Below, piece after piece: positions 1 to 64,000 of a stretch of 64,000 nucleotides of DNA. The DNA lies in contig NZ_CP108356.1 in the NCBI RefSeq assembly GCF_036237315.1, positions 2,108,001 to 2,172,000 on the forward strand, read 5' to 3'. Both the position numbers and the translations under genes were made by a program. Source of the stretch: Streptomyces sp. NBC_01351 (GTDB taxonomy: Bacteria; Actinomycetota; Actinomycetes; Streptomycetales; Streptomycetaceae). The first letter of the stretch is position 1. Each line of letters opens with the position of its first letter. The notes under the pieces are model-generated. The model saw nothing but the letters and a program-made list of their open reading frames with translations, did no database searches and was not told the origin of the DNA.

Positions 1-2
1 GG

Positions 3-1199
3 CCGTCCCGCAGGCGGCTCCTGCGGGCCTCGCTCGCCGCGGGCGCGGTGGTGGCGGCCGGCGGTGGCGCCGGGGCCTGGTGGCTGCTGCGCGAGGAACC
101 TCGTACGCCCGTCGAATCGGGACTGGCCAGCGGCGCGAAGCTGCTCCCCCGCTCCACCGCACAGTCCGGCAAGGCTCCCAAACCCCTGTGGGGACCGCTG
201 CCGGTCGCGGCGAAGCCCGTGGACGGCCTGGTCCCCGCCCCCCTGTCGCTGCGCGACGTGGTCGTCTTCGCCGCCAAGGACGGCGGCTTGGCGGCCCACT
301 TCACACGCGACGGCAAGGAGAAGTGGCGCCTGCCCGACGTCACCCCCGCGGCCGGCCTCCACCCCCTCACGGAGCAGCTGTTCGCGGCCGCCGGCACCTC
401 CGGTGCGCTCCGCGTCCACGACGCCTCCACCGCCAAGCTCCAGTGGGAACTGCCGGACGCCGACGTCGGCCGCTTCCTGACGATGGACGACGAGAACCTC
501 TACGCCGTCACCCGGGGCGGCCAACTGCTCGCGGTGGACCTCACGATGCAGTCGATCCGCTGGACGAAGCCGCTGCCCACGTACGCCGTGCGCGGCGCGG
601 GGCCCCGGGCCGCCGTGGCAGGCGTCACCCTCGTCCTCTTCGGCGACGACGGCGCCGTCCGCGCGTTCTCGACGATCAGGGGGCTGGACATGTGGACCAT
701 CGAGGGACAGGGGAAGTCCGGCTCCGCCATCGCTCCGGCCGTCGTGAAGCGCAAGGATTCCAACGGCACCTCCTACACCGTCTTCCTGGGCGGCCGCACG
801 CTGAAGGCCCTGAAGTTCCCGGGCGGCAACGAGGTGTGGAAGGCCGGGCCCCCGCAGAACGGCACCGACAGCTGGGGCGCCCCGCTCGTCCACGGCGACA
901 CCGTGATCGCGACGAACGGGACGACCCTGGCCGCGTACGACCTCGACGGCAGACAACTCCCCCTGAACGGACGCGCAGCCCGGGGCCCGCTCCCGGCCAC
1001 GCCCCTAGTCCGGCAGGGCGAGGCGCTGTGGGCGGTCGAGGCGGACGGACGAGGGGTCTCGGCCTACTCCACCACGGACGGCGCACGGCTGTGGACCTGG
1101 TCGGCGGAGTCCCGCGGACCCTGGGGCATGTCCGGCGCCGGAAACCGCGTCTTCCTGGTCAACGACGGCAAGCTCACGGCGATGCCCACCGTCGGCTGA
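3..1199 (+). CDS. PQQ-type beta-propeller protein, C-terminal part (5' end outside window)
   Basis: The reading frame is open from the first bases, so the true start lies upstream. It begins with an Arg-rich stretch (SRRRLLRAS) followed by an Ala/Gly/Val-rich hydrophobic segment ending in WWLL, which I read as a single membrane anchor. The rest is about 350 residues of repeated blades with W at regular spacing (for example KWRLPD, LQWELP, IRWTKP, EVWKAG, RLWTWS), typical of PQQ-like/Trp-docking beta-propellers. The kinase at 2263-4449 has the same layout (SRRKLL, TM, propeller), so this is most likely the extracellular half of a Ser/Thr kinase whose kinase domain is cut off by the window. A stand-alone anchored propeller is the alternative. 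The propeller would sense a ligand or cell-wall component outside the cell. Confidence 0.75.
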   Translation, partial: PSRRRLLRASLAAGAVVAAGGGAGAWWLLREEPRTPVESGLASGAKLLPRSTAQSGKAPKPLWGPLPVAAKPVDGLVPAPLSLRDVVVFAAKDGGLAAHFTRDGKEKWRLPDVTPAAGLHPLTEQLFAAAGTSGALRVHDASTAKLQWELPDADVGRFLTMDDENLYAVTRGGQLLAVDLTMQSIRWTKPLPTYAVRGAGPRAAVAGVTLVLFGDDGAVRAFSTIRGLDMWTIEGQGKSGSAIAPAVVKRKDSNGTSYTVFLGGRTLKALKFPGGNEVWKAGPPQNGTDSWGAPLVHGDTVIATNGTTLAAYDLDGRQLPLNGRAARGPLPATPLVRQGEALWAVEADGRGVSAYSTTDGARLWTWSAESRGPWGMSGAGNRVFLVNDGKLTAMPTVG

Positions 1200-1273
1200 C
1201 CCCGTACCAAGGCCCCGGACGATCACCACTTAGGCTCGGGGCCGGACAACCGAGGACCCGGGAGAGCGCGCGC

Positions 1274-2257
1274 ATGGAACGCCTACGCCACGACGACCCG
1301 ACCCGGATCGGGCCGTACGCGACCCTGGCGCGGCTCGACTCCGAATCCGCCGAGCGCACCGTCCCCGAACGCCGCTACCTCGCCCGCACCGCCCCCGACG
1401 GGGAGCGCACCGCCCTGGTGTGCGTGCCCCGGGTCGGCGCCGATCCCTCCCGGTGGGCGATCGAGGCCGAGGGCGCCCGGCGGCTGTCCGTGCCCGGCTT
1501 CCTGACGATCGCGGAGGTCGGGGGCTCGGCCGGTTTCCCCTGGTACACGGCCCCGTACACGCCCGTGCTGCCGCTCCCCGCCGCCCTCGCGGCGTACGGC
1601 GGCCCGCTGCCGGAGGACACCGTACGCAGTCTGGGCGCGGCCCTCGCCCGGACACTGGCGGCCGCCCACGCCCATGGGGCGACGCACGCGGGCCTCTCCC
1701 CGGCCGCGGTCCTGCTCACGCCCACCGGCCCCCTCCTCGCATCCTTCGGGGCCACCCGAGCCGAACTCACCGGGCACGCCCCGGGCTGCCTGCCCCCGGA
1801 ACGGTCGACGGGCACGCCCCCCGACCCCGCCGGGGACATCTACGCCCTCGGCGCCGTACTCGCGTACGCGGCGACCGGCCACACCGTGCCGGACCACACC
1901 GAACTGCCGCCGGGACTCCGCCACCTGACGGCCGCATGCCTGGCCCGCGACCCCGCGAACCGGCCGGCTTCGGCACACGACGTCCTGCGCGAACTCGCGA
2001 CCCCGGCAGCATCACGGGGACCGGCGCAGCCTTCGCCGGGCGCCGCCCCGGCGCGGGATCCGCGCCTCCCGGCCACGGCATCCCTCGCCCCGGCCCCCCT
2101 GCCGGCCGTCACGGTCCTCGACCACGCAGGCTCCGTCCCCCTCCCCCTCCCGGGCCGGGTCGTCGCCGCGCTCGCCACCCAGTCCGGCGCACTTCTCGCC
2201 GCAGAACTCCCCGTCTCCTCCCAGCCGTTCGCGGTATCGACTCAAAAGGCGCACTAA
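1274..2257 (+). CDS. Probable pseudokinase (Hanks-type fold without catalytic motifs)
   Basis: A 327-aa protein whose ATG is preceded by a purine-rich GGGAGAGCGCG. The opening (HDDPTRIGPY) matches the start of the next kinase (HDDPTHVGDY), and the C-lobe signs survive: GDIYALGAVLAYAATG matches the F-helix, LPPERS sits at the APE position, and ARDPANRPASA is the usual kinase end. The working parts are gone: there is no glycine loop, no VALK lysine, HAGLSPAAVLL replaces HRDLKPSNVM, and ASFGATR replaces IDFGIAR. It should therefore not transfer phosphate. The tail after about residue 240 is Pro/Ala-rich, with no clear membrane segment. It lies 5 bp upstream of an intact kinase, so co-expression and a regulatory or scaffold role are likely. 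Confidence 0.75.
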   Translation: MERLRHDDPTRIGPYATLARLDSESAERTVPERRYLARTAPDGERTALVCVPRVGADPSRWAIEAEGARRLSVPGFLTIAEVGGSAGFPWYTAPYTPVLPLPAALAAYGGPLPEDTVRSLGAALARTLAAAHAHGATHAGLSPAAVLLTPTGPLLASFGATRAELTGHAPGCLPPERSTGTPPDPAGDIYALGAVLAYAATGHTVPDHTELPPGLRHLTAACLARDPANRPASAHDVLRELATPAASRGPAQPSPGAAPARDPRLPATASLAPAPLPAVTVLDHAGSVPLPLPGRVVAALATQSGALLAAELPVSSQPFAVSTQKAH

Positions 2258-2262
2258 CCCCG

Positions 2263-4449
2263 ATGCCCGCGACCCCCACTCCCACCCCCTTCACGGCCCT
2301 CACGCACGACGACCCGACCCATGTCGGCGACTACCGACTCCTCGCCCGTCTCGGCAGCGGCGGCATGGGCACGGTCTACCTGGCCCGCTCGGCGGGCGGT
2401 CGTACGGTCGCTCTCAAGACCGTGCACGCCCGTATCGCGACCTCCGCCGACACCACCTTCCGTACCCGCTTCCGACTCGAATCGGACGCGGCACGCATCA
2501 TCGGCGACCGCTACGGAGCCCGCGTGTTCGGCGCCGATCCCCTGGCGCCAACCCCCTGGCTGGCCACGGAGTACGTCCTCGGCCCCCAACTCGACGAGGC
2601 GGTCCGCCTGAGCGGCCCCCTCCCCGAGCCCCTCGTCCGCGCCCTGGGCGCAGACCTGGCCCGGGCCCTGACCCAGCTCCACAACTCCGCCATCACCCAC
2701 CGCGACCTCAAACCGTCCAACGTCATGGTCACGGCGGCCGGCCCCAAGCTCATCGACTTCGGCATCGCCCGCGCCCTGGGCGACGAACGCCTCACCAGCA
2801 CCGGCACCGCGGCGGGCACCCCCGCCTACATGTCCCCCGAACAGGCCGGCGGCCTGGATCACACCCCGTCCAGCGACGTGTTCGCCCTCGCGGCAGTACT
2901 GGTCTTCGCAGCCTCCGGCCACGGCCCGTTCGGCGCCGGCCAACCCGCGGACCTCCTCTACCGCGTCCGCTACGCCGACCCCGACCTCACCGGCGTCCCC
3001 ACCCCCCTGCTCCCCCTCCTCACCCGCTGCCTGTCCAAGGACCCGTCCCTCCGCCCCACAACAACCGAACTGGCGGACGCCCTGCGCCCCGCAGAGGGCG
3101 GCACCTTCGCGGACCTCCTCCCCCACCCCGTACTCACGGACATCGCCCACCGCACGACAGCGGTCTGGCAGGCCCCACCACCCCGCCTACCGGCCCCCGC
3201 CACACAGCCCCCACCCCCCGCACCCCGCGCGATCTCCCGCCGCAAACTCCTCACCCTCACCCTTACCGGCACGGCAGCAGCCCTCGCCACGGGCGGCGGC
3301 CTCTGGACCTACCTGGCCACGAAGAGCCGAGAAGACACCTCAACCACCAAACCCTCGCTGGGACAGCCACCCACCCCGTCCTGGAAGACCTCGATCGCGG
3401 ACCCGGGCCCGGACGCGGCCCCCCTTCGCGTGGGCAGCGAACTCGTCCTGGTCGCAGGCCTGGCGGTCAACGCCTTCGACCCGACGTCGGGCAAGCTCCT
3501 CTGGCAGGGCCCCGACCGGGCCGCCTGGTCCGTGGCCACCGACGGCAAGACCCTCTACGCCCTCCGCCCCCCGACTTCCGACGACAAGACCAAGCCCGTC
3601 GCGATCGAGGTGCTCCCCCAGCCGTCCGGCAAGAAGAACCCGCCCGTCCTCACCCTGCCCTCCTTCGACGGCACGCCGGAGGACACCCAACTCCTGTGTA
3701 TCGCAGCAGACACGGCATACATGTTCGCCAAGTCGGCCACCACCACCCAGTGGTTCCTGATCGCGGCGAGCCTCACAACAGGCCGCGAACTGTGGCGTCA
3801 ACAGACGGTGGCCCCGTTCGCGGACTCGCCGGGACCCGTCATCATCCGCGCCAAGCCGGTGATGACCGGTCTGCTCCTGTGCCGCCGCTCGGCCCTCAAG
3901 GACTCCGTCACCTTCTCCCTGCACGACGCGTCCACCGGCAAGCAGCTCTGGCAGCAGCCACCCATCCCCACCACGGGCGCCCTGCCCTACCACCTGGCCA
4001 CGGACGACACCCACGTCTACCTGGGCTCCGAATCCCTCCAGGCCCTCCGCCTCACCGACGGCACCCCGGCCTGGTCCTTCGGCACGGGCCGCGACATGGG
4101 CAAGAAGCCGTACGGCTTCCGCCGCTACGGCATCCCCACGGTCGCGGACGGCGTGGTCTACGCGGTGGAGGGCGGCCGCAGCCTGGTCGCCGTAGACGCC
4201 CGCACGGGCGCGGCCCTCTGGACGGAACCCCCCGTACCGGATGCCCTCCCCAACGGCGACGTGGCTCCCGCGGTATACGGCACCCTCGTCCTCTACATGG
4301 ACGGAACGGGCCTCCGTGCGGTGGACACCCTCACCCACCGCCCCCTATGGCGCTACCCGACCACGGCCTACGCCCTCACACCCGACCCGGCCGCACAGCG
4401 CATCCACGCCCGCGAGGAACGCCAGACCCTGGCCCTCCCCCTCCCCTGA
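2263..4449 (+). CDS. Receptor-type Ser/Thr protein kinase with extracellular PQQ beta-propeller
   Basis: A 728-aa kinase starting 5 bp after the pseudokinase. Residues about 20-280 are a complete Hanks kinase: LGSGGMGTVY glycine loop, VALKT lysine, HRDLKPSNV catalytic loop, IDFGIA, and a Thr-rich activation loop (STGTAAGTPAYMSPEQ). A Pro-rich linker leads to ISRRKLL and one hydrophobic segment near residue 330 (LTLTGTAAALATGGG). About 390 residues of PQQ/WD-like propeller blades follow (LLWQGP, ELWRQQ, QLWQQP, ALWTEP, PLWRYP). It is expected to sit in the membrane with the kinase inside and the propeller outside. The substrate is unknown. Its neighbours suggest a three-gene signalling locus. 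Confidence 0.9.
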   Translation: MPATPTPTPFTALTHDDPTHVGDYRLLARLGSGGMGTVYLARSAGGRTVALKTVHARIATSADTTFRTRFRLESDAARIIGDRYGARVFGADPLAPTPWLATEYVLGPQLDEAVRLSGPLPEPLVRALGADLARALTQLHNSAITHRDLKPSNVMVTAAGPKLIDFGIARALGDERLTSTGTAAGTPAYMSPEQAGGLDHTPSSDVFALAAVLVFAASGHGPFGAGQPADLLYRVRYADPDLTGVPTPLLPLLTRCLSKDPSLRPTTTELADALRPAEGGTFADLLPHPVLTDIAHRTTAVWQAPPPRLPAPATQPPPPAPRAISRRKLLTLTLTGTAAALATGGGLWTYLATKSREDTSTTKPSLGQPPTPSWKTSIADPGPDAAPLRVGSELVLVAGLAVNAFDPTSGKLLWQGPDRAAWSVATDGKTLYALRPPTSDDKTKPVAIEVLPQPSGKKNPPVLTLPSFDGTPEDTQLLCIAADTAYMFAKSATTTQWFLIAASLTTGRELWRQQTVAPFADSPGPVIIRAKPVMTGLLLCRRSALKDSVTFSLHDASTGKQLWQQPPIPTTGALPYHLATDDTHVYLGSESLQALRLTDGTPAWSFGTGRDMGKKPYGFRRYGIPTVADGVVYAVEGGRSLVAVDARTGAALWTEPPVPDALPNGDVAPAVYGTLVLYMDGTGLRAVDTLTHRPLWRYPTTAYALTPDPAAQRIHAREERQTLALPLP

Positions 4450-4464
4450 CCGCAGATCACGGCA

Positions 4465-4494
4465 GGCTCCCCGGCGCGGTGACGCCGAGGAGCC
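4465..4494. terminator. Hairpin between convergent kinase and ABC permease genes
   Basis: GGCTCC-c-CGGCG pairs with CGCCG-a-GGAGCC across a six-base loop, with one internal mismatch. It lies 15 bp after the kinase stop and 73 bp beyond the permease stop on the other strand, a good place for a shared terminator. There is no T-run. Confidence 0.45.
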
Positions 4495-4567
4495 GAGCAC
4501 GTCGGGTGCCGAAGAGTACGGTCCCCAGGGCCTACGAAGTGCCTTCCGCAGGGGGCTTGGCGGTGGC

Positions 4568-5536
4568 TCAGAGGACCCGGCGGCGCAGCGACCAGGCGCC
4601 GAGGCCCAGGAGGGCGGCCGAGAGGGCGAGGAAGGCGGAGCTCTCGACCGTCTGGAAGGCCCAGAACTGGCTGGAGGGGTGGTAGTCGGCCGACTGCTGG
4701 GTCACACCCTGCTTGCCGAGGCAGCTCTGGATGGTCTCCGTACCGTCGCAACCGGACGGGTTGAAGGAGACCTTCCGGCCCGCGCTGTCGTAGTACGCGG
4801 ATCCGACCCGCCAGGCGTCGTCCGGGATCCAGCTGGTCCCGCCGCGCTCGCTCTCCCCGGTGCTCTGGGCGACCGTACCCGTGATCCGCTCGGCGGCGAG
4901 GTAGTGCGGACGGGCTCCCCCGCCGAGCGCGACGAGGACGACGAGGTAGAGCCCCAGGGTGATCGCCATGGCGGCGAGCGTGTTGCGCAGCAGCATTCCG
5001 GCGGCCACGCCGATGGCGAAGGCCAGGAGGGTGTACGCGGCCAGGACCAGCCCCTGTGTCTCGAAGCCAGGGGTCATCATGGGACCGCGCGTCACATGGT
5101 TGAGCGGCTTCAGGGCCCATACGCCGACCAGCCCCAGGACGAGCATGAGGACGGTGACCGGACCTCCGCCGACGAGCAGCTTGGTCGCCATCCAGCGGCG
5201 CCGGCTGACCGACTGGGTGAGCCCGAAGACGTGGGTGCCCTGCTCGAACTCGCCGGCGAAGAGCGGTGCACCGGCGAACATGCCGAGGAGCACCGGCAGG
5301 CACAGCAGCACCATCGGGATGATCGAGACGTATGACTTGTACTCGGAGCTCAGCGCGGCCATGGCGCTGCGCGAACAGGGGTCGGCGCCGATCCGCAGGC
5401 AGCCGGCGATCCCCCGGTCCTGCATGAAGGAGACGGCGTCGAACCGGTAGAAGAGCATCACGGCGCCCACCGCCGCGATGAGCAGGGCGGTGATGAGGAG
5501 CTGAAGGCGCTGCTGGCGCCAGGCGACCCAGATCAT
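4568..5536 (-). CDS. ABC-2 type transporter permease
   Basis: A 322-aa membrane protein starting MIWVAWRQQRLQ, the usual start of the Streptomyces ABC-2 permeases that pair with YtrA-type operons. About six hydrophobic segments are visible (near residues 15-32, 70-92, 120-140, 165-185, 190-210 and 295-312). A large loop between the fifth and sixth holds several Cys (SGCDG, QSCLG) and probably faces outside. The start codon overlaps the stop of the upstream ATPase gene by four bases (ATGA), so the two are translationally coupled. The transported substrate cannot be read from the sequence. Confidence 0.85.
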   Translation of the reverse strand: MIWVAWRQQRLQLLITALLIAAVGAVMLFYRFDAVSFMQDRGIAGCLRIGADPCSRSAMAALSSEYKSYVSIIPMVLLCLPVLLGMFAGAPLFAGEFEQGTHVFGLTQSVSRRRWMATKLLVGGGPVTVLMLVLGLVGVWALKPLNHVTRGPMMTPGFETQGLVLAAYTLLAFAIGVAAGMLLRNTLAAMAITLGLYLVVLVALGGGARPHYLAAERITGTVAQSTGESERGGTSWIPDDAWRVGSAYYDSAGRKVSFNPSGCDGTETIQSCLGKQGVTQQSADYHPSSQFWAFQTVESSAFLALSAALLGLGAWSLRRRVL

Positions 5537-6459
5537 GCTGCGGACACCTCCACGGCCTCGCTCTTGTGCGCAGACGGCCGCGCGGCCCTCAGGTGCGCCA
5601 ACGCCAGTTCCTCCAAGGTCGGTTCGTGCGCCTCCCAGCCAGGCAGCCCCGCCGGGCCCCTGCCACGGACGAGGACCGTGGCCTGGCGCTGGGTGCTGCG
5701 GGACTCCACGACGATCTCGTCCGGGAACGAGCCGGCCGCGCCCTGGGCGGGACCGACCATCAGTCGGTGGCCGGCGAGCAGGTCCTCGACGTCCCCGGCG
5801 AGCCGGACGCGCCCACCCGCCAGCAGGAGCAGGTGGTCGCAGATGCCCTCGAGATCGGCGAGGACGTGTGAGGAGAGCAGGACGGTCATCCCGGTCTCGG
5901 CGACCTCCTCCATCAGAGCCCGCATCACCTCCTCCCGGGCGAGCGGGTCCAGGTCGGCCAACGGCTCGTCCAGCACGATCAGTTCGGGCCGCCGTCCGAG
6001 CGCCATCGCGAGCGCGACACGGGTGCGCTGTCCGCCGGAGAGGGTGGAGATCCTCGCCCGGACGGGGACCCCGGCCGCGTCGACCAGGCGGCGCGCGTAG
6101 GTCTGGTCCCATTCGGCGTTCAACGCCCGGCCGGCTCGTAACATCTCCTCCACCGTGAACCGGCGGTAGAGCGGCTTGTCCTGCGCGAGGAAGGCCAGGC
6201 GAGGATGGGTGCCTCCTCGTCCCGGCGTATCGCCCAGGACGCGGAGCGTCCCGGCGGTCGGAGTCAGCAGGCCGGTGGCCAGCGCCATGAGCGTGCTCTT
6301 GCCCGCACCGTTGGGTCCGACCAGCGCGGACACCCGGCCTCGCGGCAGCTCGAACGTGACGTCCTTCAGCGCCCAGCCCCGCTTGTAACTCTTGCCCAGA
6401 CCGTCCGCCGCCAGTGCGGCGGTGCCCTCGGTGGTACCCAACGGGTCACGCTCCTTCAT
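5533..6459 (-). CDS. ABC transporter ATP-binding protein
   Basis: A 308-aa cytoplasmic ATPase with Walker A GPNGAGKST (about residue 50), Q-loop AQDKPLY, signature STLSGGQRTRVALA, Walker B LIVLDEPLADLD and H-loop SSHVLADLE, all intact. The domain is single, so it must work as a dimer on the downstream permease (overlap of four bases). The C-terminal 80 residues are a less conserved accessory part ending in AHLRAAR. It follows a GntR gene by 10 bp, the standard order gntR-ATPase-permease of YtrA-like operons, often induced by cell-envelope-active compounds. The substrate is unknown. Confidence 0.92.
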   Translation of the reverse strand: MKERDPLGTTEGTAALAADGLGKSYKRGWALKDVTFELPRGRVSALVGPNGAGKSTLMALATGLLTPTAGTLRVLGDTPGRGGTHPRLAFLAQDKPLYRRFTVEEMLRAGRALNAEWDQTYARRLVDAAGVPVRARISTLSGGQRTRVALAMALGRRPELIVLDEPLADLDPLAREEVMRALMEEVAETGMTVLLSSHVLADLEGICDHLLLLAGGRVRLAGDVEDLLAGHRLMVGPAQGAAGSFPDEIVVESRSTQRQATVLVRGRGPAGLPGWEAHEPTLEELALAHLRAARPSAHKSEAVEVSAA

Positions 6460-6469
6460 GTGTCATATG

Positions 6470-6847
6470 TCAGTACTGCGCGTCGATGACGGCCTTGACC
6501 AGCGCTTCGACGTCCTCGCGGGACAGGCCCTCGGCCCGGGCGACCGCCGTCCACGCCTCCAGGTCCCGGCGCAGCGGCGAGTCCTTGGCGGCGGCCGGGC
6601 CGGCCAGGGAGCGCTGGACGAAGGTGCCGAGGCCGGGCCGCGGCTCAACGAGCCCCTCACGCTCAAGTTCCCGGTAGGCCTTGAGCACCGTGTTCGGATT
6701 CACCGCTGTGGCGGCGACCACTTCCTTGGCCGTGGGGAGGCGGTCTCCCACCTCCAGGAGGCCGAGTCGCAGCGCGTGCTTGACCTGCTGCACCAGCTGC
6801 AGGTACGTGGCCACTCCGGAACGGCGGTCGATCCGGAACTCGATCAC
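6470..6847 (-). CDS. GntR-family (YtrA subfamily) transcriptional regulator
   Basis: A 125-aa repressor type. Residues 1-75 are a GntR winged helix (ATYLQLVQQVKHALR, LPTAKEVVAATAVNPNTVLKAYRELEREGLV, GLGTFVQ). A short helical tail (about 45 residues) follows instead of a ligand domain, as in YtrA regulators. The GTG start at 6847 is chosen because the GntR domain begins right after it (IEFRIDRRS) and a GAAGGG ribosome site lies just upstream. A perfect inverted repeat 12 bp before the start is the likely autoregulatory operator. It probably represses itself and the ABC genes until a drug or peptide signal lifts repression. Confidence 0.9.
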   Translation of the reverse strand: MIEFRIDRRSGVATYLQLVQQVKHALRLGLLEVGDRLPTAKEVVAATAVNPNTVLKAYRELEREGLVEPRPGLGTFVQRSLAGPAAAKDSPLRRDLEAWTAVARAEGLSREDVEALVKAVIDAQY

Positions 6848-6858
6848 GCAACACCCTT

Positions 6859-6876
6859 CCACTAATCTGTTAGTGG
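6859..6876. promoter_or_regulatory. Candidate GntR operator (perfect 7-bp inverted repeat)
   Basis: CCACTAA-TCTG-TTAGTGG is an exact inverted repeat with a 4-bp spacer, 12 bp upstream of the gntR GTG start and just before the ribosome site. The YtrA branch typically binds such repeats in its own promoter. This is inferred from position and symmetry only. Confidence 0.6.
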
Positions 6877-6942
6877 AATCATGATGGAGGGGTCCGATCC
6901 GTGGTGTCAAGCACATCGGCGGGAAGCGGCGGGGCGGCCGTG

Positions 6943-8763
6943 CTACGCCTCTTGGTACGCCTCGGCCTGAAGGCGGAACAGCCGGGCGTAGGTGCCGTCC
7001 TGAGCCATGAGCACCTCGTGGTCGCCTTGCTCGATGACCCGGCCCGCGTCCAGGACGTAGATCCGGTCGGCGTCGCGCACATTGGCGAAGCGGTGCGAGA
7101 TGAGCACCACCGTGCGGTCCGTGAACAGTTCGCGGATCCGGCCGAAGAGGTCGGCCTCGGCCTGCGGGTCCAAGGAGGCGGTGGGTTCGTCGAGGATGAC
7201 GAGCGGCGAGTCCCGGTAGAAGGCCCTGGCCAGGGCGAGGCGCTGCCACTGACCGAGCGAGAGATCGGCGCCGCCGGTGAATTCCTTGCTCAGTACGGTG
7301 TCGTAGCCCTGGACCAGCCGGGCCAGGAACTCGTGGGCCCCGGCTCGCTCGGCGGCCAGCACCGCCCGGGCCCTGTCCGGCGATGTCTCGGGGCGGCCGA
7401 ACGTGATGTTGTCGGCGGCCGTCAGCTTGTACCGCACGAAGTCCTGGAACACGACGGCGCTCGCCGCGCGCAGTCGCTCCGGCTCGGCGTCCGCGTCCCC
7501 GTCACCGTCCCCGTACAGGAGGCGCCCGGAGTCCGGCCGGTAGAGGCCGGCCAGGATCTTCGCAAGGGTGGTCTTGCCCGAGCCGTTGGCGCCGACCAGG
7601 GCCACGACCTCCCCGGCCCGTACCTCGACGCTGACGTCCTCCAGGGCCCGGGCCGAGGATCCCGGGTAGCCGAAGGCCACGGACTCCGCGCGCACCGACA
7701 CGAACTCCCCTGATGAGAAGGCCGGTTCGCCGGGTTCGGATCCGGCTTCCGCCGCGAAGCCTCGTAGATCCTTCATGTACAGGACCGACTCGCCGATGCC
7801 GTTGAGCAGGGCGCCGATCATCTGCGTACGCAGCGACAGCTGCCACAGGCCCACGAGCGCGGTCAGCGCGGTCGCCGGCTCGATCCGGCCGGTCGCCACC
7901 AGCCACCACATGGCCCCGATCACCGCGCCCGTGGTCAGGTCGCCTGCCAGGCGTGCCACGATCTTGCGTCGGACGTGGACCGCGTGCATGGCCTCGACCT
8001 GGGCGATCTCCTGACCGTAGCGGCTCGTCCAGCGCCCGCGCAGCGTTCCGGCGAGCCCCAGGGCGCGGATCTCCTTCGCCTCGTCGCGGCCGGTGAGCAG
8101 CCGTTCGAGGTACTGCCGGGCCCGGCGGTTCTCGGACAGCGTGTGGTGCAGGTCGTAGCCGGCCCCCCGCTCGTCGCGGGCGGCCTTGAGCGTGGGCAGG
8201 ACCGCGAGGAGGGCGAAGGGCAGGAGCCACCAGACCAGTACGGCGAACACGGCCGTGACCGCGACCACGGTCAGAACGGCCTGGAAGCCCGCGGCCAGAG
8301 CCGTCACGACCATCGCGGGCTGGGCGCGCGAGGCGAAGACCGCCCGCTGAAGCCGGTCGTGGAAAGCCGGGTCCTCGAACTCGGGAAGCTCCGCACGTCC
8401 GGCGGCGTCCAGGACGATGTCGAGCGCGAACCGGTCCACCTTGACGGCGAGCACTCGCTGGCGGGCTCCGGCGACCGCGCGCAGGATGCCCGCTCCCGTA
8501 CCCAGCAGCACCAGGCCGGCGATCACGGCGATCAGCCACTCGCCCTGCGGGGCCTGGGTCGTCGGGCCGCCCTGGGTGACGGCGCCGCCGACCGCATGGC
8601 GGATCAGCAGCAGAACCGCCATCAGCCCCAGGGCGGTGGCCAGTTGGGCCACGAGTACCTGGAGCAGGCTGCGCCGGTCGGCTTGCCAGGCCAGCCGTAC
8701 GGCGAACATCGCACAGTCGGCCAGCTCCCTCAGGGGCACCGATGCACTTCGGTCACGGGCCAT
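6943..8763 (-). CDS. ABC exporter (fused membrane and ATPase domains) of the RiPP operon
   Basis: A 606-aa half-transporter. Residues about 20-330 hold the membrane domain with roughly six hydrophobic segments. Residues about 350-600 hold the ATPase: Walker A GANGSGKTT, signature LSLGQWQRLALA, Walker B LVILDEPTASLD and a SHRFAN switch. The LSLGQWQRLALAR signature is common in exporters of lasso and lanthipeptide clusters. There is no N-terminal C39 peptidase, so leader removal must be done by another protein. The gene abuts the S9-peptidase gene (stop TGA directly followed by ATG) and is last in the operon. Likely job: export of the mature peptide and self-protection. Confidence 0.88.
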   Translation of the reverse strand: MARDRSASVPLRELADCAMFAVRLAWQADRRSLLQVLVAQLATALGLMAVLLLIRHAVGGAVTQGGPTTQAPQGEWLIAVIAGLVLLGTGAGILRAVAGARQRVLAVKVDRFALDIVLDAAGRAELPEFEDPAFHDRLQRAVFASRAQPAMVVTALAAGFQAVLTVVAVTAVFAVLVWWLLPFALLAVLPTLKAARDERGAGYDLHHTLSENRRARQYLERLLTGRDEAKEIRALGLAGTLRGRWTSRYGQEIAQVEAMHAVHVRRKIVARLAGDLTTGAVIGAMWWLVATGRIEPATALTALVGLWQLSLRTQMIGALLNGIGESVLYMKDLRGFAAEAGSEPGEPAFSSGEFVSVRAESVAFGYPGSSARALEDVSVEVRAGEVVALVGANGSGKTTLAKILAGLYRPDSGRLLYGDGDGDADAEPERLRAASAVVFQDFVRYKLTAADNITFGRPETSPDRARAVLAAERAGAHEFLARLVQGYDTVLSKEFTGGADLSLGQWQRLALARAFYRDSPLVILDEPTASLDPQAEADLFGRIRELFTDRTVVLISHRFANVRDADRIYVLDAGRVIEQGDHEVLMAQDGTYARLFRLQAEAYQEA

Positions 8764-10332
8764 TCAGTTCGTCTCCAGCTTCTCCAGCCACGCCCGGTGT
8801 TCCTCGGCCACGGCCGCGAGTGCTTCGCGGGACTGGAAGGTGTGACCCTCCTGGGGGAGCAGCACCAGCCGGGCGGTGCCGCCGGTGGCGACCACGGCCC
8901 TGTACAGCTCGACGGCCTGTTCGGGAGTGGTGGCGGGGTTGATGTCGTCGGTGCCGTGCACGAGGAGCACCGGGCGGTCCAGCCGGTCCGCGAAGCAGAG
9001 GGCGCTGAATGCCTGGTAGACCTCCGGGGCGGCCCACAGTGAACGCCGCTCGTAGTGGAACCCGTTCGGGGTGGAGGTGCGGTTGTAGCAGCCGCTGTGC
9101 GCCACGGCCCCTGCCAGCTCCGGGAGTCGGGCGAGGGCATGCAGCGCGAGGGTCGCACCGAAGCTGTGGCCGCCGACGGCGACCGCGGTGTCGGCGTCGG
9201 TGGCGGTCAGCAGGCCGAGGGCGGTGGACACCGCGGTGGTGATCTGGCTGTTCAGCAGGGCGGGCCGGGCGTCGTCCGGCCAGTGCAGCGGCAGGTCGAG
9301 CAGGGCGGATGGGTGTGCTCCGGCGGCCAGGAACTGCGGAATTCCGTCCGATGGCGGCTCTCCTCGGCGCAAGGCCCGGATCCACAGCAGCAACGGACCG
9401 GAGCCGTCGTGCGGCAAGAGGGTGAGCCTGGCATCGCCGAAACCGGTGGGGATCGCGTGGACGGTCGACGGATCACGGAGTGCGGGCCGTCGCGGTGCTT
9501 GTGCTGGCTGTCGCGCGGCTTGTGCGGGCGGACTCGGTACTGGCGACGGCGCTACGGGCACCAGCCGGCCAGGGCCGCCGGCGGGGTCCAGGCGCGAGGT
9601 GGCCCAGGACAGTCCGTGCTCGTCCGGACCGGTGCCGGCCGGGTGGACGTGCCCGAGCACCAATCCGTCCGGACGCGCGACCAGGGAGCGGACCAGCAGA
9701 GTGGGCCCCACGATCTCCGGGGCCGCGTCCTGTGGTGCGAGCAGAGCGAGGCGGGTGCCCACCGTGCGGACGAGCTCGTCCTGGCCCGGCTCGAATCCGA
9801 CGAACGCCGGTCCCGTGGCCTCGAAGACCGCCGGCCGCCACACGGGTTGCTCCGCGGGGTTCCGCTGCGGGGCCGGCATCAGCAGTGCCAGGCGCCCGTC
9901 CGCGTACCAGGCGAGCGGTGGCAGTCCCGGTTCAGTGAGACCGGTCGCCGCGCGCGTCTGCGGGTAGCGGCGGACCGTACGCTCCGCGAGGTCGGCGATC
10001 CACGGATGGGCGAGGTGGTCGTCGTCCACCGCGAGTCCCGCCACCAAGGGCCTGTGCGGATGCCACACGAGCGGGATCGGCAGGACGTCGGCGACCGGCA
10101 GTTCCCAGCCGTCGTCCGGTCTCCCCGTGGTGAAGAACTCGATCCGCAAGGGCCTGGCCCGGCCCGGCACGGCTCCCGCCAGTGCGGGATCGAGGACGAG
10201 GGTGCGCCAGTGAACCGGCGAGGGGTGGCGTTCGGCGACGGGCGGATGGACGGGCGAGGTCACCTCGGCCCACCTGTGTCCGTCCGGGCCCTGGTCCCGG
10301 CGCCGCCGCGTGCGGTGGAGGTCAGCGGGCAC
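8764..10332 (-). CDS. S9 (prolyl-oligopeptidase-like) serine peptidase of the RiPP operon
   Basis: About 522 aa. The first 300 residues look like a small, divergent beta-propeller. The last 220 are an alpha/beta-hydrolase with nucleophile GGHSFGAT (Ser390), HGTDD (Asp462/463) and EGHTF (His497), so the triad is complete. No signal peptide is seen. It overlaps the upstream gene by 11 bp; a GTG 75 bp inside (VTSPVHPP) is an alternative start. S9 enzymes act in peptide biosynthesis as leader peptidases, macrocyclases (plant PCY1, fungal POPB) or lasso isopeptidases. Because the B2 protease partner here lacks its Cys and His, this enzyme is the best candidate for leader cleavage. That role is inferred. 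Confidence 0.8.
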   Translation of the reverse strand: MPADLHRTRRRRDQGPDGHRWAEVTSPVHPPVAERHPSPVHWRTLVLDPALAGAVPGRARPLRIEFFTTGRPDDGWELPVADVLPIPLVWHPHRPLVAGLAVDDDHLAHPWIADLAERTVRRYPQTRAATGLTEPGLPPLAWYADGRLALLMPAPQRNPAEQPVWRPAVFEATGPAFVGFEPGQDELVRTVGTRLALLAPQDAAPEIVGPTLLVRSLVARPDGLVLGHVHPAGTGPDEHGLSWATSRLDPAGGPGRLVPVAPSPVPSPPAQAARQPAQAPRRPALRDPSTVHAIPTGFGDARLTLLPHDGSGPLLLWIRALRRGEPPSDGIPQFLAAGAHPSALLDLPLHWPDDARPALLNSQITTAVSTALGLLTATDADTAVAVGGHSFGATLALHALARLPELAGAVAHSGCYNRTSTPNGFHYERRSLWAAPEVYQAFSALCFADRLDRPVLLVHGTDDINPATTPEQAVELYRAVVATGGTARLVLLPQEGHTFQSREALAAVAEEHRAWLEKLETN

Positions 10333-11170
10333 GGCCGGCCGCCTGGACGGAGGCGAGGGTGATGCCGTCGATGAGGGCCTTGACGGCCCCTATGCCGGAC
10401 GCGGGGGCGCACACGGGTTCACCGGCGTCGTCGAGGCCGATCGCGCAGGGCACGCCGAGTCCGTGCATGACCCCGGGGAGCTCTGCCTCCTTCGCCACGG
10501 TGATCATGCTGACGGCGGCCAGCCGCTCTGGTTCGACGGCGGCCAGGAGGTGCTTGAGCGAGCGGCACGACGGGCAGTCGTCGGCGACGTACAGCCGGAC
10601 CGTGCTGACGTGTTGTGCACAGGGTGGGGTGTTCGCCGCGTCCGAGGCCCGGCGCCGGTCGGCCGCCAGGAGGGCGATCAGGGTGAGCGCCGCGGCGACA
10701 GCGGTGGCAGCCGCGCGTGGCAGCGGCTTCGCACCCGCTGCCGCGTCGGACAGGATGAGCACGGCTGCCGCGAGCACTGCGGCCGCGGCGTTCGCGCCGA
10801 TGTGGGCACGGCCCACGGCGGCGAGCCGGGCCAGGCCGAAGCAGGCGCACTTCTGGCCCCGGGCGCTGACGGCGACTGCGGCGAGGGCGACGTACGCGAG
10901 GAGTGCGACGGCCGCGGCCCAGCGCACCGGGAGCAGCAGCACGGCGCCGGTCGCGGCGAGTTCGGCCGCACCGACCAGACGGGGGCCGTGGGGCGCGGCC
11001 AGGATGCCGGAGCGGATGGGCCACGACAGCTTCTCCGGGGCTGTGACCAGCTTGGCCGCGCCGGCCACGGCGAGCGGCCCGGCGGTGGCGGCGAGGGCGA
11101 GATCCGCCGGCCGGACGCCGAGGAGCGGACCGTCCGCGAAAGCGGCCAGGGCTGTCAGGGCTGTGGACAT
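10322..11170 (-). CDS. MauE-like membrane protein fused to a thioredoxin-type domain
   Basis: A 282-aa protein. Residues 20-170 are Ala/Leu-rich with four or five membrane segments, and include CACFG (Cys108, Cys110), matching the CxCFG motif of the MauE/DoxX-like family. Residues about 190-270 look like a thioredoxin fold with a CPSC redox motif (Cys199, Cys202; VADDCPSC). MauE proteins support disulfide formation in methylamine dehydrogenase, so this fusion is a plausible dedicated oxidase or isomerase for a disulfide-rich peptide. The gene is 2 bp from B1 and overlaps the peptidase gene, so it belongs to the operon. It matches a precursor with six cysteines very well. Confidence 0.82.
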   Translation of the reverse strand: MSTALTALAAFADGPLLGVRPADLALAATAGPLAVAGAAKLVTAPEKLSWPIRSGILAAPHGPRLVGAAELAATGAVLLLPVRWAAAVALLAYVALAAVAVSARGQKCACFGLARLAAVGRAHIGANAAAAVLAAAVLILSDAAAGAKPLPRAAATAVAAALTLIALLAADRRRASDAANTPPCAQHVSTVRLYVADDCPSCRSLKHLLAAVEPERLAAVSMITVAKEAELPGVMHGLGVPCAIGLDDAGEPVCAPASGIGAVKALIDGITLASVQAAGRAR

Positions 11171-11172
11171 GG

Positions 11173-11460
11173 TCAGGAACTCCGATCCGGTACGAGCCAG
11201 CCGGCCGCGATCAGCTGAGCGGTGAAGCGGGCCACGGGCGCGCCCGCCTCGGGCGGCGGGACGCCGACACCGAGCAGCCGGCCGAGGATTTCGGCGTCGC
11301 GCTCCCCGCAGTCGCTCACGGCGAGGCTGGATCCGGCGGCGAGCACGGCGCCGCCGAACGGCAGTGGTGTGAGGGTGACTCGCTCACCGAGCCGCAAGGG
11401 GGTGCCTGGCGGGGGCAGTTGCGGGAGCGGGGGCGGCGTGGTGGAGGGTGTGGTCGTCAT
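11173..11460 (-). CDS. Lasso-type B1 protein (PqqD-like RiPP recognition element)
   Basis: A 95-aa protein. After a Pro-rich N-terminus, residues about 28-95 fit a PqqD-like RRE (LRLGERVTLTPLPFGGAVLAA, DCGERDAEILGRLLG, ARFTAQLIAAGWLV). B1 proteins bind the leader peptide, usually at a YxxP motif, and hand the precursor to B2 and C. The precursor here does have YSEP in its leader. The start ATG shares one base with the stop of the upstream C gene (TGATG). It acts in the cytoplasm. Confidence 0.8.
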   Translation of the reverse strand: MTTTPSTTPPPLPQLPPPGTPLRLGERVTLTPLPFGGAVLAAGSSLAVSDCGERDAEILGRLLGVGVPPPEAGAPVARFTAQLIAAGWLVPDRSS

Positions 11461-12965
11461 CAGCGCTCCCTCAGCCAACGGTCCAGCCAGACGAGGCGCA
11501 GCAGGGGCAGGGCCTGGGTGGCGAGGGAGCGGCCGTCGCGCAGGCTCGCCACGATCAGCCGGGGCTCCAGCAGGCCCAGGTCCCCCAGAGCACATTCGCG
11601 TTCCAGCTCGGACGTGATCTTCTTGCGTTCCCGGTGGAGATGGGCCGCCGCTCCCAGCCGCAGCCAGTGTCCGGGGGAAGCCGCGCGTAGATCGGTGACA
11701 CCCGCCCGCTCGACCGCGCGCCGCAGCGGCAGATGGTTCTCGAACGCGCCCCGGCGGATCCGGCCGAGCTTGTGGGGTGGCAGGGCGGCAGCCGCGGCGA
11801 GCACGCCGAGGTCCATGGCGGGGAGGACGGCACCGGCCACGCCCTGTTCGGCCAGACCGCCGACGAGTCGGCCGACTACGGGTTCCTCGGCGTCGAGCTG
11901 GTCCTGCCAAACCGCCATCGCACCACGGTGGGCCGTCTCATAGGCCTGTCTGCCCTCGTCGGTCAGCCAGGGAAGCTTCGTGCCACCGGTCGGTGACGGC
12001 GGTGGGGGCGCGCCCAGCTGCTGCGCGTCGGGACCGCTGCCTGCCGTGTCGCGCCGACCGGGGGTGTAGACGACGCGGTTGTCGAGCAACTCCCGGGCTT
12101 CGGCGAGGGTGCTGAGGGTCCCGGAGATGTGGAACGGTTCGCAGCCGAGCAGCCGCCACGCCTTCGTGCCCCGCGGCACGTCGGGAAGCTTGACGGAGAC
12201 CAGCGACTCCAGCAGCGCCCCGGAGACCAGGGGCAGTCCGGTGTCGGCGGCGAGAGCGGCGTACAGCCGGGCGGGGACCTCGAAGTCCGGGAGCGGAGGC
12301 AGGTGTTCGGCGCCGCTGACCGTGTGGTGGTCGAGCAGCTCGTGCAGGTCGAGGGCGACCCTGCGCGACTCGACACCGGGTACGGGCGCCTCCGGTGGCC
12401 GCGTGCCCCGCGGGCCGAAGCCGGGCAGCCCGAAATCGGCGTGCACGAGGTGGGCGCGATGGCCGGCGGCCGCGGCGAGCACGGCGAGGTAGGCGGAGGC
12501 CAGACCACCGCTGTAGGCGAGGCCGTACTCGTCACCGGCCGAGGCCAGCACCCGCGTCACCGCATGGGACAGGTCTCCGTCCGCCGCCGGTAGTGCGACG
12601 CGCTCGCGGGTCACGGTGACCCCCCGGGCGTCCACCCGGATGCGGGTGCCCGCGGTCATCCTCCGGACGCCGGACAGAGGCGTCCCGTCGGGGGGCGAGG
12701 CCTGGCCGTGCAGCATGGCGAGCAGTGCCCCGGGCTCGGGCTCCACGCGCCCGCCGGGCGGCAGGAACGCGGCGAGGTCCCCTCCCCATTCGAGGCGTCC
12801 GGGGCGCGCCCGGAAGTAGACGGGACGCACGTCCGGCCGGGGCCGACGCAGTTCGAGCGAGTGGTCCGTGCGGTCGGTCAGGACGCCCAGGGCGGAGGCA
12901 CCGTCGGGTTCGGTGCAACGCAGAACGGCGCCCGTCATCTCGGCCACGGCCGGCACGGCGCTCAT
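11460..12965 (-). CDS. Asparagine-synthetase-like lasso cyclase homologue (C protein), ATP motifs degenerate
   Basis: A 501-aa protein with the layout of lasso cyclases: an N-terminal part like the glutaminase domain of AsnB but without Cys2 (starts MSAVPAV), then a synthetase domain. At the PP-loop it reads YSGGLASA (residues 151-158) where ATP-binding members have SGGLDSS. Further on, LVSGALLESL stands where AsnB-type enzymes have TGEGGDELF. Both changes remove acidic residues used for Mg-ATP. It may therefore be a pseudo-enzyme or use a changed chemistry. It overlaps B2 by four bases (ATGA). Assignment to the family is firm from context and fold motifs; loss of activity is my reading by eye. 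Confidence 0.8.
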   Translation of the reverse strand: MSAVPAVAEMTGAVLRCTEPDGASALGVLTDRTDHSLELRRPRPDVRPVYFRARPGRLEWGGDLAAFLPPGGRVEPEPGALLAMLHGQASPPDGTPLSGVRRMTAGTRIRVDARGVTVTRERVALPAADGDLSHAVTRVLASAGDEYGLAYSGGLASAYLAVLAAAAGHRAHLVHADFGLPGFGPRGTRPPEAPVPGVESRRVALDLHELLDHHTVSGAEHLPPLPDFEVPARLYAALAADTGLPLVSGALLESLVSVKLPDVPRGTKAWRLLGCEPFHISGTLSTLAEARELLDNRVVYTPGRRDTAGSGPDAQQLGAPPPPSPTGGTKLPWLTDEGRQAYETAHRGAMAVWQDQLDAEEPVVGRLVGGLAEQGVAGAVLPAMDLGVLAAAAALPPHKLGRIRRGAFENHLPLRRAVERAGVTDLRAASPGHWLRLGAAAHLHRERKKITSELERECALGDLGLLEPRLIVASLRDGRSLATQALPLLRLVWLDRWLRER

Positions 12966-13363
12966 TGGTCCCCCGATCGGTGAACCTCGATGTACTCCTC
13001 CCGTACGGGCAGGGAGGTGCTGACCACCTTTCCGTCGCACTCGACCCAGGCGTAGAAGCCCGCGGGCGGGGAGGCGGGGACGACTTCGCGGCCGAGGTGG
13101 AAGGTGGCGGGCAGCCCGACTCCGCGCAGGCCCGCGGTGAGGTAGACCGCGTCCTCGACGGGGTCGAGGAAGCCTGTCGTGAGGCGTTGCGCGACGCGAA
13201 GCCACGCAACGGCCCGGCCGACGGCCCGCGGCGTGGGCCGCAGGTCTCCGCGCCCGGCGGGCCACCGGTCGATCTGGTAGATGCCGCCTCCCGCGCGTGC
13301 CGCCGCCAGGAAGGCAGCCGCTTCGCGTGCGGACCGTGGCACCGCGAACAGTCCTGTCGCCAT
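12962..13363 (-). CDS. Lasso-type B2 protein (transglutaminase-like) lacking catalytic Cys and His
   Basis: A 133-aa protein matching the B2 leader peptidase family in its second half: GFLDPVEDAVYLTAGLRGVG aligns with the usual region containing CLxRSLAL, and GFYAWVECDG with the HAWVEVDG block. At the catalytic Cys position there is Phe65, and at the catalytic His there is Tyr104. The only Cys (109) sits after WVE. So the Cys protease is probably inactive. Length is slightly short for the family. It is the first gene after the precursor, 170 bp downstream, and overlaps the C gene by four bases. It may remain as a leader-binding or scaffold partner of B1. Confidence 0.75.
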   Translation of the reverse strand: MATGLFAVPRSAREAAAFLAAARAGGGIYQIDRWPAGRGDLRPTPRAVGRAVAWLRVAQRLTTGFLDPVEDAVYLTAGLRGVGLPATFHLGREVVPASPPAGFYAWVECDGKVVSTSLPVREEYIEVHRSGDQ

Positions 13364-13418
13364 GCGTATCCGACCTTCCGATCCCCCGTCCCCGTTTCGA
13401 GCGGGACGGACCTGAAGC

Positions 13419-13471
13419 GGAATCCGCCGGACCGCCGCACGGGCGCCCGCTTCCGCCGTCCGGCGGATTCC
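13419..13471 (-). terminator. Strong stem-loop between precursor and B2 genes (attenuator-like)
   Basis: GGAATCCGCCGGAC at 13419-13432 pairs perfectly (14 bp) with 13458-13471 around a 25-base GC-rich loop. It lies 63-115 bases after the precursor stop and 56 bases before the B2 start. There is no U-run after it. RiPP operons often hold such a hairpin to give more precursor than enzyme mRNA, by partial termination or 3'-end protection. Confidence 0.6.
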
Positions 13472-13533
13472 ACTCGTTCATGTCACAAGACCGCGTTCAC
13501 CGGAGGCCGGTGCGACCGCGGCGGGGCGCCTGT

Positions 13534-13716
13534 TTACGCGTAACGACAGGTCCACCACTCGCAGATGAGGCCGACCGACTCGTTGCAGCAGTCCGAGTCC
13601 CACCAGCAGCTGTATCCCGCCATGCGGCACTCCTCGGCGACCGCCGTGGGCTCCGAGTAGAGGTGCTGCTGCAGACCGTTGCTGGCGAGTTGCGAGGCAA
13701 TCGAAGTAACCGGCAC
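13534..13716 (-). CDS. RiPP precursor peptide with knottin (ICK-like) six-cysteine core
   Basis: A 60-aa peptide starting at a GTG with an ideal ribosome site (AAAGGGG, six bases upstream). Residues 1-29 are a leader containing Y20-SEP-P23, which fits the YxxP motif bound by lasso B1 proteins. The rest starts at Cys30 and has Cys30, 37, 43, 44, 52 and 57, that is C-x6-C-x5-CC-x7-C-x4-C, the cysteine framework of inhibitor cystine knots. The sequence around it (Glu-Cys start, DSDCC, aromatic EWWTCRYA end) recalls animal and plant knottins. An ordinary lasso ring is hard to place: from Cys30 there is no Asp/Glu at positions 7-9; Gly34 to Asp40 or Asp42 would fit but leaves Cys30 in the leader. 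It is first in the operon. Confidence 0.85.
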   Translation of the reverse strand: MPVTSIASQLASNGLQQHLYSEPTAVAEECRMAGYSCWWDSDCCNESVGLICEWWTCRYA

Positions 13717-13916
13717 AGTTTTCCCCTTTCTGATGAGAATGGCGCCGTGATCCGAATGGACAAGCACGGCATCCAAATTCCGACGAGGGGAACGCTAGCC
13801 ACAGCACGACGGAGCACGGAATAGGAGAAGGTCCGGAATCGTGTCCGGGACAGAACGGGACAGCCCGCAGGCCGACTCCCGGCAATGCGCCACGTTCGGA
13901 CATGCCGCCAAATGCG

Positions 13917-13946
13917 TTGACTCGACCGAGGACAGCCAACTACCGT
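13917..13946 (+). promoter_or_regulatory. Candidate sigma-70-type promoter for the Nudix/APH gene
   Basis: TTGACT, an 18-bp spacer and TACCGT (fits TAnnnT) end 58 bases before the ATG at 14005. It lies in the 288-bp divergent region between this gene and the precursor peptide gene. I could not find an equally good promoter for the precursor on the other strand. Confidence 0.4.
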
Positions 13947-14004
13947 GCCTCATTTACGAAGACGTACTTCGAGTTTCTCGCACGCACGGGGGTGTGGCGC
14001 AGGT

Positions 14005-15378
14005 ATGCGGCAAGTCACGGGGGAGCTGTTCGGAATCGTCGGCCGACGACGGGACACGGGGACGGAGGTACTGCTCCTCCCGGGTCCCGACGGCTGGTCC
14101 CTGCCCCGGCTGCACCACCGCGACCCACCTGCCGCGCACGCCGAGATCGCCGGGCGCTTCGGCCTCACCGTCACCACACGCGACTGCCTCGAACAACGCG
14201 ACGCCCAGGCCAGGGCCGGGGCGCGCTACTACGTCCACGAGGTCCACACCGACCCGACGGCCTCCGACGCCACCTCCCCCAGAGACGCGGGTGCGCCTCA
14301 CGGGCCTACGGACGGCCGCTGGTTCGGGGCTGCGGAGCTGGCCGGCGCGGCCCTGGATTCCGGCCAACGCCAGGTTCTGGAACGGTGCTTCGCGGAGGCC
14401 ACGGACACCGCCCCGGCCTCAGGGGCCAAGGCGGGCCTGCCGTGGACCCGCGAGGGTTGGTACGCGACGGCGGCGGCCTGGGCCGACGAGCAGCTGCGCC
14501 GCGCCGGGATCACCCCCGTCGGCCCACCCGAGCAACCGTTTCTGCGAGCGTGGTCGTTCCAGTTGCGGATCCCCGTGGCGCACGGGGCGGTGTACTTCAA
14601 AGCCTCGCCGCCGGTCTTCGGACACGAGGCCGAGGTGACGCGGCTGCTGTCGGACCGATTTCCAGCCGGTATCCCCCGAGTTCTGGCCACCGACGTGAAA
14701 CGGCACTGGATGCTGACCGATGACTTCGGTCCCGTGCACCGCCCGGCTTCCGCCGAGGCCGTCGAGGGGTATGTGCGCATGGTTCCTCAACTGGCCGCAA
14801 TTCAGCGGTTTACCGAGGACCACACCCGGGCATTGGTCGCCGCTGGATGCCCGGATCACCGTACAGCCAGGCTTCCTGAACTCCTCGCGGAACTGATCGA
14901 GGACAATGAGCGGCTCGAATCAGCCGAAAGACATCGGCTTGCCGACTACGTCCCGTATTTCCGCGACCTCTGCGCGGAGCTGGAAAGCGCGGGTGTCCCG
15001 GACTCCCTGGTCCATCTGGACATCTGGCGCGGAAACTTCATCGACCGGGACACGGGACCGCTCCTCTTCGACTGGGCGGAAAGCGTGCTCGGTCATCCCT
15101 TCATCTCGCTCGACGTGGCCCTTCGGGACCTGAGGTCGGCGGCACCCGGCGACGCGAGCGCCGTACGGCGCGTGACCGACGCCTACCTCCGCCAGTGGTC
15201 CGACCTCGTTCCGATGGAGCGCCTCGTGCGAGCCGCCCGGCTCGCCCCGACCGCCGGCATCGTCAGCCGCGCACTGTTGTGGCAGGACGCGCTCAAGGCT
15301 CTGGACCCGGAACGGGCCCGCCCGTACGCGGGGACGGTCGCGGCCCAGCTGCGCGAGCTGCTGCCCGACTCCGGCTGA
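14005..15378 (+). CDS. Fusion of degenerate Nudix-like domain and APH-family kinase
   Basis: A 457-aa protein. Residues 1-135 resemble a Nudix fold (ELFGIVGRR, LLLPGPDGWSLPRL, WFGAAEL) but the Nudix box with its Glu residues is not present. Residues about 150-455 are an aminoglycoside-phosphotransferase/choline-kinase fold: a lysine in VYFKAS, the catalytic loop VHLDIWRGNF (HxDxxxxN) and LLFDWAE. So the kinase half looks active. It is divergent from the knottin-type operon. APH-like kinases can modify small molecules or give self-resistance, and in this setting it may modify the peptide or protect the host; neither is shown. The ATG is chosen over an upstream one at 13945 because the Nudix-like domain begins at once. 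Confidence 0.72.
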   Translation: MRQVTGELFGIVGRRRDTGTEVLLLPGPDGWSLPRLHHRDPPAAHAEIAGRFGLTVTTRDCLEQRDAQARAGARYYVHEVHTDPTASDATSPRDAGAPHGPTDGRWFGAAELAGAALDSGQRQVLERCFAEATDTAPASGAKAGLPWTREGWYATAAAWADEQLRRAGITPVGPPEQPFLRAWSFQLRIPVAHGAVYFKASPPVFGHEAEVTRLLSDRFPAGIPRVLATDVKRHWMLTDDFGPVHRPASAEAVEGYVRMVPQLAAIQRFTEDHTRALVAAGCPDHRTARLPELLAELIEDNERLESAERHRLADYVPYFRDLCAELESAGVPDSLVHLDIWRGNFIDRDTGPLLFDWAESVLGHPFISLDVALRDLRSAAPGDASAVRRVTDAYLRQWSDLVPMERLVRAARLAPTAGIVSRALLWQDALKALDPERARPYAGTVAAQLRELLPDSG

Positions 15379-15432
15379 CCCCCGGCAACGCCGACCCCCC
15401 ACCCCCACCGGCTCGCTCCCCTCTCCGCGCCC

Positions 15433-15471
15433 GTTCGCGTCGACGCGCGGGCGCGCGGTGCCGACGCGAAC
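15433..15471 (+). terminator. Hairpin after the Nudix/APH gene
   Basis: GTTCGCGTCG pairs perfectly with CGACGCGAAC across a 19-base GC-rich loop, 54 bases after the stop codon and 58 bases before the next start. No T-run follows, as is common in Streptomyces. Confidence 0.5.
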
Positions 15472-15528
15472 GTGAGCATGCGCTCACGGCCGCCCCGTCG
15501 GCACTCCCCCCACCCTCAAGGAGAATCG

Positions 15529-17067
15529 ATGCCCCGCCCGTTACCCCTGCTCCTCGCGGCCGCCCTCACCACGGCGGCACTCCTCGTGCCGCCGGCCGCC
15601 GCCGCACCCCAGGACGGCGGAGCCCCCTCCAGCGCCGCCCAGTGGCAGGACTGCGCGAAGCTCATCGGCATCCCCGTCGACGCCTCCGTCGCGGACTGCG
15701 CCGTTCAGCACGTACCCCGCGACCACTCCCGCCCATCCGACGGCACCGTCGCGATCGTGATGCTGCGCCGCCGGGCGACCGACCCGGCGCACCGCGAGGG
15801 CACGTTGTTCGTCAATCCAGGAGGGCCCGGCGCCTCCGGGCTGCACACCGCCTACCGAGCGGAACGCTTTCTGGACCCCGAGGTGCTCGCCCGCCACGAT
15901 GTCATCGGCTTCGATCCGCGCGGGGTCAACACCAGTTCCGCGCTCAAGTGCTACCTCAGCCAGGAGGAGTACCTCGCCGACGCGGCCGGCCGCACTCCCG
16001 TGCCGGTCGGTGCGGACGAGACCGCCCGGACCCTGCGCTCGACCGCCGACTACACGCAGGCATGCGCCCGCAACGCCGGTCCCCTGCTGGCCCACACGAC
16101 CACCCTCAACACCGCTCGCGACCTGGAGGAACTGCGCCGCGCCATCGGCGTCGAGCAGCTCGGCTACGTCGGCTTCTCGTACGGCACCCTCCTCGGCGCC
16201 ACGTACGCCAACCTGTATCCGCAGCGGGTCAAGGCCATGGTCCTCGACGGCAACGTCGACCCGGCACTGCGTTCGGCCAACGGCATCGAGTACGACCGTC
16301 GGCGCGCGGCCGGAACCGAACTCGCCTTGAAGGAGTTCATCCGCCGATGCGCCGTGGCGGACGGCGCCTGCCCGTTCGGCGGCGACGACGACATCGATCC
16401 GCAGCGGACGTTCGACCGCATCCGCGACCGGCTGCGCACCGCGCCCCTGACGATGCCCGACTCCACCACGATGACGTTGAGTCGTTTCACCGCCGTCGTG
16501 GCCGATTCGCTCGCCACACCCTCCCGGCACGCCGCGCTCGCCCGCACCCTCGCCGAGCTGGACCGGGCCGTCGACGCCGCGCCGTCGGCCCGTACTGCCG
16601 AGACGCCGGAGGCCGTCGCCCCGTATCGCGGCGACGACTCCGAGACGGCGTACAACTGCCTCGACAAGCCCTACCCGCCCACGCCCGCGTTCTGGCCCGC
16701 ACTGGCCGCGCGGTGGGAGCGGGAATCCCCCACCTTCGGCCGGATGACCGCTTTCGAATCGCTGCCGTGCGCTACGTGGCCCGTCCGGTGGTGGGAGAGC
16801 GACCGGTACACGGGGCCGTGGAACCGGCCCACGGACCAACCCGTTCTGGTGGTCGGCAACCGCTTCGACCCGACGACGCAGTACCGCTTCGCCGAACGCA
16901 TGGCCGCCGCCCTCGGCAACTCCCGGCTCGTCTCCGTCGACATGATCGGCCATACGGCACTGGGTCTGAGCCGCTGCGTCGACGACATCACCACGGCCTA
17001 CCTGCTCGGCCGCGGCGCGCCCCCGCGCGGCGCCGCCGACTGCCGGCCCGACACCGAGCCCTTCTGA
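15529..17067 (+). CDS. Secreted alpha/beta-hydrolase, tripeptidyl aminopeptidase (TAP/Slp) family
   Basis: A 512-aa exported peptidase. An AAGGAG ribosome site precedes the ATG. Residues 1-25 are a Sec signal peptide (hydrophobic LLLAAALTTAALLV, then PAAAAP cleavage region). The catalytic domain has the oxyanion segment NPGGPGASG, nucleophile GFSYGTLLG, acid NRFDPTT and His in GHTALG, with the TAP-like C-terminal cap ending in TAYLLGRG. This is the usual layout and length of Streptomyces SlpD/SlpE/TAP proteases, which clip tripeptides or prodrug-like N-acyl peptides outside the cell. It lies downstream of the RiPP locus and could process the exported peptide, but it may be unrelated. Confidence 0.88.
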   Translation: MPRPLPLLLAAALTTAALLVPPAAAAPQDGGAPSSAAQWQDCAKLIGIPVDASVADCAVQHVPRDHSRPSDGTVAIVMLRRRATDPAHREGTLFVNPGGPGASGLHTAYRAERFLDPEVLARHDVIGFDPRGVNTSSALKCYLSQEEYLADAAGRTPVPVGADETARTLRSTADYTQACARNAGPLLAHTTTLNTARDLEELRRAIGVEQLGYVGFSYGTLLGATYANLYPQRVKAMVLDGNVDPALRSANGIEYDRRRAAGTELALKEFIRRCAVADGACPFGGDDDIDPQRTFDRIRDRLRTAPLTMPDSTTMTLSRFTAVVADSLATPSRHAALARTLAELDRAVDAAPSARTAETPEAVAPYRGDDSETAYNCLDKPYPPTPAFWPALAARWERESPTFGRMTAFESLPCATWPVRWWESDRYTGPWNRPTDQPVLVVGNRFDPTTQYRFAERMAAALGNSRLVSVDMIGHTALGLSRCVDDITTAYLLGRGAPPRGAADCRPDTEPF

Positions 17068-17115
17068 CGAGTTCCGAACGCCGCGCCACAGATCACGCAC
17101 TGCGAGGGAGTACAC

Positions 17116-18582
17116 GTGTTACCCGATCGTTCGCCGTCGTCCGCCTGTACCCCGCCGGAGCCCGGTGATGCCCGCACTCCAGGGGAGTTCAACGCCATGC
17201 TCCGGCTGCTCAAGGAAAGCGCGGGACTCACCTTCCGCCAGTTGGAGAACCGTGCCGGCCGGGCGGGCCGGCGGCTGCCCCGCTCCACCATCGCCTCCGC
17301 ACTGACCCGGACCACCCTGCCCCGCGAGGAGTTCACCGAGGCTCTCGTCTCCGCCTGCGGCCTGGACGCGCGGCCCTGGCTGGCCGCGCGTCGCCGACTC
17401 GCGTGCGCGCAGCCCCCACAGCCCACCGCGGCGGCCGTGGTCCCCGCCCGAACCACATCGCTCCGCCCCGCATTGATACCCCGTCAGCTGCCCTTCTGTC
17501 CGCCCGACCTGACCGGCCACGAGCATCGGCTCGCCGACTTGATCGCCCTACTGACCGACCCGCGCTCTCCGGCACCCTCAGCCGTCATCAGCGGTCCGCC
17601 GGGGGCGGGGAAATCGGCCCTCGCAGTACGGGCCGCGCACCGAGTGGCCGCTCACTACCCGGACGGGCAGCTCTACGTACAACTGCGCGGCACGACTCCG
17701 CACGCCGAGCCCCTCACACCGGCGGAGACGATCGCCAGGCTCCTGCGTGGCCTGGTCATGCCCGTTCCCGCACCGCCCCACGACGCCTCGGAGACGGCCG
17801 CCCTGCTCCGGTCGGCACTCACCGGCCGCCGCATGCTCATCCTGCTGGACGACGCGGCGTCGGCAGCGCAGGTGCGCCCCCTGCTGCCGACAGGCGGCCA
17901 CAGCGCACTGCTCGTCACCGCCCGCTCGAGCCTGACCTCTCTGGACGGACCCCGATCCTTCCCGCTCGGAACGCTGCTGCCCGGCGAGGCGTACACCATG
18001 CTGGAGCAGCTCCTCGGCAGCGAGCGCGTCGCGCGTGATCCGTCGGCGGCCTTCCGACTGGCCGAACTGTGCGGGTGGCTCCCGCTGGGGCTGCGCGTCG
18101 CCGCCGCCCGGCTGACCGCGCGGCCTCGCTGGCCCCTGTCCCTGCTCGTCGACCGGCTCGCCGACGAGAGCACCCGGCTGGACGAACTGCGGGTGGACGA
18201 GCTGCAGATCCGGGAGAGCCTCGCCGTCAGCTACCGGGCGCTGCGGCGCACCGACGGCGCGTCGGGCACGGCGGTGCGGGCCTTCCTCCTCTTCGGCTCC
18301 ATGCGACTTCGGGAAGCCGGAATACCTCTCCTGTCCAAGCTGCTGTGCGTGCCGCTCGCCGAGGCCGAGCGGGCCGCCGAGCGACTTGTCGACTCGAGCC
18401 TGGCCGAGAGCACCGGCCCGGGCCGCTACCGAATGCACGACCTCGTCCGTATCTACGCAGGCGAACAGGCGGACCAGGAGCTGCCGGCGGAAGCCCGCGC
18501 CAACAGACCGCAGACCCTCGCGGTCGAGCAGCCGCAGAGACTCGTCCGTTGCGATCACGGCTCGGCAGTGGGGCGAAGGTGA
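17116..18582 (+). CDS. STAND/NB-ARC signalling ATPase with N-terminal HTH, lacking the usual C-terminal repeats
   Basis: A 488-aa protein with GTG start after GGGAG. Residues about 25-95 look like a helix-turn-helix (LTFRQLENRAG, LPRSTIASAL). Residues about 130-440 are an NB-ARC ATPase: P-loop ISGPPGAGKSAL, Walker B MLILLDD, GLPL-like WLPLGLRVAA and MHDLVRIYA. Relatives (AfsR/DnrI-like) then run into several hundred residues of TPR repeats. Here the protein stops about 40 residues after MHDLV, with a low-complexity tail (RANRPQTLAVEQPQRL). It may be truncated or frameshifted. The end lies 167 bp before the left repeat of the proposed island, so the truncation may be linked to insertion. Confidence 0.72.
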   Translation: MLPDRSPSSACTPPEPGDARTPGEFNAMLRLLKESAGLTFRQLENRAGRAGRRLPRSTIASALTRTTLPREEFTEALVSACGLDARPWLAARRRLACAQPPQPTAAAVVPARTTSLRPALIPRQLPFCPPDLTGHEHRLADLIALLTDPRSPAPSAVISGPPGAGKSALAVRAAHRVAAHYPDGQLYVQLRGTTPHAEPLTPAETIARLLRGLVMPVPAPPHDASETAALLRSALTGRRMLILLDDAASAAQVRPLLPTGGHSALLVTARSSLTSLDGPRSFPLGTLLPGEAYTMLEQLLGSERVARDPSAAFRLAELCGWLPLGLRVAAARLTARPRWPLSLLVDRLADESTRLDELRVDELQIRESLAVSYRALRRTDGASGTAVRAFLLFGSMRLREAGIPLLSKLLCVPLAEAERAAERLVDSSLAESTGPGRYRMHDLVRIYAGEQADQELPAEARANRPQTLAVEQPQRLVRCDHGSAVGRR

Positions 18583-19070
18583 AGGACGTTCCCCCGCCCC
18601 GTACAGAGCCTGAGCCGTCTTCAACCTCAGGCCTGCTCGCCGAGGCAGCGGATCCCGGACACTGCGTCAGGCAATACGGTGGGCGAGCGCCACGAGCGTC
18701 AAGTGTCGCCCGTTCCGCCCACAGCACTCATCGTGCACGCCGACCAACCTGCAGGTCAGGCGCTCTTCGCCACCGGCTCCAGGATCGCCACGCATTCCAC
18801 GTGGTGCGTCATCGTTTACCCGTCACAAAGGTGCATCCCCGAGAAAGAGCTGGTGAGAGGCCGTTTACCGGCTCCCCACGTGGCCTCCTTGGGGCCCTGA
18901 GCGGCAAACGAGCGTCACGAGTCACCGCCGTTTCCCGATGGCCGACCACAGTACTCGCCGTCAACTGAGAATGCTGCCGGGCGAAGAGCCGAAGGTCGCC
19001 GTTCGCCAGACGGCTGGCGCTCTTCACGACCCGTCTACTCGGGTGCGTCCGATCCCGTTGAATGGGAGCC
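18583..19070. other. 488-bp non-coding stretch containing the left island repeat
   Basis: No open frame with a ribosome site was seen. The stretch contains 18749-18814, a copy of the 3' end of the RNA methyltransferase gene at 47969-49300. Read on the minus strand it encodes MTHHVECVAILEP, then VAKSA and a stop, and homology ends sharply on both sides. The rest shows no feature I can support. Confidence 0.6.
18749..18814. repeat. Left direct repeat (attL-like), displaced 3' end of the RNA methyltransferase gene
   Basis: 66 bp, matching 47962-48027 at 61 of 66 positions by hand comparison. Four of the five mismatches lie in the first 25 bases. It holds the last 17 or so codons of a methyltransferase gene plus 7 bases past the stop. 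Such 3'-end copies arise when an element integrates at the end of a gene. Confidence 0.8.
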
Positions 19071-20753
19071 ATGAGCAACGCACTGGGTTTCGGAAAGGAC
19101 GAGCTGCGCCGACTAGCCGGGGCTCGGTCGTTCGAACGCGGCCTCGGATACCTGTCCTGTGTGTCCGCTCTGGAGATCGGAGAGGGGACGATCACCGCGA
19201 CTGTCGACGGCACGGACGCCTACGAGGTCGAGCTGACAGAGCACGAGGACGGCCTCACCGGGTGGTGCGACTGCCCGTACGGGCAGGCAGGCAACTTCTG
19301 CAAGCACTGCGTGGCGGTGGGCCTGGCCGTCCTGCAGCAATCGGAGTCGGTACCGAGGCATCGTGCTGCCGCCGCATCCCGCGGCCAACAGCTCACCACC
19401 TGGCTGGAGACCCGCAGCCGGGACGAACTCCTGTCCCTGGTGAAGGAGCACATCGCAGCCGACCACGACCTGCGCCGTCGGCTGGAACTGCGTGCGTCCG
19501 CCGCCGGCGAAGATCCCGGCGCCGTACGGGAGCGCATCCTGGCGATGCTCGACACGCGGCCCTTCGCCCAGTACGGATACGTCGAGTACGCGGACGCCCG
19601 TGCCTACGGGCTCCAGGCCGCAGAGGCGGTATCCGCACTGCGCACACTGACGGCGACCGGGAGGGCGACGGAAGCCGTGGGACTGACACGGACCGCGATC
19701 GAAGCCCTCGCCCGCACGTACGACGAGATCGACGACTCGGACGGGATCATCGGCGATGTGGCGGCCGGGCTGGCCGCAGCTCACCTCGAGGCCTGCCTGA
19801 TGTCCCGCCCCGATCCGGAACAGACCGCCGACTGGCTGGTGAATCATCTCCTGAGCGACCTGCGCCACACCACGGACATCCTCTTGTCCGCATACACGGA
19901 CGTCCTGAAGACGACAGGCTTGACACGGGCACACGAACGGGCCGCGGCAGCCCTGCGCGAGAACCCCAAGGACTGGTCCGCGAGGGACCTCATGGATCAA
20001 CTGCTGCGCATGGAGGGCAGTGTGGACGCCCTGATCGCCCTCCACGCAGCAGACCTGGCCCCGTCGGGCGCCACCCACCTGCTGATCGCCCAGGAGTTGG
20101 AGCGGGCGGGCCGCCCGGCCGAAGCCCTGGAGTGGGCGGAGTCTGGTCTGCGTGAGGCCGAACCCGACCACGGCCCGGATCCCCGCCTGGTGGACTTCGC
20201 GTGCGAGCGCTACGCCAGGGCCGGCCGCCCGGCCGATGTCGTGCGGATCCGCCGCGAGGTGCTGCTCCACCGCCGCTCCCTGGCCGCTTACCAGCAGCTG
20301 CGTACGGCAGCCCGCACAGCCGACTGCTGGGACGAGCCCGAGCGCACACAAGCACTGGACGCGCTCCGCACAGACGCCCGGCCCCGCAAGAGCCTCGGGC
20401 ACCCGGGCTCTGCCCTGGTCGGCGCCTTGCTGGACGACGGCGACCACGACGCGGCCTGGGCGGCGGCCACCGAAGGCTACGCCGACGGCAGCCAGCGGCT
20501 CACCCTCGCCGACCGCACCCGGGACCACCGCCCCGCAGACGCCCTGGCCGTGTACTACCGACTGATCGGCCCGCTCCTCACCCGCACCGGCGAGGCCGCG
20601 TACGAGCACCTGACGGAGCTACTCCTCAGCGCCCGCACCTGCCACCGAGCCCTGGACACAGAGGACGAGTTCACCATCTATCTGGCCGCCCTGCGTACCG
20701 CCCAGAAACGCAAGCGCAAACTGACAGCGATGCTCGACCAGCACGGCCTGTAG
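19071..20753 (+). CDS. SWIM zinc-finger protein
   Basis: A 560-aa protein. Residues about 45-85 carry the SWIM motif, WCDCPYG, then FCKHCVA (CxC...CxH). The rest is helical and Leu/Ala-rich, with tandem TPR-like pairs (AAAHLEACLMS, AARTADCWDEPE, AERAGRPAEALEWAE). SWIM domains bind DNA or proteins and are often encoded beside SNF2 helicases in actinobacteria. An SNF2 gene follows 1.7 kb downstream with a kinase gene between them. The ATG at 19071 is chosen because GGGAG lies 5 bases upstream; an in-frame ATG three codons earlier is an alternative. Role: probable accessory factor of the island; the exact function is unknown. Confidence 0.8.
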   Translation: MSNALGFGKDELRRLAGARSFERGLGYLSCVSALEIGEGTITATVDGTDAYEVELTEHEDGLTGWCDCPYGQAGNFCKHCVAVGLAVLQQSESVPRHRAAAASRGQQLTTWLETRSRDELLSLVKEHIAADHDLRRRLELRASAAGEDPGAVRERILAMLDTRPFAQYGYVEYADARAYGLQAAEAVSALRTLTATGRATEAVGLTRTAIEALARTYDEIDDSDGIIGDVAAGLAAAHLEACLMSRPDPEQTADWLVNHLLSDLRHTTDILLSAYTDVLKTTGLTRAHERAAAALRENPKDWSARDLMDQLLRMEGSVDALIALHAADLAPSGATHLLIAQELERAGRPAEALEWAESGLREAEPDHGPDPRLVDFACERYARAGRPADVVRIRREVLLHRRSLAAYQQLRTAARTADCWDEPERTQALDALRTDARPRKSLGHPGSALVGALLDDGDHDAAWAAATEGYADGSQRLTLADRTRDHRPADALAVYYRLIGPLLTRTGEAAYEHLTELLLSARTCHRALDTEDEFTIYLAALRTAQKRKRKLTAMLDQHGL

Positions 20754-21090
20754 CACTCCGGCGAGTACGGCCTCGCCCCGGCGGGTCAGCGAGTACTGGA
20801 GGTTGCACCCCTCGTACTCCCCGGCTGTGCGGTAGTTTGCGGCGCAGTGGTGGACAACGATCAGCAGCCGACCAAAAGCCCTGAGCATCACGTCGGCGTC
20901 CTGGTAGGCCGGTCACGCGCATCTGCGGGCTGAACCGGGCATCCCCATGCACCGGGATGCATCGCCCCATGGGCTATATCCGGCCAAGGCGCAGGGACTG
21001 TCCCCGGACCGGGCCGGGCGTCGAGCGCCGCCGATACCCTTGATGCGTACGCGCGCGACCATTCGGCAGAGCTTCAAGGCGAGGACCACA
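20754..21090. other. 337-bp intergenic region before the island kinase
   Basis: No gene is supported. A minus-strand frame here reads YSLTRRGEAVLAG, which recalls the wing of a winged-helix regulator, but it lacks a start and helix-turn-helix. A weak 7-bp hairpin (GCATCCC...GGGATGC, 20939-20960) and a GGCGAGG ribosome site before the GTG at 21091 are the only signals. The kinase promoter should be here but is not clear. Confidence 0.4.
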
Positions 21091-22332
21091 GTGCACACAA
21101 CACCGCTGAGCCCGGATGATCCGGCCGAGCTGGGCGGGTTCACGCTGCTGCGGAGGATCGGCCACGGCGGCATGGGCCAGGTCTACCTCGGCGAGTCCGC
21201 CGCGGGCGAGGCCGTCGCGGTGAAGGTCATCAAGCCGACGGTCGTCGACTCGGAGACTCGGCAGCGCTTCGCGCAGGAGATCGAGGTACTCAAGACGGTC
21301 TGGGGGCCGCGCGTCGCCGCGTTCGTGAAGGCCGATACGGAGTCGGAGCAGCCATGGCTCGCGACCGAGTACGTGGAGGGCCCCGACCTGCGCCGCCTCA
21401 TGGACACGCGGGGTGTCCTTCCGCCTCTTGCTGCCGCTTCGCTCGGAGCGACCCTGGCCGAGGCGCTGGCCGGAGTCCACAGCCAGGGCCTGCTGCACAG
21501 GGATCTCAAGCCGGCGAACATCCTGCTCGGCCCCAACGGCCCCAAGATCATCGACTTCGGGCTCGCCGTCTTCGCCGAGTCCAGCGCCTCCCTGACCGCC
21601 CCCAACATGGTGATGGGAACACCGGCATGCATGTCGCCGGAGCAGGCGAACGGGGAGAAGCCGCTGAAGGCCCCGGTGGACGTGTACGCGCTCGGGGCGG
21701 TGCTGCTCTTCATGACCACCGGCCACTACCCGTACCAGGCCGATCACGTACAGGTCCTGTTCAGTCAGATCGTCAACCCTGAAAAGACCCCCGACCTGTC
21801 AGGAGTCCCGGAGGAACTGGCCGGACTTCTGTCGGCGATGCTCCAGTACGCGCAGCAGGACCGTCCGACGATGGACGAGGTGGTTGCCCAGTGCGTCGCG
21901 GTCATCAAGTCCCACGGGGCGACCGTGGCCCAGGCCCGACGGCGGCTGACCTCCCTTACCGCGGTCGCGTACGAACCGCCGGCACCCGACCCGGTACCGG
22001 CCCCCTACCCGCCGACGACAACGGCTCCGGCCTCCGCCGAGGCGACGACCGTCCTGGCCCCGGCCACGGGCCCCATGGCCGTGGCACCGACCGTCCCGCT
22101 GCCGCAGCAGTCCACCCCGACGCACCCGCCGGCCTACACCCCCACGGTCGCGGTGAGCACCACCGACTCCGAGCCGGGTCCCGGCCCCGTGGACGTCGCC
22201 GTACCACCGCCGAACCTCGTGCCTGCGCCTGCGCCGATCACCACGCCACCTGTCGGCCCGCGCCGATCCGCCGCCGCGCGCCGCATCGCGTCCCAGTTGC
22301 GCGAGACGTACGCGTCGGCAGCGCCGTTCTGA
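21091..22332 (+). CDS. Soluble Ser/Thr protein kinase of the island
   Basis: A 413-aa kinase. The GTG start fits GGCGAGG six bases upstream and begins just before the domain; 48 more upstream codons are open but unlike a kinase. Residues about 15-275 hold IGHGGMGQVY, VAVKV, HRDLKPANIL, IDFGLA and GTPACMSPEQ, all catalytic residues present. The remaining 130 residues are Pro/Thr-rich and unstructured, with no membrane segment, so it is cytoplasmic, unlike the kinase at 2263. It sits 113 bp before the SNF2 helicase gene. Kinases are recurring parts of phage-defence loci (BREX PglW, Stk2), so it may sense or signal infection. The target is unknown. Confidence 0.88.
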   Translation: MHTTPLSPDDPAELGGFTLLRRIGHGGMGQVYLGESAAGEAVAVKVIKPTVVDSETRQRFAQEIEVLKTVWGPRVAAFVKADTESEQPWLATEYVEGPDLRRLMDTRGVLPPLAAASLGATLAEALAGVHSQGLLHRDLKPANILLGPNGPKIIDFGLAVFAESSASLTAPNMVMGTPACMSPEQANGEKPLKAPVDVYALGAVLLFMTTGHYPYQADHVQVLFSQIVNPEKTPDLSGVPEELAGLLSAMLQYAQQDRPTMDEVVAQCVAVIKSHGATVAQARRRLTSLTAVAYEPPAPDPVPAPYPPTTTAPASAEATTVLAPATGPMAVAPTVPLPQQSTPTHPPAYTPTVAVSTTDSEPGPGPVDVAVPPPNLVPAPAPITTPPVGPRRSAAARRIASQLRETYASAAPF

Positions 22333-22445
22333 GCCGGGCGCGATCCGACGGGGCGAGCCGGACAGAGGTGACAATCGTTTCTTGTCCCTGGCCGCAGACC
22401 GCCCGAAGATCTACACAGTTCAGCATCCATCAGGAGGTACCGCGG

Positions 22446-25328
22446 GTGACCGCCCAGCAGTCCAGTCGGCAGCCCGCCCCGGGCACCGGCACGAGTCTCC
22501 CGCCCGGCGCACAGATCGTCGTACGCGACGAGGAATGGCTGGTCAAGAACGTCACCCGGACCGACCACGACGGCGACCGGATCGAGGCCGTGGGGGTCTC
22601 CGAGTTCGTCCGTGATCAGGAGGCCGTGTTCTTCACCGGCCTGGAGCGCACCCGCGACGGCGCACCAGGCATCGAGCTGATGGACCCCGCCAAGACCACC
22701 CTGATCAGCGACGACTCCCCCAACTTCCGCCGCAGCCGGGTCTTCCTCGAGGCGATCCTCCGCAAGACGCCGTTGCCCCAGTCCGAGCGTGGGCTGGCCC
22801 TTGCCGACAGCTTCCTCCTCGACCCGCTTCCGTACCAGCAACGACCGGCTCAGCTCGCTCTCTCCGGCCGGAACCTGCGCCCCCGCATGCTGATCGCGGA
22901 CGTCGTCGGGCTCGGAAAGACCCTGGAGATCGGGCTCACCCTCGCCGAGCTGATCCGCCGCGGCCGTGGCGAACGCATCCTCGTGGTGACCCCGCAGCAC
23001 GTCCTGGAGCAGTTCCAGCACGAGCTGTGGACGCGGTTCGCGATCCCGCTGATCCGGCTCGACTCCGCGGGCATCGAACGGATCCAGCGGGAGATCCCGG
23101 CGGGCCGCAATCCCTTCACGTTCTTCAAGCGCGTGATCGTCTCGATCGACACCCTCAAGAACACCGATCAGTACAAGCACCACCTGGAGCACATCCGGTG
23201 GGACGCCGTCGTCATCGACGAGTCGCACAACCTGATCAACCGCGGTTCGCTGCGCAACCAGCTCGCCCAGCTCCTGGCCCCGCAGACCGACGCCCTCATC
23301 CTCGCCAGCGCCACTCCGCACAACGGCAACGCCCGCTCCTTCGCCGAGCTGATCGCGCTGCTCGACCCGGCGGCGATCCGCGACCCGGAGCGGTACTCGG
23401 CCGAGGACATCAAGCACCTGTTCATCCGGCGCACCAAGGTCAGCGCCGAAGTACGGGAGAAGATGTCCGGCCAGTGGGCCGACCGGGGCCCCTCCGAGTC
23501 GGTGCACAGCCCGGCGACCCCGGCCGAGGAGAAGATCTTCGAGGAGCTGTCCCAGGTCTGGCTGCCGGCCGAAGGCAGCTCGGTGAGCGACGTACCTCTC
23601 TTCCCGTACACCCTGCTCAAGTCCTTCCTCTCCTCGCATGCCGCCCTGAGCTCGACGGTCGAAGCCCGCATCAAGACGCTGATGAAGAAGGACGCCCCGG
23701 AGGCGACGGGCGCCGAACTGGCCGCGCTCCAGCGACTGCGGGATCTGACGGCCGGGATGACCGAGCAGGACTCGGCCAAGTTCACGGCCCTCGTCGAGCA
23801 GTTGAAGGCGATCGGGGTCGGGCCGCGCAGCGAGACGCGGGTCGTGGTCTTCTCCGAGCGGGTCCAGACCCTGGAGTGGCTGCGGTCCACCGTGCCGGCC
23901 GCGCTCGGCTTCAAGGGCAAGGCCCTGGAGGAAGCGGCCCGTGTGATGCACGGCGGCCTCTCCGACGAGCAGCAGATGCAGTGCGTCGAGGACTTCGGTC
24001 TCGCCGACGCACCCGTACGCATCCTCTTCACCGGCGATGTGGCCTCCGAGGGCGTCAACCTGCACCGGCAGTGCCACCAGCTCATCCACTACGACGTCCC
24101 CTGGTCCCTGATCCGCATCGAGCAGCGCAACGGCCGTATCGACCGGTACGGGCAGGCCCACAAACCGCAGTTCCGCGCCCTGATCCTGACCAGCGACGTG
24201 GACGGCGCGAAGGATGACCGCACGGTCGCCGAGCGGCTGCTGGAGCGGGAGGACGAGGCGCACCGCTCGCTCGGCACGGCGGAGGCAGTCTCTGGTCTGT
24301 ACCGCGCGGAGGCCGAGGAGAAGTCGCTGATCCAGGACCTCCTCAAGGGCCGCACGGTCGACGAGTCCCTCCAGCACACCGCCGAGGAAGCGGGCGGGGC
24401 GGACGACTTCCTGGCCGACTTCTTCGCCCAGGTCGACGACACGACCGAGCCCGCCGCGGACGCTGCCGCATCAGACGATTCCTCGGCTGCCCCTCCCCAG
24501 GCGCATGTGCCCCGCCTCTTCACGACGACGCGCGAGTTCGTCGACGAGGCGGTCCGGGAGGTCTTCCCGGATGCCCAGCAGTCCCTGGGGATGGACCGCG
24601 ACCCCGAGAACGGCCTGATCTCGTTCAAGCCCCCGGCGGACCTGGTGCACCGGCTGAAGGCGCTGCCGCCCGACTACCGCCGCGAGCAGCGCCTCAGCGA
24701 GCGCCTGCTGGTCACCCTCAACCGCAAGCTCGCCGACCGCTCCCTCGTACGCGCCCGGGAGTCCGGCACCTCCAGCTGGCCGGAGATCTCCCTGCTCACC
24801 GACCTCCATCCGGTGGTGGAGTGGCTGACCGACAAGGTCCTCGTCAAGCTGGGCCGCCAGGAGGCCCCGGTCATCACGGCCGATGTCGAGGAACCCGTGT
24901 ACCTCGTACAGGGCATCTACTCCAACGCGCTCGGCCGCCCGACGGTCGTGAAGTGGATGGCCGTGACGGGCGAGGAGGTCACGGACGACATGGTGGGGAC
25001 GCTGCGCGAGGCCGGCATCGGCCCGACGATGGCCAACCCCCTGCGCCGCCACGACGTGGACGGCCTGCGGGCGGGCATCCCGGACGCGCTGGAGGCCGCG
25101 GAGGCCTTCCTGTCGCGCCACCGCTCCGATTGGGACGAGGCCCTCCTCGCCCCGATCGAGGAGTACCGGCAGCGGCTGGGCAAATGGGAGCAGTCCACCC
25201 TCGCGGGCGAGGAGACCAAGGACGAACTCTCCCGCCTCGCCGACTCCCTGCTGACGACGGGCCGCCCGATGCTGCGCGTCCTGGCCGTCCTCGATTCCGC
25301 CCACGACGGCTCCGTCGCACAGGCCTAG
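22446..25328 (+). CDS. SNF2/RapA-type helicase, DISARM DrmD-like
   Basis: A 960-aa protein with GTG start after AGGAGGT. Residues about 135-330 are the first helicase lobe: LPYQQRPAQLAL, Walker A VVGLGKTLE, VIDESHNL (DEAH box variant) and SATPHNG. Residues about 440-600 are the second lobe, with VVVFSERVQTLEWL, FTGDVASEGVNL and IEQRNGRIDRYGQ. A long C-terminal part (about 350 residues) has no recognised domain. This layout matches the SNF2 proteins of class 1 DISARM (DrmD) and HepA-like helicases. The adenine methylase gene starts 15 bp downstream, the same order as drmD-drmMI. It is thought to move on DNA and help tell self from phage DNA. Confidence 0.8.
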   Translation: MTAQQSSRQPAPGTGTSLPPGAQIVVRDEEWLVKNVTRTDHDGDRIEAVGVSEFVRDQEAVFFTGLERTRDGAPGIELMDPAKTTLISDDSPNFRRSRVFLEAILRKTPLPQSERGLALADSFLLDPLPYQQRPAQLALSGRNLRPRMLIADVVGLGKTLEIGLTLAELIRRGRGERILVVTPQHVLEQFQHELWTRFAIPLIRLDSAGIERIQREIPAGRNPFTFFKRVIVSIDTLKNTDQYKHHLEHIRWDAVVIDESHNLINRGSLRNQLAQLLAPQTDALILASATPHNGNARSFAELIALLDPAAIRDPERYSAEDIKHLFIRRTKVSAEVREKMSGQWADRGPSESVHSPATPAEEKIFEELSQVWLPAEGSSVSDVPLFPYTLLKSFLSSHAALSSTVEARIKTLMKKDAPEATGAELAALQRLRDLTAGMTEQDSAKFTALVEQLKAIGVGPRSETRVVVFSERVQTLEWLRSTVPAALGFKGKALEEAARVMHGGLSDEQQMQCVEDFGLADAPVRILFTGDVASEGVNLHRQCHQLIHYDVPWSLIRIEQRNGRIDRYGQAHKPQFRALILTSDVDGAKDDRTVAERLLEREDEAHRSLGTAEAVSGLYRAEAEEKSLIQDLLKGRTVDESLQHTAEEAGGADDFLADFFAQVDDTTEPAADAAASDDSSAAPPQAHVPRLFTTTREFVDEAVREVFPDAQQSLGMDRDPENGLISFKPPADLVHRLKALPPDYRREQRLSERLLVTLNRKLADRSLVRARESGTSSWPEISLLTDLHPVVEWLTDKVLVKLGRQEAPVITADVEEPVYLVQGIYSNALGRPTVVKWMAVTGEEVTDDMVGTLREAGIGPTMANPLRRHDVDGLRAGIPDALEAAEAFLSRHRSDWDEALLAPIEEYRQRLGKWEQSTLAGEETKDELSRLADSLLTTGRPMLRVLAVLDSAHDGSVAQA

Positions 25329-25343
25329 GAGAAGCAGAACCAC

Positions 25344-28300
25344 ATGACGTACGACTCCCTGGTCAACCGCGGCGAGTACTTCTCCGCGCACTACCTGGCC
25401 GAGGTCTTCCCGAAAGACCTGAAGTCCGGTCTGCTGGCGGCCTGGAAGGCCCGCGAGGAGGAGGCCAAGTCCTCGTCGGACCCCGAACAGGAGCAGGAAG
25501 CGGACCCTCAGGCGCTCCCGGTCACTCCCCGCCTGGGTCTGCGCGCACTGCGCCGTCCGTACTTCCGTACGCGCGCCTTCTTCGCGGAGGCGGCGGCGGG
25601 CGCGGCTGACGACGCGACGACGTACGACGCCCCCGAGTGGCGTGAGCGCGCCGCTTCCCTCAACGCCTCGGTGCTCCGCTCCCTGGGCTACGACGCCAAG
25701 CCGCAGACCCTGACGGTCACGCGGGCGGACCACACGTACGAGATCCCGGTCGCGCACGCCGAACCAGGCTTGGTGGCCGTCGACTGCGGCTGGGCGGCCG
25801 AACCCGACGCGGCCCTGGACCCGGACGGCCCCGGCCGCCTCCTGATCCCCATCGCGCTGGACGCGTCCACCTCCCTCCGCACGGGCTCGAAGCTGGCCTC
25901 GTTCCTCTTCGCAAGCGAGGACGCGCCGCGGTACGTGCTGCTGCTGGCCGGCGGTGTGATCGTCCTGGCGGACCGGGCGGCGTGGGGCGAAGGCCGCTAC
26001 CTGGCCGCCTCGCTGGACACGGCCCTGGACCGCAACAACACCAAGGACGGCCAGGAACTCGACACCCTGGCGGCTCTCTTCGGCGCGGACTCCCTCCGCA
26101 CGCCGGAGGAGGGCGGCGAGAACCCCCTCGCAGGGCTCGTCGACAAGTCGACGAAGCACGCGGTGGGCGTCTCCTCCGAACTCCGCGACGGCCTGCGCGA
26201 ATCGGTGGAGCTCATCGCGAACGAGGTCCTGGAACGAATCACCAGCCATGAAGACGTCCGCCTGGAGGACGTGAAAGAGCTCCCGGAACTCTCCCGACAG
26301 CTGACCCGCGAGTCGCTCCGCTATCTGTACCGCATCCTGTTCCTCCTGTACGCGGAGGCTCGCCCCGAGCTGGGCATCCTGCCGTCGGACTACCCGGAGT
26401 ACCACCAGGGGTACGGGCTGGGCCGGCTCGGCGAACTGGTCGCGGAACGGGACCTGGTGGGCGAGAAGGCCCGCGAGGGCGTGTACCTGTACGAGTCCCT
26501 GGACCTGCTCTTCAGCAAGGTCCAGGAGGGCTACCGCCCGCGCCGTACGCACGGGGTGGCGGAGAAGGAGTCCGAGACTGCGACATCCGAAGACATCGGC
26601 CTCCGCTTCGAGCCGCTCCACTCGAAGCTCTTCGAGCCGGAGTCGATCCGCCTGATCGGCGCGGAGTCTGTCAAGGACCCCCGCCACGACGACGACACGG
26701 ACGGCGAGCCCCGCTACCTGGACACGCGCCTGCGCAACGCGACCCTGTACAAGGTCCTGCGGAAGCTGATGCTCACCCGGGGCAAGAAGGGCGAGCGCGG
26801 CGGGTTCATCTCGTACGCGCAGCTCGGCATCAACCAGCTGGGCGCGGTGTACGAAGGCTTGATGTCGTACGCAGGCTTCATCGCCGGCGAGGAGTTGTAC
26901 GAGGTCGCGAAGAACGGCGACCCGAAGGACGGCTCCTGGCTGGTCCCCGCCTCGAAGGCCGACGAGTACGCGGATTCGGTCTTCGTCCGCCGCCGCGACG
27001 AGGAGACAGGCGCGGACGTCCGGGTCCGCTACCGCCCGGGGTCCTTCGTCTACCGCCTCTCGGGCCGCGACCGCCAGACCTCGGCTTCGTACTACACCCC
27101 GGAATCCCTCACAAAGGTCACCGTTCAGCTCGCCCTCCAGCACCGCCTGGACCAGGACGACACGGTCACGGAGGCCCGCGAACTCCTGGACTGGAAGATC
27201 TGCGAGCCGGCCCTGGGCTCGGGCGCGTTCTTGAACGAGGCCATCAACCAGGTCGCGGCGGAGTACCTGCGCCGCCGCCAGGAGGAGACCGGCCAGGCGA
27301 TCGACACCGAGCAGTACCCGGTGGAGTTTCAGAAGGCCAAGGCGTACATCGCGCTGCACAACGCGTACGGCGTGGACCTCAACTCGACCGCCGTCGAACT
27401 GGCCGAGGTCTCCCTCTGGCTCAACACGATGCACCCGGGCATGGAGGCCCCGTGGTTCGGTCTCCACCTGCGCCGCGGCAACTCCCTGATCGGCGGCCGC
27501 CGCGAGATCTACTCCGCGGAACGACTGAAGAAGGGCGGCTGGCTGGGCACCACCCCGGAACGCTTCCCCCTCACGGAAGCTGCGTCCGGCCTCCCCTCCG
27601 GCTCGGTCCACCACTTCCTCCTCCCGGCGAAGGAGTGGGGCGCGGTCGCCGCCGAGAAGGAGGCGAAGGCCCTCGCGCCGGCGGAAGCAAAGGCCCTGGC
27701 CGCCTGGCGCAAGGCGATCACGAAGTCCCCGAGCGCCAAGCAGACGGCCCGCCTCCAGGGCCTGGCGCGTCGCGCGGAGTACCTGTGGCAGCTGGTGGTC
27801 CGCCGCCTGGAGATCTCAGAACGCGACATCAGCCGCAAGATCGACGTCTGGGGAGCCGAACCGGAGTGGCTCCGCCAGCCGGTCGAGGCGATCCAGCGCG
27901 AGGACGTCCTGGCCGACCTTGAGGCGGTGGACACCCCGTACTGGCGCCTGAAGACCCTGATGGACGCCTGGTGCGCCCTGTGGTTCTGGCCGGTCCAGGA
28001 GGCCTCGCTCCTGGACGGCACGAACCCCCGCTACCGCCACGCAGCGGAACTGGCGGAACAGTCGGTGGCGTACGAGGCTGCGGTGTCGGAGCCGGAGGAC
28101 GATGACTCTGGCGTCCTCATGTCCTGGGAGGAGGAAGCCCTCCCCGGCTTCGACACCGAGGCCAAGCAGCTCTCCCTCACCCAGGACGCGGTCGATAAGC
28201 GCCGCATGGGCCGCCGCAAGGAGGCCATCACCGAGCAGCGCCGCGCGGTCATCCCCCTGGCGAATCTGGACGACTGGCTCGACTTCGCGGAGTCGCTACT

Positions 28301-30428
28301 GGGCACGCAGGACGTCCCGTCGGAGTCCCTGATCGCCGAGTTCGAGTCCCTGACGGAACTGACCCCGTACGAGGACGCCCTCCCGGACCTCATGGGCATG
28401 GACCGTTCGTACTGGCTGGAGTCCCGCTTCCCCTGGGCAGCCCAGTCGAAGAACATCGCCACCCAACAGGGCTTCTTCCACTGGGAGCTGGAGTATGCCC
28501 AGGTTTTCGAGCAGGGCGGCTACGACCTCCAGGTAGGTAACCCACCTTGGGTCCGTCCCGACTGGGATGAGCGCACAATACTGGCCGAGCTGGATCCATG
28601 GTTCTCACTCACGGACAAGCCAGACATGACAGAGTGGCGTGAGCGGAAAGAGGAAGCGCTTGAGGCGCATAAAGGGAATTCATTCTTCCTAAACGAGCTC
28701 TCAACTAATTCCGGCACAGTAGCAGTACTTGGAAGCGAATCCACGTACCCCTTGATCGCCGGAACCCGCGCCAACCTCTACCGTGCATTCATGTGCCAGA
28801 CCTGGAAGCATTCAAGCTCACCCGGAATTACTGGACTAATCCACCCAGACACCCATTTTAACGGATCCAAGGAAGGCCCGCTCCGGGCGGCGGCCTACGC
28901 ACACCTACGCCTCCATGCACATTACTGGAATCAGCGCCGCATTTTTGCCGACATTAAGGAAACGCGGCAGTTCTCGACCAACATTTACGGGCATCCAGGT
29001 GCCGTAAATTTTCAGCACATGAGTTGGCTTTTCGCGCCCGAAACCCTAGTGGCGTCACTGTCTCACAATGGGGCAGGAGAATCGCCCGGTATTAAACACA
29101 CTGGCCATTGGGATATCCGCCCTCACCGAGCCCGCCTCGTAAGCGTCAACGATGACCTGCTGACCCAATGGCACGAGCTCTCCGGCGAGACGGCCGAGCC
29201 GGCACGGCAGGCTACCATGCTCTATCCGGTAACCGATAACGAACAGGGAGCCATCACTGCACTCTCTTCGTTTAGACACCGACTAGGGGCGCAACACCCT
29301 CGAATCACCGTCGGAATGTTCGAGAATCTGGCCACGAAGAAACTCGGACTATATCGCCACGCTACGGGCGCCCCCTCCGCACTTTCGGAGGCTATCCTCC
29401 AGGGCCCCCATTTCGGCATCGCCACCCCGTTCGAGAAGCAGCCGAATATTCCACTGCGAAATCGCAACGACTACGAAATCTGGGACCTAACACAACTCCC
29501 CGTGGACGTAGTCCCTCGCACTAATTACGTGCGCGCATGCGAACCAGAGCGCTATCTCAGCGTCCAGGACCAATGGAATAGCGTCCCGTACACGAAATAT
29601 TTCCGCCTTGCTTGGCGACGCATGGTCCCCTTTGATACCGAGCGCAGCCTGTTCGCAGCGCTCATCCCGCCAGGCCCGGCACACCTCGACACAGTGCGGT
29701 CAATGGCACTCACCAATAATCTCGCGACCACCTTGAATGCCGGCTTCTGGGCTGCTCTCCCACTCGACTACCTGCTCCGCATCACGAGCCGTTCTGATCT
29801 GGTAGTTACGGACGCACTCAAGATGCCCGCACCTGCCGCGAATCACCCTCTGGCATCGGCACTCCTTCTTCGCACACTGCGCCTGAACTGCCTGACCAAC
29901 GCCTACGCTCCCCTTTGGGAGGAGCTGTTCCATGCAACCTGGCCACATTATGAGGATTGGGCACACTCTTGGCCGAATCTGTCTCCTCTCGCGCAGCACC
30001 TAGCATCGACCTGGATGCACAGCAGTCCGCTTCGCAGTGAGTACGAGCGGCGCGCCGCGCTAGTCGAATTGGATGCCCTCGTCTCCGTCTGGCTCGGCAT
30101 CACCGCCGATCAACTGACCACGATCTATAGGTCACGCTTCTACATCCTCGCCCAACGGGAGTCGGAGATGTATTTCGACGCCAGCGGCCGCAAGATCGCA
30201 GCTAGCCACCACACCTATGGGTTTGGCCAGACCAAGGAGACCTACCCCGCCCTCCTCGACCACCTGGACAACCCGGCCAGCATCCCGCCCCCGGAGGGGT
30301 ACACCGCGCCCTTCTACAAAGCCGACCGGGAGACCGAGATGCGGGCCGCGCACGCGCACTTCTCCGCTCGGCTCGACGCGGAGATCGCCGCCGGACGGTG
30401 GACACCGCCTGTGAAGGCTGACGCGTAG
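25344..30428 (+). CDS. Large N6-adenine DNA methyltransferase (Eco57I/PglX/DrmMI type)
   Basis: A 1694-aa protein with AGGAGAA ribosome site. Motif I is CEPALGSGAFLN (about residue 625-635) and motif IV is NPPW (about residue 1060), a spacing of over 400 residues with a long insert between, as in PglX and class 1 DISARM methylases. SAM and adenine binding are therefore expected. The N-terminal 500 residues are acidic and lack a clear nuclease motif. The C-terminal part from about residue 1075 should hold target recognition and is much poorer in GC than the rest. With the SNF2 gene just upstream it probably modifies host DNA as the self mark of a defence system. A restriction-free orphan role is possible. 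Confidence 0.85.
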   Translation: MTYDSLVNRGEYFSAHYLAEVFPKDLKSGLLAAWKAREEEAKSSSDPEQEQEADPQALPVTPRLGLRALRRPYFRTRAFFAEAAAGAADDATTYDAPEWRERAASLNASVLRSLGYDAKPQTLTVTRADHTYEIPVAHAEPGLVAVDCGWAAEPDAALDPDGPGRLLIPIALDASTSLRTGSKLASFLFASEDAPRYVLLLAGGVIVLADRAAWGEGRYLAASLDTALDRNNTKDGQELDTLAALFGADSLRTPEEGGENPLAGLVDKSTKHAVGVSSELRDGLRESVELIANEVLERITSHEDVRLEDVKELPELSRQLTRESLRYLYRILFLLYAEARPELGILPSDYPEYHQGYGLGRLGELVAERDLVGEKAREGVYLYESLDLLFSKVQEGYRPRRTHGVAEKESETATSEDIGLRFEPLHSKLFEPESIRLIGAESVKDPRHDDDTDGEPRYLDTRLRNATLYKVLRKLMLTRGKKGERGGFISYAQLGINQLGAVYEGLMSYAGFIAGEELYEVAKNGDPKDGSWLVPASKADEYADSVFVRRRDEETGADVRVRYRPGSFVYRLSGRDRQTSASYYTPESLTKVTVQLALQHRLDQDDTVTEARELLDWKICEPALGSGAFLNEAINQVAAEYLRRRQEETGQAIDTEQYPVEFQKAKAYIALHNAYGVDLNSTAVELAEVSLWLNTMHPGMEAPWFGLHLRRGNSLIGGRREIYSAERLKKGGWLGTTPERFPLTEAASGLPSGSVHHFLLPAKEWGAVAAEKEAKALAPAEAKALAAWRKAITKSPSAKQTARLQGLARRAEYLWQLVVRRLEISERDISRKIDVWGAEPEWLRQPVEAIQREDVLADLEAVDTPYWRLKTLMDAWCALWFWPVQEASLLDGTNPRYRHAAELAEQSVAYEAAVSEPEDDDSGVLMSWEEEALPGFDTEAKQLSLTQDAVDKRRMGRRKEAITEQRRAVIPLANLDDWLDFAESLLGTQDVPSESLIAEFESLTELTPYEDALPDLMGMDRSYWLESRFPWAAQSKNIATQQGFFHWELEYAQVFEQGGYDLQVGNPPWVRPDWDERTILAELDPWFSLTDKPDMTEWRERKEEALEAHKGNSFFLNELSTNSGTVAVLGSESTYPLIAGTRANLYRAFMCQTWKHSSSPGITGLIHPDTHFNGSKEGPLRAAAYAHLRLHAHYWNQRRIFADIKETRQFSTNIYGHPGAVNFQHMSWLFAPETLVASLSHNGAGESPGIKHTGHWDIRPHRARLVSVNDDLLTQWHELSGETAEPARQATMLYPVTDNEQGAITALSSFRHRLGAQHPRITVGMFENLATKKLGLYRHATGAPSALSEAILQGPHFGIATPFEKQPNIPLRNRNDYEIWDLTQLPVDVVPRTNYVRACEPERYLSVQDQWNSVPYTKYFRLAWRRMVPFDTERSLFAALIPPGPAHLDTVRSMALTNNLATTLNAGFWAALPLDYLLRITSRSDLVVTDALKMPAPAANHPLASALLLRTLRLNCLTNAYAPLWEELFHATWPHYEDWAHSWPNLSPLAQHLASTWMHSSPLRSEYERRAALVELDALVSVWLGITADQLTTIYRSRFYILAQRESEMYFDASGRKIAASHHTYGFGQTKETYPALLDHLDNPASIPPPEGYTAPFYKADRETEMRAAHAHFSARLDAEIAAGRWTPPVKADA
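28560..30220 (+). other. Low-GC segment inside the methyltransferase gene (target-recognition half)
   Basis: Sixty-base blocks counted by hand give about 45% GC at 28681-28740 and 50% at 28921-28980, against about 70% a kilobase upstream (27661-27720). The frame stays open and codons shift to A/T third positions (AAT, ATT, TTT, ACA). The change begins about 30 bases past the NPPW motif and ends near 30220, so it covers the region expected to read the DNA target. This looks like a swapped-in recognition domain. Confidence 0.65.
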
Positions 30429-30436
30429 GAACACGA

Positions 30437-30470
30437 ACGGGCCGCGCCAACCGAGGTTGGCGCGGCCCGT
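30437..30470. terminator. Perfect 15-bp bidirectional terminator
   Basis: ACGGGCCGCGCCAAC pairs with its exact complement around a CGAG tetraloop. It lies 8 bases after the methylase stop and 13 bases beyond the DUF397 stop on the other strand, followed by GTTGT on the plus side. It serves both convergent genes. Confidence 0.85.
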
Positions 30471-30483
30471 GTTGTCGTGCAGG

Positions 30484-30687
30484 TCAGTGGGAGGCGAAGG
30501 CGACGAACGTCGCCCACTGCTCCGCCTCAAAGCTCAGCATCGCCCCGGCCTTGTTCTTCGAGTCGCGGACGTGGACCGAACCGACGCCGTTCGCCACCTC
30601 CACGCACTCTCCGCCCTCGCCGCTGCTGTAGCTGCTCTTGAACCAGGCCGATTCCGGCACGGCCCGCACAGAGTCTTCGACGTTCAT
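30484..30687 (-). CDS. DUF397 small protein
   Basis: A 67-aa protein with the DUF397 signature ([39 protein letters not shown]). In Streptomyces these small proteins (BldB-related neighbours, WhiJ-like loci) are encoded next to Scr1-type regulators and are thought to modulate them. Its ATG overlaps the stop of the upstream regulator gene by four bases, so the two are coupled. Confidence 0.92.
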
Positions 30688-31520
30688 GTCTCTCCCAGCA
30701 ACTTCTCGACAACGGCCAGCGATTCGCGCGGAGTGAGGGCCTGGGCTCTGAGGAGTCCGTACTGCTCCTCGATCTCCCGCACCGAGTTCCGCTCCGTGTG
30801 GAGACGGCTGTCCTTGAGGACCTCCACGTAGGCGATCCTCCGCCCTTCCCTCGTCTCGATCAAGGTGAACGGACCAGCCAACCCTGCGTGCTCCTCACGC
30901 TCGGTCGGCATCACCTGGATCTCAACGTTGCGGCGATGCCCCACCAGCAGCAAGTGTTCCAGCTGGCCCCGCATCACGTCCTGCCCACCCAGGGGGCGCC
31001 GCAGCACGGACTCCTCGACGACAAAGCTGATGGTGGGCATCGGCGTCCGGGAGAAGATCTCCTGCCGGGCCAATCGGGCGGCGACCCGTTCCTCGACGGT
31101 CGCCTCATCCAACAAGGGCCGCCGCATCACGAACACCGCCCGTGCGTACTCCGCCGTCTGCAACAGCCCTGGCACCGCCTGCACCGCATACACGTGCAGT
31201 TCCACGGCCTCCTTCTCCAACTTCGCCGCGCCCCGGAAGAACGCCGGGTACCGAACCCGCTCGATCTCTTCCTTCATGTCCTTCAACATGCCGCGCGCAG
31301 CCAACAGCTCATCCGCCTGGTCGATGAACTTCGCCGGCGGGATCCGCCTCCCCTGTTCAAACGCCGCGATGGTCGACGCCGAGTACCCCGTCCTCGACCC
31401 GAACTCCGGTCGCTCCAGCTCCGCCCATTCCCGGAACCGCTTCAGCTGACGCCCGAAGACGAGCAGGATGCCCGTCCCCGCCTCAGCATCGTGCCCGGCC
31501 TCCGCCTGCTGTTCGTCCAC
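30684..31520 (-). CDS. XRE-family regulator with Scr1/DUF5753 domain (WhiJ-like)
   Basis: A 278-aa DNA-binding protein. Residues about 25-85 form the HTH ([28 protein letters not shown]). Residues about 100-275 are the Scr1/DUF5753 domain ([55 protein letters not shown]). Partner genes are the DUF397 protein (overlap) and a divergent ATP-binding protein, the common three-gene set of Streptomyces development or antibiotic regulators. Inside this island it may control the defence genes, but no operator is visible. Confidence 0.92.
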
Positions 31521-31667
31521 GATCCGCGCCTCCCGCGCCCAACGCCCCGGCCGTCCCGCCGGTCACGCCCCGTACCGCCGACACCGTCCGCACCGACGCG
31601 TACAGCCGGCACCCGTCAGTGCGTCACTCCTGGTCAACGTTACTCACGCAACGCCACCGTTAGCCGC

Positions 31668-32135
31668 ATGAAGCCCACATCTCCCCCGATCCAGCTCTCC
31701 TCCGTACTCCCCACCTCCACCCACGAGTTCGACATGTGTTTCACCTCCACCCCACGCGGCGCACGGCTCGCCCGACGCCTCGTCTCGCACCGACTCCACG
31801 AGTGGGGCCACCCCTACAACTCCGCCACCAACGACACCGCCACCCTCATCGCCGCCGAGCTCACCGCGAACGCCGTACGCCATGGCCACGTCCCCGGCCG
31901 GAACTTCCACCTCCGCCTGACCGTCATCCCCGACGGCACTACCATCCGTATCGAGGTCACCGACACCCGCACCGAGCGCACCCCCGCCCTCAGCGCCCCC
32001 ACCCCTGACTCCGAATCGGGCCGCGGCCTGCTCCTCGTAGCGGCGCTCGCCACCCGCTGGGGCGTCACACCCCGCCAAGCCGCCCCCGGCAAGACCGTCT
32101 GGGCGGAGATCAACACCGCCCGACCGGACGAGTGA
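31668..32135 (+). CDS. RsbW-like ATP-binding regulator (HATPase_c)
   Basis: A 155-aa protein with the GHKL fold of anti-sigma kinases: LIAAELTANAVRHGH (N box), IRIEVTDTRTE (D box) and SGRGLLLVAALATRWGV (G box). The usual Streptomyces relatives have few known targets. It is divergent from the Scr1 regulator, with 147 bp between them for both promoters. The ATG at 31668 has a weak ribosome site (possible leaderless or weak translation). It is cytoplasmic and may bind a sigma factor or the Scr1 protein. Confidence 0.85.
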   Translation: MKPTSPPIQLSSVLPTSTHEFDMCFTSTPRGARLARRLVSHRLHEWGHPYNSATNDTATLIAAELTANAVRHGHVPGRNFHLRLTVIPDGTTIRIEVTDTRTERTPALSAPTPDSESGRGLLLVAALATRWGVTPRQAAPGKTVWAEINTARPDE

Positions 32136-32153
32136 TCCAATAGGCTTCCGCCC

Positions 32154-33629
32154 ATGGTCTACGCGATCTCTCTCTCGTCGGAGGAACTCGACGACATCGA
32201 CTGGCAGTTACAGCTGGACCAGTTCATGAGCAAGACCATGGGGTTCTCCCTGCGGCCGCGAGACCTGTCACCTCAGGTGGCCCTCGTGTTCGCACGCGCC
32301 CGTTCCTCCGCAGGCACGGCCCACCCGGCCTACCAGCTGCGCTGGCTCGGTGTGGTGAAGCACCCCAAGGGCCGGAAGGTCGGCACCCGCGATGCCCTGA
32401 TCAAGGTGGAGCCGTTGTGGCGCAGCCCCGCCCCGGTGGAGCTGGCCGCGGTGACGGCCTCGCTGTCCCGGATGGATGCCGAGGAACTCACCGCGATGCT
32501 CTTCAACGAGGTCGTCGTACTGCCCGACGAGCTCGGTGAGCGCCTCGTCGCCGCGCTGCGCGAGCTCGGGCCGCGGTTCGCCGAGCTTCTCGACCGTCTG
32601 AGCAGCGTCGCGGATCAAGTCCCCTTCGACAGCTCCCGCATCGAGGACCGCTCCTGGCAGGAGCAGTACGACTCCGCACGGCTGGCGCTCAGCATCGCCG
32701 AGTTCCCGCTGGCACCACTCAGCGCCTGGCGCCGGCCCCGGAGCCCGCACGACACCTACCTCGCAGGGTTGATCCCCGAGCCTACCGAGCAGAGCCTCAT
32801 CGAGCACGATGCCGCCCACTCCGTCACCGAACCAAGATTCCTCCAGCCTTGGGACCGCTCCGGCTTCCGCTGCGACATCCACGTGTTCGAGCACCAGGGT
32901 CGGCGCATCGAGGTCGCCAACGTCAACGCCACACCGGTCGAGGCACGGCTCGGCAGTGACCTGATCTACTACCACGAGGCCACCCACAGTTTCGTGCTGG
33001 TCCAGTACAAGCGGCTGCCGTCCGCCCAGCGTTGGATCTACGTGGACGACCGGCTGCGCGGCCAGCTGGACCGGCTGGAGGCCGTCGCGCGCTTGAGCCG
33101 TCCGGCGTACGCCCCGCACGACTGGCGCCTGGGCAGCGACCCCTGCTTCGTGAAGCTCGCCTACTGGCCCGAGGACGGCCGAGGCGACCCCGGCGGGCCG
33201 GCGGCCGGCATGTACCTCCCGCTCTCCTACGTCCATCTCCTCCTCCAGGACGACTGCACCCTGGGGCCCGGCGGCGGCAGGCGTCTCGGCTACGACTACG
33301 CCGACCGGCACTTGATCAACAGCCAGTTCATCGAACTCGTGAAACACGGGCTGGCCGGGACCGTGGGTACCACCCGGGAAGACCTGCTCGCACTCGGTGA
33401 GGAGCGTGCCGCGGAGGGCTATTCCGTGACCATCGCTGCGGAGCTCGGGGACGGGCGACACCCCGGAGAGGCCGTTCGGGAACGGCAACGGCGCGCCAAC
33501 TCCCGTGGAGCCAACAAACGTCAGGCCAGGAAGTCGCCCCCGGTGACTCCCCCGACCGCCACCGAGCCTCGGCAACCCGTCATCGGAGAGCAACTGTCCC
33601 TGGGACTCGACGACCTCTTCGCAGACTGA
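32154..33629 (+). CDS. Unknown protein with Mrr-like QxK nuclease motif (candidate effector)
   Basis: A 491-aa protein that I do not recognise as a known family. It starts 18 bp after the ATPase gene. Near residues 260-290 it reads EARLGSDLIYY, then FVLVQYKRL, which fits the D...QxK core of Mrr-type PD-(D/E)xK endonucleases, where Asp and Lys bind metal and the beta strands flank them. The N-terminal 150 residues are helical (AAVTASLSRMDAEELTAML). The C-terminus is basic and disordered (RRANSRGANKRQARK). The position among defence genes supports a nuclease role, but only one motif supports it. It could also be a peptide- or RNA-binding protein. Confidence 0.45.
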   Translation: MVYAISLSSEELDDIDWQLQLDQFMSKTMGFSLRPRDLSPQVALVFARARSSAGTAHPAYQLRWLGVVKHPKGRKVGTRDALIKVEPLWRSPAPVELAAVTASLSRMDAEELTAMLFNEVVVLPDELGERLVAALRELGPRFAELLDRLSSVADQVPFDSSRIEDRSWQEQYDSARLALSIAEFPLAPLSAWRRPRSPHDTYLAGLIPEPTEQSLIEHDAAHSVTEPRFLQPWDRSGFRCDIHVFEHQGRRIEVANVNATPVEARLGSDLIYYHEATHSFVLVQYKRLPSAQRWIYVDDRLRGQLDRLEAVARLSRPAYAPHDWRLGSDPCFVKLAYWPEDGRGDPGGPAAGMYLPLSYVHLLLQDDCTLGPGGGRRLGYDYADRHLINSQFIELVKHGLAGTVGTTREDLLALGEERAAEGYSVTIAAELGDGRHPGEAVRERQRRANSRGANKRQARKSPPVTPPTATEPRQPVIGEQLSLGLDDLFAD

Positions 33630-33635
33630 CGCGTG

Positions 33636-35231
33636 TCAGTCTCCCTTCGGCAGACTCTCGTACGAGAACGTGCACCGGACCCTACCGTCCGCGGCCGGTA
33701 CGAGACGCACCTGCTCGGCCGGCATCTGCAACGCCTTGCCCGCCGGCTCGTCCCACAAGGACACCGTTCCTCCGGCCTCCCCGAAGGAGACGTACGGCCG
33801 CTCGGGTCGCAGGACGCCACCCCGGCTGCTGAGTTTCGCCGCCAAGACCGTCGGCTCTACGCACATCCACTCCGGCTCCACCCCGAAATAGGAGGGCAGT
33901 TCCGCCTTCTGGGCCGCAGCCGTACGGAGCTCCTTCACCGCGTCCCCCGCCGAGTCCAGCGCTCCCAGCGTGCAGAACAGCACCACCGCCACCTGGGCAA
34001 CCACGTACGACAGAACACCGAACCGCTCGACGGGGCTGACGAATGATGCGTGCACGTGCTTCGCAATGCCCCACAAGGCCGGCACGAACAAGGCGAAGCT
34101 CAGAAAGCTCAAGAGTTTGAGCGCCGAAGCGGCCTGCCATAGCGCGGGGACATCGAGGTCATTGGGTGTTACGTCCAGGCTGTCGGCGTACAGCGCGTGC
34201 ATCACCGACCCTGAAGCCACAACACAGGACGCGACAAGCGCGAAGAGCAACGGTGCAGCCCAGGCGAGCCATTCGCCCCACGTCCACTGGCGGACCAGCA
34301 GCCAGATTCCTGTAGACGTTGCCGTGACGGCGAAGACCGACAGTACTTGCACTGGGGTCCAGCCCCTCGTTTCCCCCATGTCCGCGCCCAAGGCGACGGC
34401 AAGGAGGAACACGGTTACCACGCCCCACGTGAGGAGGCTCCCCACGCGGCCCCCCTCCGCGAACACGCCGCGCGTCAACCAAGCGGACCACAGAAGGCAC
34501 AACACCGCGGCGGCGCCCCAGACCCACGTTCGCGCACCGCTCGCCTGCCGGGCGACGACCACGCAGAAGAGCATGGCGAACGTCCAGGCCATGACGCGGG
34601 ACGTGACACGCTGATGGTCCTCCTCACGCCGCTGCACGATGTGCCTTCGCTCCCGGCCATGGCGTGTTCGCACGTCGATGGCGGCCTCGGGGGCGGAACC
34701 TCCGGGCAGGTCCATCCGCGACAGCCGCAGGGCCTCCGAGGCCGTCCCCCTCACCAAGGTGCCTGTGTCGTGCCGACCGGAACCCTCGGCGAGGCGCGCG
34801 CGTGCCATCACAGCGGACCGGCGCAGCCGTGCCATCGGCGTCAAGGGCCTCGGATCGGGCACACGGGGCGGCCTGTGAGCCACCGTATGTGCCCGCCAGC
34901 CGGTCAGCTGCTGCCGATCACGTTCCACCGGCTCACAGCGTCGGGCGTACATCTCCAGCCTGGTTCTCCGTGCCAGCCGTTGCACCCACCATTCGGCCGC
35001 CTGCTCGGTGCGCCGGTTGCGGGCTCCGAAGAACCGCACCTCGACGGAGTACAGCCGCGCCGAGGCATCCACGGTCAGCACGCCCTGCGAGGCGCCCTCG
35101 CCCCGGGCAAAGGCAGCGACGACCGGCCAGCCCTGCTGGTCGAACGCCCGCTCTGCCTCGTCCCAGTCGCGTTGCTCTCCCCGCACCTCGACCAGCACGA
35201 GCACGCGTTGGTCGTATCGCTTCCCCTGCAT
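33636..35231 (-). CDS. Multipass membrane protein of unknown function
   Basis: A 531-aa protein. About 200 residues of basic, soluble sequence come first (VEVRGEQRDWDEAERAFDQ, RRTEQAAEWWVQRL). About six membrane segments follow between residues 220 and 440 (AMLFCVVVAR, WGVVTVFLLAVAL, LFALVASCVVAS, LSFALFVPALWG, VVAQVAVVLFC), then an 80-residue tail. No family is recognised. It lies 9 bp after the helicase-PLD gene on the same strand and converges on the candidate nuclease gene with 6 bp between stops. It may be a membrane partner of the helicase-PLD protein. Confidence 0.6.
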   Translation of the reverse strand: MQGKRYDQRVLVLVEVRGEQRDWDEAERAFDQQGWPVVAAFARGEGASQGVLTVDASARLYSVEVRFFGARNRRTEQAAEWWVQRLARRTRLEMYARRCEPVERDRQQLTGWRAHTVAHRPPRVPDPRPLTPMARLRRSAVMARARLAEGSGRHDTGTLVRGTASEALRLSRMDLPGGSAPEAAIDVRTRHGRERRHIVQRREEDHQRVTSRVMAWTFAMLFCVVVARQASGARTWVWGAAAVLCLLWSAWLTRGVFAEGGRVGSLLTWGVVTVFLLAVALGADMGETRGWTPVQVLSVFAVTATSTGIWLLVRQWTWGEWLAWAAPLLFALVASCVVASGSVMHALYADSLDVTPNDLDVPALWQAASALKLLSFLSFALFVPALWGIAKHVHASFVSPVERFGVLSYVVAQVAVVLFCTLGALDSAGDAVKELRTAAAQKAELPSYFGVEPEWMCVEPTVLAAKLSSRGGVLRPERPYVSFGEAGGTVSLWDEPAGKALQMPAEQVRLVPAADGRVRCTFSYESLPKGD

Positions 35232-35240
35232 CAGTTCCCC

Positions 35241-38200
35241 CTACGGCAGCCAGCGCGCCGCCTGTTCCCGCGTGACCTTGGCCGCGTCGACCCACCAGTG
35301 CCCCGCCTGCTTGTCCCACTTCGCGCTCAGCAGGCGCTTCGCCTCGTCCTTCTGCGCGTACGGGACCTTGAGGTACAAGCGGCCGTCCCTGACCAGCCCC
35401 GGGTACACCTTGTCGGGCGTCTGCGCCCGCTGGGCCGGTATTTCCGGCGGCGCCGGAGCGGCTTGTTCCGCCGGGCGCCACGGCGCTCGTGCCGGGCGTT
35501 CCATGCGGGTGTGTTCCATGAGCTTCCGTACGCGATCGCACGAGGCAGGGTCGGTGTAGCGCATCATCAGGTCCGTCGGCCCGATGTTCGCGAGCAGGTT
35601 CTTCGAACCGTGCCAGAGCACCGAACCGTCGAGGATGAGGACCTTCTCGTGCATCCGGTCCCGGAACTCGACCCGGCAGCCAGCGGCCTCCAGTTGCTGG
35701 ACGAGCTCCCGGTGCCGCGCCACTCGGGAGGGTTCCTGCTGTTCTTCCGGTGGGCGGGTGAAGACCGTGGCCTGGATGCCGGCCGCAGTCCTCGGTCCGA
35801 GCAGTCGGGCCCATCGGCCCACCGGATCCCGGTCCATGAACGCGGAGTACAGCTCGATGCTGCGCTGCGCCCGTTCCACGTCCCACTCGACCGCGGCCTC
35901 GACCTCGCTGTGCTCGAAGAAGGCGGGCCTTACCAGGTCCTCCTCCGACAGGTGGGCCAGCTGGTCGGCGTCCAGGATGGGGATCAGCTGGTCGGCGGAG
36001 ATGGTCTGCGCGTGCGCCTCCAGGTGGTCGACCATCGCCAGGGCCTCGCTGTGCGGGGCCAGGTGCTTGCGCAGGAACGCGACGTCCGCCACGACGACCA
36101 GGTGGTCCTGGGCCCGGCTGAGGGCGACGTTGAGGAGGCGGCAGGTCTGTGAGGACAGCCCCGTGCCGCTGTAGAAGAAGCCGGGATCCTTTCCGGCGCC
36201 CGCGACCGTGTCGAGGAGCACGACGGGGCGCTGGCTGCCCTGGAACCGGTGGACGGTGTCGACCAGGCCGTCGTAGTCCTCCCCGAACCGGTGGGTGAGG
36301 CTGTTCCTGAGCGCCTTGACCTGCTCGCGGTACGGGGAGATGACGGCGAGCCGGTCGGTTGCCCGCTCCCCTTCGGGGACGTCCTGCCACTTGCGGCCGG
36401 GCAGGATGCCCTCGTACTGGAGTCCGCGGACGAGCTCGTGGATGACGGCGGCGTGGACGGCGTTCGTCATGTGAGGCTTGCGGCCGCCGCCGGGAATCCG
36501 GCGGCCGGAGGTGTCGATGAGGATCACCGGGGAGTCGATGAGCGGGGCGAACGGCAGACGGCTGGTGTTGCCGCGCCCGGTCTTGAGGGGCGCGTCCGGG
36601 TACGCCACCTCGTTCACGACCGCGCAGATCGGCTCCCGCATCCGGTATTGGGTGTCGAGCGCCACCAGGCGCGGGTCCTGGCGTACCCGCCCGGACGGGT
36701 CGACCAGTCCGGCGGCGTGGAAGGCGTCCCGCGCCGTCCACTCTCGCGAGTGGGCCTGTTCTTCCTCGCTCGCCTGCCGGTCCCCGTCGCCCTTGGTCAC
36801 GGCGGGGAGCTGGCGGAAGTCCCCGGCCACGATCACCCGCTTGCGGGCGAGGCCGGCGGCGAACCAGGCCGAGGGCAGGTTGACCATCCCGGCTTCGTCG
36901 ATCACCACGACGTCGGTCTCGTCGAGCAGTTTCCTCGACTGGACGGCCTTGGCCACGGTGGCTCCGAGCACCCGGCAGCGGGACCGGACCTCGTCGTGGA
37001 TGCGCTTGCGCTTTCGGTCGAGCTCGTCGAGTCGCACCTGGAGGGAGGCAGCGTTCTCGGCGACGGTCTCCCTGGGCGGGATCCCCACGACGGCGGCGTA
37101 GGCAGCGGGCAGGGCGCGGCGGGCTTCGGCTGCCTGTTGTCCACCCGCGGTATGGCGACGGGCCGCGCTCGCGACGACCTCCCTGGCCTGTGCCGCGCGG
37201 GACGCTTCGTCCGCCAGTGCGGAGTGGAGCTCTCGCAGTTTCGCGGCCCTTCGTTCCGCGAGAAAGCCTGTCGGCGGACCCACCTTGTCGATCGCCGACC
37301 GCAGCTGTGCGGCTTCCGCATCCGCTGCAAGCACCGTCCGGGCCGCTGCGGCCTGGTCGCGGCCGGCCGCGGCCGTCTCCCCCACGGCGGTGGCCAGGTC
37401 CGACTCCAGATCCCGTATCCGGTCGTGGAGGGCCAGCGCCGCTCTCGCGCCCTTGAGCTGGTCGGCCGCCGTGCTGATCTGCCGGTCGATGCTCTCCACG
37501 AGCAGGGCCGCGATCCTGCCCGGGTCGACCTGGTCTCCGTAGCGGCTGCGCAGCGACGGCAGGACGATGTTCCCGGCCCGCTGGACGATCCCCTCGGTAA
37601 AACCCTCCTCGTGCTCCAGGAGGGAACACATCCGCTCCAGGGCTTGATCCACCGCCACGTTCGTCGGAGCCAGGAAGAGGATCTTGAGCCCTTGGCGGAA
37701 GCTGCCCTCGACGATATGGCCGACGACGTCCGTCTTTCCGGTGCCGGGCGGTCCCCACAGGAACAGCACCTCACTGGCGAGCGCCTGCGCGACGGCGTCA
37801 CGTTGACGCGGGTTGAGCTGTAGCCCCGCCCAGTCCGCCACCCATTGACCCGGGCTCTCGGCACGGCCGGTGCGAGGGGTACCGCGGCCGACCAGCCAGC
37901 CCGCGTGCCCTGCGTCGATGGGACTGTCCTGTTGGCCGACGGCCTCCAGACGCTCGGAGAGGGCGGCCCAGTTGGACGAGTCGTCCTTGCGGATCTGGAT
38001 GGTGGTGGGCGCCGCCCCGAAGTCGGCTTTCGTCACGAGCCGTACGGTGCCGTCCGGGGCGCGCGAGGCCTCGGCCGGGTCCCAGGCCTTCCGGGAGCTG
38101 GCCGGCCGGGCGAGAACGGGAACACCGTCCAGACTGTCGTGCCAGTTCCGGCACTCGAAGAGATACTCGCGGGCCCCTTCGGAGTACGAAAGGAGCCGCC

Positions 38201-38318
38201 CTTTGGAGAGCTCGACCTTCACGGCACCCTCGGCGTCGTTCCGGTGCTCCGCGAGGATCTCGGCGCGCACCGCCGTCAGAAACTCCGCAACGGGATATGG
38301 ACGCTCCGTATCGGTCAT
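35241..38318 (-). CDS. SF1 (COG1112-type) helicase fused to phospholipase-D nuclease, Mokosh II-like
   Basis: A 1025-aa protein; the ATG is chosen for GGGGGAG eight bases upstream. Walker A LWGPPGTGKTD lies near residue 185, followed by a 150-residue Ala/Arg/Glu-rich insert that should form a coiled coil, then VVIDEAGMVN, GDFRQLPAV and TVHRFQGSQRP, the AAA_11/AAA_12 helicase halves. Near residue 880 a PLD motif HEKVLILDGSVLWHGSKN (HxKxxxxD, GSxN) appears once, so two chains would form the active site. The end (YLKVPYAQKDEAKRLLSAKWDKQ) is a DUF5710-type domain. Helicase-PLD fusions are the hallmark of the Mokosh type II antiphage protein; PLD is also the DISARM DrmC fold. It probably acts on phage nucleic acid. 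Confidence 0.85.
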   Translation of the reverse strand: MTDTERPYPVAEFLTAVRAEILAEHRNDAEGAVKVELSKGRLLSYSEGAREYLFECRNWHDSLDGVPVLARPASSRKAWDPAEASRAPDGTVRLVTKADFGAAPTTIQIRKDDSSNWAALSERLEAVGQQDSPIDAGHAGWLVGRGTPRTGRAESPGQWVADWAGLQLNPRQRDAVAQALASEVLFLWGPPGTGKTDVVGHIVEGSFRQGLKILFLAPTNVAVDQALERMCSLLEHEEGFTEGIVQRAGNIVLPSLRSRYGDQVDPGRIAALLVESIDRQISTAADQLKGARAALALHDRIRDLESDLATAVGETAAAGRDQAAAARTVLAADAEAAQLRSAIDKVGPPTGFLAERRAAKLRELHSALADEASRAAQAREVVASAARRHTAGGQQAAEARRALPAAYAAVVGIPPRETVAENAASLQVRLDELDRKRKRIHDEVRSRCRVLGATVAKAVQSRKLLDETDVVVIDEAGMVNLPSAWFAAGLARKRVIVAGDFRQLPAVTKGDGDRQASEEEQAHSREWTARDAFHAAGLVDPSGRVRQDPRLVALDTQYRMREPICAVVNEVAYPDAPLKTGRGNTSRLPFAPLIDSPVILIDTSGRRIPGGGRKPHMTNAVHAAVIHELVRGLQYEGILPGRKWQDVPEGERATDRLAVISPYREQVKALRNSLTHRFGEDYDGLVDTVHRFQGSQRPVVLLDTVAGAGKDPGFFYSGTGLSSQTCRLLNVALSRAQDHLVVVADVAFLRKHLAPHSEALAMVDHLEAHAQTISADQLIPILDADQLAHLSEEDLVRPAFFEHSEVEAAVEWDVERAQRSIELYSAFMDRDPVGRWARLLGPRTAAGIQATVFTRPPEEQQEPSRVARHRELVQQLEAAGCRVEFRDRMHEKVLILDGSVLWHGSKNLLANIGPTDLMMRYTDPASCDRVRKLMEHTRMERPARAPWRPAEQAAPAPPEIPAQRAQTPDKVYPGLVRDGRLYLKVPYAQKDEAKRLLSAKWDKQAGHWWVDAAKVTREQAARWLP

Positions 38319-38470
38319 GTGTACCGCTCCCCCAAGATCACCACACAGGTGCAAAGACTGTACGAGGATCCGTTGCCGACCGGCGGGCATCGGACGGGCA
38401 CCGGCCACGCACTGGCCGGAATCAGTGGCTGGCCTGCATACCCAGGAACGATGTCGTCAGGTCCGTATAC

Positions 38471-38488
38471 CGTTGAGCCAGCTCAACG
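38471..38488. promoter_or_regulatory. Palindrome in the divergent promoter of the two helicase genes
   Basis: CGTTGAGC-CA-GCTCAACG has 8-bp arms with a 2-base centre. It lies in the 197-bp gap between the helicase-PLD gene (minus) and the large helicase gene (plus), 28 bases before the GTG at 38516. It could be the binding site of a regulator of both genes. No -10/-35 pair is convincing. Confidence 0.45.
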
Positions 38489-38515
38489 ACCTGGTACGAA
38501 GCAGAGGAGAACGTC

Positions 38516-41500
38516 GTGAGGCCCACGCTGGCCGCCGCGCAGTTGCGGGGCAGTCTCACCCAGTACCTCACGACGACCTACGCGCTCACCGACGAGGACA
38601 CCCGCCGGGCATTGGAGCGGTTTTTGGAGCATCCGGAGAGCGGGATGTTCCGCGGTCCCTACCTGCGGATCAGGACTCCCTTCCACAAGGCCGCGGCCGG
38701 GTGGGAGAAGCACCTGGAGTGGGACCCGGGATTCACCCCCTACCGGCACCAGGCGAAGGCGTACGAGCGACTGAGTACGCTCCACGGGCCGGCATTGCCG
38801 ACTCTGGTCACGACGGGGACGGGGTCCGGGAAGACCGAGTCCTTCCTCGTTCCCGTTCTTGACCATTGCCGCCGTGAGAAGGCCCTCGGCCGCGGCGGGA
38901 TCAAGGCCGTGCTGCTTTACCCGATGAACGCGCTCGCCTCCGACCAGGCCGGCCGGATCGGCGACTACCTCGCGCAGCCGGAACTGGCCCAAGTGACGGC
39001 CGGGCTCTACATCGGCGACCGCCCGGACACGGACTTCCGCCGGGTGATGACCCGGCGCGAGGACATGCGGCAGTCTCCTCCCGACCTGCTGATCACGAAC
39101 TACAAGATGCTCGACCTTCTGCTCCAGCGGAGCGAGGACCGAGCGCTGTGGCAGGACTCCCGGATCCAGTACGTGGTGCTGGACGAGTTCCACACCTACG
39201 ACGGGGCGCAGGGTACGGACGTCGCCATGCTGCTGCGCCGCCTGGCGATGACCACGGGCCAGAGCGAGCCCGGGCGTCCTCTCGGTTCGATCTGCCCGGT
39301 GGCGACGTCGGCGACCCTCGGAGAAGCCGGGCCCGGAGCCGAGCCCGGCGGCATCCTGGAGGTGGCCGCGCAGGTCTTCGGGATGCCGTTCCCCTCGGAC
39401 GCAGTGGTGGGCGAGGAACGGATGACGCCCGAGCAGTTCACCGGACCGGTGAACTACGCGCTGCCGGAGCCGCCTTCTCCCGAGGAGGTCATCGCCTGCT
39501 CGGGCGGCCCCGATGTGGTGTCGCGTCCGGACAAGCTCGATCTCAACGCCCTGGCAGCACGGATGCTGGGCCAGCAGGGTTTGTCCGCCTTCGAGATCGG
39601 GCGACTGCTCAAGCAGCACGACTTCACCCAAGGGGTGTTGTCCCTCCTCGACGGGGATCCCCTCAGTGAATGGGAACTCCGCGACCGGCTGGGCCGGTTC
39701 GGTTACGCCTGGGGCCGGACCGCCCGGGAGAATCCCCGTCTTGCCCTCGCAGCCCTCGCGCGGTTCGTGGCCCTGCTGTCCGCCGCTCGCGATCCGGAGT
39801 CGGACGAGCGCCGCCCGCGCCCCCTGCTCCATGTGGAGACTCACCTGTGGGTCCGGCCCGTTGGTCGGATCCTGCGCGGAGTCGGTCCTGGCAAGCCCGA
39901 GTTCCACTGGTACGAGGACGATCGCGCGCGCCGTTCGGCCCTGCCCGTGGTGCCCGCCGACGGCGGCGAGGAGCCCGAGACCGCTCAGATCGGGCAGGTG
40001 ACCCGCTCGCACCGGGCGCAGTCCGCGATCGGTGCGGACACCACGGTCCGGCAGGCGAGCGTGCGGCTGCCCGCCGTGTACTGCCGCAACTGCGGTCGTT
40101 CCGGCTGGGCGGCCATCTCCCCGGAGGCCGATCCCCAGCAGCTCGTCATGGCTCACGACAAGATCTGGCGCGCCAGTGTCGGCCGGGACAAACGGCGGGT
40201 CCGGTACTTCATCGCCGCCACTTCCGCGGAGCAGCAGGACACGCTCGCGGCGATCAGCCAGTCCCGCCCCGCGACGGCCGGGGGGCAGCTGCCGGCACTG
40301 ATCCTGGACGGCGCGCAGGGCACGTACCGACTGCCGGTGATCCAGGACGAGGGGCACCTGCAGGACGCCTGCTTCGTCCTGGCGATCACCGAGAAGAAGG
40401 CCGCCGACAAAGCCGCCGTCGATCAGCGCTGCCCGGCCTGCGACACCGACAACGCCATGCGCTTCCTGGGCACGCGCCTGGCGGCCCTGGCGGCGGCGAC
40501 GGTGACCCAGCTCTTCACCGGGCAGGAGGTCGCGCTCGAAGCGGAGGAGCGTAAGACCCTCCTGTTCAACGACTCGACCCAGGATGCCGCCCACCGTGCG
40601 GGCTACGTGGCGAACCGCTCGTTCACGTTCTCGCTGCGCTCGCTGCTCGCGCGCAACCTGGACGAGTCCGGCCGGCCCGTGGCCCTCAACGACCTGATCG
40701 GCAACGTCCTCGACTCCGTCGAGGACCCGCAGGCCCTTGCCGCCGTCGTGCCGCCCGACCTGTACGACGAGCCCGGTGTGGACCGTCTGCTCTCCGGGCG
40801 GGGCACGGGTGACCTGCGGACCTGGAAACTCATCGGGGAACGGCTCGCCTTCGCCACCGTCATGGAGTTCGGGCTCCGCTCCCGGCAGGGCCGGACCCTG
40901 GAGCTGACCCGGACGGCAGCCGCCGAGGTCGTCATCGAGGACCAGCACCGGGTCACGATGCTGGCGCGTGACGTCCACATGACCCTGCCTGGGCAGATGC
41001 TCGGCACCGGCCTGCCGACTTCCGAGCGCTATCTGGCTTTCGTACGCGGACTGCTGGAGCGGGTTCGGCTGCGGGGAGGGCTCCGGCACCGCTGGCTGGA
41101 GCCCTGGATGAAGGACGCCGGGGTGACCCGGTTCAAGATCTGGGGCGGCCGGCCCGACGGGATGCCGGCATTCCCCGACAGCGTGGCCGCGCCACGGTTC
41201 CTGCTCGACGGCGAGAAGGGCAGGTCCGACTTCGACTCGATGACGGCCAAGGCCGGCTGGTACCAGGACTGGGCTCGCCGCTGTCTCGGGCTCGACGCTC
41301 CCGGGGCGGCCGAGTACCTGCGCAGGCTGCTTCCCGTACTCGTCGACGAGGGCCTCCTGGCGGTGCGCACGGCGCACGACCGGGCGACCAAGGTCTACGG
41401 CCTGCAGCCCGGCCATGTCGAGGTACGGCTGCTCGAGGACGACATCGTCAACAAGGCCTTCGTCTCCTGCGAAGCATGCGGCTGGCAGCAAGTGGTGCAC

Positions 41501-44500
41501 CCGTCCCGGCGTACCCGCTGGTACGGCCACCCCTGCCCCCGGTACCGGTGCCGCGGCCAGATCACCGCACCGCAGCCGGGCCCGGCCACCCTGTCGTCGT
41601 CCGGTGCCACTAGCTTCGGTGGCCCGCGGCCCCGCGACTACCGCGATGACTACTACCGGCACCTGTACCGGACGGGCGGCACCTTCAGGGTGGTCACGGC
41701 CGAACACACCGGCATGCTCACCCGGCCCCAGCGCGAGCGGGTGGAGCGGACCTTCCGCGACGGCACCCACTACACCGACCCGAACGTGCTCTCCTGCACC
41801 CCCACGCTGGAACTCGGCATCGACATCGGGGACCTGTCCGCCGTCCTGCTGGGATCGCTCCCGAAGGGCCCGGCCAACTACGTGCAGCGAGCGGGCCGCG
41901 CCGGCCGCAAGACCGGCAACGCCCTGGTGGTGGCCTTCGGTGGCCGTCGCGCGCGTGACCTGTACTACCTCGACGAGCCGCGGGAGATGATCGCCGGGGA
42001 CATCGTGCCGCCCGGCTGCTACCTCTCCGCCGTGGAGATCCTGCGCCGCCAGTACACGGCCCATCTCTTGGACCTGGCGGCCCCTGGCCGACTCACCACG
42101 AACGACGGCGAGCAGCTCCAGCCGGCTCCGCGGCTGGTGTCGGCACTGTTCGGCAGCACGGCCTGGTGCCAGGAGCTGGCGGACGCGGCCCTCGCACACG
42201 GCGCCACGCTTGTCGAAGCCTTCCTGGCGCTCTTCCCGTCGCTCCCGGGACGGCCGGACACCGGAGTCTCCGACCAGGCCGCCGAGGAGCTGCGGAAGTA
42301 TGCGTGCGGCGGGATCGTACGGGCGCTCCAGGAGGCCGAAGAGGAGTGGACCGGCCGCGGTGAGGAGCTCCGGCGCCGAATCCGCGCCATCGACACGGCC
42401 ATGGACCAGCTCGTGCGCAGCGATCCCGAGCAGGAACGGGAATGGCGCGAGTTGCGTGCCGAGCGCTACGCGACCGGCAATCTGCTGCGTGACCTCAACC
42501 AGACCAGTGCTCACGGGGCCCTCGTCGAGCTGGGGCTGCTTCCCAACTACACCCTCTCGGACACCACCACCCAACTGGAGGCCACGCTCTACTGGACCGA
42601 GCAGCCCGAGACCGAGGGGGCCAAGAAGACGTACCACAGCGAGGTCCGTGACTACGAGCGCTCACGCCGGTCGGCTCTTTCGGAGCTGGCGCCCGGCAAC
42701 AGCTTCTACGTCAACGGCTACAAGCACGTGGTCCGGGCCTTGGACATCGGCAGCCCGGAGCGTCGCGCCTGGTCGGTGTGGCGGCTGTGTCCCGCATGTG
42801 GCTACGCCCGTACGGAGAACGCACAGGCCGATGCATCGCCCTGCCCCCGGTGCGGTGGCCGCGAGATCGCGGACGCGGGCTGTGTCCAGCGCGTGCTGGA
42901 ACCGAAGCGGGTCATGTCACGCGACAAGCGGGACGACGCCCGGGTCCGTGACGACAAGGACGAGCGCGACAGCAAGAGGTACGCGGTTCTGACGACCGTG
43001 GACGTCGACCCCGTACACCTGGCATCGGGCTCCTGGCGTCACGACACCGCCGTCTTCGGCGTCGACTTCACCCGCCATGCGGTCGTACGCACGCTCAACC
43101 TGGGGCTCGACCGCCAGGACGGGAGCAGCACCGTGCCCCTGGCCGGGGCGGACGTGCGCATCAACCCGTTCTATGTCTGCACGAGTTGTGGAGGTGCCAC
43201 CTCCGAGGGGCGCCCGGTCGTCGACCACCACCAGGACGCCCTCACCGAGTCAGTGGCGGCGGCGACGAAGGCCAGCGCCCATCACCAGCTGTGGTGCCCG
43301 CGTCGCAAGGTCCGTACGAGCAGCCCGGAAGGTCAGGGGAAGGGGGAGGACGTGCCCCTGTTGCTGGCCCACGAACTGACCACGGAGGCCGTCCGGATCC
43401 TTCTTCCCGCATCGGTGGCGCGTGTCAAGGAGCGTCTGGCGTCCTTCACGGCCGCTCTCTTCGTCGGCATAGCCGCACGGTACGGCGGCGACCCGGACCA
43501 CATCGACATCACCGCCGCGTCCATGCCGGACGGTCACGACCCTGAGTGGCCCCGCCGATTCCTCGTCGTCTACGACCGGCTGCCCGGCGGTACCGGCTAC
43601 CTGCACCGCCTCGCCACCTCAGACGGCTTCCGCGAGGTCCTGACCAAGGCTCGCGAGGTGATCGACAGCTGCCCCTGTATCGAAAAGGGCCTCGACGGCT
43701 GTCACCGCTGCCTGCTGCGCCGCGTGCCGGCCAGCGACTACGACAAGGTCAGCCGCAACGAGGTCCGCCAGATGTTCGACGAGCTGCTGGGAGCCGACGG
43801 CAATGACTGGGCCACCTCACCGGTGGCGGACACCCACCAGATCCCGCTGGAACAGCAGGCCGAGAGCGATCTGGAGGTCATGTTCATGGAGACCTTGGGC
43901 GAATGGGCCCAGCAGCCCTCGGCCAAGGCCAGCGCGGACGCCTACACGACCACAGCCGGAACGTACTCGCTGGACCTGCGACTGACCGGCACCGACGGGG
44001 CCACTGTCAGCTGGCGGGTCTCCCAGCAGCGGGTCCTGGACGGCACCCGTCCCGACGTCCTCTTCGAACGCACGGATGCACCCGGTCCGCGAATCGCGCT
44101 CTACCTCGACGGGTACGAGTTCCACGCCGGTCCCAAGCACAAGGACAGGCTGGCCGACGACGCCGTCAAGCGAACGCGTTTGCGCGCCGACGGCGTTCGG
44201 GTCTTCCAACTCACTTACTACGACGTGAAGGAATGGCGGACCCGCGTCCGCGACACGGGATACGCCAGCGCGGGGCCGGAGAACCCGGTCTGGGTGCCGT
44301 ACGGCGAGCAGGGGCAGAAGCGTGCGCGCGACTACTACGCAGGCGTGCACGGCGGCCTCCCGGGCGAGCTGTCGGCCACGCTGTGGGTGAATCCGGCGGA
44401 GCTTCTGCTCGCTCATCTGCGCGCCCCGCAAGCTGCCTTGTGGCAGCGACGCGCCGAGGCCTCCCTTGCCGGGTTGCTTGGCGCCGGAGCCCGGATCGCC

Positions 44501-45340
44501 GCACTGGATCCGCAAGCGGTCGGGCAGCAGCTCCTCTCAGCTCTTCGGGGTGGCACTCCGCAGGGGCCCAAGGGTCCGGTGCAGGTGCTGTCGGCCTTCG
44601 ACGCCGCAGGCTGTGTCGTGGCAGCTGCGGCGGACGGCCGTCATCGGCCACCCGTGTGGACTGCGCTGACGCTGCTCGACGACAGCGACCGGGTGTGGTC
44701 GGACGAGAGCGGACACAAGCGACGGTGGCAGGGCTGGCTCTACTGGAGCAATGTGCTGCAGTTCCTGGAGCACGGCGGTGGTGACAGCGCACAGTTGACG
44801 ACCAGTCTGCTGGACGGCTTCAGCACCGAAGGCCTCACCGTCACAGGTGGTGCGGGCTGGCTCGAATCCCAGCGGGCCGAGCGTGCGGTATCCGAAGCGG
44901 ACAGCCCCCGCGGAATCGCTGAAGAAGGGCCTCAGCCGGCCGTGCCGGTCTCTCAGCCGCCTCGGCCCTCCGAGTCCGGTCGCAACGCCCTTTGGGAACA
45001 GGTACTGGAGTTCCTCGACCCCGAGGAACCCGGGTTGCTTCCCCTCACCCAAGGGCTCTTCGCGCTCGGAGTGGCGCCGCCGGACGCCGGCTACGAGCTG
45101 GACGAGCACGGCTGGATGGCGGAACTCGCCTGGCCCAGCGCCCGAATGGCCGTCGTGACGGCCCACCGGTCGGCCGGCGGGGAACGGGACCACGACGCGG
45201 AGGACCGGGACAGGGCCTTCACGGCGGCGGGATGGTGGATCAGCACGGCCGCTTCCTCCTCGCCCCGGGACATCGCGAACCTCCTCGCTGCGGCAGAGGG
45301 TAACGACACGGACACGAACGACGGAGACCAGCAGCGATGA
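38516..45340 (+). CDS. Giant DEAD-box helicase with DUF1998/zinc clusters and C-terminal Vsr-like nuclease (DrmA/DrmB-like fusion)
   Basis: A 2274-aa protein; GTG with AGAGGAGA upstream. Residues about 70-260: helicase lobe 1 (YRHQAKAYERL, TGTGSGKTES, LDEFHTYDGAQG). Several Cys pairs follow (CRNCG near 520, CPACD near 638, CEACGW near 985). Lobe 2 is near residue 1090-1130 (TPTLELGIDIGDLS, QRAGRAGRKTG). DUF1998-type zinc parts follow (CPACG, CPRCGG, CTSCGG, then CPCIE and GCHRCLLRR near 1725), as in COG1205 YprA helicases. Near 1845-1905, RPDVLFE and LYLDGYEFHA, then GVRVFQLTYYDV, fit a Vsr/DUF559-like endonuclease. DISARM has DrmA (helicase) and DrmB (DUF1998) as separate genes. Its stop overlaps the next start by four bases. 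Confidence 0.85.
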   Translation: MRPTLAAAQLRGSLTQYLTTTYALTDEDTRRALERFLEHPESGMFRGPYLRIRTPFHKAAAGWEKHLEWDPGFTPYRHQAKAYERLSTLHGPALPTLVTTGTGSGKTESFLVPVLDHCRREKALGRGGIKAVLLYPMNALASDQAGRIGDYLAQPELAQVTAGLYIGDRPDTDFRRVMTRREDMRQSPPDLLITNYKMLDLLLQRSEDRALWQDSRIQYVVLDEFHTYDGAQGTDVAMLLRRLAMTTGQSEPGRPLGSICPVATSATLGEAGPGAEPGGILEVAAQVFGMPFPSDAVVGEERMTPEQFTGPVNYALPEPPSPEEVIACSGGPDVVSRPDKLDLNALAARMLGQQGLSAFEIGRLLKQHDFTQGVLSLLDGDPLSEWELRDRLGRFGYAWGRTARENPRLALAALARFVALLSAARDPESDERRPRPLLHVETHLWVRPVGRILRGVGPGKPEFHWYEDDRARRSALPVVPADGGEEPETAQIGQVTRSHRAQSAIGADTTVRQASVRLPAVYCRNCGRSGWAAISPEADPQQLVMAHDKIWRASVGRDKRRVRYFIAATSAEQQDTLAAISQSRPATAGGQLPALILDGAQGTYRLPVIQDEGHLQDACFVLAITEKKAADKAAVDQRCPACDTDNAMRFLGTRLAALAAATVTQLFTGQEVALEAEERKTLLFNDSTQDAAHRAGYVANRSFTFSLRSLLARNLDESGRPVALNDLIGNVLDSVEDPQALAAVVPPDLYDEPGVDRLLSGRGTGDLRTWKLIGERLAFATVMEFGLRSRQGRTLELTRTAAAEVVIEDQHRVTMLARDVHMTLPGQMLGTGLPTSERYLAFVRGLLERVRLRGGLRHRWLEPWMKDAGVTRFKIWGGRPDGMPAFPDSVAAPRFLLDGEKGRSDFDSMTAKAGWYQDWARRCLGLDAPGAAEYLRRLLPVLVDEGLLAVRTAHDRATKVYGLQPGHVEVRLLEDDIVNKAFVSCEACGWQQVVHPSRRTRWYGHPCPRYRCRGQITAPQPGPATLSSSGATSFGGPRPRDYRDDYYRHLYRTGGTFRVVTAEHTGMLTRPQRERVERTFRDGTHYTDPNVLSCTPTLELGIDIGDLSAVLLGSLPKGPANYVQRAGRAGRKTGNALVVAFGGRRARDLYYLDEPREMIAGDIVPPGCYLSAVEILRRQYTAHLLDLAAPGRLTTNDGEQLQPAPRLVSALFGSTAWCQELADAALAHGATLVEAFLALFPSLPGRPDTGVSDQAAEELRKYACGGIVRALQEAEEEWTGRGEELRRRIRAIDTAMDQLVRSDPEQEREWRELRAERYATGNLLRDLNQTSAHGALVELGLLPNYTLSDTTTQLEATLYWTEQPETEGAKKTYHSEVRDYERSRRSALSELAPGNSFYVNGYKHVVRALDIGSPERRAWSVWRLCPACGYARTENAQADASPCPRCGGREIADAGCVQRVLEPKRVMSRDKRDDARVRDDKDERDSKRYAVLTTVDVDPVHLASGSWRHDTAVFGVDFTRHAVVRTLNLGLDRQDGSSTVPLAGADVRINPFYVCTSCGGATSEGRPVVDHHQDALTESVAAATKASAHHQLWCPRRKVRTSSPEGQGKGEDVPLLLAHELTTEAVRILLPASVARVKERLASFTAALFVGIAARYGGDPDHIDITAASMPDGHDPEWPRRFLVVYDRLPGGTGYLHRLATSDGFREVLTKAREVIDSCPCIEKGLDGCHRCLLRRVPASDYDKVSRNEVRQMFDELLGADGNDWATSPVADTHQIPLEQQAESDLEVMFMETLGEWAQQPSAKASADAYTTTAGTYSLDLRLTGTDGATVSWRVSQQRVLDGTRPDVLFERTDAPGPRIALYLDGYEFHAGPKHKDRLADDAVKRTRLRADGVRVFQLTYYDVKEWRTRVRDTGYASAGPENPVWVPYGEQGQKRARDYYAGVHGGLPGELSATLWVNPAELLLAHLRAPQAALWQRRAEASLAGLLGAGARIAALDPQAVGQQLLSALRGGTPQGPKGPVQVLSAFDAAGCVVAAAADGRHRPPVWTALTLLDDSDRVWSDESGHKRRWQGWLYWSNVLQFLEHGGGDSAQLTTSLLDGFSTEGLTVTGGAGWLESQRAERAVSEADSPRGIAEEGPQPAVPVSQPPRPSESGRNALWEQVLEFLDPEEPGLLPLTQGLFALGVAPPDAGYELDEHGWMAELAWPSARMAVVTAHRSAGGERDHDAEDRDRAFTAAGWWISTAASSSPRDIANLLAAAEGNDTDTNDGDQQR

Positions 45341-47619
45341 CAAGCACAGGCGTGACCCTGCGTCTGCTCGACAAGGCGGACAAGGAGATCCTGAGGCTGC
45401 CGCGTGCGGTCAAGGGCGCGATCTACGACTTCCAGCACAAGTTCAAGGAGAATCCGTATCTCCGGGGCTTGCGACTGAAGCAGCTGGAAGGACACGACCG
45501 GCTCTGGTCGGCGCGCATCAATGACGAGTACAGGATCCTTCTGCTGCGCCTGGCGGAAACGGACTGGCTCATCGTCTCCGTCAAGCACCGCAAGGAGGCG
45601 TACGAGAAGCTCGATCGGCTCTCATACGGCATCAACCGGATCACCGGTGGCATCGAGTACGTCGACCTCGAGATCATCGAGGAGAGCGTCCTTCGCCGCG
45701 CGGCGACCGCCGGGCGCGTCGGCACCGCCCCGGCCAAGCCTGCCCCGGCTGCCGTACCCACACCCGAGCCGACACCCGTCCCGCTGTTCGCCGCGTTCTC
45801 CGACGAGCAGCTCACGGACCTCGGCGTCGCAGGACCGCTCGTTCCGGTCGTCCGAACCCTGACCACCGAGGATCAGCTCCTCGGCCTGGCCGAATACGCC
45901 CCCCAGCTCACCTCCGAGGTGCTTCTCGCGCTCCACGACGGAGCGTCGTACGAGGCGGTGCTGGAGCAGATCACCCACCCCGTCTCCGCCTCGGACCCCG
46001 TCGACACCGATGACTTCAGGGCTGCTGCCGAGCGGCCTGCCACCATGGTCACGACGACGGACGAGGCCCTGCGCGAGGCGCTCGAAGGTGGTGACTTCGG
46101 CCGCTGGAAGGTCTTCCTCCACCCGACCCAGTCCCGGCTCGTCGAACGCGAGTACTCGGGCCCCGCCCGTGTCGGGGGCGGGCCGGGCACGGGTAAGACC
46201 ATCGTGGCCCTCCACCGGGTCAAGCACCTCGTGGACCGGCTGCCGCCCGGCAGCAACAAGCCCGTCCTCCTCACGACTTACAACAAGAACCTCGCCGCCG
46301 ACCTGAAGTCCCGGCTGCTTCAGCTGGGCGGCGAGGATCTTTTGGCGCGCGTGGAGATCAGCCACGTCGACCAGCTCGCGCTGCGGGTCGTACGCGAGGC
46401 CGAACCCGGAAGCGTCAAGCAGACCCTTGATGAGAGCCAGGCGCTGCGCGAGTGGCGGGCCATGCTTGACGAGCTCGGCGAAACCGAGTGGGACGCCCAG
46501 TTCCTGCACGACGAGTGGACCCAGGTCATCCTCGGTCAGGCCGTCGTCTCCCGGACCGAGTATTTCCGCGCACGCCGCGCCGGCCGGGGCAAGAACATCG
46601 CGAGGGCCGAGCGGGCCGAGATCTGGCAGCTCGCGGAACGGTTCACCCAGCGACTCGACCGCCTCGGACGGCAGACCTGGGAACAGGTCGCCGAGCGCGC
46701 GGCCCGGTTGGAGATGGATCGCGAGCGGCGGATCCAGAACATCGAGCGCCAGCGCGAGGAGGCGGGTGGGCTGGACAACATCCACCTCCAGGCCGGCTCC
46801 GCGGGCTGGCTGCGCCACCGCTTCCAGCACATCGTCGTCGACGAGGCGCAGGACCTGCGGGCCGCGCACTGGAAGCTTCTGCGAGCCATGACGCCGCGTA
46901 CCGCCAACGACATCTTCCTCGTAGGCGACACGCACCAGCGCATCTACGGCAATCAGGTCACGCTCGGGAGTCTCGGGATTCACATCCGCGGCCGCTCGGC
47001 CAAGCTGACCTTGAGCTACCGAACGACCCGGCAGATCCTCGGGTCCGCACTCGGTGTGCTCAGCGGTGAAAGCTTCGACGACCTGGATGGCAGCACCGAG
47101 GACCTGGCCGGATACAGGTCCGTGCTGACGGGAAGCCTTCCGCAGCTGTACGGCTGCGACGACTGGGAGTCCGAGCAGGAGTCGATCGCAGCTCTCCTCG
47201 CCGATTGGATCTCGCTGCCGACACCCCCCGCGCAGATCGCCATCTGTGTTCCGACCAACGACATGGCGAGCGAGCTGGCTTACGCCCTCGCCCATAAGGG
47301 AATCAAAGCAGTCGAGATCGGCCCTGAGGGCCCCCGTGGAGACGAGGGCGTCCATATCGGCACGATGTTCCGCTTCAAGGGCCTCGAGTACCAGCGGATG
47401 GTCATCGCGGGGGTCCGGGACGGGCTCGTACCCCGGGAAGCGGTCAGCCGGCTGCGCACCTCGGACGCCGTCCGCTACCGGCGCGAGCTCCTGCGGGCTC
47501 GATCTCTCCTCTTCGTCGCAGCCACCCGGTCCCGAGACAGTCTCGCCATCTTCTGGCACGGCCGCCCGAGCCCATTCCTCGAACCGCTTATGGGGCTGCC
47601 TGTTGCAGGAGAACGGTAA
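45337..47619 (+). CDS. RelE-like domain fused to UvrD/Rep-type helicase
   Basis: A 760-aa protein. Residues about 5-90 look like a RelE/ParE toxin fold (FKENPYLRGLRLKQLEG, LWSARINDEYRILLL, VSVKHRKEAY). A Pro-rich linker leads to a UvrD helicase from about residue 265: Walker A GGGPGTGKTIV, VVDEAQDL, GDTHQRIYGN, LTLSYRTTRQI, TMFRFKGLEYQ and LFVAATRSRD. All SF1 motifs appear present. It is translationally coupled (ATGA) to the giant helicase, so the two probably form one complex. The RelE-like part could be an RNase effector or a binding domain; its catalytic residues are not clear. Confidence 0.85.
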   Translation: MTSTGVTLRLLDKADKEILRLPRAVKGAIYDFQHKFKENPYLRGLRLKQLEGHDRLWSARINDEYRILLLRLAETDWLIVSVKHRKEAYEKLDRLSYGINRITGGIEYVDLEIIEESVLRRAATAGRVGTAPAKPAPAAVPTPEPTPVPLFAAFSDEQLTDLGVAGPLVPVVRTLTTEDQLLGLAEYAPQLTSEVLLALHDGASYEAVLEQITHPVSASDPVDTDDFRAAAERPATMVTTTDEALREALEGGDFGRWKVFLHPTQSRLVEREYSGPARVGGGPGTGKTIVALHRVKHLVDRLPPGSNKPVLLTTYNKNLAADLKSRLLQLGGEDLLARVEISHVDQLALRVVREAEPGSVKQTLDESQALREWRAMLDELGETEWDAQFLHDEWTQVILGQAVVSRTEYFRARRAGRGKNIARAERAEIWQLAERFTQRLDRLGRQTWEQVAERAARLEMDRERRIQNIERQREEAGGLDNIHLQAGSAGWLRHRFQHIVVDEAQDLRAAHWKLLRAMTPRTANDIFLVGDTHQRIYGNQVTLGSLGIHIRGRSAKLTLSYRTTRQILGSALGVLSGESFDDLDGSTEDLAGYRSVLTGSLPQLYGCDDWESEQESIAALLADWISLPTPPAQIAICVPTNDMASELAYALAHKGIKAVEIGPEGPRGDEGVHIGTMFRFKGLEYQRMVIAGVRDGLVPREAVSRLRTSDAVRYRRELLRARSLLFVAATRSRDSLAIFWHGRPSPFLEPLMGLPVAGER

Positions 47620-47968
47620 CCGGGTCCCGAGAGGGGTTGCTCGTACCACACTCCTCATCCGTGTCCGCGCGGACTTGCAGGCGGGACTCAAAGGGAGCGC
47701 TTGTAGGTGACCACCCAGCCGATCGGCCCCGCCACCCGGCCGGGCAGCCGGGGGGGCCGGGGGGGCCGGGGGGGCCGGGGGCGGGGCTTCAGGACGAGCG
47801 TCACTTGAGCGTCAGAACCCTGAAGGCTGCACGGGTGATACTGGCGAACGCTGCGGCGTTCCCCGCTGAATCCGCAGGTCAAGAAGCATTCAGCAGTCCC
47901 CGATCGCCTTCACCTGTTGCTTGTCTGAAATCAGGTCGACCAAACAGAGAATGTCGAGAAGCTGCAGG
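47620..47968. other. 349-bp intergenic region at the right island edge
   Basis: It contains a G-rich 9-bp tandem repeat (47748-47781) and the first seven bases of the right direct repeat. No gene with a ribosome site is seen. A terminator for the helicase operon is expected here but not obvious. Confidence 0.5.
47748..47781. repeat. Tandem 9-bp G-rich repeat (CCGGGGGGG)
   Basis: Almost four copies of CCGGGGGGG, with CC at 47748, 47757, 47766 and 47775. Four G-runs of five to seven bases could form a G-quadruplex on the plus strand, and the run is prone to slippage. It sits 128 bases after the RelE-UvrD stop. Confidence 0.85.
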
Positions 47969-48027
47969 TCAGAGGCTCTTCCCCATCGGCTCCAGGATCG
48001 CCACGCACTCCACGTGGTGCGTCATCG
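47962..48027. repeat. Right direct repeat (attR-like), native 3' end of the RNA methyltransferase gene
   Basis: 66 bp, the partner of 18749-18814, with five mismatches. It covers the last codons and stop of the intact methyltransferase and 7 bases beyond. The last 36 bases match except for one base. Confidence 0.8.
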
Positions 48028-49300
48028 GGAAGAGGTCGAAGACGCGCAGCGTGCGGACCTTGTAGCCGTTCTCCTTGAAGTAGCCCAGGTCGCGCGCCAG
48101 GGCCGCCGGGTCGCAAGCCACGTAGGCGACGCGGCGCGGGGTGAGGCCGGCCACCTGGCGGACCGTCTGCTTGCCCGCGCCCGCGCGGGGCGGGTCCAGG
48201 ACGACCAGGTCGCACTCCGTGATGCCGGTCTTCGGGAGGATCTGGTCGACCTTGCCCTGCTCGATGCGGACGCGGGGGAAGTCGGCCAGGTTGTGGCGCG
48301 CGTCCTCGACCGCGCGCTTCGTCGACTCGATGCCGAGGACCGCGCCCGTCTCGCCGAGGCGTTCCGCGAGGGCGCCCGCGAAGATGCCGACGCCGCAGTA
48401 GAGGTCGAGGGCCATCTCGCCCTTGCGCGGCATCAGGCCCTGCATGACGGCCTTGATCAGGGTGTCGGCGGCCTGCGGGTGGACCTGCCAGAAGCCGCCC
48501 ATGCCCACGCGGTACGTACGGCCGTCGGCGCGCTCGCGGACGAAGGGGCGGCCGTGGACGCGGTGGACGCCGCCGTCCTTCTCCTCGACCCGGAGGACGG
48601 AGACGGGCTTGTCCAGCTCGACCAGCGGGAGGCGGCCGCCGGGGCGGGGGGTGAGGACGACCTGGCGGTCGCCGGAGCCGGAGGCGGCGATGGCCTCGAC
48701 CGTGGCCATCTGGGGCCAGTCCTGCTTCTCGATGCCGAGCTCGCTGACGCCGGGGGCGGCGATCATGCAGTGGTCGATCAGTTCGATGTCGTGCGAGCGG
48801 TGCTTGCGCAGGCCCGCGTTGCCGTCCTCGTCGATGGCGAACTGGACCCGGGTGCGCCACTGCGGGACCTGGCCCGCCGGCAGCTTGTCGCCCTCGGCCG
48901 GCATGACGGTGCCGTCCCAGCCGGCTTCCTCCGGGGTGAGTCCGGCGAGCCGCTGCAGCTGCTCGGCGACGACCTCGCCCTTGAGCCGGCGCTGGGCGCC
49001 GGGCTTGGCGTGCTGCCAGTCGCAGCCGCCGCACTTGCCGGGGCCGGCGTACGGGCAGGGGGCTTCGACCCGGTCCTTGGAGGCGGACAGGATCGTGATC
49101 GCGTCCGCGCGCAGGAAGCGGGAGTCCGTCTCGCCCTCGGTGACCTTCGCGACGATCGTCTCGCCGGGCAGGGTGTGGCGGACGAACAGGACACGGCCGT
49201 CGGCGGTCCGGGCGATGCAGTGCCCGCCGTGTGCGACGGGGCCGACCTCGACCTCGTACTCCTCCCCGACCAGTGACTGCTTCTCGTTCTGCTCGGTCAT
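47969..49300 (-). CDS. TRAM-domain 23S/tRNA uracil-C5 methyltransferase (RlmD/TrmA family)
   Basis: A 443-aa SAM-dependent RNA methyltransferase. Residues about 1-60 are a TRAM RNA-binding domain. CPYAGPGKCGGC (near residue 90) is the Fe-S cysteine cluster. The methyltransferase part has LDLYCGVGIFAGAL (SAM site), VVLDPPRAG and AYVACDPAALARDL, whose Cys is the nucleophile. The family methylates uridines in rRNA or tRNA. The start is set at MTEQNE because the upstream 12 codons look non-coding. It is the conserved neighbour of the APC permease in Streptomyces, and its 3' end is duplicated at 18749, so it is the insertion target of the island. Confidence 0.92.
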   Translation of the reverse strand: MTEQNEKQSLVGEEYEVEVGPVAHGGHCIARTADGRVLFVRHTLPGETIVAKVTEGETDSRFLRADAITILSASKDRVEAPCPYAGPGKCGGCDWQHAKPGAQRRLKGEVVAEQLQRLAGLTPEEAGWDGTVMPAEGDKLPAGQVPQWRTRVQFAIDEDGNAGLRKHRSHDIELIDHCMIAAPGVSELGIEKQDWPQMATVEAIAASGSGDRQVVLTPRPGGRLPLVELDKPVSVLRVEEKDGGVHRVHGRPFVRERADGRTYRVGMGGFWQVHPQAADTLIKAVMQGLMPRKGEMALDLYCGVGIFAGALAERLGETGAVLGIESTKRAVEDARHNLADFPRVRIEQGKVDQILPKTGITECDLVVLDPPRAGAGKQTVRQVAGLTPRRVAYVACDPAALARDLGYFKENGYKVRTLRVFDLFPMTHHVECVAILEPMGKSL

Positions 49301-49340
49301 GGTGGGGAGACTCCAAGGGGAGGGAAAGGCAAACAAAAGG

Positions 49341-49390
49341 AACGGCCGGACGACCGACCCACCAGTTTACGTGGATCTCGTCCGGCCGTT
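49341..49390 (-). terminator. Terminator of the APC permease gene
   Basis: AACGGCCGGACGA at 49341-49353 pairs exactly (13 bp) with 49378-49390. On the minus strand it begins 22 bases after the permease stop and is followed by CCTTTTGTTTGCC, a T-rich tail, so it fits a Rho-independent terminator. Confidence 0.8.
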
Positions 49391-49412
49391 TGCCACAGCG
49401 GTGCGGCAGCGG

Positions 49413-51461
49413 CTACTTCGCCGCCGGGTCCTTCGGGCGCGGCGTGTCCACCGGGCCTCGGCGGACGGCGCCCGGGGCGTTCCACTCGGCGCGCTTCTTC
49501 GCCCGCTTCCTCGCGCGCTCCGAGGACTCCAGCTGGTACGGCACCGAGGTGACCATCACACCGGGCGTGAAGAGCAGACGGCCCTTGAGGCGCAGCGCGC
49601 TCTGGTTGTGGAGGAGGTGCTCGTACCAGCGGCCGACCACGTACTCGGGGATGTACACGCTGACCGCGTCGCGCGGGTTCTCGCTGCGCAGGCTCTTGAC
49701 GTACTCGACGACCGGGCGGGTGATCTCGCGGTACGGCGAGTCGAGGATCTTCAGCGGGACGTTGATCCCGCGCCGGTCCCACTCCTCGCGCAGGGCCTTG
49801 GTCTCCGCGTCGTCGACGTTGACGCTGAGCGCCTCCAGCCGGTTGGAGTGCAGCAGCTTCGCGTAGGCGAGGGCACGCAGGGTCGGCTTGTGGAGCTTGG
49901 AGACCAGGACGACCGAGTGCACGCGCGAGGGCCTCACGTACTCGTCGGGGCGCTCCTCGGCGGCGGCGATCTCGAAGGCGACGCGGTCGTAGTGCCTGCG
50001 GATCGCGGTCATGGTGCCGTAGAAGATCACCATGCCGAGCAGGGCGACCCAGGCGCCGTGGGTGAACTTGGTGGCGAGGACGACGACCAGCACCAGGCCC
50101 GTAAAGAAGGCGCCGAAGGTGTTGATCGCGCGGGAGCGGATCATGCCGCGGCGCTTGGCGGGGTCGCGCTCGGTCTTCAGGTGCCGGTTCCAGTGCCGGA
50201 CCATGCCGGTCTGGCTGAGCGTGAAGGAGACGAAGACGCCGACGATGTAGAGCTGGATGAGCTTCGTCGAGTCGGCCTCGTACACCCAGACGAGCAGCAT
50301 GGCGGCGCCCGCGAGGAGCACGATGCCGTTGGAGAAGGCGAGCCGGTCGCCGCGGGTGTGCAGCTGGCGGGGCAGGTAGCGGTCCTGCGCGAGGATCGAG
50401 CCGAGCAGCGGGAAGCCGTTGTAGGCGGTGTTCGCGGCGAGGAACAGGACGAGCGCGGTGGCCGCGGCGAGCAGGATGAAGAGGAAGGATCCCTCGCCGA
50501 AGACCGCCTCGGCGACCTGGGAGATCACCGGGTGCTGGACGTAGTCGGGGCCGACCGGTACGCCGTCCACCAGCAGGTCCTGCGCGGGCTTCTCGGCCAT
50601 CTTGACGTTGCTGGCCATGGCCAGGGCGATGATGCCGCAGAACATGGTCACGGCCAGGGCGCCCATCAGGGCCAGGGTGGTCGCGGCGTTCTTGCTCTTG
50701 GGCTTGCGGAAGGCGGGCACCCCGTTGCTGATCGCCTCAACGCCCGTCAGGGCGGCGCAGCCGGAGGAGAAGGCCCGCAGTAGCAGGAAGAGCAGCGCGA
50801 AGCCGGCCAGGCCCTCGTGTTCGGCCTTGATTTCGAAATCGGCGGTCGGCGCCTTCATCGTGTCGTCGAGGACGATGCCCCGCCAGGCACCCCAGGCGAT
50901 CATGAGGAAGACGGCGGCGACGAAGACGTAGGTCGGAATCGCGAAGAGCTTTCCGGACTCCTTCATGCCGCGCAGGTTCATCAGCGTCAGCAGCAGGATC
51001 ATCCCGACGGCGCAGAACACCTTGTGCTCGACGACGAAGGGAATGGCGGAGCCGAGGTTCTCGACGCCCGAGGAGATCGACACGGCGACGGTCAGCACGT
51101 AGTCGACGAGCAGGGCGCTCGCGACGGTGAGACCGGCCTTGGGCCCGAGGTTGGTGTTGGCGACCTCGTAGTCACCGCCGCCGCTCGGGTAGGCGTGGAC
51201 GTTCTGCCGGTATGAGGCGACCACGGTGAACATCAGCACGACGACCGCGGCGGCGATCCAGGGGCTGTAGCTGTACGCCGACACGCCCGCGATCGACAGG
51301 ACCAGCAGAACCTCGCCCGGCGCATATGCCACGGAGGAGAGCGGGTCGGAGGCGAAGACGGGAAGGGCGATCCGCTTGGGGAGGAGTGTTTCTCCTAGGC
51401 GGTCGCTGCGTAGCGCCCGGCCGATCAGGATCCGTTTGGGCACGTCGGTCAGTTTGGACAC
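49413..51461 (-). CDS. APC-superfamily permease, probable KimA-like potassium importer
   Basis: A 682-aa membrane protein with 12 or so membrane segments in residues 20-470 and a cytoplasmic C-terminal domain of about 200 residues. The first segment reads LPVFASDPLSSVAYAPGEVL, which fits the KimA/KUP-like branch of APC transporters rather than typical amino-acid permeases. Neighbours are two TrkA-type regulators (divergent) and KdpDE, which supports potassium. A proton-coupled amino-acid permease is the alternative. It is the last gene on its strand, followed by a clear terminator. Confidence 0.78.
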   Translation of the reverse strand: MSKLTDVPKRILIGRALRSDRLGETLLPKRIALPVFASDPLSSVAYAPGEVLLVLSIAGVSAYSYSPWIAAAVVVLMFTVVASYRQNVHAYPSGGGDYEVANTNLGPKAGLTVASALLVDYVLTVAVSISSGVENLGSAIPFVVEHKVFCAVGMILLLTLMNLRGMKESGKLFAIPTYVFVAAVFLMIAWGAWRGIVLDDTMKAPTADFEIKAEHEGLAGFALLFLLLRAFSSGCAALTGVEAISNGVPAFRKPKSKNAATTLALMGALAVTMFCGIIALAMASNVKMAEKPAQDLLVDGVPVGPDYVQHPVISQVAEAVFGEGSFLFILLAAATALVLFLAANTAYNGFPLLGSILAQDRYLPRQLHTRGDRLAFSNGIVLLAGAAMLLVWVYEADSTKLIQLYIVGVFVSFTLSQTGMVRHWNRHLKTERDPAKRRGMIRSRAINTFGAFFTGLVLVVVLATKFTHGAWVALLGMVIFYGTMTAIRRHYDRVAFEIAAAEERPDEYVRPSRVHSVVLVSKLHKPTLRALAYAKLLHSNRLEALSVNVDDAETKALREEWDRRGINVPLKILDSPYREITRPVVEYVKSLRSENPRDAVSVYIPEYVVGRWYEHLLHNQSALRLKGRLLFTPGVMVTSVPYQLESSERARKRAKKRAEWNAPGAVRRGPVDTPRPKDPAAK

Positions 51462-51681
51462 GGAGAGGATCGTATGCGTTCGATATCAGGCTGACGAACC
51501 CCCCACCCGTTCACACTGCAATCCCACCCCATTTCCTCCCCGACTAGACCCCAAGCGCACCACAACAGGTCACACACGTGACCGCCCGTGTGTAGCTTGG
51601 GCCATGGTCTGAGACCCTGTTAAGCCAGAGCATGCAATGAGGCTGGGAACCAGCGAGTCGCTGACAGCCGGAAGGACGGCC

Positions 51682-52350
51682 GTGCACATCGTCATTATGG
51701 GCTGCGGAAGAGTGGGTTCCGCCCTCGCCCAGACCTTGGAACAGCAGGGGCATACGGTCGCCGTCGTCGACCAGGACCCCACCGCATTCCGCCGGCTGGG
51801 CGCCGGGTTCGGCGGCCGTCGCGTCACCGGAGTCGGCTTCGACCAGGACACGCTGCGCGAGGCCGGCATCGAGGAGGCGGGAGCCTTCGCCGCGGTCAGC
51901 AGCGGTGACAATTCCAACATCATCGCCGCCCGCGTGGCGCGCGAGATGTTCGGCGTCGAGAACGTCGCCGCCCGCATCTACGACCCCAAGCGCGCCGAGG
52001 TCTACCAGCGCCTCGGCATCCCCACCGTCGCGACCGTACGGTGGACCGCCGACCAGATGCTGCGCCGGCTGCTGCCCTCGGGCGCCGAGCCGCTGTGGCG
52101 CGACCCGAGCGGCGGCGTGCAGCTCGCCGAGGTGCACACCTCCGCCACCTGGATCGGGCACAAGGTCAGCAAGCTCCAGGACGAGACGGGCGTGCGCGTC
52201 GCGTTCCTCACCCGCCTGGGCGAGGCCACGCTGCCGACGTCGCAGACGGTTCTTCAGGAGGGCGACCTCGTCCACGTGATGATGCGCACGGACGAGATCG
52301 ACAAGGTCGAGGCGGCCTTCGCAGAAGGGCCCGAGGAGGCACACGCATGA
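51682..52350 (+). CDS. TrkA-family potassium-channel regulator (RCK), first copy
   Basis: A 222-aa protein. The GTG start fits GAAGGA five bases upstream and begins directly with the Rossmann fold (HIVIMGCGRVGSALAQ). Residues about 1-130 are TrkA-N (NAD-binding; VVDQDP, GDNSNIIAARVAREM). Residues about 135-215 are TrkA-C (ligand binding). It regulates K+ uptake in the cytoplasm. It overlaps the second TrkA gene by four bases and is divergent from the APC permease; the 220-bp gap between them should hold both promoters and contains a short palindrome GGTCTGAGACC at 51606-51616. Confidence 0.9.
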   Translation: MHIVIMGCGRVGSALAQTLEQQGHTVAVVDQDPTAFRRLGAGFGGRRVTGVGFDQDTLREAGIEEAGAFAAVSSGDNSNIIAARVAREMFGVENVAARIYDPKRAEVYQRLGIPTVATVRWTADQMLRRLLPSGAEPLWRDPSGGVQLAEVHTSATWIGHKVSKLQDETGVRVAFLTRLGEATLPTSQTVLQEGDLVHVMMRTDEIDKVEAAFAEGPEEAHA

Positions 52351-53009
52351 GGGTCGCGATCGCCGGAGCCGGCGCGGTGGGCCGTTCCATCGCGGGTGAA
52401 CTGCTGGAGAACGGCCACGAGGTGCTCCTGGTCGACAAGGCGCCGACCGCCATCTCGGTGGAACGGGTGCCGCAGGCCGAGTGGCTGCTGGCCGACGCCT
52501 GCGAGATCACTTCGCTGGACGAGGCCGCGCTCCAGCGCTGCAACGTGGTCATCGCCGCGACCGGCGACGACAAGGTCAACCTCGTCGTCTCCCTCCTCGC
52601 GAAGACCGAGTACGGGGTCCCGCGCGTGGTGGCCCGCGTCAACAACCCGAAGAACGAGTGGCTCTTCAACGAGTCCTGGGGCGTCGACGTCGCCGTCTCC
52701 ACGCCGCGCCTGATGTCGGCCCTGGTCGAGGAGGCCGTCAGCGTCGGCGACCTGGTGCGGCTGCTGCGCTTCAGCCACGGCGACGCGAACCTCGTCGAGC
52801 TGACCCTGCCGCCGGACTCCTCCGTCGCGGGCACCCAGATCAGCGAGATCTCGTGGCCCGAGGACACCTCGCTGGTCACGATCATCCGCGGCAACCGGGT
52901 CCTCACCCCGCACGGGGAAGAGACCCTCGAAGCGGGCGACGAGCTCCTCTTCGTGGCCGCCCAAGCCCGCGAGGAACAACTGGAGGACCTCCTCCAGGCC
53001 CGCCAGTAG
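52347..53009 (+). CDS. TrkA-family potassium-channel regulator (RCK), second copy
   Basis: A 220-aa paralogue: VAIAGAGAVGRSIAG NAD site, VDKAP, ATGDDKVNLVVSLLAKTEYGV, then a TrkA-C half (ELTLPPDSSVAGTQI). ATGA overlap with the first copy and a GAGGAGG ribosome site inside it indicate coupling. Two adjacent TrkA proteins (CeoB/CeoC type) are typical of actinobacteria and probably form a hetero-complex that gates the K+ permease. A strong bidirectional terminator follows. Confidence 0.9.
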   Translation: MRVAIAGAGAVGRSIAGELLENGHEVLLVDKAPTAISVERVPQAEWLLADACEITSLDEAALQRCNVVIAATGDDKVNLVVSLLAKTEYGVPRVVARVNNPKNEWLFNESWGVDVAVSTPRLMSALVEEAVSVGDLVRLLRFSHGDANLVELTLPPDSSVAGTQISEISWPEDTSLVTIIRGNRVLTPHGEETLEAGDELLFVAAQAREEQLEDLLQARQ

Positions 53010-53040
53010 CCCTGCGGGCACGTTCGCACGCTTGCACGCC

Positions 53041-53082
53041 GAAGGGGGCGGGGCGACCGGTTCCGGTCGCCCCGCCCCCTTC
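53041..53082. terminator. Perfect 20-bp hairpin between TrkA and DUF3159 genes
   Basis: GAAGGGGGCGGGGCGACCGG (53041-53060) pairs exactly with 53063-53082 around a two-base loop. It starts 31 bases after the second TrkA stop, and the tail reads GTGCATTT. It serves both converging operons. Confidence 0.85.
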
Positions 53083-53090
53083 GTGCATTT

Positions 53091-53173
53091 CAGCCTCGCC
53101 GGCGATTGAGGCGTGGGGGTCCCCCCGGACGGAGTCTGGGGGAGGTCCGGGGCAGAGCCCCGGCAGCGGCGCC
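53091..53173. repeat. Streptomyces extragenic repeat (copy 1)
   Basis: About 83 bp of hairpin-rich, repeated sequence (CGCCGGCGATTGAGGCGTG, GGGGTCCCCCCGGACGGAG and so on) that recurs nearly unchanged at 60383-60466. It lies at the 3' end of convergent genes. It is a REP-like element, common in Streptomyces. Confidence 0.75.
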
Positions 53174-53196
53174 GCACCCGACCGGCACGCTGCGGC

Positions 53197-53937
53197 TCAG
53201 GCCCGCTTCTCCGCCGCGGCGGCGGCTTCGGCCTCCTTGGCCTCCCATTCCGCAATCACATCGATCGGCGGCGGCGCCTTCGCCAGGAACACCCACGTGA
53301 AGTACACCGCGAGCACCATCGGCGGCAGCTTCAGCGCGATCAGCACCCAGCCGAGCTGCGTCGCGTCCCCCCACCAGTACAGCGGGAAGAGGATCGCGTA
53401 CTTGGCGAGGAAGATCAGCCCCCACGCCAGGCTCGCCTTGACGTACGCCTTCTTGCGTCCCGGGTTGCGCGTGCGCCAGGACAGGTTCTCCTTGAACACC
53501 GGCCCGAGGATCACGCCCAGCAGCGGGAAGCCCACCAGGGCCGAGACCGTGAAGGCCACGCCCAGGCCGACCCCGTAGATCATGCCCGGCAGGTAGAAGC
53601 CCTTCGCGCTGCCCGTGAACAGGGCGAAGGCCACGCCCACGCCCACGCCGAAGACCCCGCTGAAGGCGTGCTTCACCGTGTCCTTGCGCAGTAGCCGCAC
53701 GATCACCAGCAGTACGGCGACCGCGCCCGCGGCGATGGCGGAGAGCTTCACGTCCTTGTTGATCGTGTAGATCATGACGAAGAGCAGCCCGGGAAGCATC
53801 GTCTCCACGGTGCCCCGGATGCCCCCGAAGGCGTCGAACAGCGCCGCCTGCGTCACCGCCTTCTGGTCATCGGAAGGCGCGGCGGCGGCTTCTGGGGTGG
53901 TCGCGCCGGGCGTGGTCGGTTTGTCGAGTGACGTCAC
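53197..53937 (-). CDS. DUF3159 membrane protein
   Basis: A 246-aa protein with about six membrane segments (for example ETMLPGLLFVMIYTI, AIAAGAVAVLLVIVRLL, FGVGVGVAFALFTG, ALVGFPLLGVILGPVF, LIFLAKYAILFPLYWW and LIALKLPPMVLAVYF) and a charged Ala-rich tail. The family is conserved in actinobacteria and has no proven function. It lies 4 bp downstream of the OB-fold gene. Confidence 0.85.
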   Translation of the reverse strand: MTSLDKPTTPGATTPEAAAAPSDDQKAVTQAALFDAFGGIRGTVETMLPGLLFVMIYTINKDVKLSAIAAGAVAVLLVIVRLLRKDTVKHAFSGVFGVGVGVAFALFTGSAKGFYLPGMIYGVGLGVAFTVSALVGFPLLGVILGPVFKENLSWRTRNPGRKKAYVKASLAWGLIFLAKYAILFPLYWWGDATQLGWVLIALKLPPMVLAVYFTWVFLAKAPPPIDVIAEWEAKEAEAAAAAEKRA

Positions 53938-53941
53938 CGGT

Positions 53942-54370
53942 TCAGTGCTCCTGTCCGAGCGGTCGGAGTTCGTACTTCGGGTTGAAGAGCACCCGACGGC
54001 CGTGGCTCATGGAGATGCGCCCGGAAGCGATCAGACGGCGGCCGGGCTCGATTCCCACGATCGAGCGACGCCCGAGCCAGACCACGTCCAGCGCCGCCGA
54101 GCCGTCGAACAGCTCGGCCTCCAGGGCGGGAACGCCCGCGCGCGGCCGCAGGGTGACGGTACGCAGCGTTCCCGTCACCTTGACTATCTGGCGGTCGTGG
54201 CAGTCGCAGATCCGCGTACACCCCGCGGCTTCTGCGTCCTCTTGCAGCTCCGCCGAATGCAGCTCCTCCTGCGAGGTGGACAGCCGCTCTATCATCCGGC
54301 GGAACCGGCCCGCCGGCCTGGCCGACCTGGCCGGCTTGGCGGACTTCTCGGGACGCGGTTCAGCACTCAT
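53942..54370 (-). CDS. OB-fold nucleic-acid-binding protein
   Basis: A 142-aa protein. A basic N-terminal tail (KSAKPARSARPAGRFRR) is followed by a helix and an OB-fold-like domain from residue 60 (VKVTGTLRTVTLRP, ALEAELFDGSAALDVVWLGRR, RRLIASGRISMSHGRRVLFNP). It sits between the kdpE gene and DUF3159, a fixed order in streptomycetes. It is probably a small DNA- or RNA-binding protein; the target is unknown. Confidence 0.8.
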   Translation of the reverse strand: MSAEPRPEKSAKPARSARPAGRFRRMIERLSTSQEELHSAELQEDAEAAGCTRICDCHDRQIVKVTGTLRTVTLRPRAGVPALEAELFDGSAALDVVWLGRRSIVGIEPGRRLIASGRISMSHGRRVLFNPKYELRPLGQEH

Positions 54371-54408
54371 GACAAGAAGCCTACCGGCGTGCCCACCACC
54401 TATCGAAG

Positions 54409-55095
54409 CTACCGCTCGAAGCGGTACCCCATGCCCGGTTCGGTGATGAAGTGCCGGGGGTGCGAGGGGTCCGCCTCCAGTTTGCGGCGCAGCTGCGCCA
54501 TGTAGACCCGCAGGTAGTTCGTCTCGGTGCCGTACGAGGGCCCCCACACCTCCTGGAGGAGCTGCTTCTGGCTGACCAGCTTGCCCCCGTTGCGTACGAG
54601 GACCTCCAGCAGGTGCCACTCGGTGGGCGTCAGCCGTACGTCGCGGCCCTCCCGTACCGCCTTCTTGGCGGCCAGGTCCACCGTGAAGCCGGAGGTCTCC
54701 ACGACCACCTCGCCGTCGCCGGAGCCGGTGGACGGCTCGGCCCGGCGGACGGCGGCGCGCAGCCGGGCCAGCAGCTCGTCCATGCCGAAGGGCTTGGTGA
54801 CGTAGTCGTCGGCGCCCGCGTCGAGGGCCTCGACCTTCTCGTCGGAGGTGTGGCGGGCGGAGAGGACCAGGATCGGCACCCGGGTCCAGCCCCGCAGGCC
54901 CTTGATGACCTCGATCCCGTCCATGTCGGGCAGGCCGAGGTCGAGCAGCACCACGTCGGGGTGCCGGGCGGCCGCGAGCTCCAGTGCGCTCGCACCGTCG
55001 GCGGCGGCGTCGACCTCGTACTTGCGCGCCTTGAGGTTGATCACGAGGGCTCGGACGATCTGCGGCTCGTCTTCGACTACGAGCACCCGGGTCAT
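54409..55095 (-). CDS. kdpE: KdpE-type response regulator
   Basis: A 228-aa OmpR-family regulator. The receiver (residues 1-115) has the EDE acidic pocket, LLDLGLPDMDG with the phosphorylated Asp, and VTKPF with Lys. The winged helix (residues about 130-225) reads LTPTEWHLLEVLVRNGGKLVSQ and YMAQLRRKLE. The sensor gene upstream overlaps its start by four bases. No kdpFABC operon is in this window, so its targets are elsewhere. Known role of the family: response to K+ limitation. Confidence 0.93.
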   Translation of the reverse strand: MTRVLVVEDEPQIVRALVINLKARKYEVDAAADGASALELAAARHPDVVLLDLGLPDMDGIEVIKGLRGWTRVPILVLSARHTSDEKVEALDAGADDYVTKPFGMDELLARLRAAVRRAEPSTGSGDGEVVVETSGFTVDLAAKKAVREGRDVRLTPTEWHLLEVLVRNGGKLVSQKQLLQEVWGPSYGTETNYLRVYMAQLRRKLEADPSHPRHFITEPGMGYRFER

Positions 55096-57719
55096 TGAGG
55101 TCCTGCCTTCTGTCGTTCGGTATGGAGGTGTTCCAGGGTCGTGTCCGCACCGGGTCCGGTACTCCGGGCTTCGCTACGGGCTTCGCCGTCCACCGTGACG
55201 TGTGACGGCGTACGCCCTCGGCCCGCGGCGCGCAGGGTGAGCACCATGGTGAGTCCGCCGCCGGGGGTGTCCTCGGCCGACAGGGTGCCGTCCATGGCTT
55301 CGGCGAAGCCCCGGGCCACCGCGAGTCCGAGGCCCACGCCGGCTCCGCGCGGGGCGTCCCCGTGGCGCTGGAAGGGGGCGAAGATCCGGTCCTTGGCCTC
55401 GTCGGGCACGCCCGGTCCGCGGTCCACGACCCGCACCTCGACCCGGTCGCCGAGGAAGCTGGCCGCGACCAGCACCCGCTGCCCCGGCGGGCTGTACTTG
55501 ACGGCGTTCTCCACCACGTTGGCCACGGTCCGCTCCAGCAGCCCCGGGTCCACCGCGACCATGGGCAGGGTCTCGGGCACGTCCAGCAGCACGCTGTCCT
55601 CCGGTACGCCGCCCAGCGCCATCGGGACCACCTCGTCGAGGTCGATCTCCCTGATCAGCGGGGTGACGGTGCCGGTCTGCAGCCGGGACATGTCCAGCAG
55701 GTTGCCCACCAGGTGGTCGAGCCGGTCGGCGCCGTCCTCGATGCCTTCGAGGAGCTCGGCCCGGTCCTCCTCGGACCAGTCCACGTCGTCGGAGCGCAGG
55801 GAGCTCACGGACGCCTTGATGGAGGCCAGCGGCGTACGCAGGTCATGGCTCACGGCGGCCAGCAGCGCGGTCCGGATCCGGTTGCCCTCGGCCAGCCGGC
55901 GGGCCTCCTCGGCCTCCCCGACGAGGCGCTCCCGGTCCAGGACCACGGCGGCCTGGGCGGCGAAGGCCCCGAGCACCCGGCGGTCCTCGGCGGGCAGCAC
56001 CCGGCCGGACAGGGCGAGGGCCATGTGGTCCCCGATGGGCATGTCCACATCGGCGTCCTCGGGCCGGTCCACGGGGCGCGGACCCACGCTGCCGGCCCGT
56101 GTCCAGGGCTCCACGCCGCCCGCGCGCTCCAGCAGGGCCACGGACTCCATCGCGAAGGTCTCCCGGACCCGTTCCAGCAGTGCGGGCAGCGCGGTCTCCC
56201 CGCGCAGCACGCTGCCGGCCAGGAAGGAGAGGATCTCGGACTCGGCGCGCAGCCGCGCGGCCTGGTGGGTGCGCCGGGCGGCCAGGTCCACCACCGAGGC
56301 GACCGAGACGGCGACCCCGAAGAAGATGGAGATCGCCACGATGTTCCTGGGGTCGGAGACGGTGAACCGGTGCAGCGGCGGGGCGAAGTAGTAGTTCAGC
56401 AGCAGTGAGCCGCAGGCGGCCGAGGCGAGGGCCGGCCAGAGCCCGCCGAGCAGCGCCGCGGCCACGGTCAGCGCCAGGAAGAGCAGCATGTCGTTGGCGA
56501 GCCCGGGGTCCGCCTCGACGTGTGTGAGCAGCAGGCACAGCAGCACGGGGAGGATCACGCCGACCACCCAGCCGGCGACGATCCGGGGCCGGCCGAGGCG
56601 GGCCGCGGAGCGGACCACGGGCAGTCCGCGCCCCTTGGCCACCTCCTCGTGCGTGACGATGTGCACGTCGAGGTCGGGGCCGGAGTCGCGGGCCACGGTG
56701 GCGCCCACGCCGGGGCCGAAGACGTACTGCCAGGCCTTGCGGCGGCTGGAGCCGAGCACGATCTGGGTGGCGTTGACCCCGCGGGCGAAGGCGAGCAGCG
56801 CGTCCGGGACGTCGTCGCCGATCACATGGTGAAACGTTCCCCCCAGGTCCTCGACCAGGGTCCGCTGGATCGCCAGCTCCTTCGGCGAGGCCGCCGTCAG
56901 GCCGTCGCTGCGGGCGATGTACACGGCGAGGATCTCGCTGCCGGAGCCCTTGGCCGCCATCCGGGAGGCGCGCCGGATCAGCGTGCGCCCCTCCGGCCCG
57001 CCGGTGAGCCCCACGACGATCCGTTCGCGCGCCTGCCAGGTGGAGCGGATGTCGTGCTCGCCCCGGTACTGCTGGAGGTACTCGTCCGCCCGGTCGGCCA
57101 CCCACAGCAACGCGAGCTCGCGCAGGGCGGTGAGGTTGCCGGGGCGGAAGTAGTTGGACAGGGCCGCGTCGACCTTGTCGGGCTTGTATATGTTCCCGTG
57201 CGCCATCCGCCGGCGCAGCGCCTGCGGGGACATGTCGACCAGTTCGATCTGGTCGGCCCGCCGGACCACCTCGTCGGGCACGGTCTCCCGCTGCCGGACC
57301 CCGGTGATCGACTCGACCACGTCCCCGAGGGACTCCAGGTGCTGGATGTTGACGGTGGACACGACGTCGATGCCCGCGCGCAGCAGCTCCTCGACGTCCT
57401 GCCAGCGCTTGGCGTTGCGCGAGCCCGGCACGTTGGTGTGCGCGAGCTCGTCCACGAGCGCGATGGCGGGCCCGCGGGCCAGCAGGGCGTCCACGTCCAT
57501 CTCGGTGAAGGCGGCGCCGCGGTACGTCAGCTCCCTGCGCTCCACCTGCTCCAGCCCGTGCAGCATCACCTCGGTGCGCGGCCGCCCGTGGTGCTCGACG
57601 AATCCGACGACGCAGTCGGCGCCCCGCTCCACCCTGCGGTGGCCCTCGGAGAGCATCGCGTAGGTCTTGCCCACACCGGGTGCCGCGCCGAGATAGATCC
57701 TTAGCTTGCCGCGTCCCAT
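55092..57719 (-). CDS. kdpD: KdpD-type sensor histidine kinase
   Basis: An 875-aa protein; the ATG at 57719 starts the conserved KdpD domain (GKLRIYLGAAPGVGKTYAM with Walker A). Residues about 20-220 are KdpD-N, 230-370 a Usp-like domain (VGLTGGPEGRTLIRRA). Four membrane segments lie near 400-490 (GVILPVLLCLLL, LFLALTVAAALLG). A GAF-like part follows, then HisKA with AVSHDLRTPLASIK (phospho-His) and HATPase (NVVENAVKYS, DRGPGVP, GVGLGLAVARGFAE). Full length. It overlaps kdpE by four bases (ATGA). It senses K+/turgor, and in related organisms its Usp part binds c-di-AMP. Confidence 0.95.
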   Translation of the reverse strand: MGRGKLRIYLGAAPGVGKTYAMLSEGHRRVERGADCVVGFVEHHGRPRTEVMLHGLEQVERRELTYRGAAFTEMDVDALLARGPAIALVDELAHTNVPGSRNAKRWQDVEELLRAGIDVVSTVNIQHLESLGDVVESITGVRQRETVPDEVVRRADQIELVDMSPQALRRRMAHGNIYKPDKVDAALSNYFRPGNLTALRELALLWVADRADEYLQQYRGEHDIRSTWQARERIVVGLTGGPEGRTLIRRASRMAAKGSGSEILAVYIARSDGLTAASPKELAIQRTLVEDLGGTFHHVIGDDVPDALLAFARGVNATQIVLGSSRRKAWQYVFGPGVGATVARDSGPDLDVHIVTHEEVAKGRGLPVVRSAARLGRPRIVAGWVVGVILPVLLCLLLTHVEADPGLANDMLLFLALTVAAALLGGLWPALASAACGSLLLNYYFAPPLHRFTVSDPRNIVAISIFFGVAVSVASVVDLAARRTHQAARLRAESEILSFLAGSVLRGETALPALLERVRETFAMESVALLERAGGVEPWTRAGSVGPRPVDRPEDADVDMPIGDHMALALSGRVLPAEDRRVLGAFAAQAAVVLDRERLVGEAEEARRLAEGNRIRTALLAAVSHDLRTPLASIKASVSSLRSDDVDWSEEDRAELLEGIEDGADRLDHLVGNLLDMSRLQTGTVTPLIREIDLDEVVPMALGGVPEDSVLLDVPETLPMVAVDPGLLERTVANVVENAVKYSPPGQRVLVAASFLGDRVEVRVVDRGPGVPDEAKDRIFAPFQRHGDAPRGAGVGLGLAVARGFAEAMDGTLSAEDTPGGGLTMVLTLRAAGRGRTPSHVTVDGEARSEARSTGPGADTTLEHLHTERQKAGPQ

Positions 57720-57839
57720 GGGGCCATTCTCAGTGACCTTTGCCCCGTTCACGCACCTTTGGCGCCCCGTGCGCCGATCCCTGACGGATCCCTGACGCGG
57801 GTGTTTCGCCGCGCCGGCGCCGACGCCGTGAAACACCGC

Positions 57840-57866
57840 GGGCCGTACCCCCAAGGAGTACGGCCC
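57840..57866 (-). terminator. Hairpin after DUF3710 gene
   Basis: GGGCCGTAC and GTACGGCCC (9 bp) flank a nine-base loop, 38 bases downstream of the DUF3710 stop on the minus strand and 121 bases upstream of kdpD. It separates the two transcription units. Confidence 0.65.
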
Positions 57867-57903
57867 ACGGCCTGAAACGTTCGTCGCCCTCGCGCAGCGG
57901 GGG

Positions 57904-58695
57904 TCAGCGAACCTCGGTGATCTCCGGGCCGCGCTCCAGCTGGCCCATGCCACCGCCGAAGCGGGAGCCTTCCTCCTGCTGCTCCTCCGTCGTCTGCACG
58001 CCGTCCGGCACCATCTGGGCGTCGTTCGGCAGCTTCAGGACGATCGGGTCGCGGGGGGCCATCGGGCCGTCGCCGCGGACGACGACGGTGTCCCGGAAGA
58101 TCTGCTCCAGCACGCCGGCCGACTCGGGGCGCACCGCGCCCTGGCCGGAAATGACGCCCCGCAGGAACCAGCGCGGGCCGTCGACGCCCACGAAGCGGAC
58201 CAGCTGGGCGCCGGTCTGCCCGTCCGGGAGCGGTACGGGAACCTGCGCGCGCAGCTCCCAGCCCAGCGGACCCTCGACCTCGTCGATGATGCCGCCCTGC
58301 TGGGTGATGCCCGAGGCGATCTCCTCGCGGACCTCGCCCCAGATGCCTTCCTTCTTGGGCGCGGCGAAGGCCTGCAGCTGTACGGCGCTGTCGCGCAGCA
58401 CCACGGTCGCGGCCACGATCGCGTCACCGGCGACCTCGACGCGCAGCTCCATGCCCTCGACCCCGGGTACGAAGATGCCACCCAGGTCGACCCGGCCGTC
58501 GGCCGGGTTGCCGAGCACCTCGGAGACGTCCCACGGGCCGTCGGGCCGGGGGGCCGGGGGCAGGTTCACGCGGCGCGGGCGGGCCGCGTCGTCCTGCTCG
58601 TCGGCGTCGGCCTCAGCGCCGTCCACGCTGTCGACGACCTGCTCGGCCGCGCCGCCGTCCTTGACGGAGTCGTTCTTCTTGCGACGTCCGAACAC
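57904..58695 (-). CDS. DUF3710 protein
   Basis: A 263-aa soluble protein with a GTG start (MFGRRKKND). An acidic N-terminal tail (AEADADEQDDAA) precedes the DUF3710 domain (GPWDVSEV, VRVDLGGIFVPG-like block, ALQAFAAPK-like block, WFLRGVISGQGA). No catalytic motif is visible. In actinobacteria it follows dut, as here, 1 bp apart. Function unknown. Confidence 0.85.
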   Translation of the reverse strand: MFGRRKKNDSVKDGGAAEQVVDSVDGAEADADEQDDAARPRRVNLPPAPRPDGPWDVSEVLGNPADGRVDLGGIFVPGVEGMELRVEVAGDAIVAATVVLRDSAVQLQAFAAPKKEGIWGEVREEIASGITQQGGIIDEVEGPLGWELRAQVPVPLPDGQTGAQLVRFVGVDGPRWFLRGVISGQGAVRPESAGVLEQIFRDTVVVRGDGPMAPRDPIVLKLPNDAQMVPDGVQTTEEQQEEGSRFGGGMGQLERGPEITEVR

Positions 58696-58696
58696 G

Positions 58697-59242
58697 TCAC
58701 TGTCCTTCCCGGTCGGTTACGACCGAAGCGTAGCCATTCCCACCCTGCTGACCAGCGCCGGATCCGGCCACGGCCGCATGACCGCCGGTGGAGCCGAAAC
58801 CCCCCTCGGCCCGGGCCGAGCCGGGAAGTTCCGCCACCTCGTGGAAGCGCACCTTCTCGACCCTCTGGACAACCAGCTGGGCAATGCGGTCGAAACGCTC
58901 GAACCGGACGCTCTCGCGAGGGTCGAGATTGACCACGATCACCTTGATCTCTCCACGGTACCCGGCATCCACCGTCCCGGGGGCATTCACGAGCGCGAGC
59001 CCGCACCGGGCGGCCAGGCCCGAGCGCGGGTGCACGAAGGCCGCGTACCCGTCGGGCAGCGCGATGGACACGCCGGTGGGCAGCACGGCCCGCTCGCCGG
59101 GGGCGAGCTCGGCGGCCTTCGTGGTCACCAGGTCGCAGCCGGCGTCGCCGGGGTGGCCGTACTCCGGGATGGGCACCTCGGGGTCGACGCGGCGGATCAG
59201 CACGTCGACGTCATGACGCGGGACGTTGTCGTTCAGGGACAT
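58697..59242 (-). CDS. dut: dUTP diphosphatase
   Basis: A 181-aa trimeric dUTPase. The five motifs are visible: DAGCDLVT, PRSGLAARCGL, NAPGTVDAGYRGE, RFDRIAQLVV and RAEGGFGSTG. It hydrolyses dUTP to dUMP and keeps uracil out of DNA. The C-terminal 20 residues after GGFGSTGG are extra and low in complexity. Its ATG overlaps the stop of the upstream thioesterase gene by one base. Confidence 0.96.
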   Translation of the reverse strand: MSLNDNVPRHDVDVLIRRVDPEVPIPEYGHPGDAGCDLVTTKAAELAPGERAVLPTGVSIALPDGYAAFVHPRSGLAARCGLALVNAPGTVDAGYRGEIKVIVVNLDPRESVRFERFDRIAQLVVQRVEKVRFHEVAELPGSARAEGGFGSTGGHAAVAGSGAGQQGGNGYASVVTDREGQ

Positions 59243-59826
59243 CAGGGGTTCACCTCGAAGGCGCGTGCGCGCCTGACCTGGTCCGGGTCGGCCATCGCCG
59301 CCTGGATCTCCTCGGGCCGACCGTTGTCGATGAAGTGGTCGACCTTCACCTCGATGAACAGCGCGTCCGCGCGCACGGCGATCGGGCCCTCGGGCCCGCC
59401 TATGCGCCCGACCGCACTGCAGTAGATCTTCCGCCCGGCCACGGCCGTGACCTCGGCCTCCAGGTACAGCACGGTGTCCACGGGCACCGGCCGTACGAAG
59501 TCGGTCTCCAGCCTGCCCGTCACCGCGATGACGCGCAGCAGCCAGTTCAGGGAGCCGAGGGTCTCGTCGAGCGCGGTGGCCAGCACCCCGCCGTGGGCGA
59601 GACCCGGGGCACCCTGGTGCGCGGGCTTGACGGTGAACTCGGCACTGACGCGTACGCCCTCGCCCGCCCGGGCCTCCAGGTGGAGTCCGTGGGGCTGGCT
59701 CCCGCCGCACCCGAAACAGTGCTCGTAGTGCGCACCGAGGAGCTCGCCGGGTGCGGGGGCATCGGGGTGCCGGACCGGCGCGGTGGCATCGGCCGGGGGC
59801 GTCAACGCTGTGTTTCGTCCACTCAC
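59242..59826 (-). CDS. PaaI-type hotdog-fold thioesterase
   Basis: A 194-aa protein. Residues about 35-165 form a single hotdog domain (HCFGCG, APGLAHGGVLATALDETLG, TDFVRPVPVDTVLYLEAEV). The catalytic part uses HGG and the helix Asp/Glu (ALDETLG). The GTG start is chosen because it directly precedes the conserved part; further upstream the reading frame is unlike any protein. Cytoplasmic, possibly cleaving acyl-CoA. It is coupled to dut. Confidence 0.85.
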   Translation of the reverse strand: MSGRNTALTPPADATAPVRHPDAPAPGELLGAHYEHCFGCGGSQPHGLHLEARAGEGVRVSAEFTVKPAHQGAPGLAHGGVLATALDETLGSLNWLLRVIAVTGRLETDFVRPVPVDTVLYLEAEVTAVAGRKIYCSAVGRIGGPEGPIAVRADALFIEVKVDHFIDNGRPEEIQAAMADPDQVRRARAFEVNP

Positions 59827-59884
59827 AGCCGCAGACCTTACCCGCGCGGCTACCCGCCGGTCGCCTCGTGGCAGGCTTGGCGGT

Positions 59885-60373
59885 ATGCAGCTCTCCCCCG
59901 CGCACCACGACGAACGCCTGACCGCGCCCCGCTCCTGGTGGTTCATCGCCGTACTCATCGGGCTCGCGTGCGCGCTGATGCTGCTGCCGCTGGGCACCCT
60001 GCCGCTCCTGGCCGGCCTGGTCGGCGGCACCGCGCTCGCCGGTCTGCTGGTGAGCTCGTACGGGTCCGCGCGCGTGCGCGTGGTGAACGGCGCGCTGGCG
60101 GCCGGGGATGCCCGGATCCCGGTGGCGGCCCTCGGCGAGCCCGAGGTGCTGGACGCCGAGGAGTCCCGCGCCTGGCGCTCGTACAAGGCCGACGCCCGCG
60201 CCTTCATGCTGATGCGCAGCTACGTGCCGACGGCGCTCCGCGTCGAGATCACGGACCCGACGGACCCGACGCCGTACGTCTACGTCTCCACCCGCGAGCC
60301 GGAAGCACTGGCGGCGGCGATCATGGCAGCCAAATCCAGCTCCGCCGAAACCTCCAGCCCCGCCGGCGCTTGA
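59885..60373 (+). CDS. DUF3093 membrane protein
   Basis: A 162-aa protein with two membrane segments close to the N-terminus (WFIAVLIGLACALMLL and LPLLAGLVGGTALAGLL), then a soluble domain (ARVRVVNGALAAGD, MLMRSYVPTALRVEI). The last ten or so residues (SSAETSSPAGA) and the stop codon are encoded inside an extragenic repeat, so the natural C-terminus was probably replaced when the repeat inserted. Confidence 0.85.
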   Translation: MQLSPAHHDERLTAPRSWWFIAVLIGLACALMLLPLGTLPLLAGLVGGTALAGLLVSSYGSARVRVVNGALAAGDARIPVAALGEPEVLDAEESRAWRSYKADARAFMLMRSYVPTALRVEITDPTDPTPYVYVSTREPEALAAAIMAAKSSSAETSSPAGA

Positions 60374-60466
60374 GGCGACCTTCCAGCCCCGCCGGCGCTT
60401 GAGGCGTGGGGGTCCCCCCGGACGGAGTCTGGGGGAAGGTTCGGGGCGGAGCCCCGGCAGCGGCGC
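60354..60466. repeat. Streptomyces extragenic repeat (copy 2, with extra half-copy)
   Basis: 60383-60466 matches 53091-53173 almost throughout. A shorter first unit (CAGCCCCGCCGGCGCTTGAG) at 60354-60373 gives a 1.3-fold copy. It overlaps the 3' end of the DUF3093 gene and reaches the stop of the next gene. Confidence 0.75.
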
Positions 60467-61396
60467 TCAGTCCTTGGTCGCCGGGTTCGCCTCCGGGTCG
60501 GCGGCCTCAAGGGCGGCCCTGGCGGCCTCGGGAAGGGGCTGGGTGGGCTGTTCAAGGGGCGGCAGGGCCGGCAGGGCGTCCCAGGACACGGCGCGGCTCC
60601 GCAGGTCCGCACGGACCTTCTCCGCGAGTTTCCGCGTATCGCGGCGGTTCATGACCGCGCCCACCGCCGCGCCGATCATGAACGGCATGAGGTTCGGCAG
60701 GTTGCGGAACATCCGCTTCATGATCTGCTGGCGCAGTTCGCGCTTCATCTGACCGCCGAGCGCCGCGTTCAGCGTCGTCGGTTTGGTCAGGTCGACCCCG
60801 CGCTCCTCCGTCCAGGAGGTCAGGTAGGCGAAGCTGCGCTCCTTGAGCGTGCCGGGCGCCCGCAGGCCGTAGACCTCGTGGAGCTCGGCGATGAGCTTCA
60901 GCTCGATCGCCGCGACCCCGGTGATCTCGGCGGCCATTTCCATCGGCATGGCGGGCGGGACGGGCAGCATGGCCGCCGCTCCGATGCCCGCGCCGACGGT
61001 GGAAGTGCCGTTGGCGGCTCCCGAGATCAGCTTGTCGGCAAGCTGATCGGGGCCGAGGCCCGGGAACTGTGCGCGCAGGGTCGCGAGGTCCCGAACCGGA
61101 ACGCGCGGTGCGTTCTCGATGATTCTTTCGGTGATGTGCAGGGCGGCGTCCCTGACACTTTCGCCGCCCTTGCGCATACCGTTTTTGACGGCTTGCAGCC
61201 GACGAGCCCCGGACCGCTGCCGGGACGCCTCGTCGGCCCCTGTGGCCGACGGCACCGCTATCGCGGTGCCGGAGGGCACGGCGGGGCCGCCGGGGGCTCC
61301 AGGACCCGTTTCCGGGTCCGTGGTGGCCACCTGCGTCTCCGCCGATTCACCACGTTTTCGCAAGAGGCGCTTGCGAAACGGTGTCGAGCCAGCCAC
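60467..61396 (-). CDS. Conserved hypothetical protein
   Basis: A 309-aa protein. The N-terminus is basic then Pro/Gly-rich. A conserved-looking middle (IIENAPRVPVRDLATLRAQFPGL, ADKLISGAANGTSTVGAGIGAAAMLPVPPAMPMEMAAE) has two hydrophobic stretches, and the C-terminus is helical. It may be a weak relative of EcsC, but I am not sure. It lies 12 bp downstream of the DUF4193 gene, so the two are co-transcribed. Confidence 0.6.
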   Translation of the reverse strand: MAGSTPFRKRLLRKRGESAETQVATTDPETGPGAPGGPAVPSGTAIAVPSATGADEASRQRSGARRLQAVKNGMRKGGESVRDAALHITERIIENAPRVPVRDLATLRAQFPGLGPDQLADKLISGAANGTSTVGAGIGAAAMLPVPPAMPMEMAAEITGVAAIELKLIAELHEVYGLRAPGTLKERSFAYLTSWTEERGVDLTKPTTLNAALGGQMKRELRQQIMKRMFRNLPNLMPFMIGAAVGAVMNRRDTRKLAEKVRADLRSRAVSWDALPALPPLEQPTQPLPEAARAALEAADPEANPATKD

Positions 61397-61408
61397 GGCC
61401 GACGCCTC

Positions 61409-61705
61409 TCAGTCGCAGTCGCGGCAGATCGGCTGACCGTTCTTCTCGCGTGCCAGCTGGCTGCGGTGGTGCACCAGGAAGCAGCTCATGCAGGTGAACT
61501 CGTCGGCCTGCTTGGGCAGGACCCGGACGGCCAGCTCCTCATTGGAGAGGTCCGCACCGGGCAGCTCCAGGCTTTCGGCCGAGTCGAACTCGTCCATGTC
61601 GACGGACGAGGACGACTTCTCGTTCCGTCGTGCCTTCAGCTCTTCAATGCTGTCGTTGTCGACGTCGTCGTCGGTCTTGCGTGGGGTGTCGTAGTCCGTT
61701 GCCAT
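61409..61705 (-). CDS. DUF4193 zinc-ribbon protein
   Basis: A 98-aa acidic protein with a C-terminal C-x2-C...C-x2-C zinc ribbon (FTCMSCFLV, ICRDC). It has the family's opening MATDYDTPRK and a charged helix (ELKARRNEK). It is conserved in Streptomyces beside cutRS. It probably binds RNA polymerase or another large partner, but this is not known. A GGGGGAG ribosome site precedes the ATG. Confidence 0.88.
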   Translation of the reverse strand: MATDYDTPRKTDDDVDNDSIEELKARRNEKSSSSVDMDEFDSAESLELPGADLSNEELAVRVLPKQADEFTCMSCFLVHHRSQLAREKNGQPICRDCD

Positions 61706-62087
61706 TGTTCGCTCTCCCCCTCTGGGTGTTAGCGGTGTCTCAGCGCACGTAACGCGCGAGAGGCCGGACTTGTGCCCGACCTGAGGCGGAGATTTTGCCT
61801 CACATCAAGGTCTGTTACTCAATCGACACCCAGCCGCACGCCTGAAGAGCCGATTGGCTGGGATGACGACCGGGACCGTACACGGTCCGGGGGCCGTCTT
61901 GCACAAACGCCACCCCGTGTATTTCCCGCCATTAGGGGGGCCGGAAACCCGGACTTCCCGGGCTTTCCGGCCGCCCCGGGGTCACTGAACGCACATGGCC
62001 GGACACTGGGCACTGTGATCGATCACACAGAATCAAGCGACTGCACAGGGCAAGCATTCAGCCAACAGCGAACACGGGGTCGGGATC
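61706..62087. other. 382-bp intergenic region between DUF4193 and cutS
   Basis: It holds the DUF4193 ribosome site and presumably its promoter (no clear -35/-10), and the cutS terminator at 61939-61972. A 6-bp inverted repeat TGAGGC...GCCTCA (near 61781-61801) is visible but weak. No gene is seen. Confidence 0.5.
61939..61972 (-). terminator. Likely terminator of cutRS
   Basis: GGCCGGAAACCCGG pairs with CCGGGcTTTCCGGCC, with one bulged C and a loop of five bases. It begins 115 bases after the cutS stop on the minus strand. No long T-run. Confidence 0.5.
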
Positions 62088-63332
62088 TCACAAGGGAAGA
62101 GTGACACGCATCACGAGGCCACCGCCCTCCCGGGGCACCGCCTGGATCCTCCCGCCGTGTGCGCGCGCCACGGAGCGCGCGATCGACAGGCCCAGTCCGA
62201 CACCCTTGTCACTGCCCGTTCGCTCCGTACGCAGCCGTCTGAAGGGCTCGAAGAGGTTGTCCACCTCGTACGCGGGAACGACGGGACCCGTGTTCGATAC
62301 CAGGAGCACCGCCTGGCCATGCACGGCCTCGGTCGTGACCTCCACCCAGCCGCCCTCCGGCACGTTGTACCGGACGGCGTTCTGCACCAGGTTGAGGGCG
62401 ATCCGTTCCAGCAGCACGCCGTTGCCCTGGACGACGGCCGGCGCGCGCTCGCCCCGGATCTCCACGCCCTTCGCCTCGGCCTCGCCGCGCACCTGGTCGA
62501 CGGCGCGCGAGGCGACCTCCGCCAGGTCCACGGGCTTGCGCTCGACGATCTGGTTCTCGCTGCGGGCCAGCAGCAGCAGGCCCTCGACCAGCTGCTCGCT
62601 GCGCTCGTTCGTGGCGAGCAGGGTCTTCCCGAGCTGCTGGAGCTCGACCGGGGCCCCGGGATCGGAGAGGTGGACCTCCAGCAGGGTCCGGTTGATCGCG
62701 AGCGGCGTCCGCAGCTCGTGCGAGGCGTTCGCCACGAACCTCTGCTGGGCCGTGAAGGCCCGCTCCAGCCGGTCGAGCATCTCGTCGAAGGTGTCCGCGA
62801 GCTCCTTGAGCTCGTCGTCCGGGCCGTCCAGCTCGATCCGCCGGGTCAGATCGGAGCCGACCACCCGGCGGGCGGTGCGGGTGATCCTGCCGAGCGGCGA
62901 GAGCACCCGGCCGGCCATCGCGTAGCCGAAGGCGAAGGCGATGATGCTCAGGCCGAGCAGGGCCATCAGCGACCGGCTCAGCAGATCGTCCAGGGAGTGC
63001 CGGCGCTGTTCGGCCATGCACTGGCTGATCGCCGCGTTGAACTGCGAGGCCGACTGGTTGATGGTGGCGACGCCGGGGCAGGTGGCGCTGGTGACCTGCG
63101 CGTTCCCGCCGACGAACTCGTACGGCATCGCGTTGCCCTCCCGCAGGGCCTGCGCCGCCAGGAGGTAGATGATCGACAGCAGCAGGATGCCCGCGATCAG
63201 GAACATCCCGCCGTACAGCAGCGTGAGGCGTATCCGGATGGTCGGCCTCAGCCACGGGAAGGGACCCTCGGGCTGACCGGGGTCCCAGGTCGGTTTCGGT
63301 GGCGCCGGAGGTGGCGCCGGAGTCGTCGCCAC
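62088..63332 (-). CDS. cutS: CutS sensor histidine kinase
   Basis: A 414-aa kinase, the usual length for S. lividans CutS. The GTG at 63332, 5 bp after the cutR stop, is chosen for this reason; there is no better start. A first membrane segment (LTLLYGGMFLIAGILLLS) precedes an extracellular loop of about 75 residues with two Cys (SATCPGV, AISQCMAE), then a second membrane segment (ALLGLSIIAFAFGYAM), HAMP, HisKA with NASHELRTPLAINR and HATPase (NLVQNAVRYN, GSDKGVGLGLSIARS). In streptomycetes CutRS responds to secretion or protein-folding stress and affects copper and antibiotic traits. Confidence 0.93.
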   Translation of the reverse strand: MATTPAPPPAPPKPTWDPGQPEGPFPWLRPTIRIRLTLLYGGMFLIAGILLLSIIYLLAAQALREGNAMPYEFVGGNAQVTSATCPGVATINQSASQFNAAISQCMAEQRRHSLDDLLSRSLMALLGLSIIAFAFGYAMAGRVLSPLGRITRTARRVVGSDLTRRIELDGPDDELKELADTFDEMLDRLERAFTAQQRFVANASHELRTPLAINRTLLEVHLSDPGAPVELQQLGKTLLATNERSEQLVEGLLLLARSENQIVERKPVDLAEVASRAVDQVRGEAEAKGVEIRGERAPAVVQGNGVLLERIALNLVQNAVRYNVPEGGWVEVTTEAVHGQAVLLVSNTGPVVPAYEVDNLFEPFRRLRTERTGSDKGVGLGLSIARSVARAHGGRIQAVPREGGGLVMRVTLPL

Positions 63333-63337
63333 CCTCG

Positions 63338-63991
63338 TCAGATCCGGTACCCGGAGCCAGGCACGGTCACGATGACCGGCGGCTCCCCCAGCTTGCGCCG
63401 CAGGGTCATGACCGTCACCCGCACCACGTTCGTGAAGGGATCGGTGTTCTCGTCCCATGCCTTCTCCAGCAGCTGCTCGGCGGAAACGACGGTCCCTTCG
63501 CTGCGCATGAGGACCTCCAGCACCGCGAACTCCTTCGGCGCCAGCTGCACCTCCTTGCCCTCGCGGAACACCTCGCGGCGGTTCGGGTCCAGCTTGATCC
63601 CGGCCCTCTCCAGCACGGGCGGCAGCGCGACGGTGGTGCGCCGCCCCAGCGCCCGCACGCGGGCGGTGAGCTCGGTGAAGGCGAAGGGCTTGGGCAGGTA
63701 GTCGTCCGCCCCGAGCTCCAGCCCCTCCACCCGGTCGCTGACGTCTCCGGAGGCGGTCAGCATCAGCACGCGGGTGGGCATGCCGAGCTCGACGATCTTG
63801 CGGCAGACGTCGTCCCCGTGGACGAGCGGGAGGTCCCGGTCGAGCACGACCACGTCGTAGTCGTTCACCCCGACGCGTTCGAGGGCGGCGGCGCCGTCGT
63901 ACACGACGTCCACGGCCATGGCCTCCCGGCGCAGTCCGGTGGCCACCGCATCGGCGAGCAGCTGCTCGTCCTCGACGACGAGTACGCGCAC
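63338..63991 (-). CDS. cutR: CutR response regulator
   Basis: A 217-aa OmpR-family regulator, the usual CutR length. The receiver has EDEQ, VVLDRDLPL with the phospho-acceptor Asp, LTASG and LPKPF. The C-terminal winged helix reads LAPKEFAVLEVLMRSEG and VRVTVMTLRRKLG. It is encoded upstream of cutS and 9 bases from the window end, so its promoter is outside. Confidence 0.95.
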   Translation of the reverse strand: MRVLVVEDEQLLADAVATGLRREAMAVDVVYDGAAALERVGVNDYDVVVLDRDLPLVHGDDVCRKIVELGMPTRVLMLTASGDVSDRVEGLELGADDYLPKPFAFTELTARVRALGRRTTVALPPVLERAGIKLDPNRREVFREGKEVQLAPKEFAVLEVLMRSEGTVVSAEQLLEKAWDENTDPFTNVVRVTVMTLRRKLGEPPVIVTVPGSGYRI

Positions 63992-64000
63992 GTCGTTTCC

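Follow-up and report, generated by a model that had tools for sequence, protein, structure and literature searches.

The window, i.e. the whole stretch of 64,000 nucleotides of Streptomyces sp. NBC_01351 DNA that was analysed, carries on its minus strand seven genes in the order precursor, B2-like, C-like, B1-like, MauE/thioredoxin-like, S9 hydrolase and ABC transporter. The precursor gene A (13534..13716, minus strand) codes for a peptide of 60 aa and begins with a GTG start codon, ahead of which a ribosome binding site, GAAAGGGG, can be observed at 13723..13730 (minus strand). An earlier sequence-only reading of this DNA had described both the ORF and the ribosome site, and both are present where it had placed them. 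It had also put the precursor first in an operon, and the genes for a B2-like protein of 133 aa (12962..13363), a C-like protein of 501 aa (11460..12965) and a B1-like leader-binding (RRE-type) protein of 95 aa (11173..11460) do lie downstream on the same strand. They are accompanied by genes for a 282-aa protein combining a MauE-like membrane domain with a thioredoxin/glutaredoxin-like domain (10322..11170), an S9-family alpha/beta hydrolase of 522 aa (8764..10332) and an ABC transporter of 606 aa (6943..8763), all on the minus strand. From the B2-like gene onward the ends of the genes overlap or abut.

A scan of species genomes with the alignment of C-like proteins yielded 24 loci, distributed over the genera Streptomyces, Actinomadura, Lentzea, Saccharothrix, Actinoplanes, Kribbella and Kibdelosporangium. 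All 24 loci show the order precursor, B2, C, B1, while MauE-thioredoxin and S9 genes are present at 20, the exceptions being L074, which stops shortly past B1, and L064, L065 and L069. A comparable ABC transporter gene was found at 16 of the 24 loci, within the stretch fetched per locus. In the genus sample, the C-like gene was detected in 7 of 392 genomes. The protein database contained homologues of the precursor (53) and of the C-like protein (59), whose names, where given, were hypothetical, Dickkopf-like, UPF0506 or asparagine synthase. The alignments of 24 rows (A10, A13 and A14) consist of the window and 23 of the 24 loci, L069 being omitted; the sequences of the MauE (14) and S9 (8) alignments were picked for unbroken matches.

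Some of the loci depart from the common layout. At L064, L065 and L069, opposite-strand genes follow B1, and MauE-thioredoxin, S9 and transporter genes are absent; moreover, Cys spacing is aberrant (13 and 0) in the L064 and L069 precursors. These three loci are possibly decaying clusters. At L018, the region 5672-6137 encodes a second precursor joined to a B2 tail, and MauE-thioredoxin and S9 are retained; a C gene was looked for at this locus and none was found. The arrangement suggests a deletion within a cluster that is decaying.

The B1-like protein matches NF038044 (actinodefensin-associated protein B) with 72.7 bits at a cut-off of 45, and a match at E<=0.01 was obtained for all 24 aligned B1 proteins. 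Over the phylum sample, NF038044 gave one match in 396, namely the window's own. The B1 family had already been named after actinodefensin by NCBI, and that link was known before. The family goes beyond the knottin loci: among the weak matches L010-L012, those of G036 and G048 adjoin canonical lasso B2. At another locus, L017 (the second NF038044 match in G143; 4273-6838), B1 adjoins an asparagine-synthetase-like protein with an intact SGGIDS, and an upstream ORF contains a B2-like CLHES...HAW stretch, so that this locus is apparently an intact cousin.

The MauE-thioredoxin protein of the window contains CACFG and CPSC motifs, and CACFG together with CPxC is invariant in the 14 aligned proteins of this type. 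The Pfam MauE family was matched by two of these 14 (best 8.5e-5), and the window's own protein gave no match. The S9 hydrolase (Peptidase_S9, 9.6e-14), a candidate leader peptidase, has the residues S390, D463 and H497, which are invariant in 8/8 aligned S9 hydrolases; no membrane or signal-like segment was found in its sequence. The ABC transporter (ABC_tran, 1.1e-29) is a candidate exporter.

When NF038044 was run against 327 genomes from a related order, a single match was obtained, at locus L091, and the comparison of gene sets with actinodefensin operons was made with this one locus. Three products of L091 exceed their profile cut-offs, namely an actinodefensin with 118 bits (cut-off 65), protein A with 676 bits (cut-off 250) and protein B with 81.6 bits (cut-off 45). 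Genes for MauE-thioredoxin, ABC transporter and S9-like hydrolase proteins come next, followed by those for a protein of 126 aa and a subtilisin-like protease. The 126-aa protein, which has no Cys in its sequence, is homologous to the B2-like protein of the window (97.3%, E 1.6e-11, 60 columns). Homology was also found for the MauE-thioredoxin (E 4.8e-14) and S9 (E 2.2e-20) proteins, and the B1 proteins belong to the same NCBIfam family. The ATPase part of the ABC transporter is 31% identical to that of L091, a level that any ABC protein might show. Protein A of L091 and the C-like protein gave a weak single-protein hhalign match (29.5%, E 5.7e-4), and the protein A profile NF038043 (act_def_A) matched, at E<=0.1, five of the 24 C-like proteins, the best at 0.0054 and far under the cut-off of 250 bits; over the phylum sample, NF038043 gave 0/396. 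Homologues of B1, B2, MauE-thioredoxin and S9 are therefore also present in an actinodefensin operon, while the link of C is weak.

According to the consulted part of the actifensin paper (PMC6989792), the actifensin operon comprises afnA, three hypothetical genes, an ABC transporter, an alpha/beta hydrolase, a protein of unknown function, a subtilisin-like protease and LuxR. The gene order of L091 agrees with the operon as given there (PMC6989792), and its genes may correspond one to one to the unnamed genes of that operon. Of the known systems, the actifensin operon comes closest, with homologous B1, B2-like, MauE-thioredoxin and S9 proteins, an ABC transporter and a six-Cys peptide whose leader ends in Glu. 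It differs from the operon of the window in that the latter has ICK rather than defensin spacing, a C protein that is related to protein A doubtfully at best, another gene order, and no subtilisin among the tested operon genes; in a Pfam scan of the operon genes at positions 4568-13716, neither subtilisin nor LuxR genes were found. In the consulted sections of the actifensin literature (PMC6989792, PMC8819291, PMC12284004), a statement on the likeness of these genes to lasso machinery was not found.

The six cysteines of the precursor are arranged as C-x6-C-x5-CC-x7-C-x4-C, as claimed in the sequence-only reading. That reading would have been abandoned had the cysteines varied among relatives, and it had proposed looking for further precursors of this pattern next to B1, B2 and C genes. 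Such relatives were found at 24/24 loci. Of the 34 precursors examined at 29 loci (the 24 and five further ones, three of them on contigs already among the 24), 33 had all six cysteines. The sole precursor without them is the second one of L018, joined to the B2 tail. In the precursors of the 29 loci, the first three gaps between cysteines are constant (6, 5 and 0), the fourth measures 3, 4, 7, 8 or 13, and the fifth 0, 4, 5 or 11. In the protein database the spacing fits 50 of 53 precursor homologues, and the three misfits are P0052, which has no Cys, P0054, which has an extra segment, and P0055, the fused precursor. The pattern C-x6-C-x5-CC-x3-13-C-x0-11-C was matched 28 times among 7405 six-frame segments no shorter than 30 aa, in 531,035 bases made up of the window and 40 loci, canonical lasso loci accounting for 16 of the latter; 28/28 matches are these precursors.

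A chance ORF was considered and ruled out, the Cys spacing being confined in 531 kb to these precursors. Close precursor pairs differ mostly at synonymous codons, as in the window and L060 (13 synonymous and 4 non-synonymous codon differences), but the pair L061 and L067 shows 11 synonymous and 12 non-synonymous differences.

The fold was analysed with 29 aligned precursors, which comprise the window, P0007, P0009 and 26 sequences from the 24 loci; left out are P0003-P0006, P0008, the loci beyond the 24 and L069, which is almost identical to L064. A profile of this alignment matched 46 PDB chains at E<=10, with tau-theraphotoxin-Hs1a as the best match (4.6e-4). Judged by their names, most of the matched chains are venom peptides, and the top row alone lies below 1e-3; the non-venom matches include two Dickkopf-related chains and NFAP. 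At E<=0.1, the Pfam families matched by the precursors were Conotoxin (17/29), Dickkopf_N (15/29), UPF0506 (13/29, best 6e-6), Toxin_35, which is described as an ICK or knottin scaffold (8/29), and Toxin_12 (7/29). The top Pfam match of the window precursor itself was UPF0506 at 0.018, under the cut-off. These profile matches depend mainly on Cys spacing and indicate a likeness of scaffold rather than of descent. The six-Cys order and spacing resemble those of the knottins (ICK peptides) known from spiders, cone snails and insects, from which the present precursors differ in being bacterial and in having a RiPP-like leader and a dedicated operon.

The six cysteines might instead adopt another fold, with a Dickkopf/colipase-like or a defensin-like pairing. 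The Dickkopf matches in Pfam and PDB point in this direction, as does the sister operon, which makes a defensin. However, the C-C-CC-C-C order and the ranking of the PDB matches favour ICK, and the actinodefensin precursor profile NF038042 matched 0/29 precursors at E<=1, so that we consider such a pairing decidedly unlikely. Another profile, NF047792 (CCPGW putative bacteriocin), matched 2/29 precursors weakly; over the genus it gave 0/121, and no control was matched by it either. As judged from these comparisons, the knottin reading of the precursor is well supported. The predicted mature peptides of the window and its relatives are acidic, with a net negative charge in 25/29, and in most of them a Trp lies beside Cys5-Cys6. 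Typical defensins are cationic, in contrast to these acidic cores, which counts against the explanation proposed below.

The presence of B1-, PF13471 B2-like and C-like proteins together is a likeness to lasso systems, and the sequence-only reading had ascribed the peptide to lasso-peptide machinery. All 24 B2-like relatives match Transglut_core3 (PF13471), the match of the window protein being over the cut-off. Its match to lasso_biosyn_B2 (NCBIfam) stayed under the cut-off (19.5 against 33 bits), and hhalign against 14 lasso B2 proteins was weak in two runs (3.8%, 29 columns). The link of the B2-like protein to lasso B2, weak by hhalign, is drawn from PF13471 and gene context. In the alignment with the 14 lasso B2 proteins, the catalytic Cys of lasso B2 falls on Asp67 or Pro68, depending on gap placement, and the His falls on Tyr. 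The same loss was seen at 24/24 loci, with no Cys at the FLDPVED site and His replaced by Tyr or Phe, and 7/24 aligned B2-like stretches have no Cys anywhere; the control lasso B2 proteins have CLxRS and HAW in 14/14. In the lasso enzymes, a Cys-His-Asp triad of McjB is poised for leader cleavage and McjC forms the ring (consulted part of PMC11420955).

The C-like protein is a degenerate relative of asparagine synthetase and lasso C, which it matches by hhalign (94.3%, E 1e-7, 413 columns, against 14 canonical lasso C proteins); Pfam Asn_synthase was matched by just 1/24 C-like proteins. The ATP-loop SGGxDS is replaced by SGG-x-A/S/G-S (SGGLAS in the window), and the Asp is missing in 59/59 homologues, 53 of which were matched by script and six read from the script output. 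Residues of the ATP loop of McjC are essential. The GGD-type motif of lasso C has no counterpart in the alignment, a GG[DE]E motif was found in 0/59 C-like proteins, and GGD triplets occur at scattered positions in 10/59 homologues; the control lasso C proteins have SGGxDS in 14/14 and GGD[EHQ] in 12/14. With the catalytic Cys and His missing from the B2-like protein, and the ATP-loop Asp from the C-like protein, lasso chemistry is unlikely. The assignment to lasso machinery therefore stands as far as relatives of B1, B2 and C are concerned and is not supported as far as working enzymes are meant, the catalytic residues being gone from B2 and C in every relative examined.

Close to the lost GGD-type site lies the sequence CEPFH, which all 24 aligned C-like proteins share unchanged; among the 59 homologues, 51 have CEPFH, 3 have CQPFH and 5 have neither. 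The C- and/or B2-like proteins could thus perform a new reaction, for example via CEPFH, by which the peptide would be further modified. The good conservation of both proteins and of CEPFH speaks for this, whereas the five homologues without either motif speak against it, as does actifensin, whose mass is 6 Da below the linear form, equivalent to three disulfides and no other modification (consulted part of PMC6989792). We regard a new reaction as unlikely, and have retained it because CEPFH may mark a new active site.

The predicted leader (residues 1-28, 13633..13716, minus strand) contains a conserved Q16-Q17-H18, with Q17 in 29/29 and H18 in 28/29 precursors, and would end with the likewise conserved V26-A27-E28; V/T-A/E-E is found directly ahead of C1, or one residue off, in 25/29 precursors. 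The YxxP that had been taken for a leader motif, Y20-S-E-P23 in the window, fails as a trait of the family: position 20 is H in 10, F in 9, Y in 8 and N in 2 of the 29 precursors, and position 23 is P in 20, A in 4, T in 3 and Q in 2. A lasso leader has a Thr at -2 and, further upstream, YxxPxL spanning -17 to -12 (consulted part of PMC10368454). Neither is present here, since C1 sits seven residues after position 23, so that YxxP is wrongly spaced from the core, and there is no Thr just ahead of C1. The canonical lasso precursors of the control loci L043, L045, L049 and L052 have a YEPPxLxEVGDFAELT-like stretch ahead of the core. A leader common to actinodefensin was also considered; the same register was obtained in two comparisons, yet 74/400 shuffles reached the score, and the common leader was not accepted as proven.

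The differences from lasso systems hence lie in the lost catalytic residues, the leader layout and the position of B2 ahead of C rather than behind it. They also bear on the reading of the product as a true lasso peptide, in which Gly34 would be joined to Asp40 or Asp42 in a 7- or 9-residue ring, in addition to the disulfides. The spacing in the window fits such a ring, a Gly at C1+4 occurs in 21/29 precursors and an acid 7-9 residues on in 27/29, and the relatives of B1, B2 and C are at the locus. Both a Gly at this place and an acid at this distance are common in ICK peptides. Furthermore, residue 34 is Tyr or Asn in 8/29 precursors, in L082 neither position 40 nor position 42 is acidic, Cys30 is invariant even though it would then fall in the leader, neither Thr(-2) nor YxxPxL at -17 to -12 is found, and B2 and C lack their catalytic residues. 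A true lasso peptide is accordingly very unlikely. An additional lasso-type ring on the knotted peptide is likewise unlikely, because the catalytic residues of B2 and C and the lasso leader layout are missing.

What remains of the sequence-only reading is a knottin-type precursor, conserved across relatives and encoded beside relatives of B1, B2 and C, and what is not supported is a working lasso machinery as its maker. The sequences show the precursor family with its conserved cysteines, the set of genes and the loss of catalytic residues, as well as homology to actinodefensin operon proteins for B1, B2, MauE-thioredoxin and S9. We consider it probable that the six-Cys peptide, predicted to be an ICK peptide, is matured on a complex of lasso-enzyme relatives without the catalytic residues, which would serve as a scaffold for leader docking and folding instead of closing a ring. 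B1 would bind the leader at the QQH region, and the B2- and C-like proteins would form a remnant lasso complex that holds the core. The MauE-thioredoxin membrane protein would then oxidise the core, with the pairing C1-C4, C2-C5 and C3-C6. Membrane and thioredoxin proteins are also encoded in those class I lasso clusters that carry genes for DoxX and thioredoxin, as in that of sviceucin, where DoxX-family membrane and thioredoxin proteins lie near B1, B2 and C (consulted part of PMC9266682), the difference being that the two domains are fused in one protein here. Against this role, in sviceucin a thioredoxin-like gene is dispensable for the disulfides, and an sviF deletion still yields sviceucin, according to the same sections (PMC9266682).

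The leader is proposed to be cut after V-A-E28, because V/T-A/E-E fits the Glu at -1 of actifensin, whose mature peptide has 37 residues by N-terminal sequencing (consulted part of PMC6989792). Most actinobacterial defensins are excised at an acidic residue, as stated in the consulted part of PMC8819291. The S9 hydrolase would be the best candidate peptidase for this cut; against it stand the missing membrane or signal-like segment and the additional subtilisin of the actinodefensin operon. The ABC transporter would finally export the linear peptide of residues 29-60 (predicted mature knottin, 13537..13632, minus strand), with a calculated monoisotopic mass of 3818.43 Da with three disulfides; for the alternative products of residues 30-60 and 28-60, the values are 3689.39 and 3947.47 Da. 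By analogy, the product is probably a linear ICK peptide, and its role probably bacteriocin-like, as for actifensin, which binds lipid II (consulted part of PMC12284004).

Most of these proteins also occur in the actinodefensin-type operon, and therefore one shared machinery likely matures two disulfide folds. A more far-reaching idea, that a lasso synthetase complex without its former chemistry has turned into a disulfide-knot chaperone for bacterial knottins and defensins, is put forward tentatively, as we judge it possible but more likely wrong than right. The proposed maturation would link lasso peptides, bacterial defensins and knottins, which are commonly studied separately, by one maturation set, would suggest a role for the genes listed as hypothetical in the consulted part of the actifensin paper (PMC6989792), and would show bacteria making three-disulfide knots with dedicated proteins. 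A search of the open-access literature gave no recognised description of a bacterial knottin with B1, B2 and C genes. Knottins are valued scaffolds, and the question of a folding scaffold made of enzyme relatives without active sites is open to direct test.

Two genes on the plus strand of the window are also found at some of the other loci. The gene at 17116-18582 is HTH/NB-ARC regulator-like and AfsR-like (11/24 loci), and the one at 13945-15378 is kinase-like (7/24); they are possibly a regulator and an accessory gene, respectively. Elsewhere in the window, the region 21891-45340 encodes a DrmD-matching helicase (2.6e-79), together with a restriction-methyltransferase of type IIG for which DrmMI was a further match (7.4e-51). 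The DrmD and DrmMI genes are followed by two long ORFs (35241-38408, minus strand, and 38516-45340, plus strand) that, by eye, look like helicases. As judged from these matches, the region is likely a phage-defence island of a DISARM-like type.
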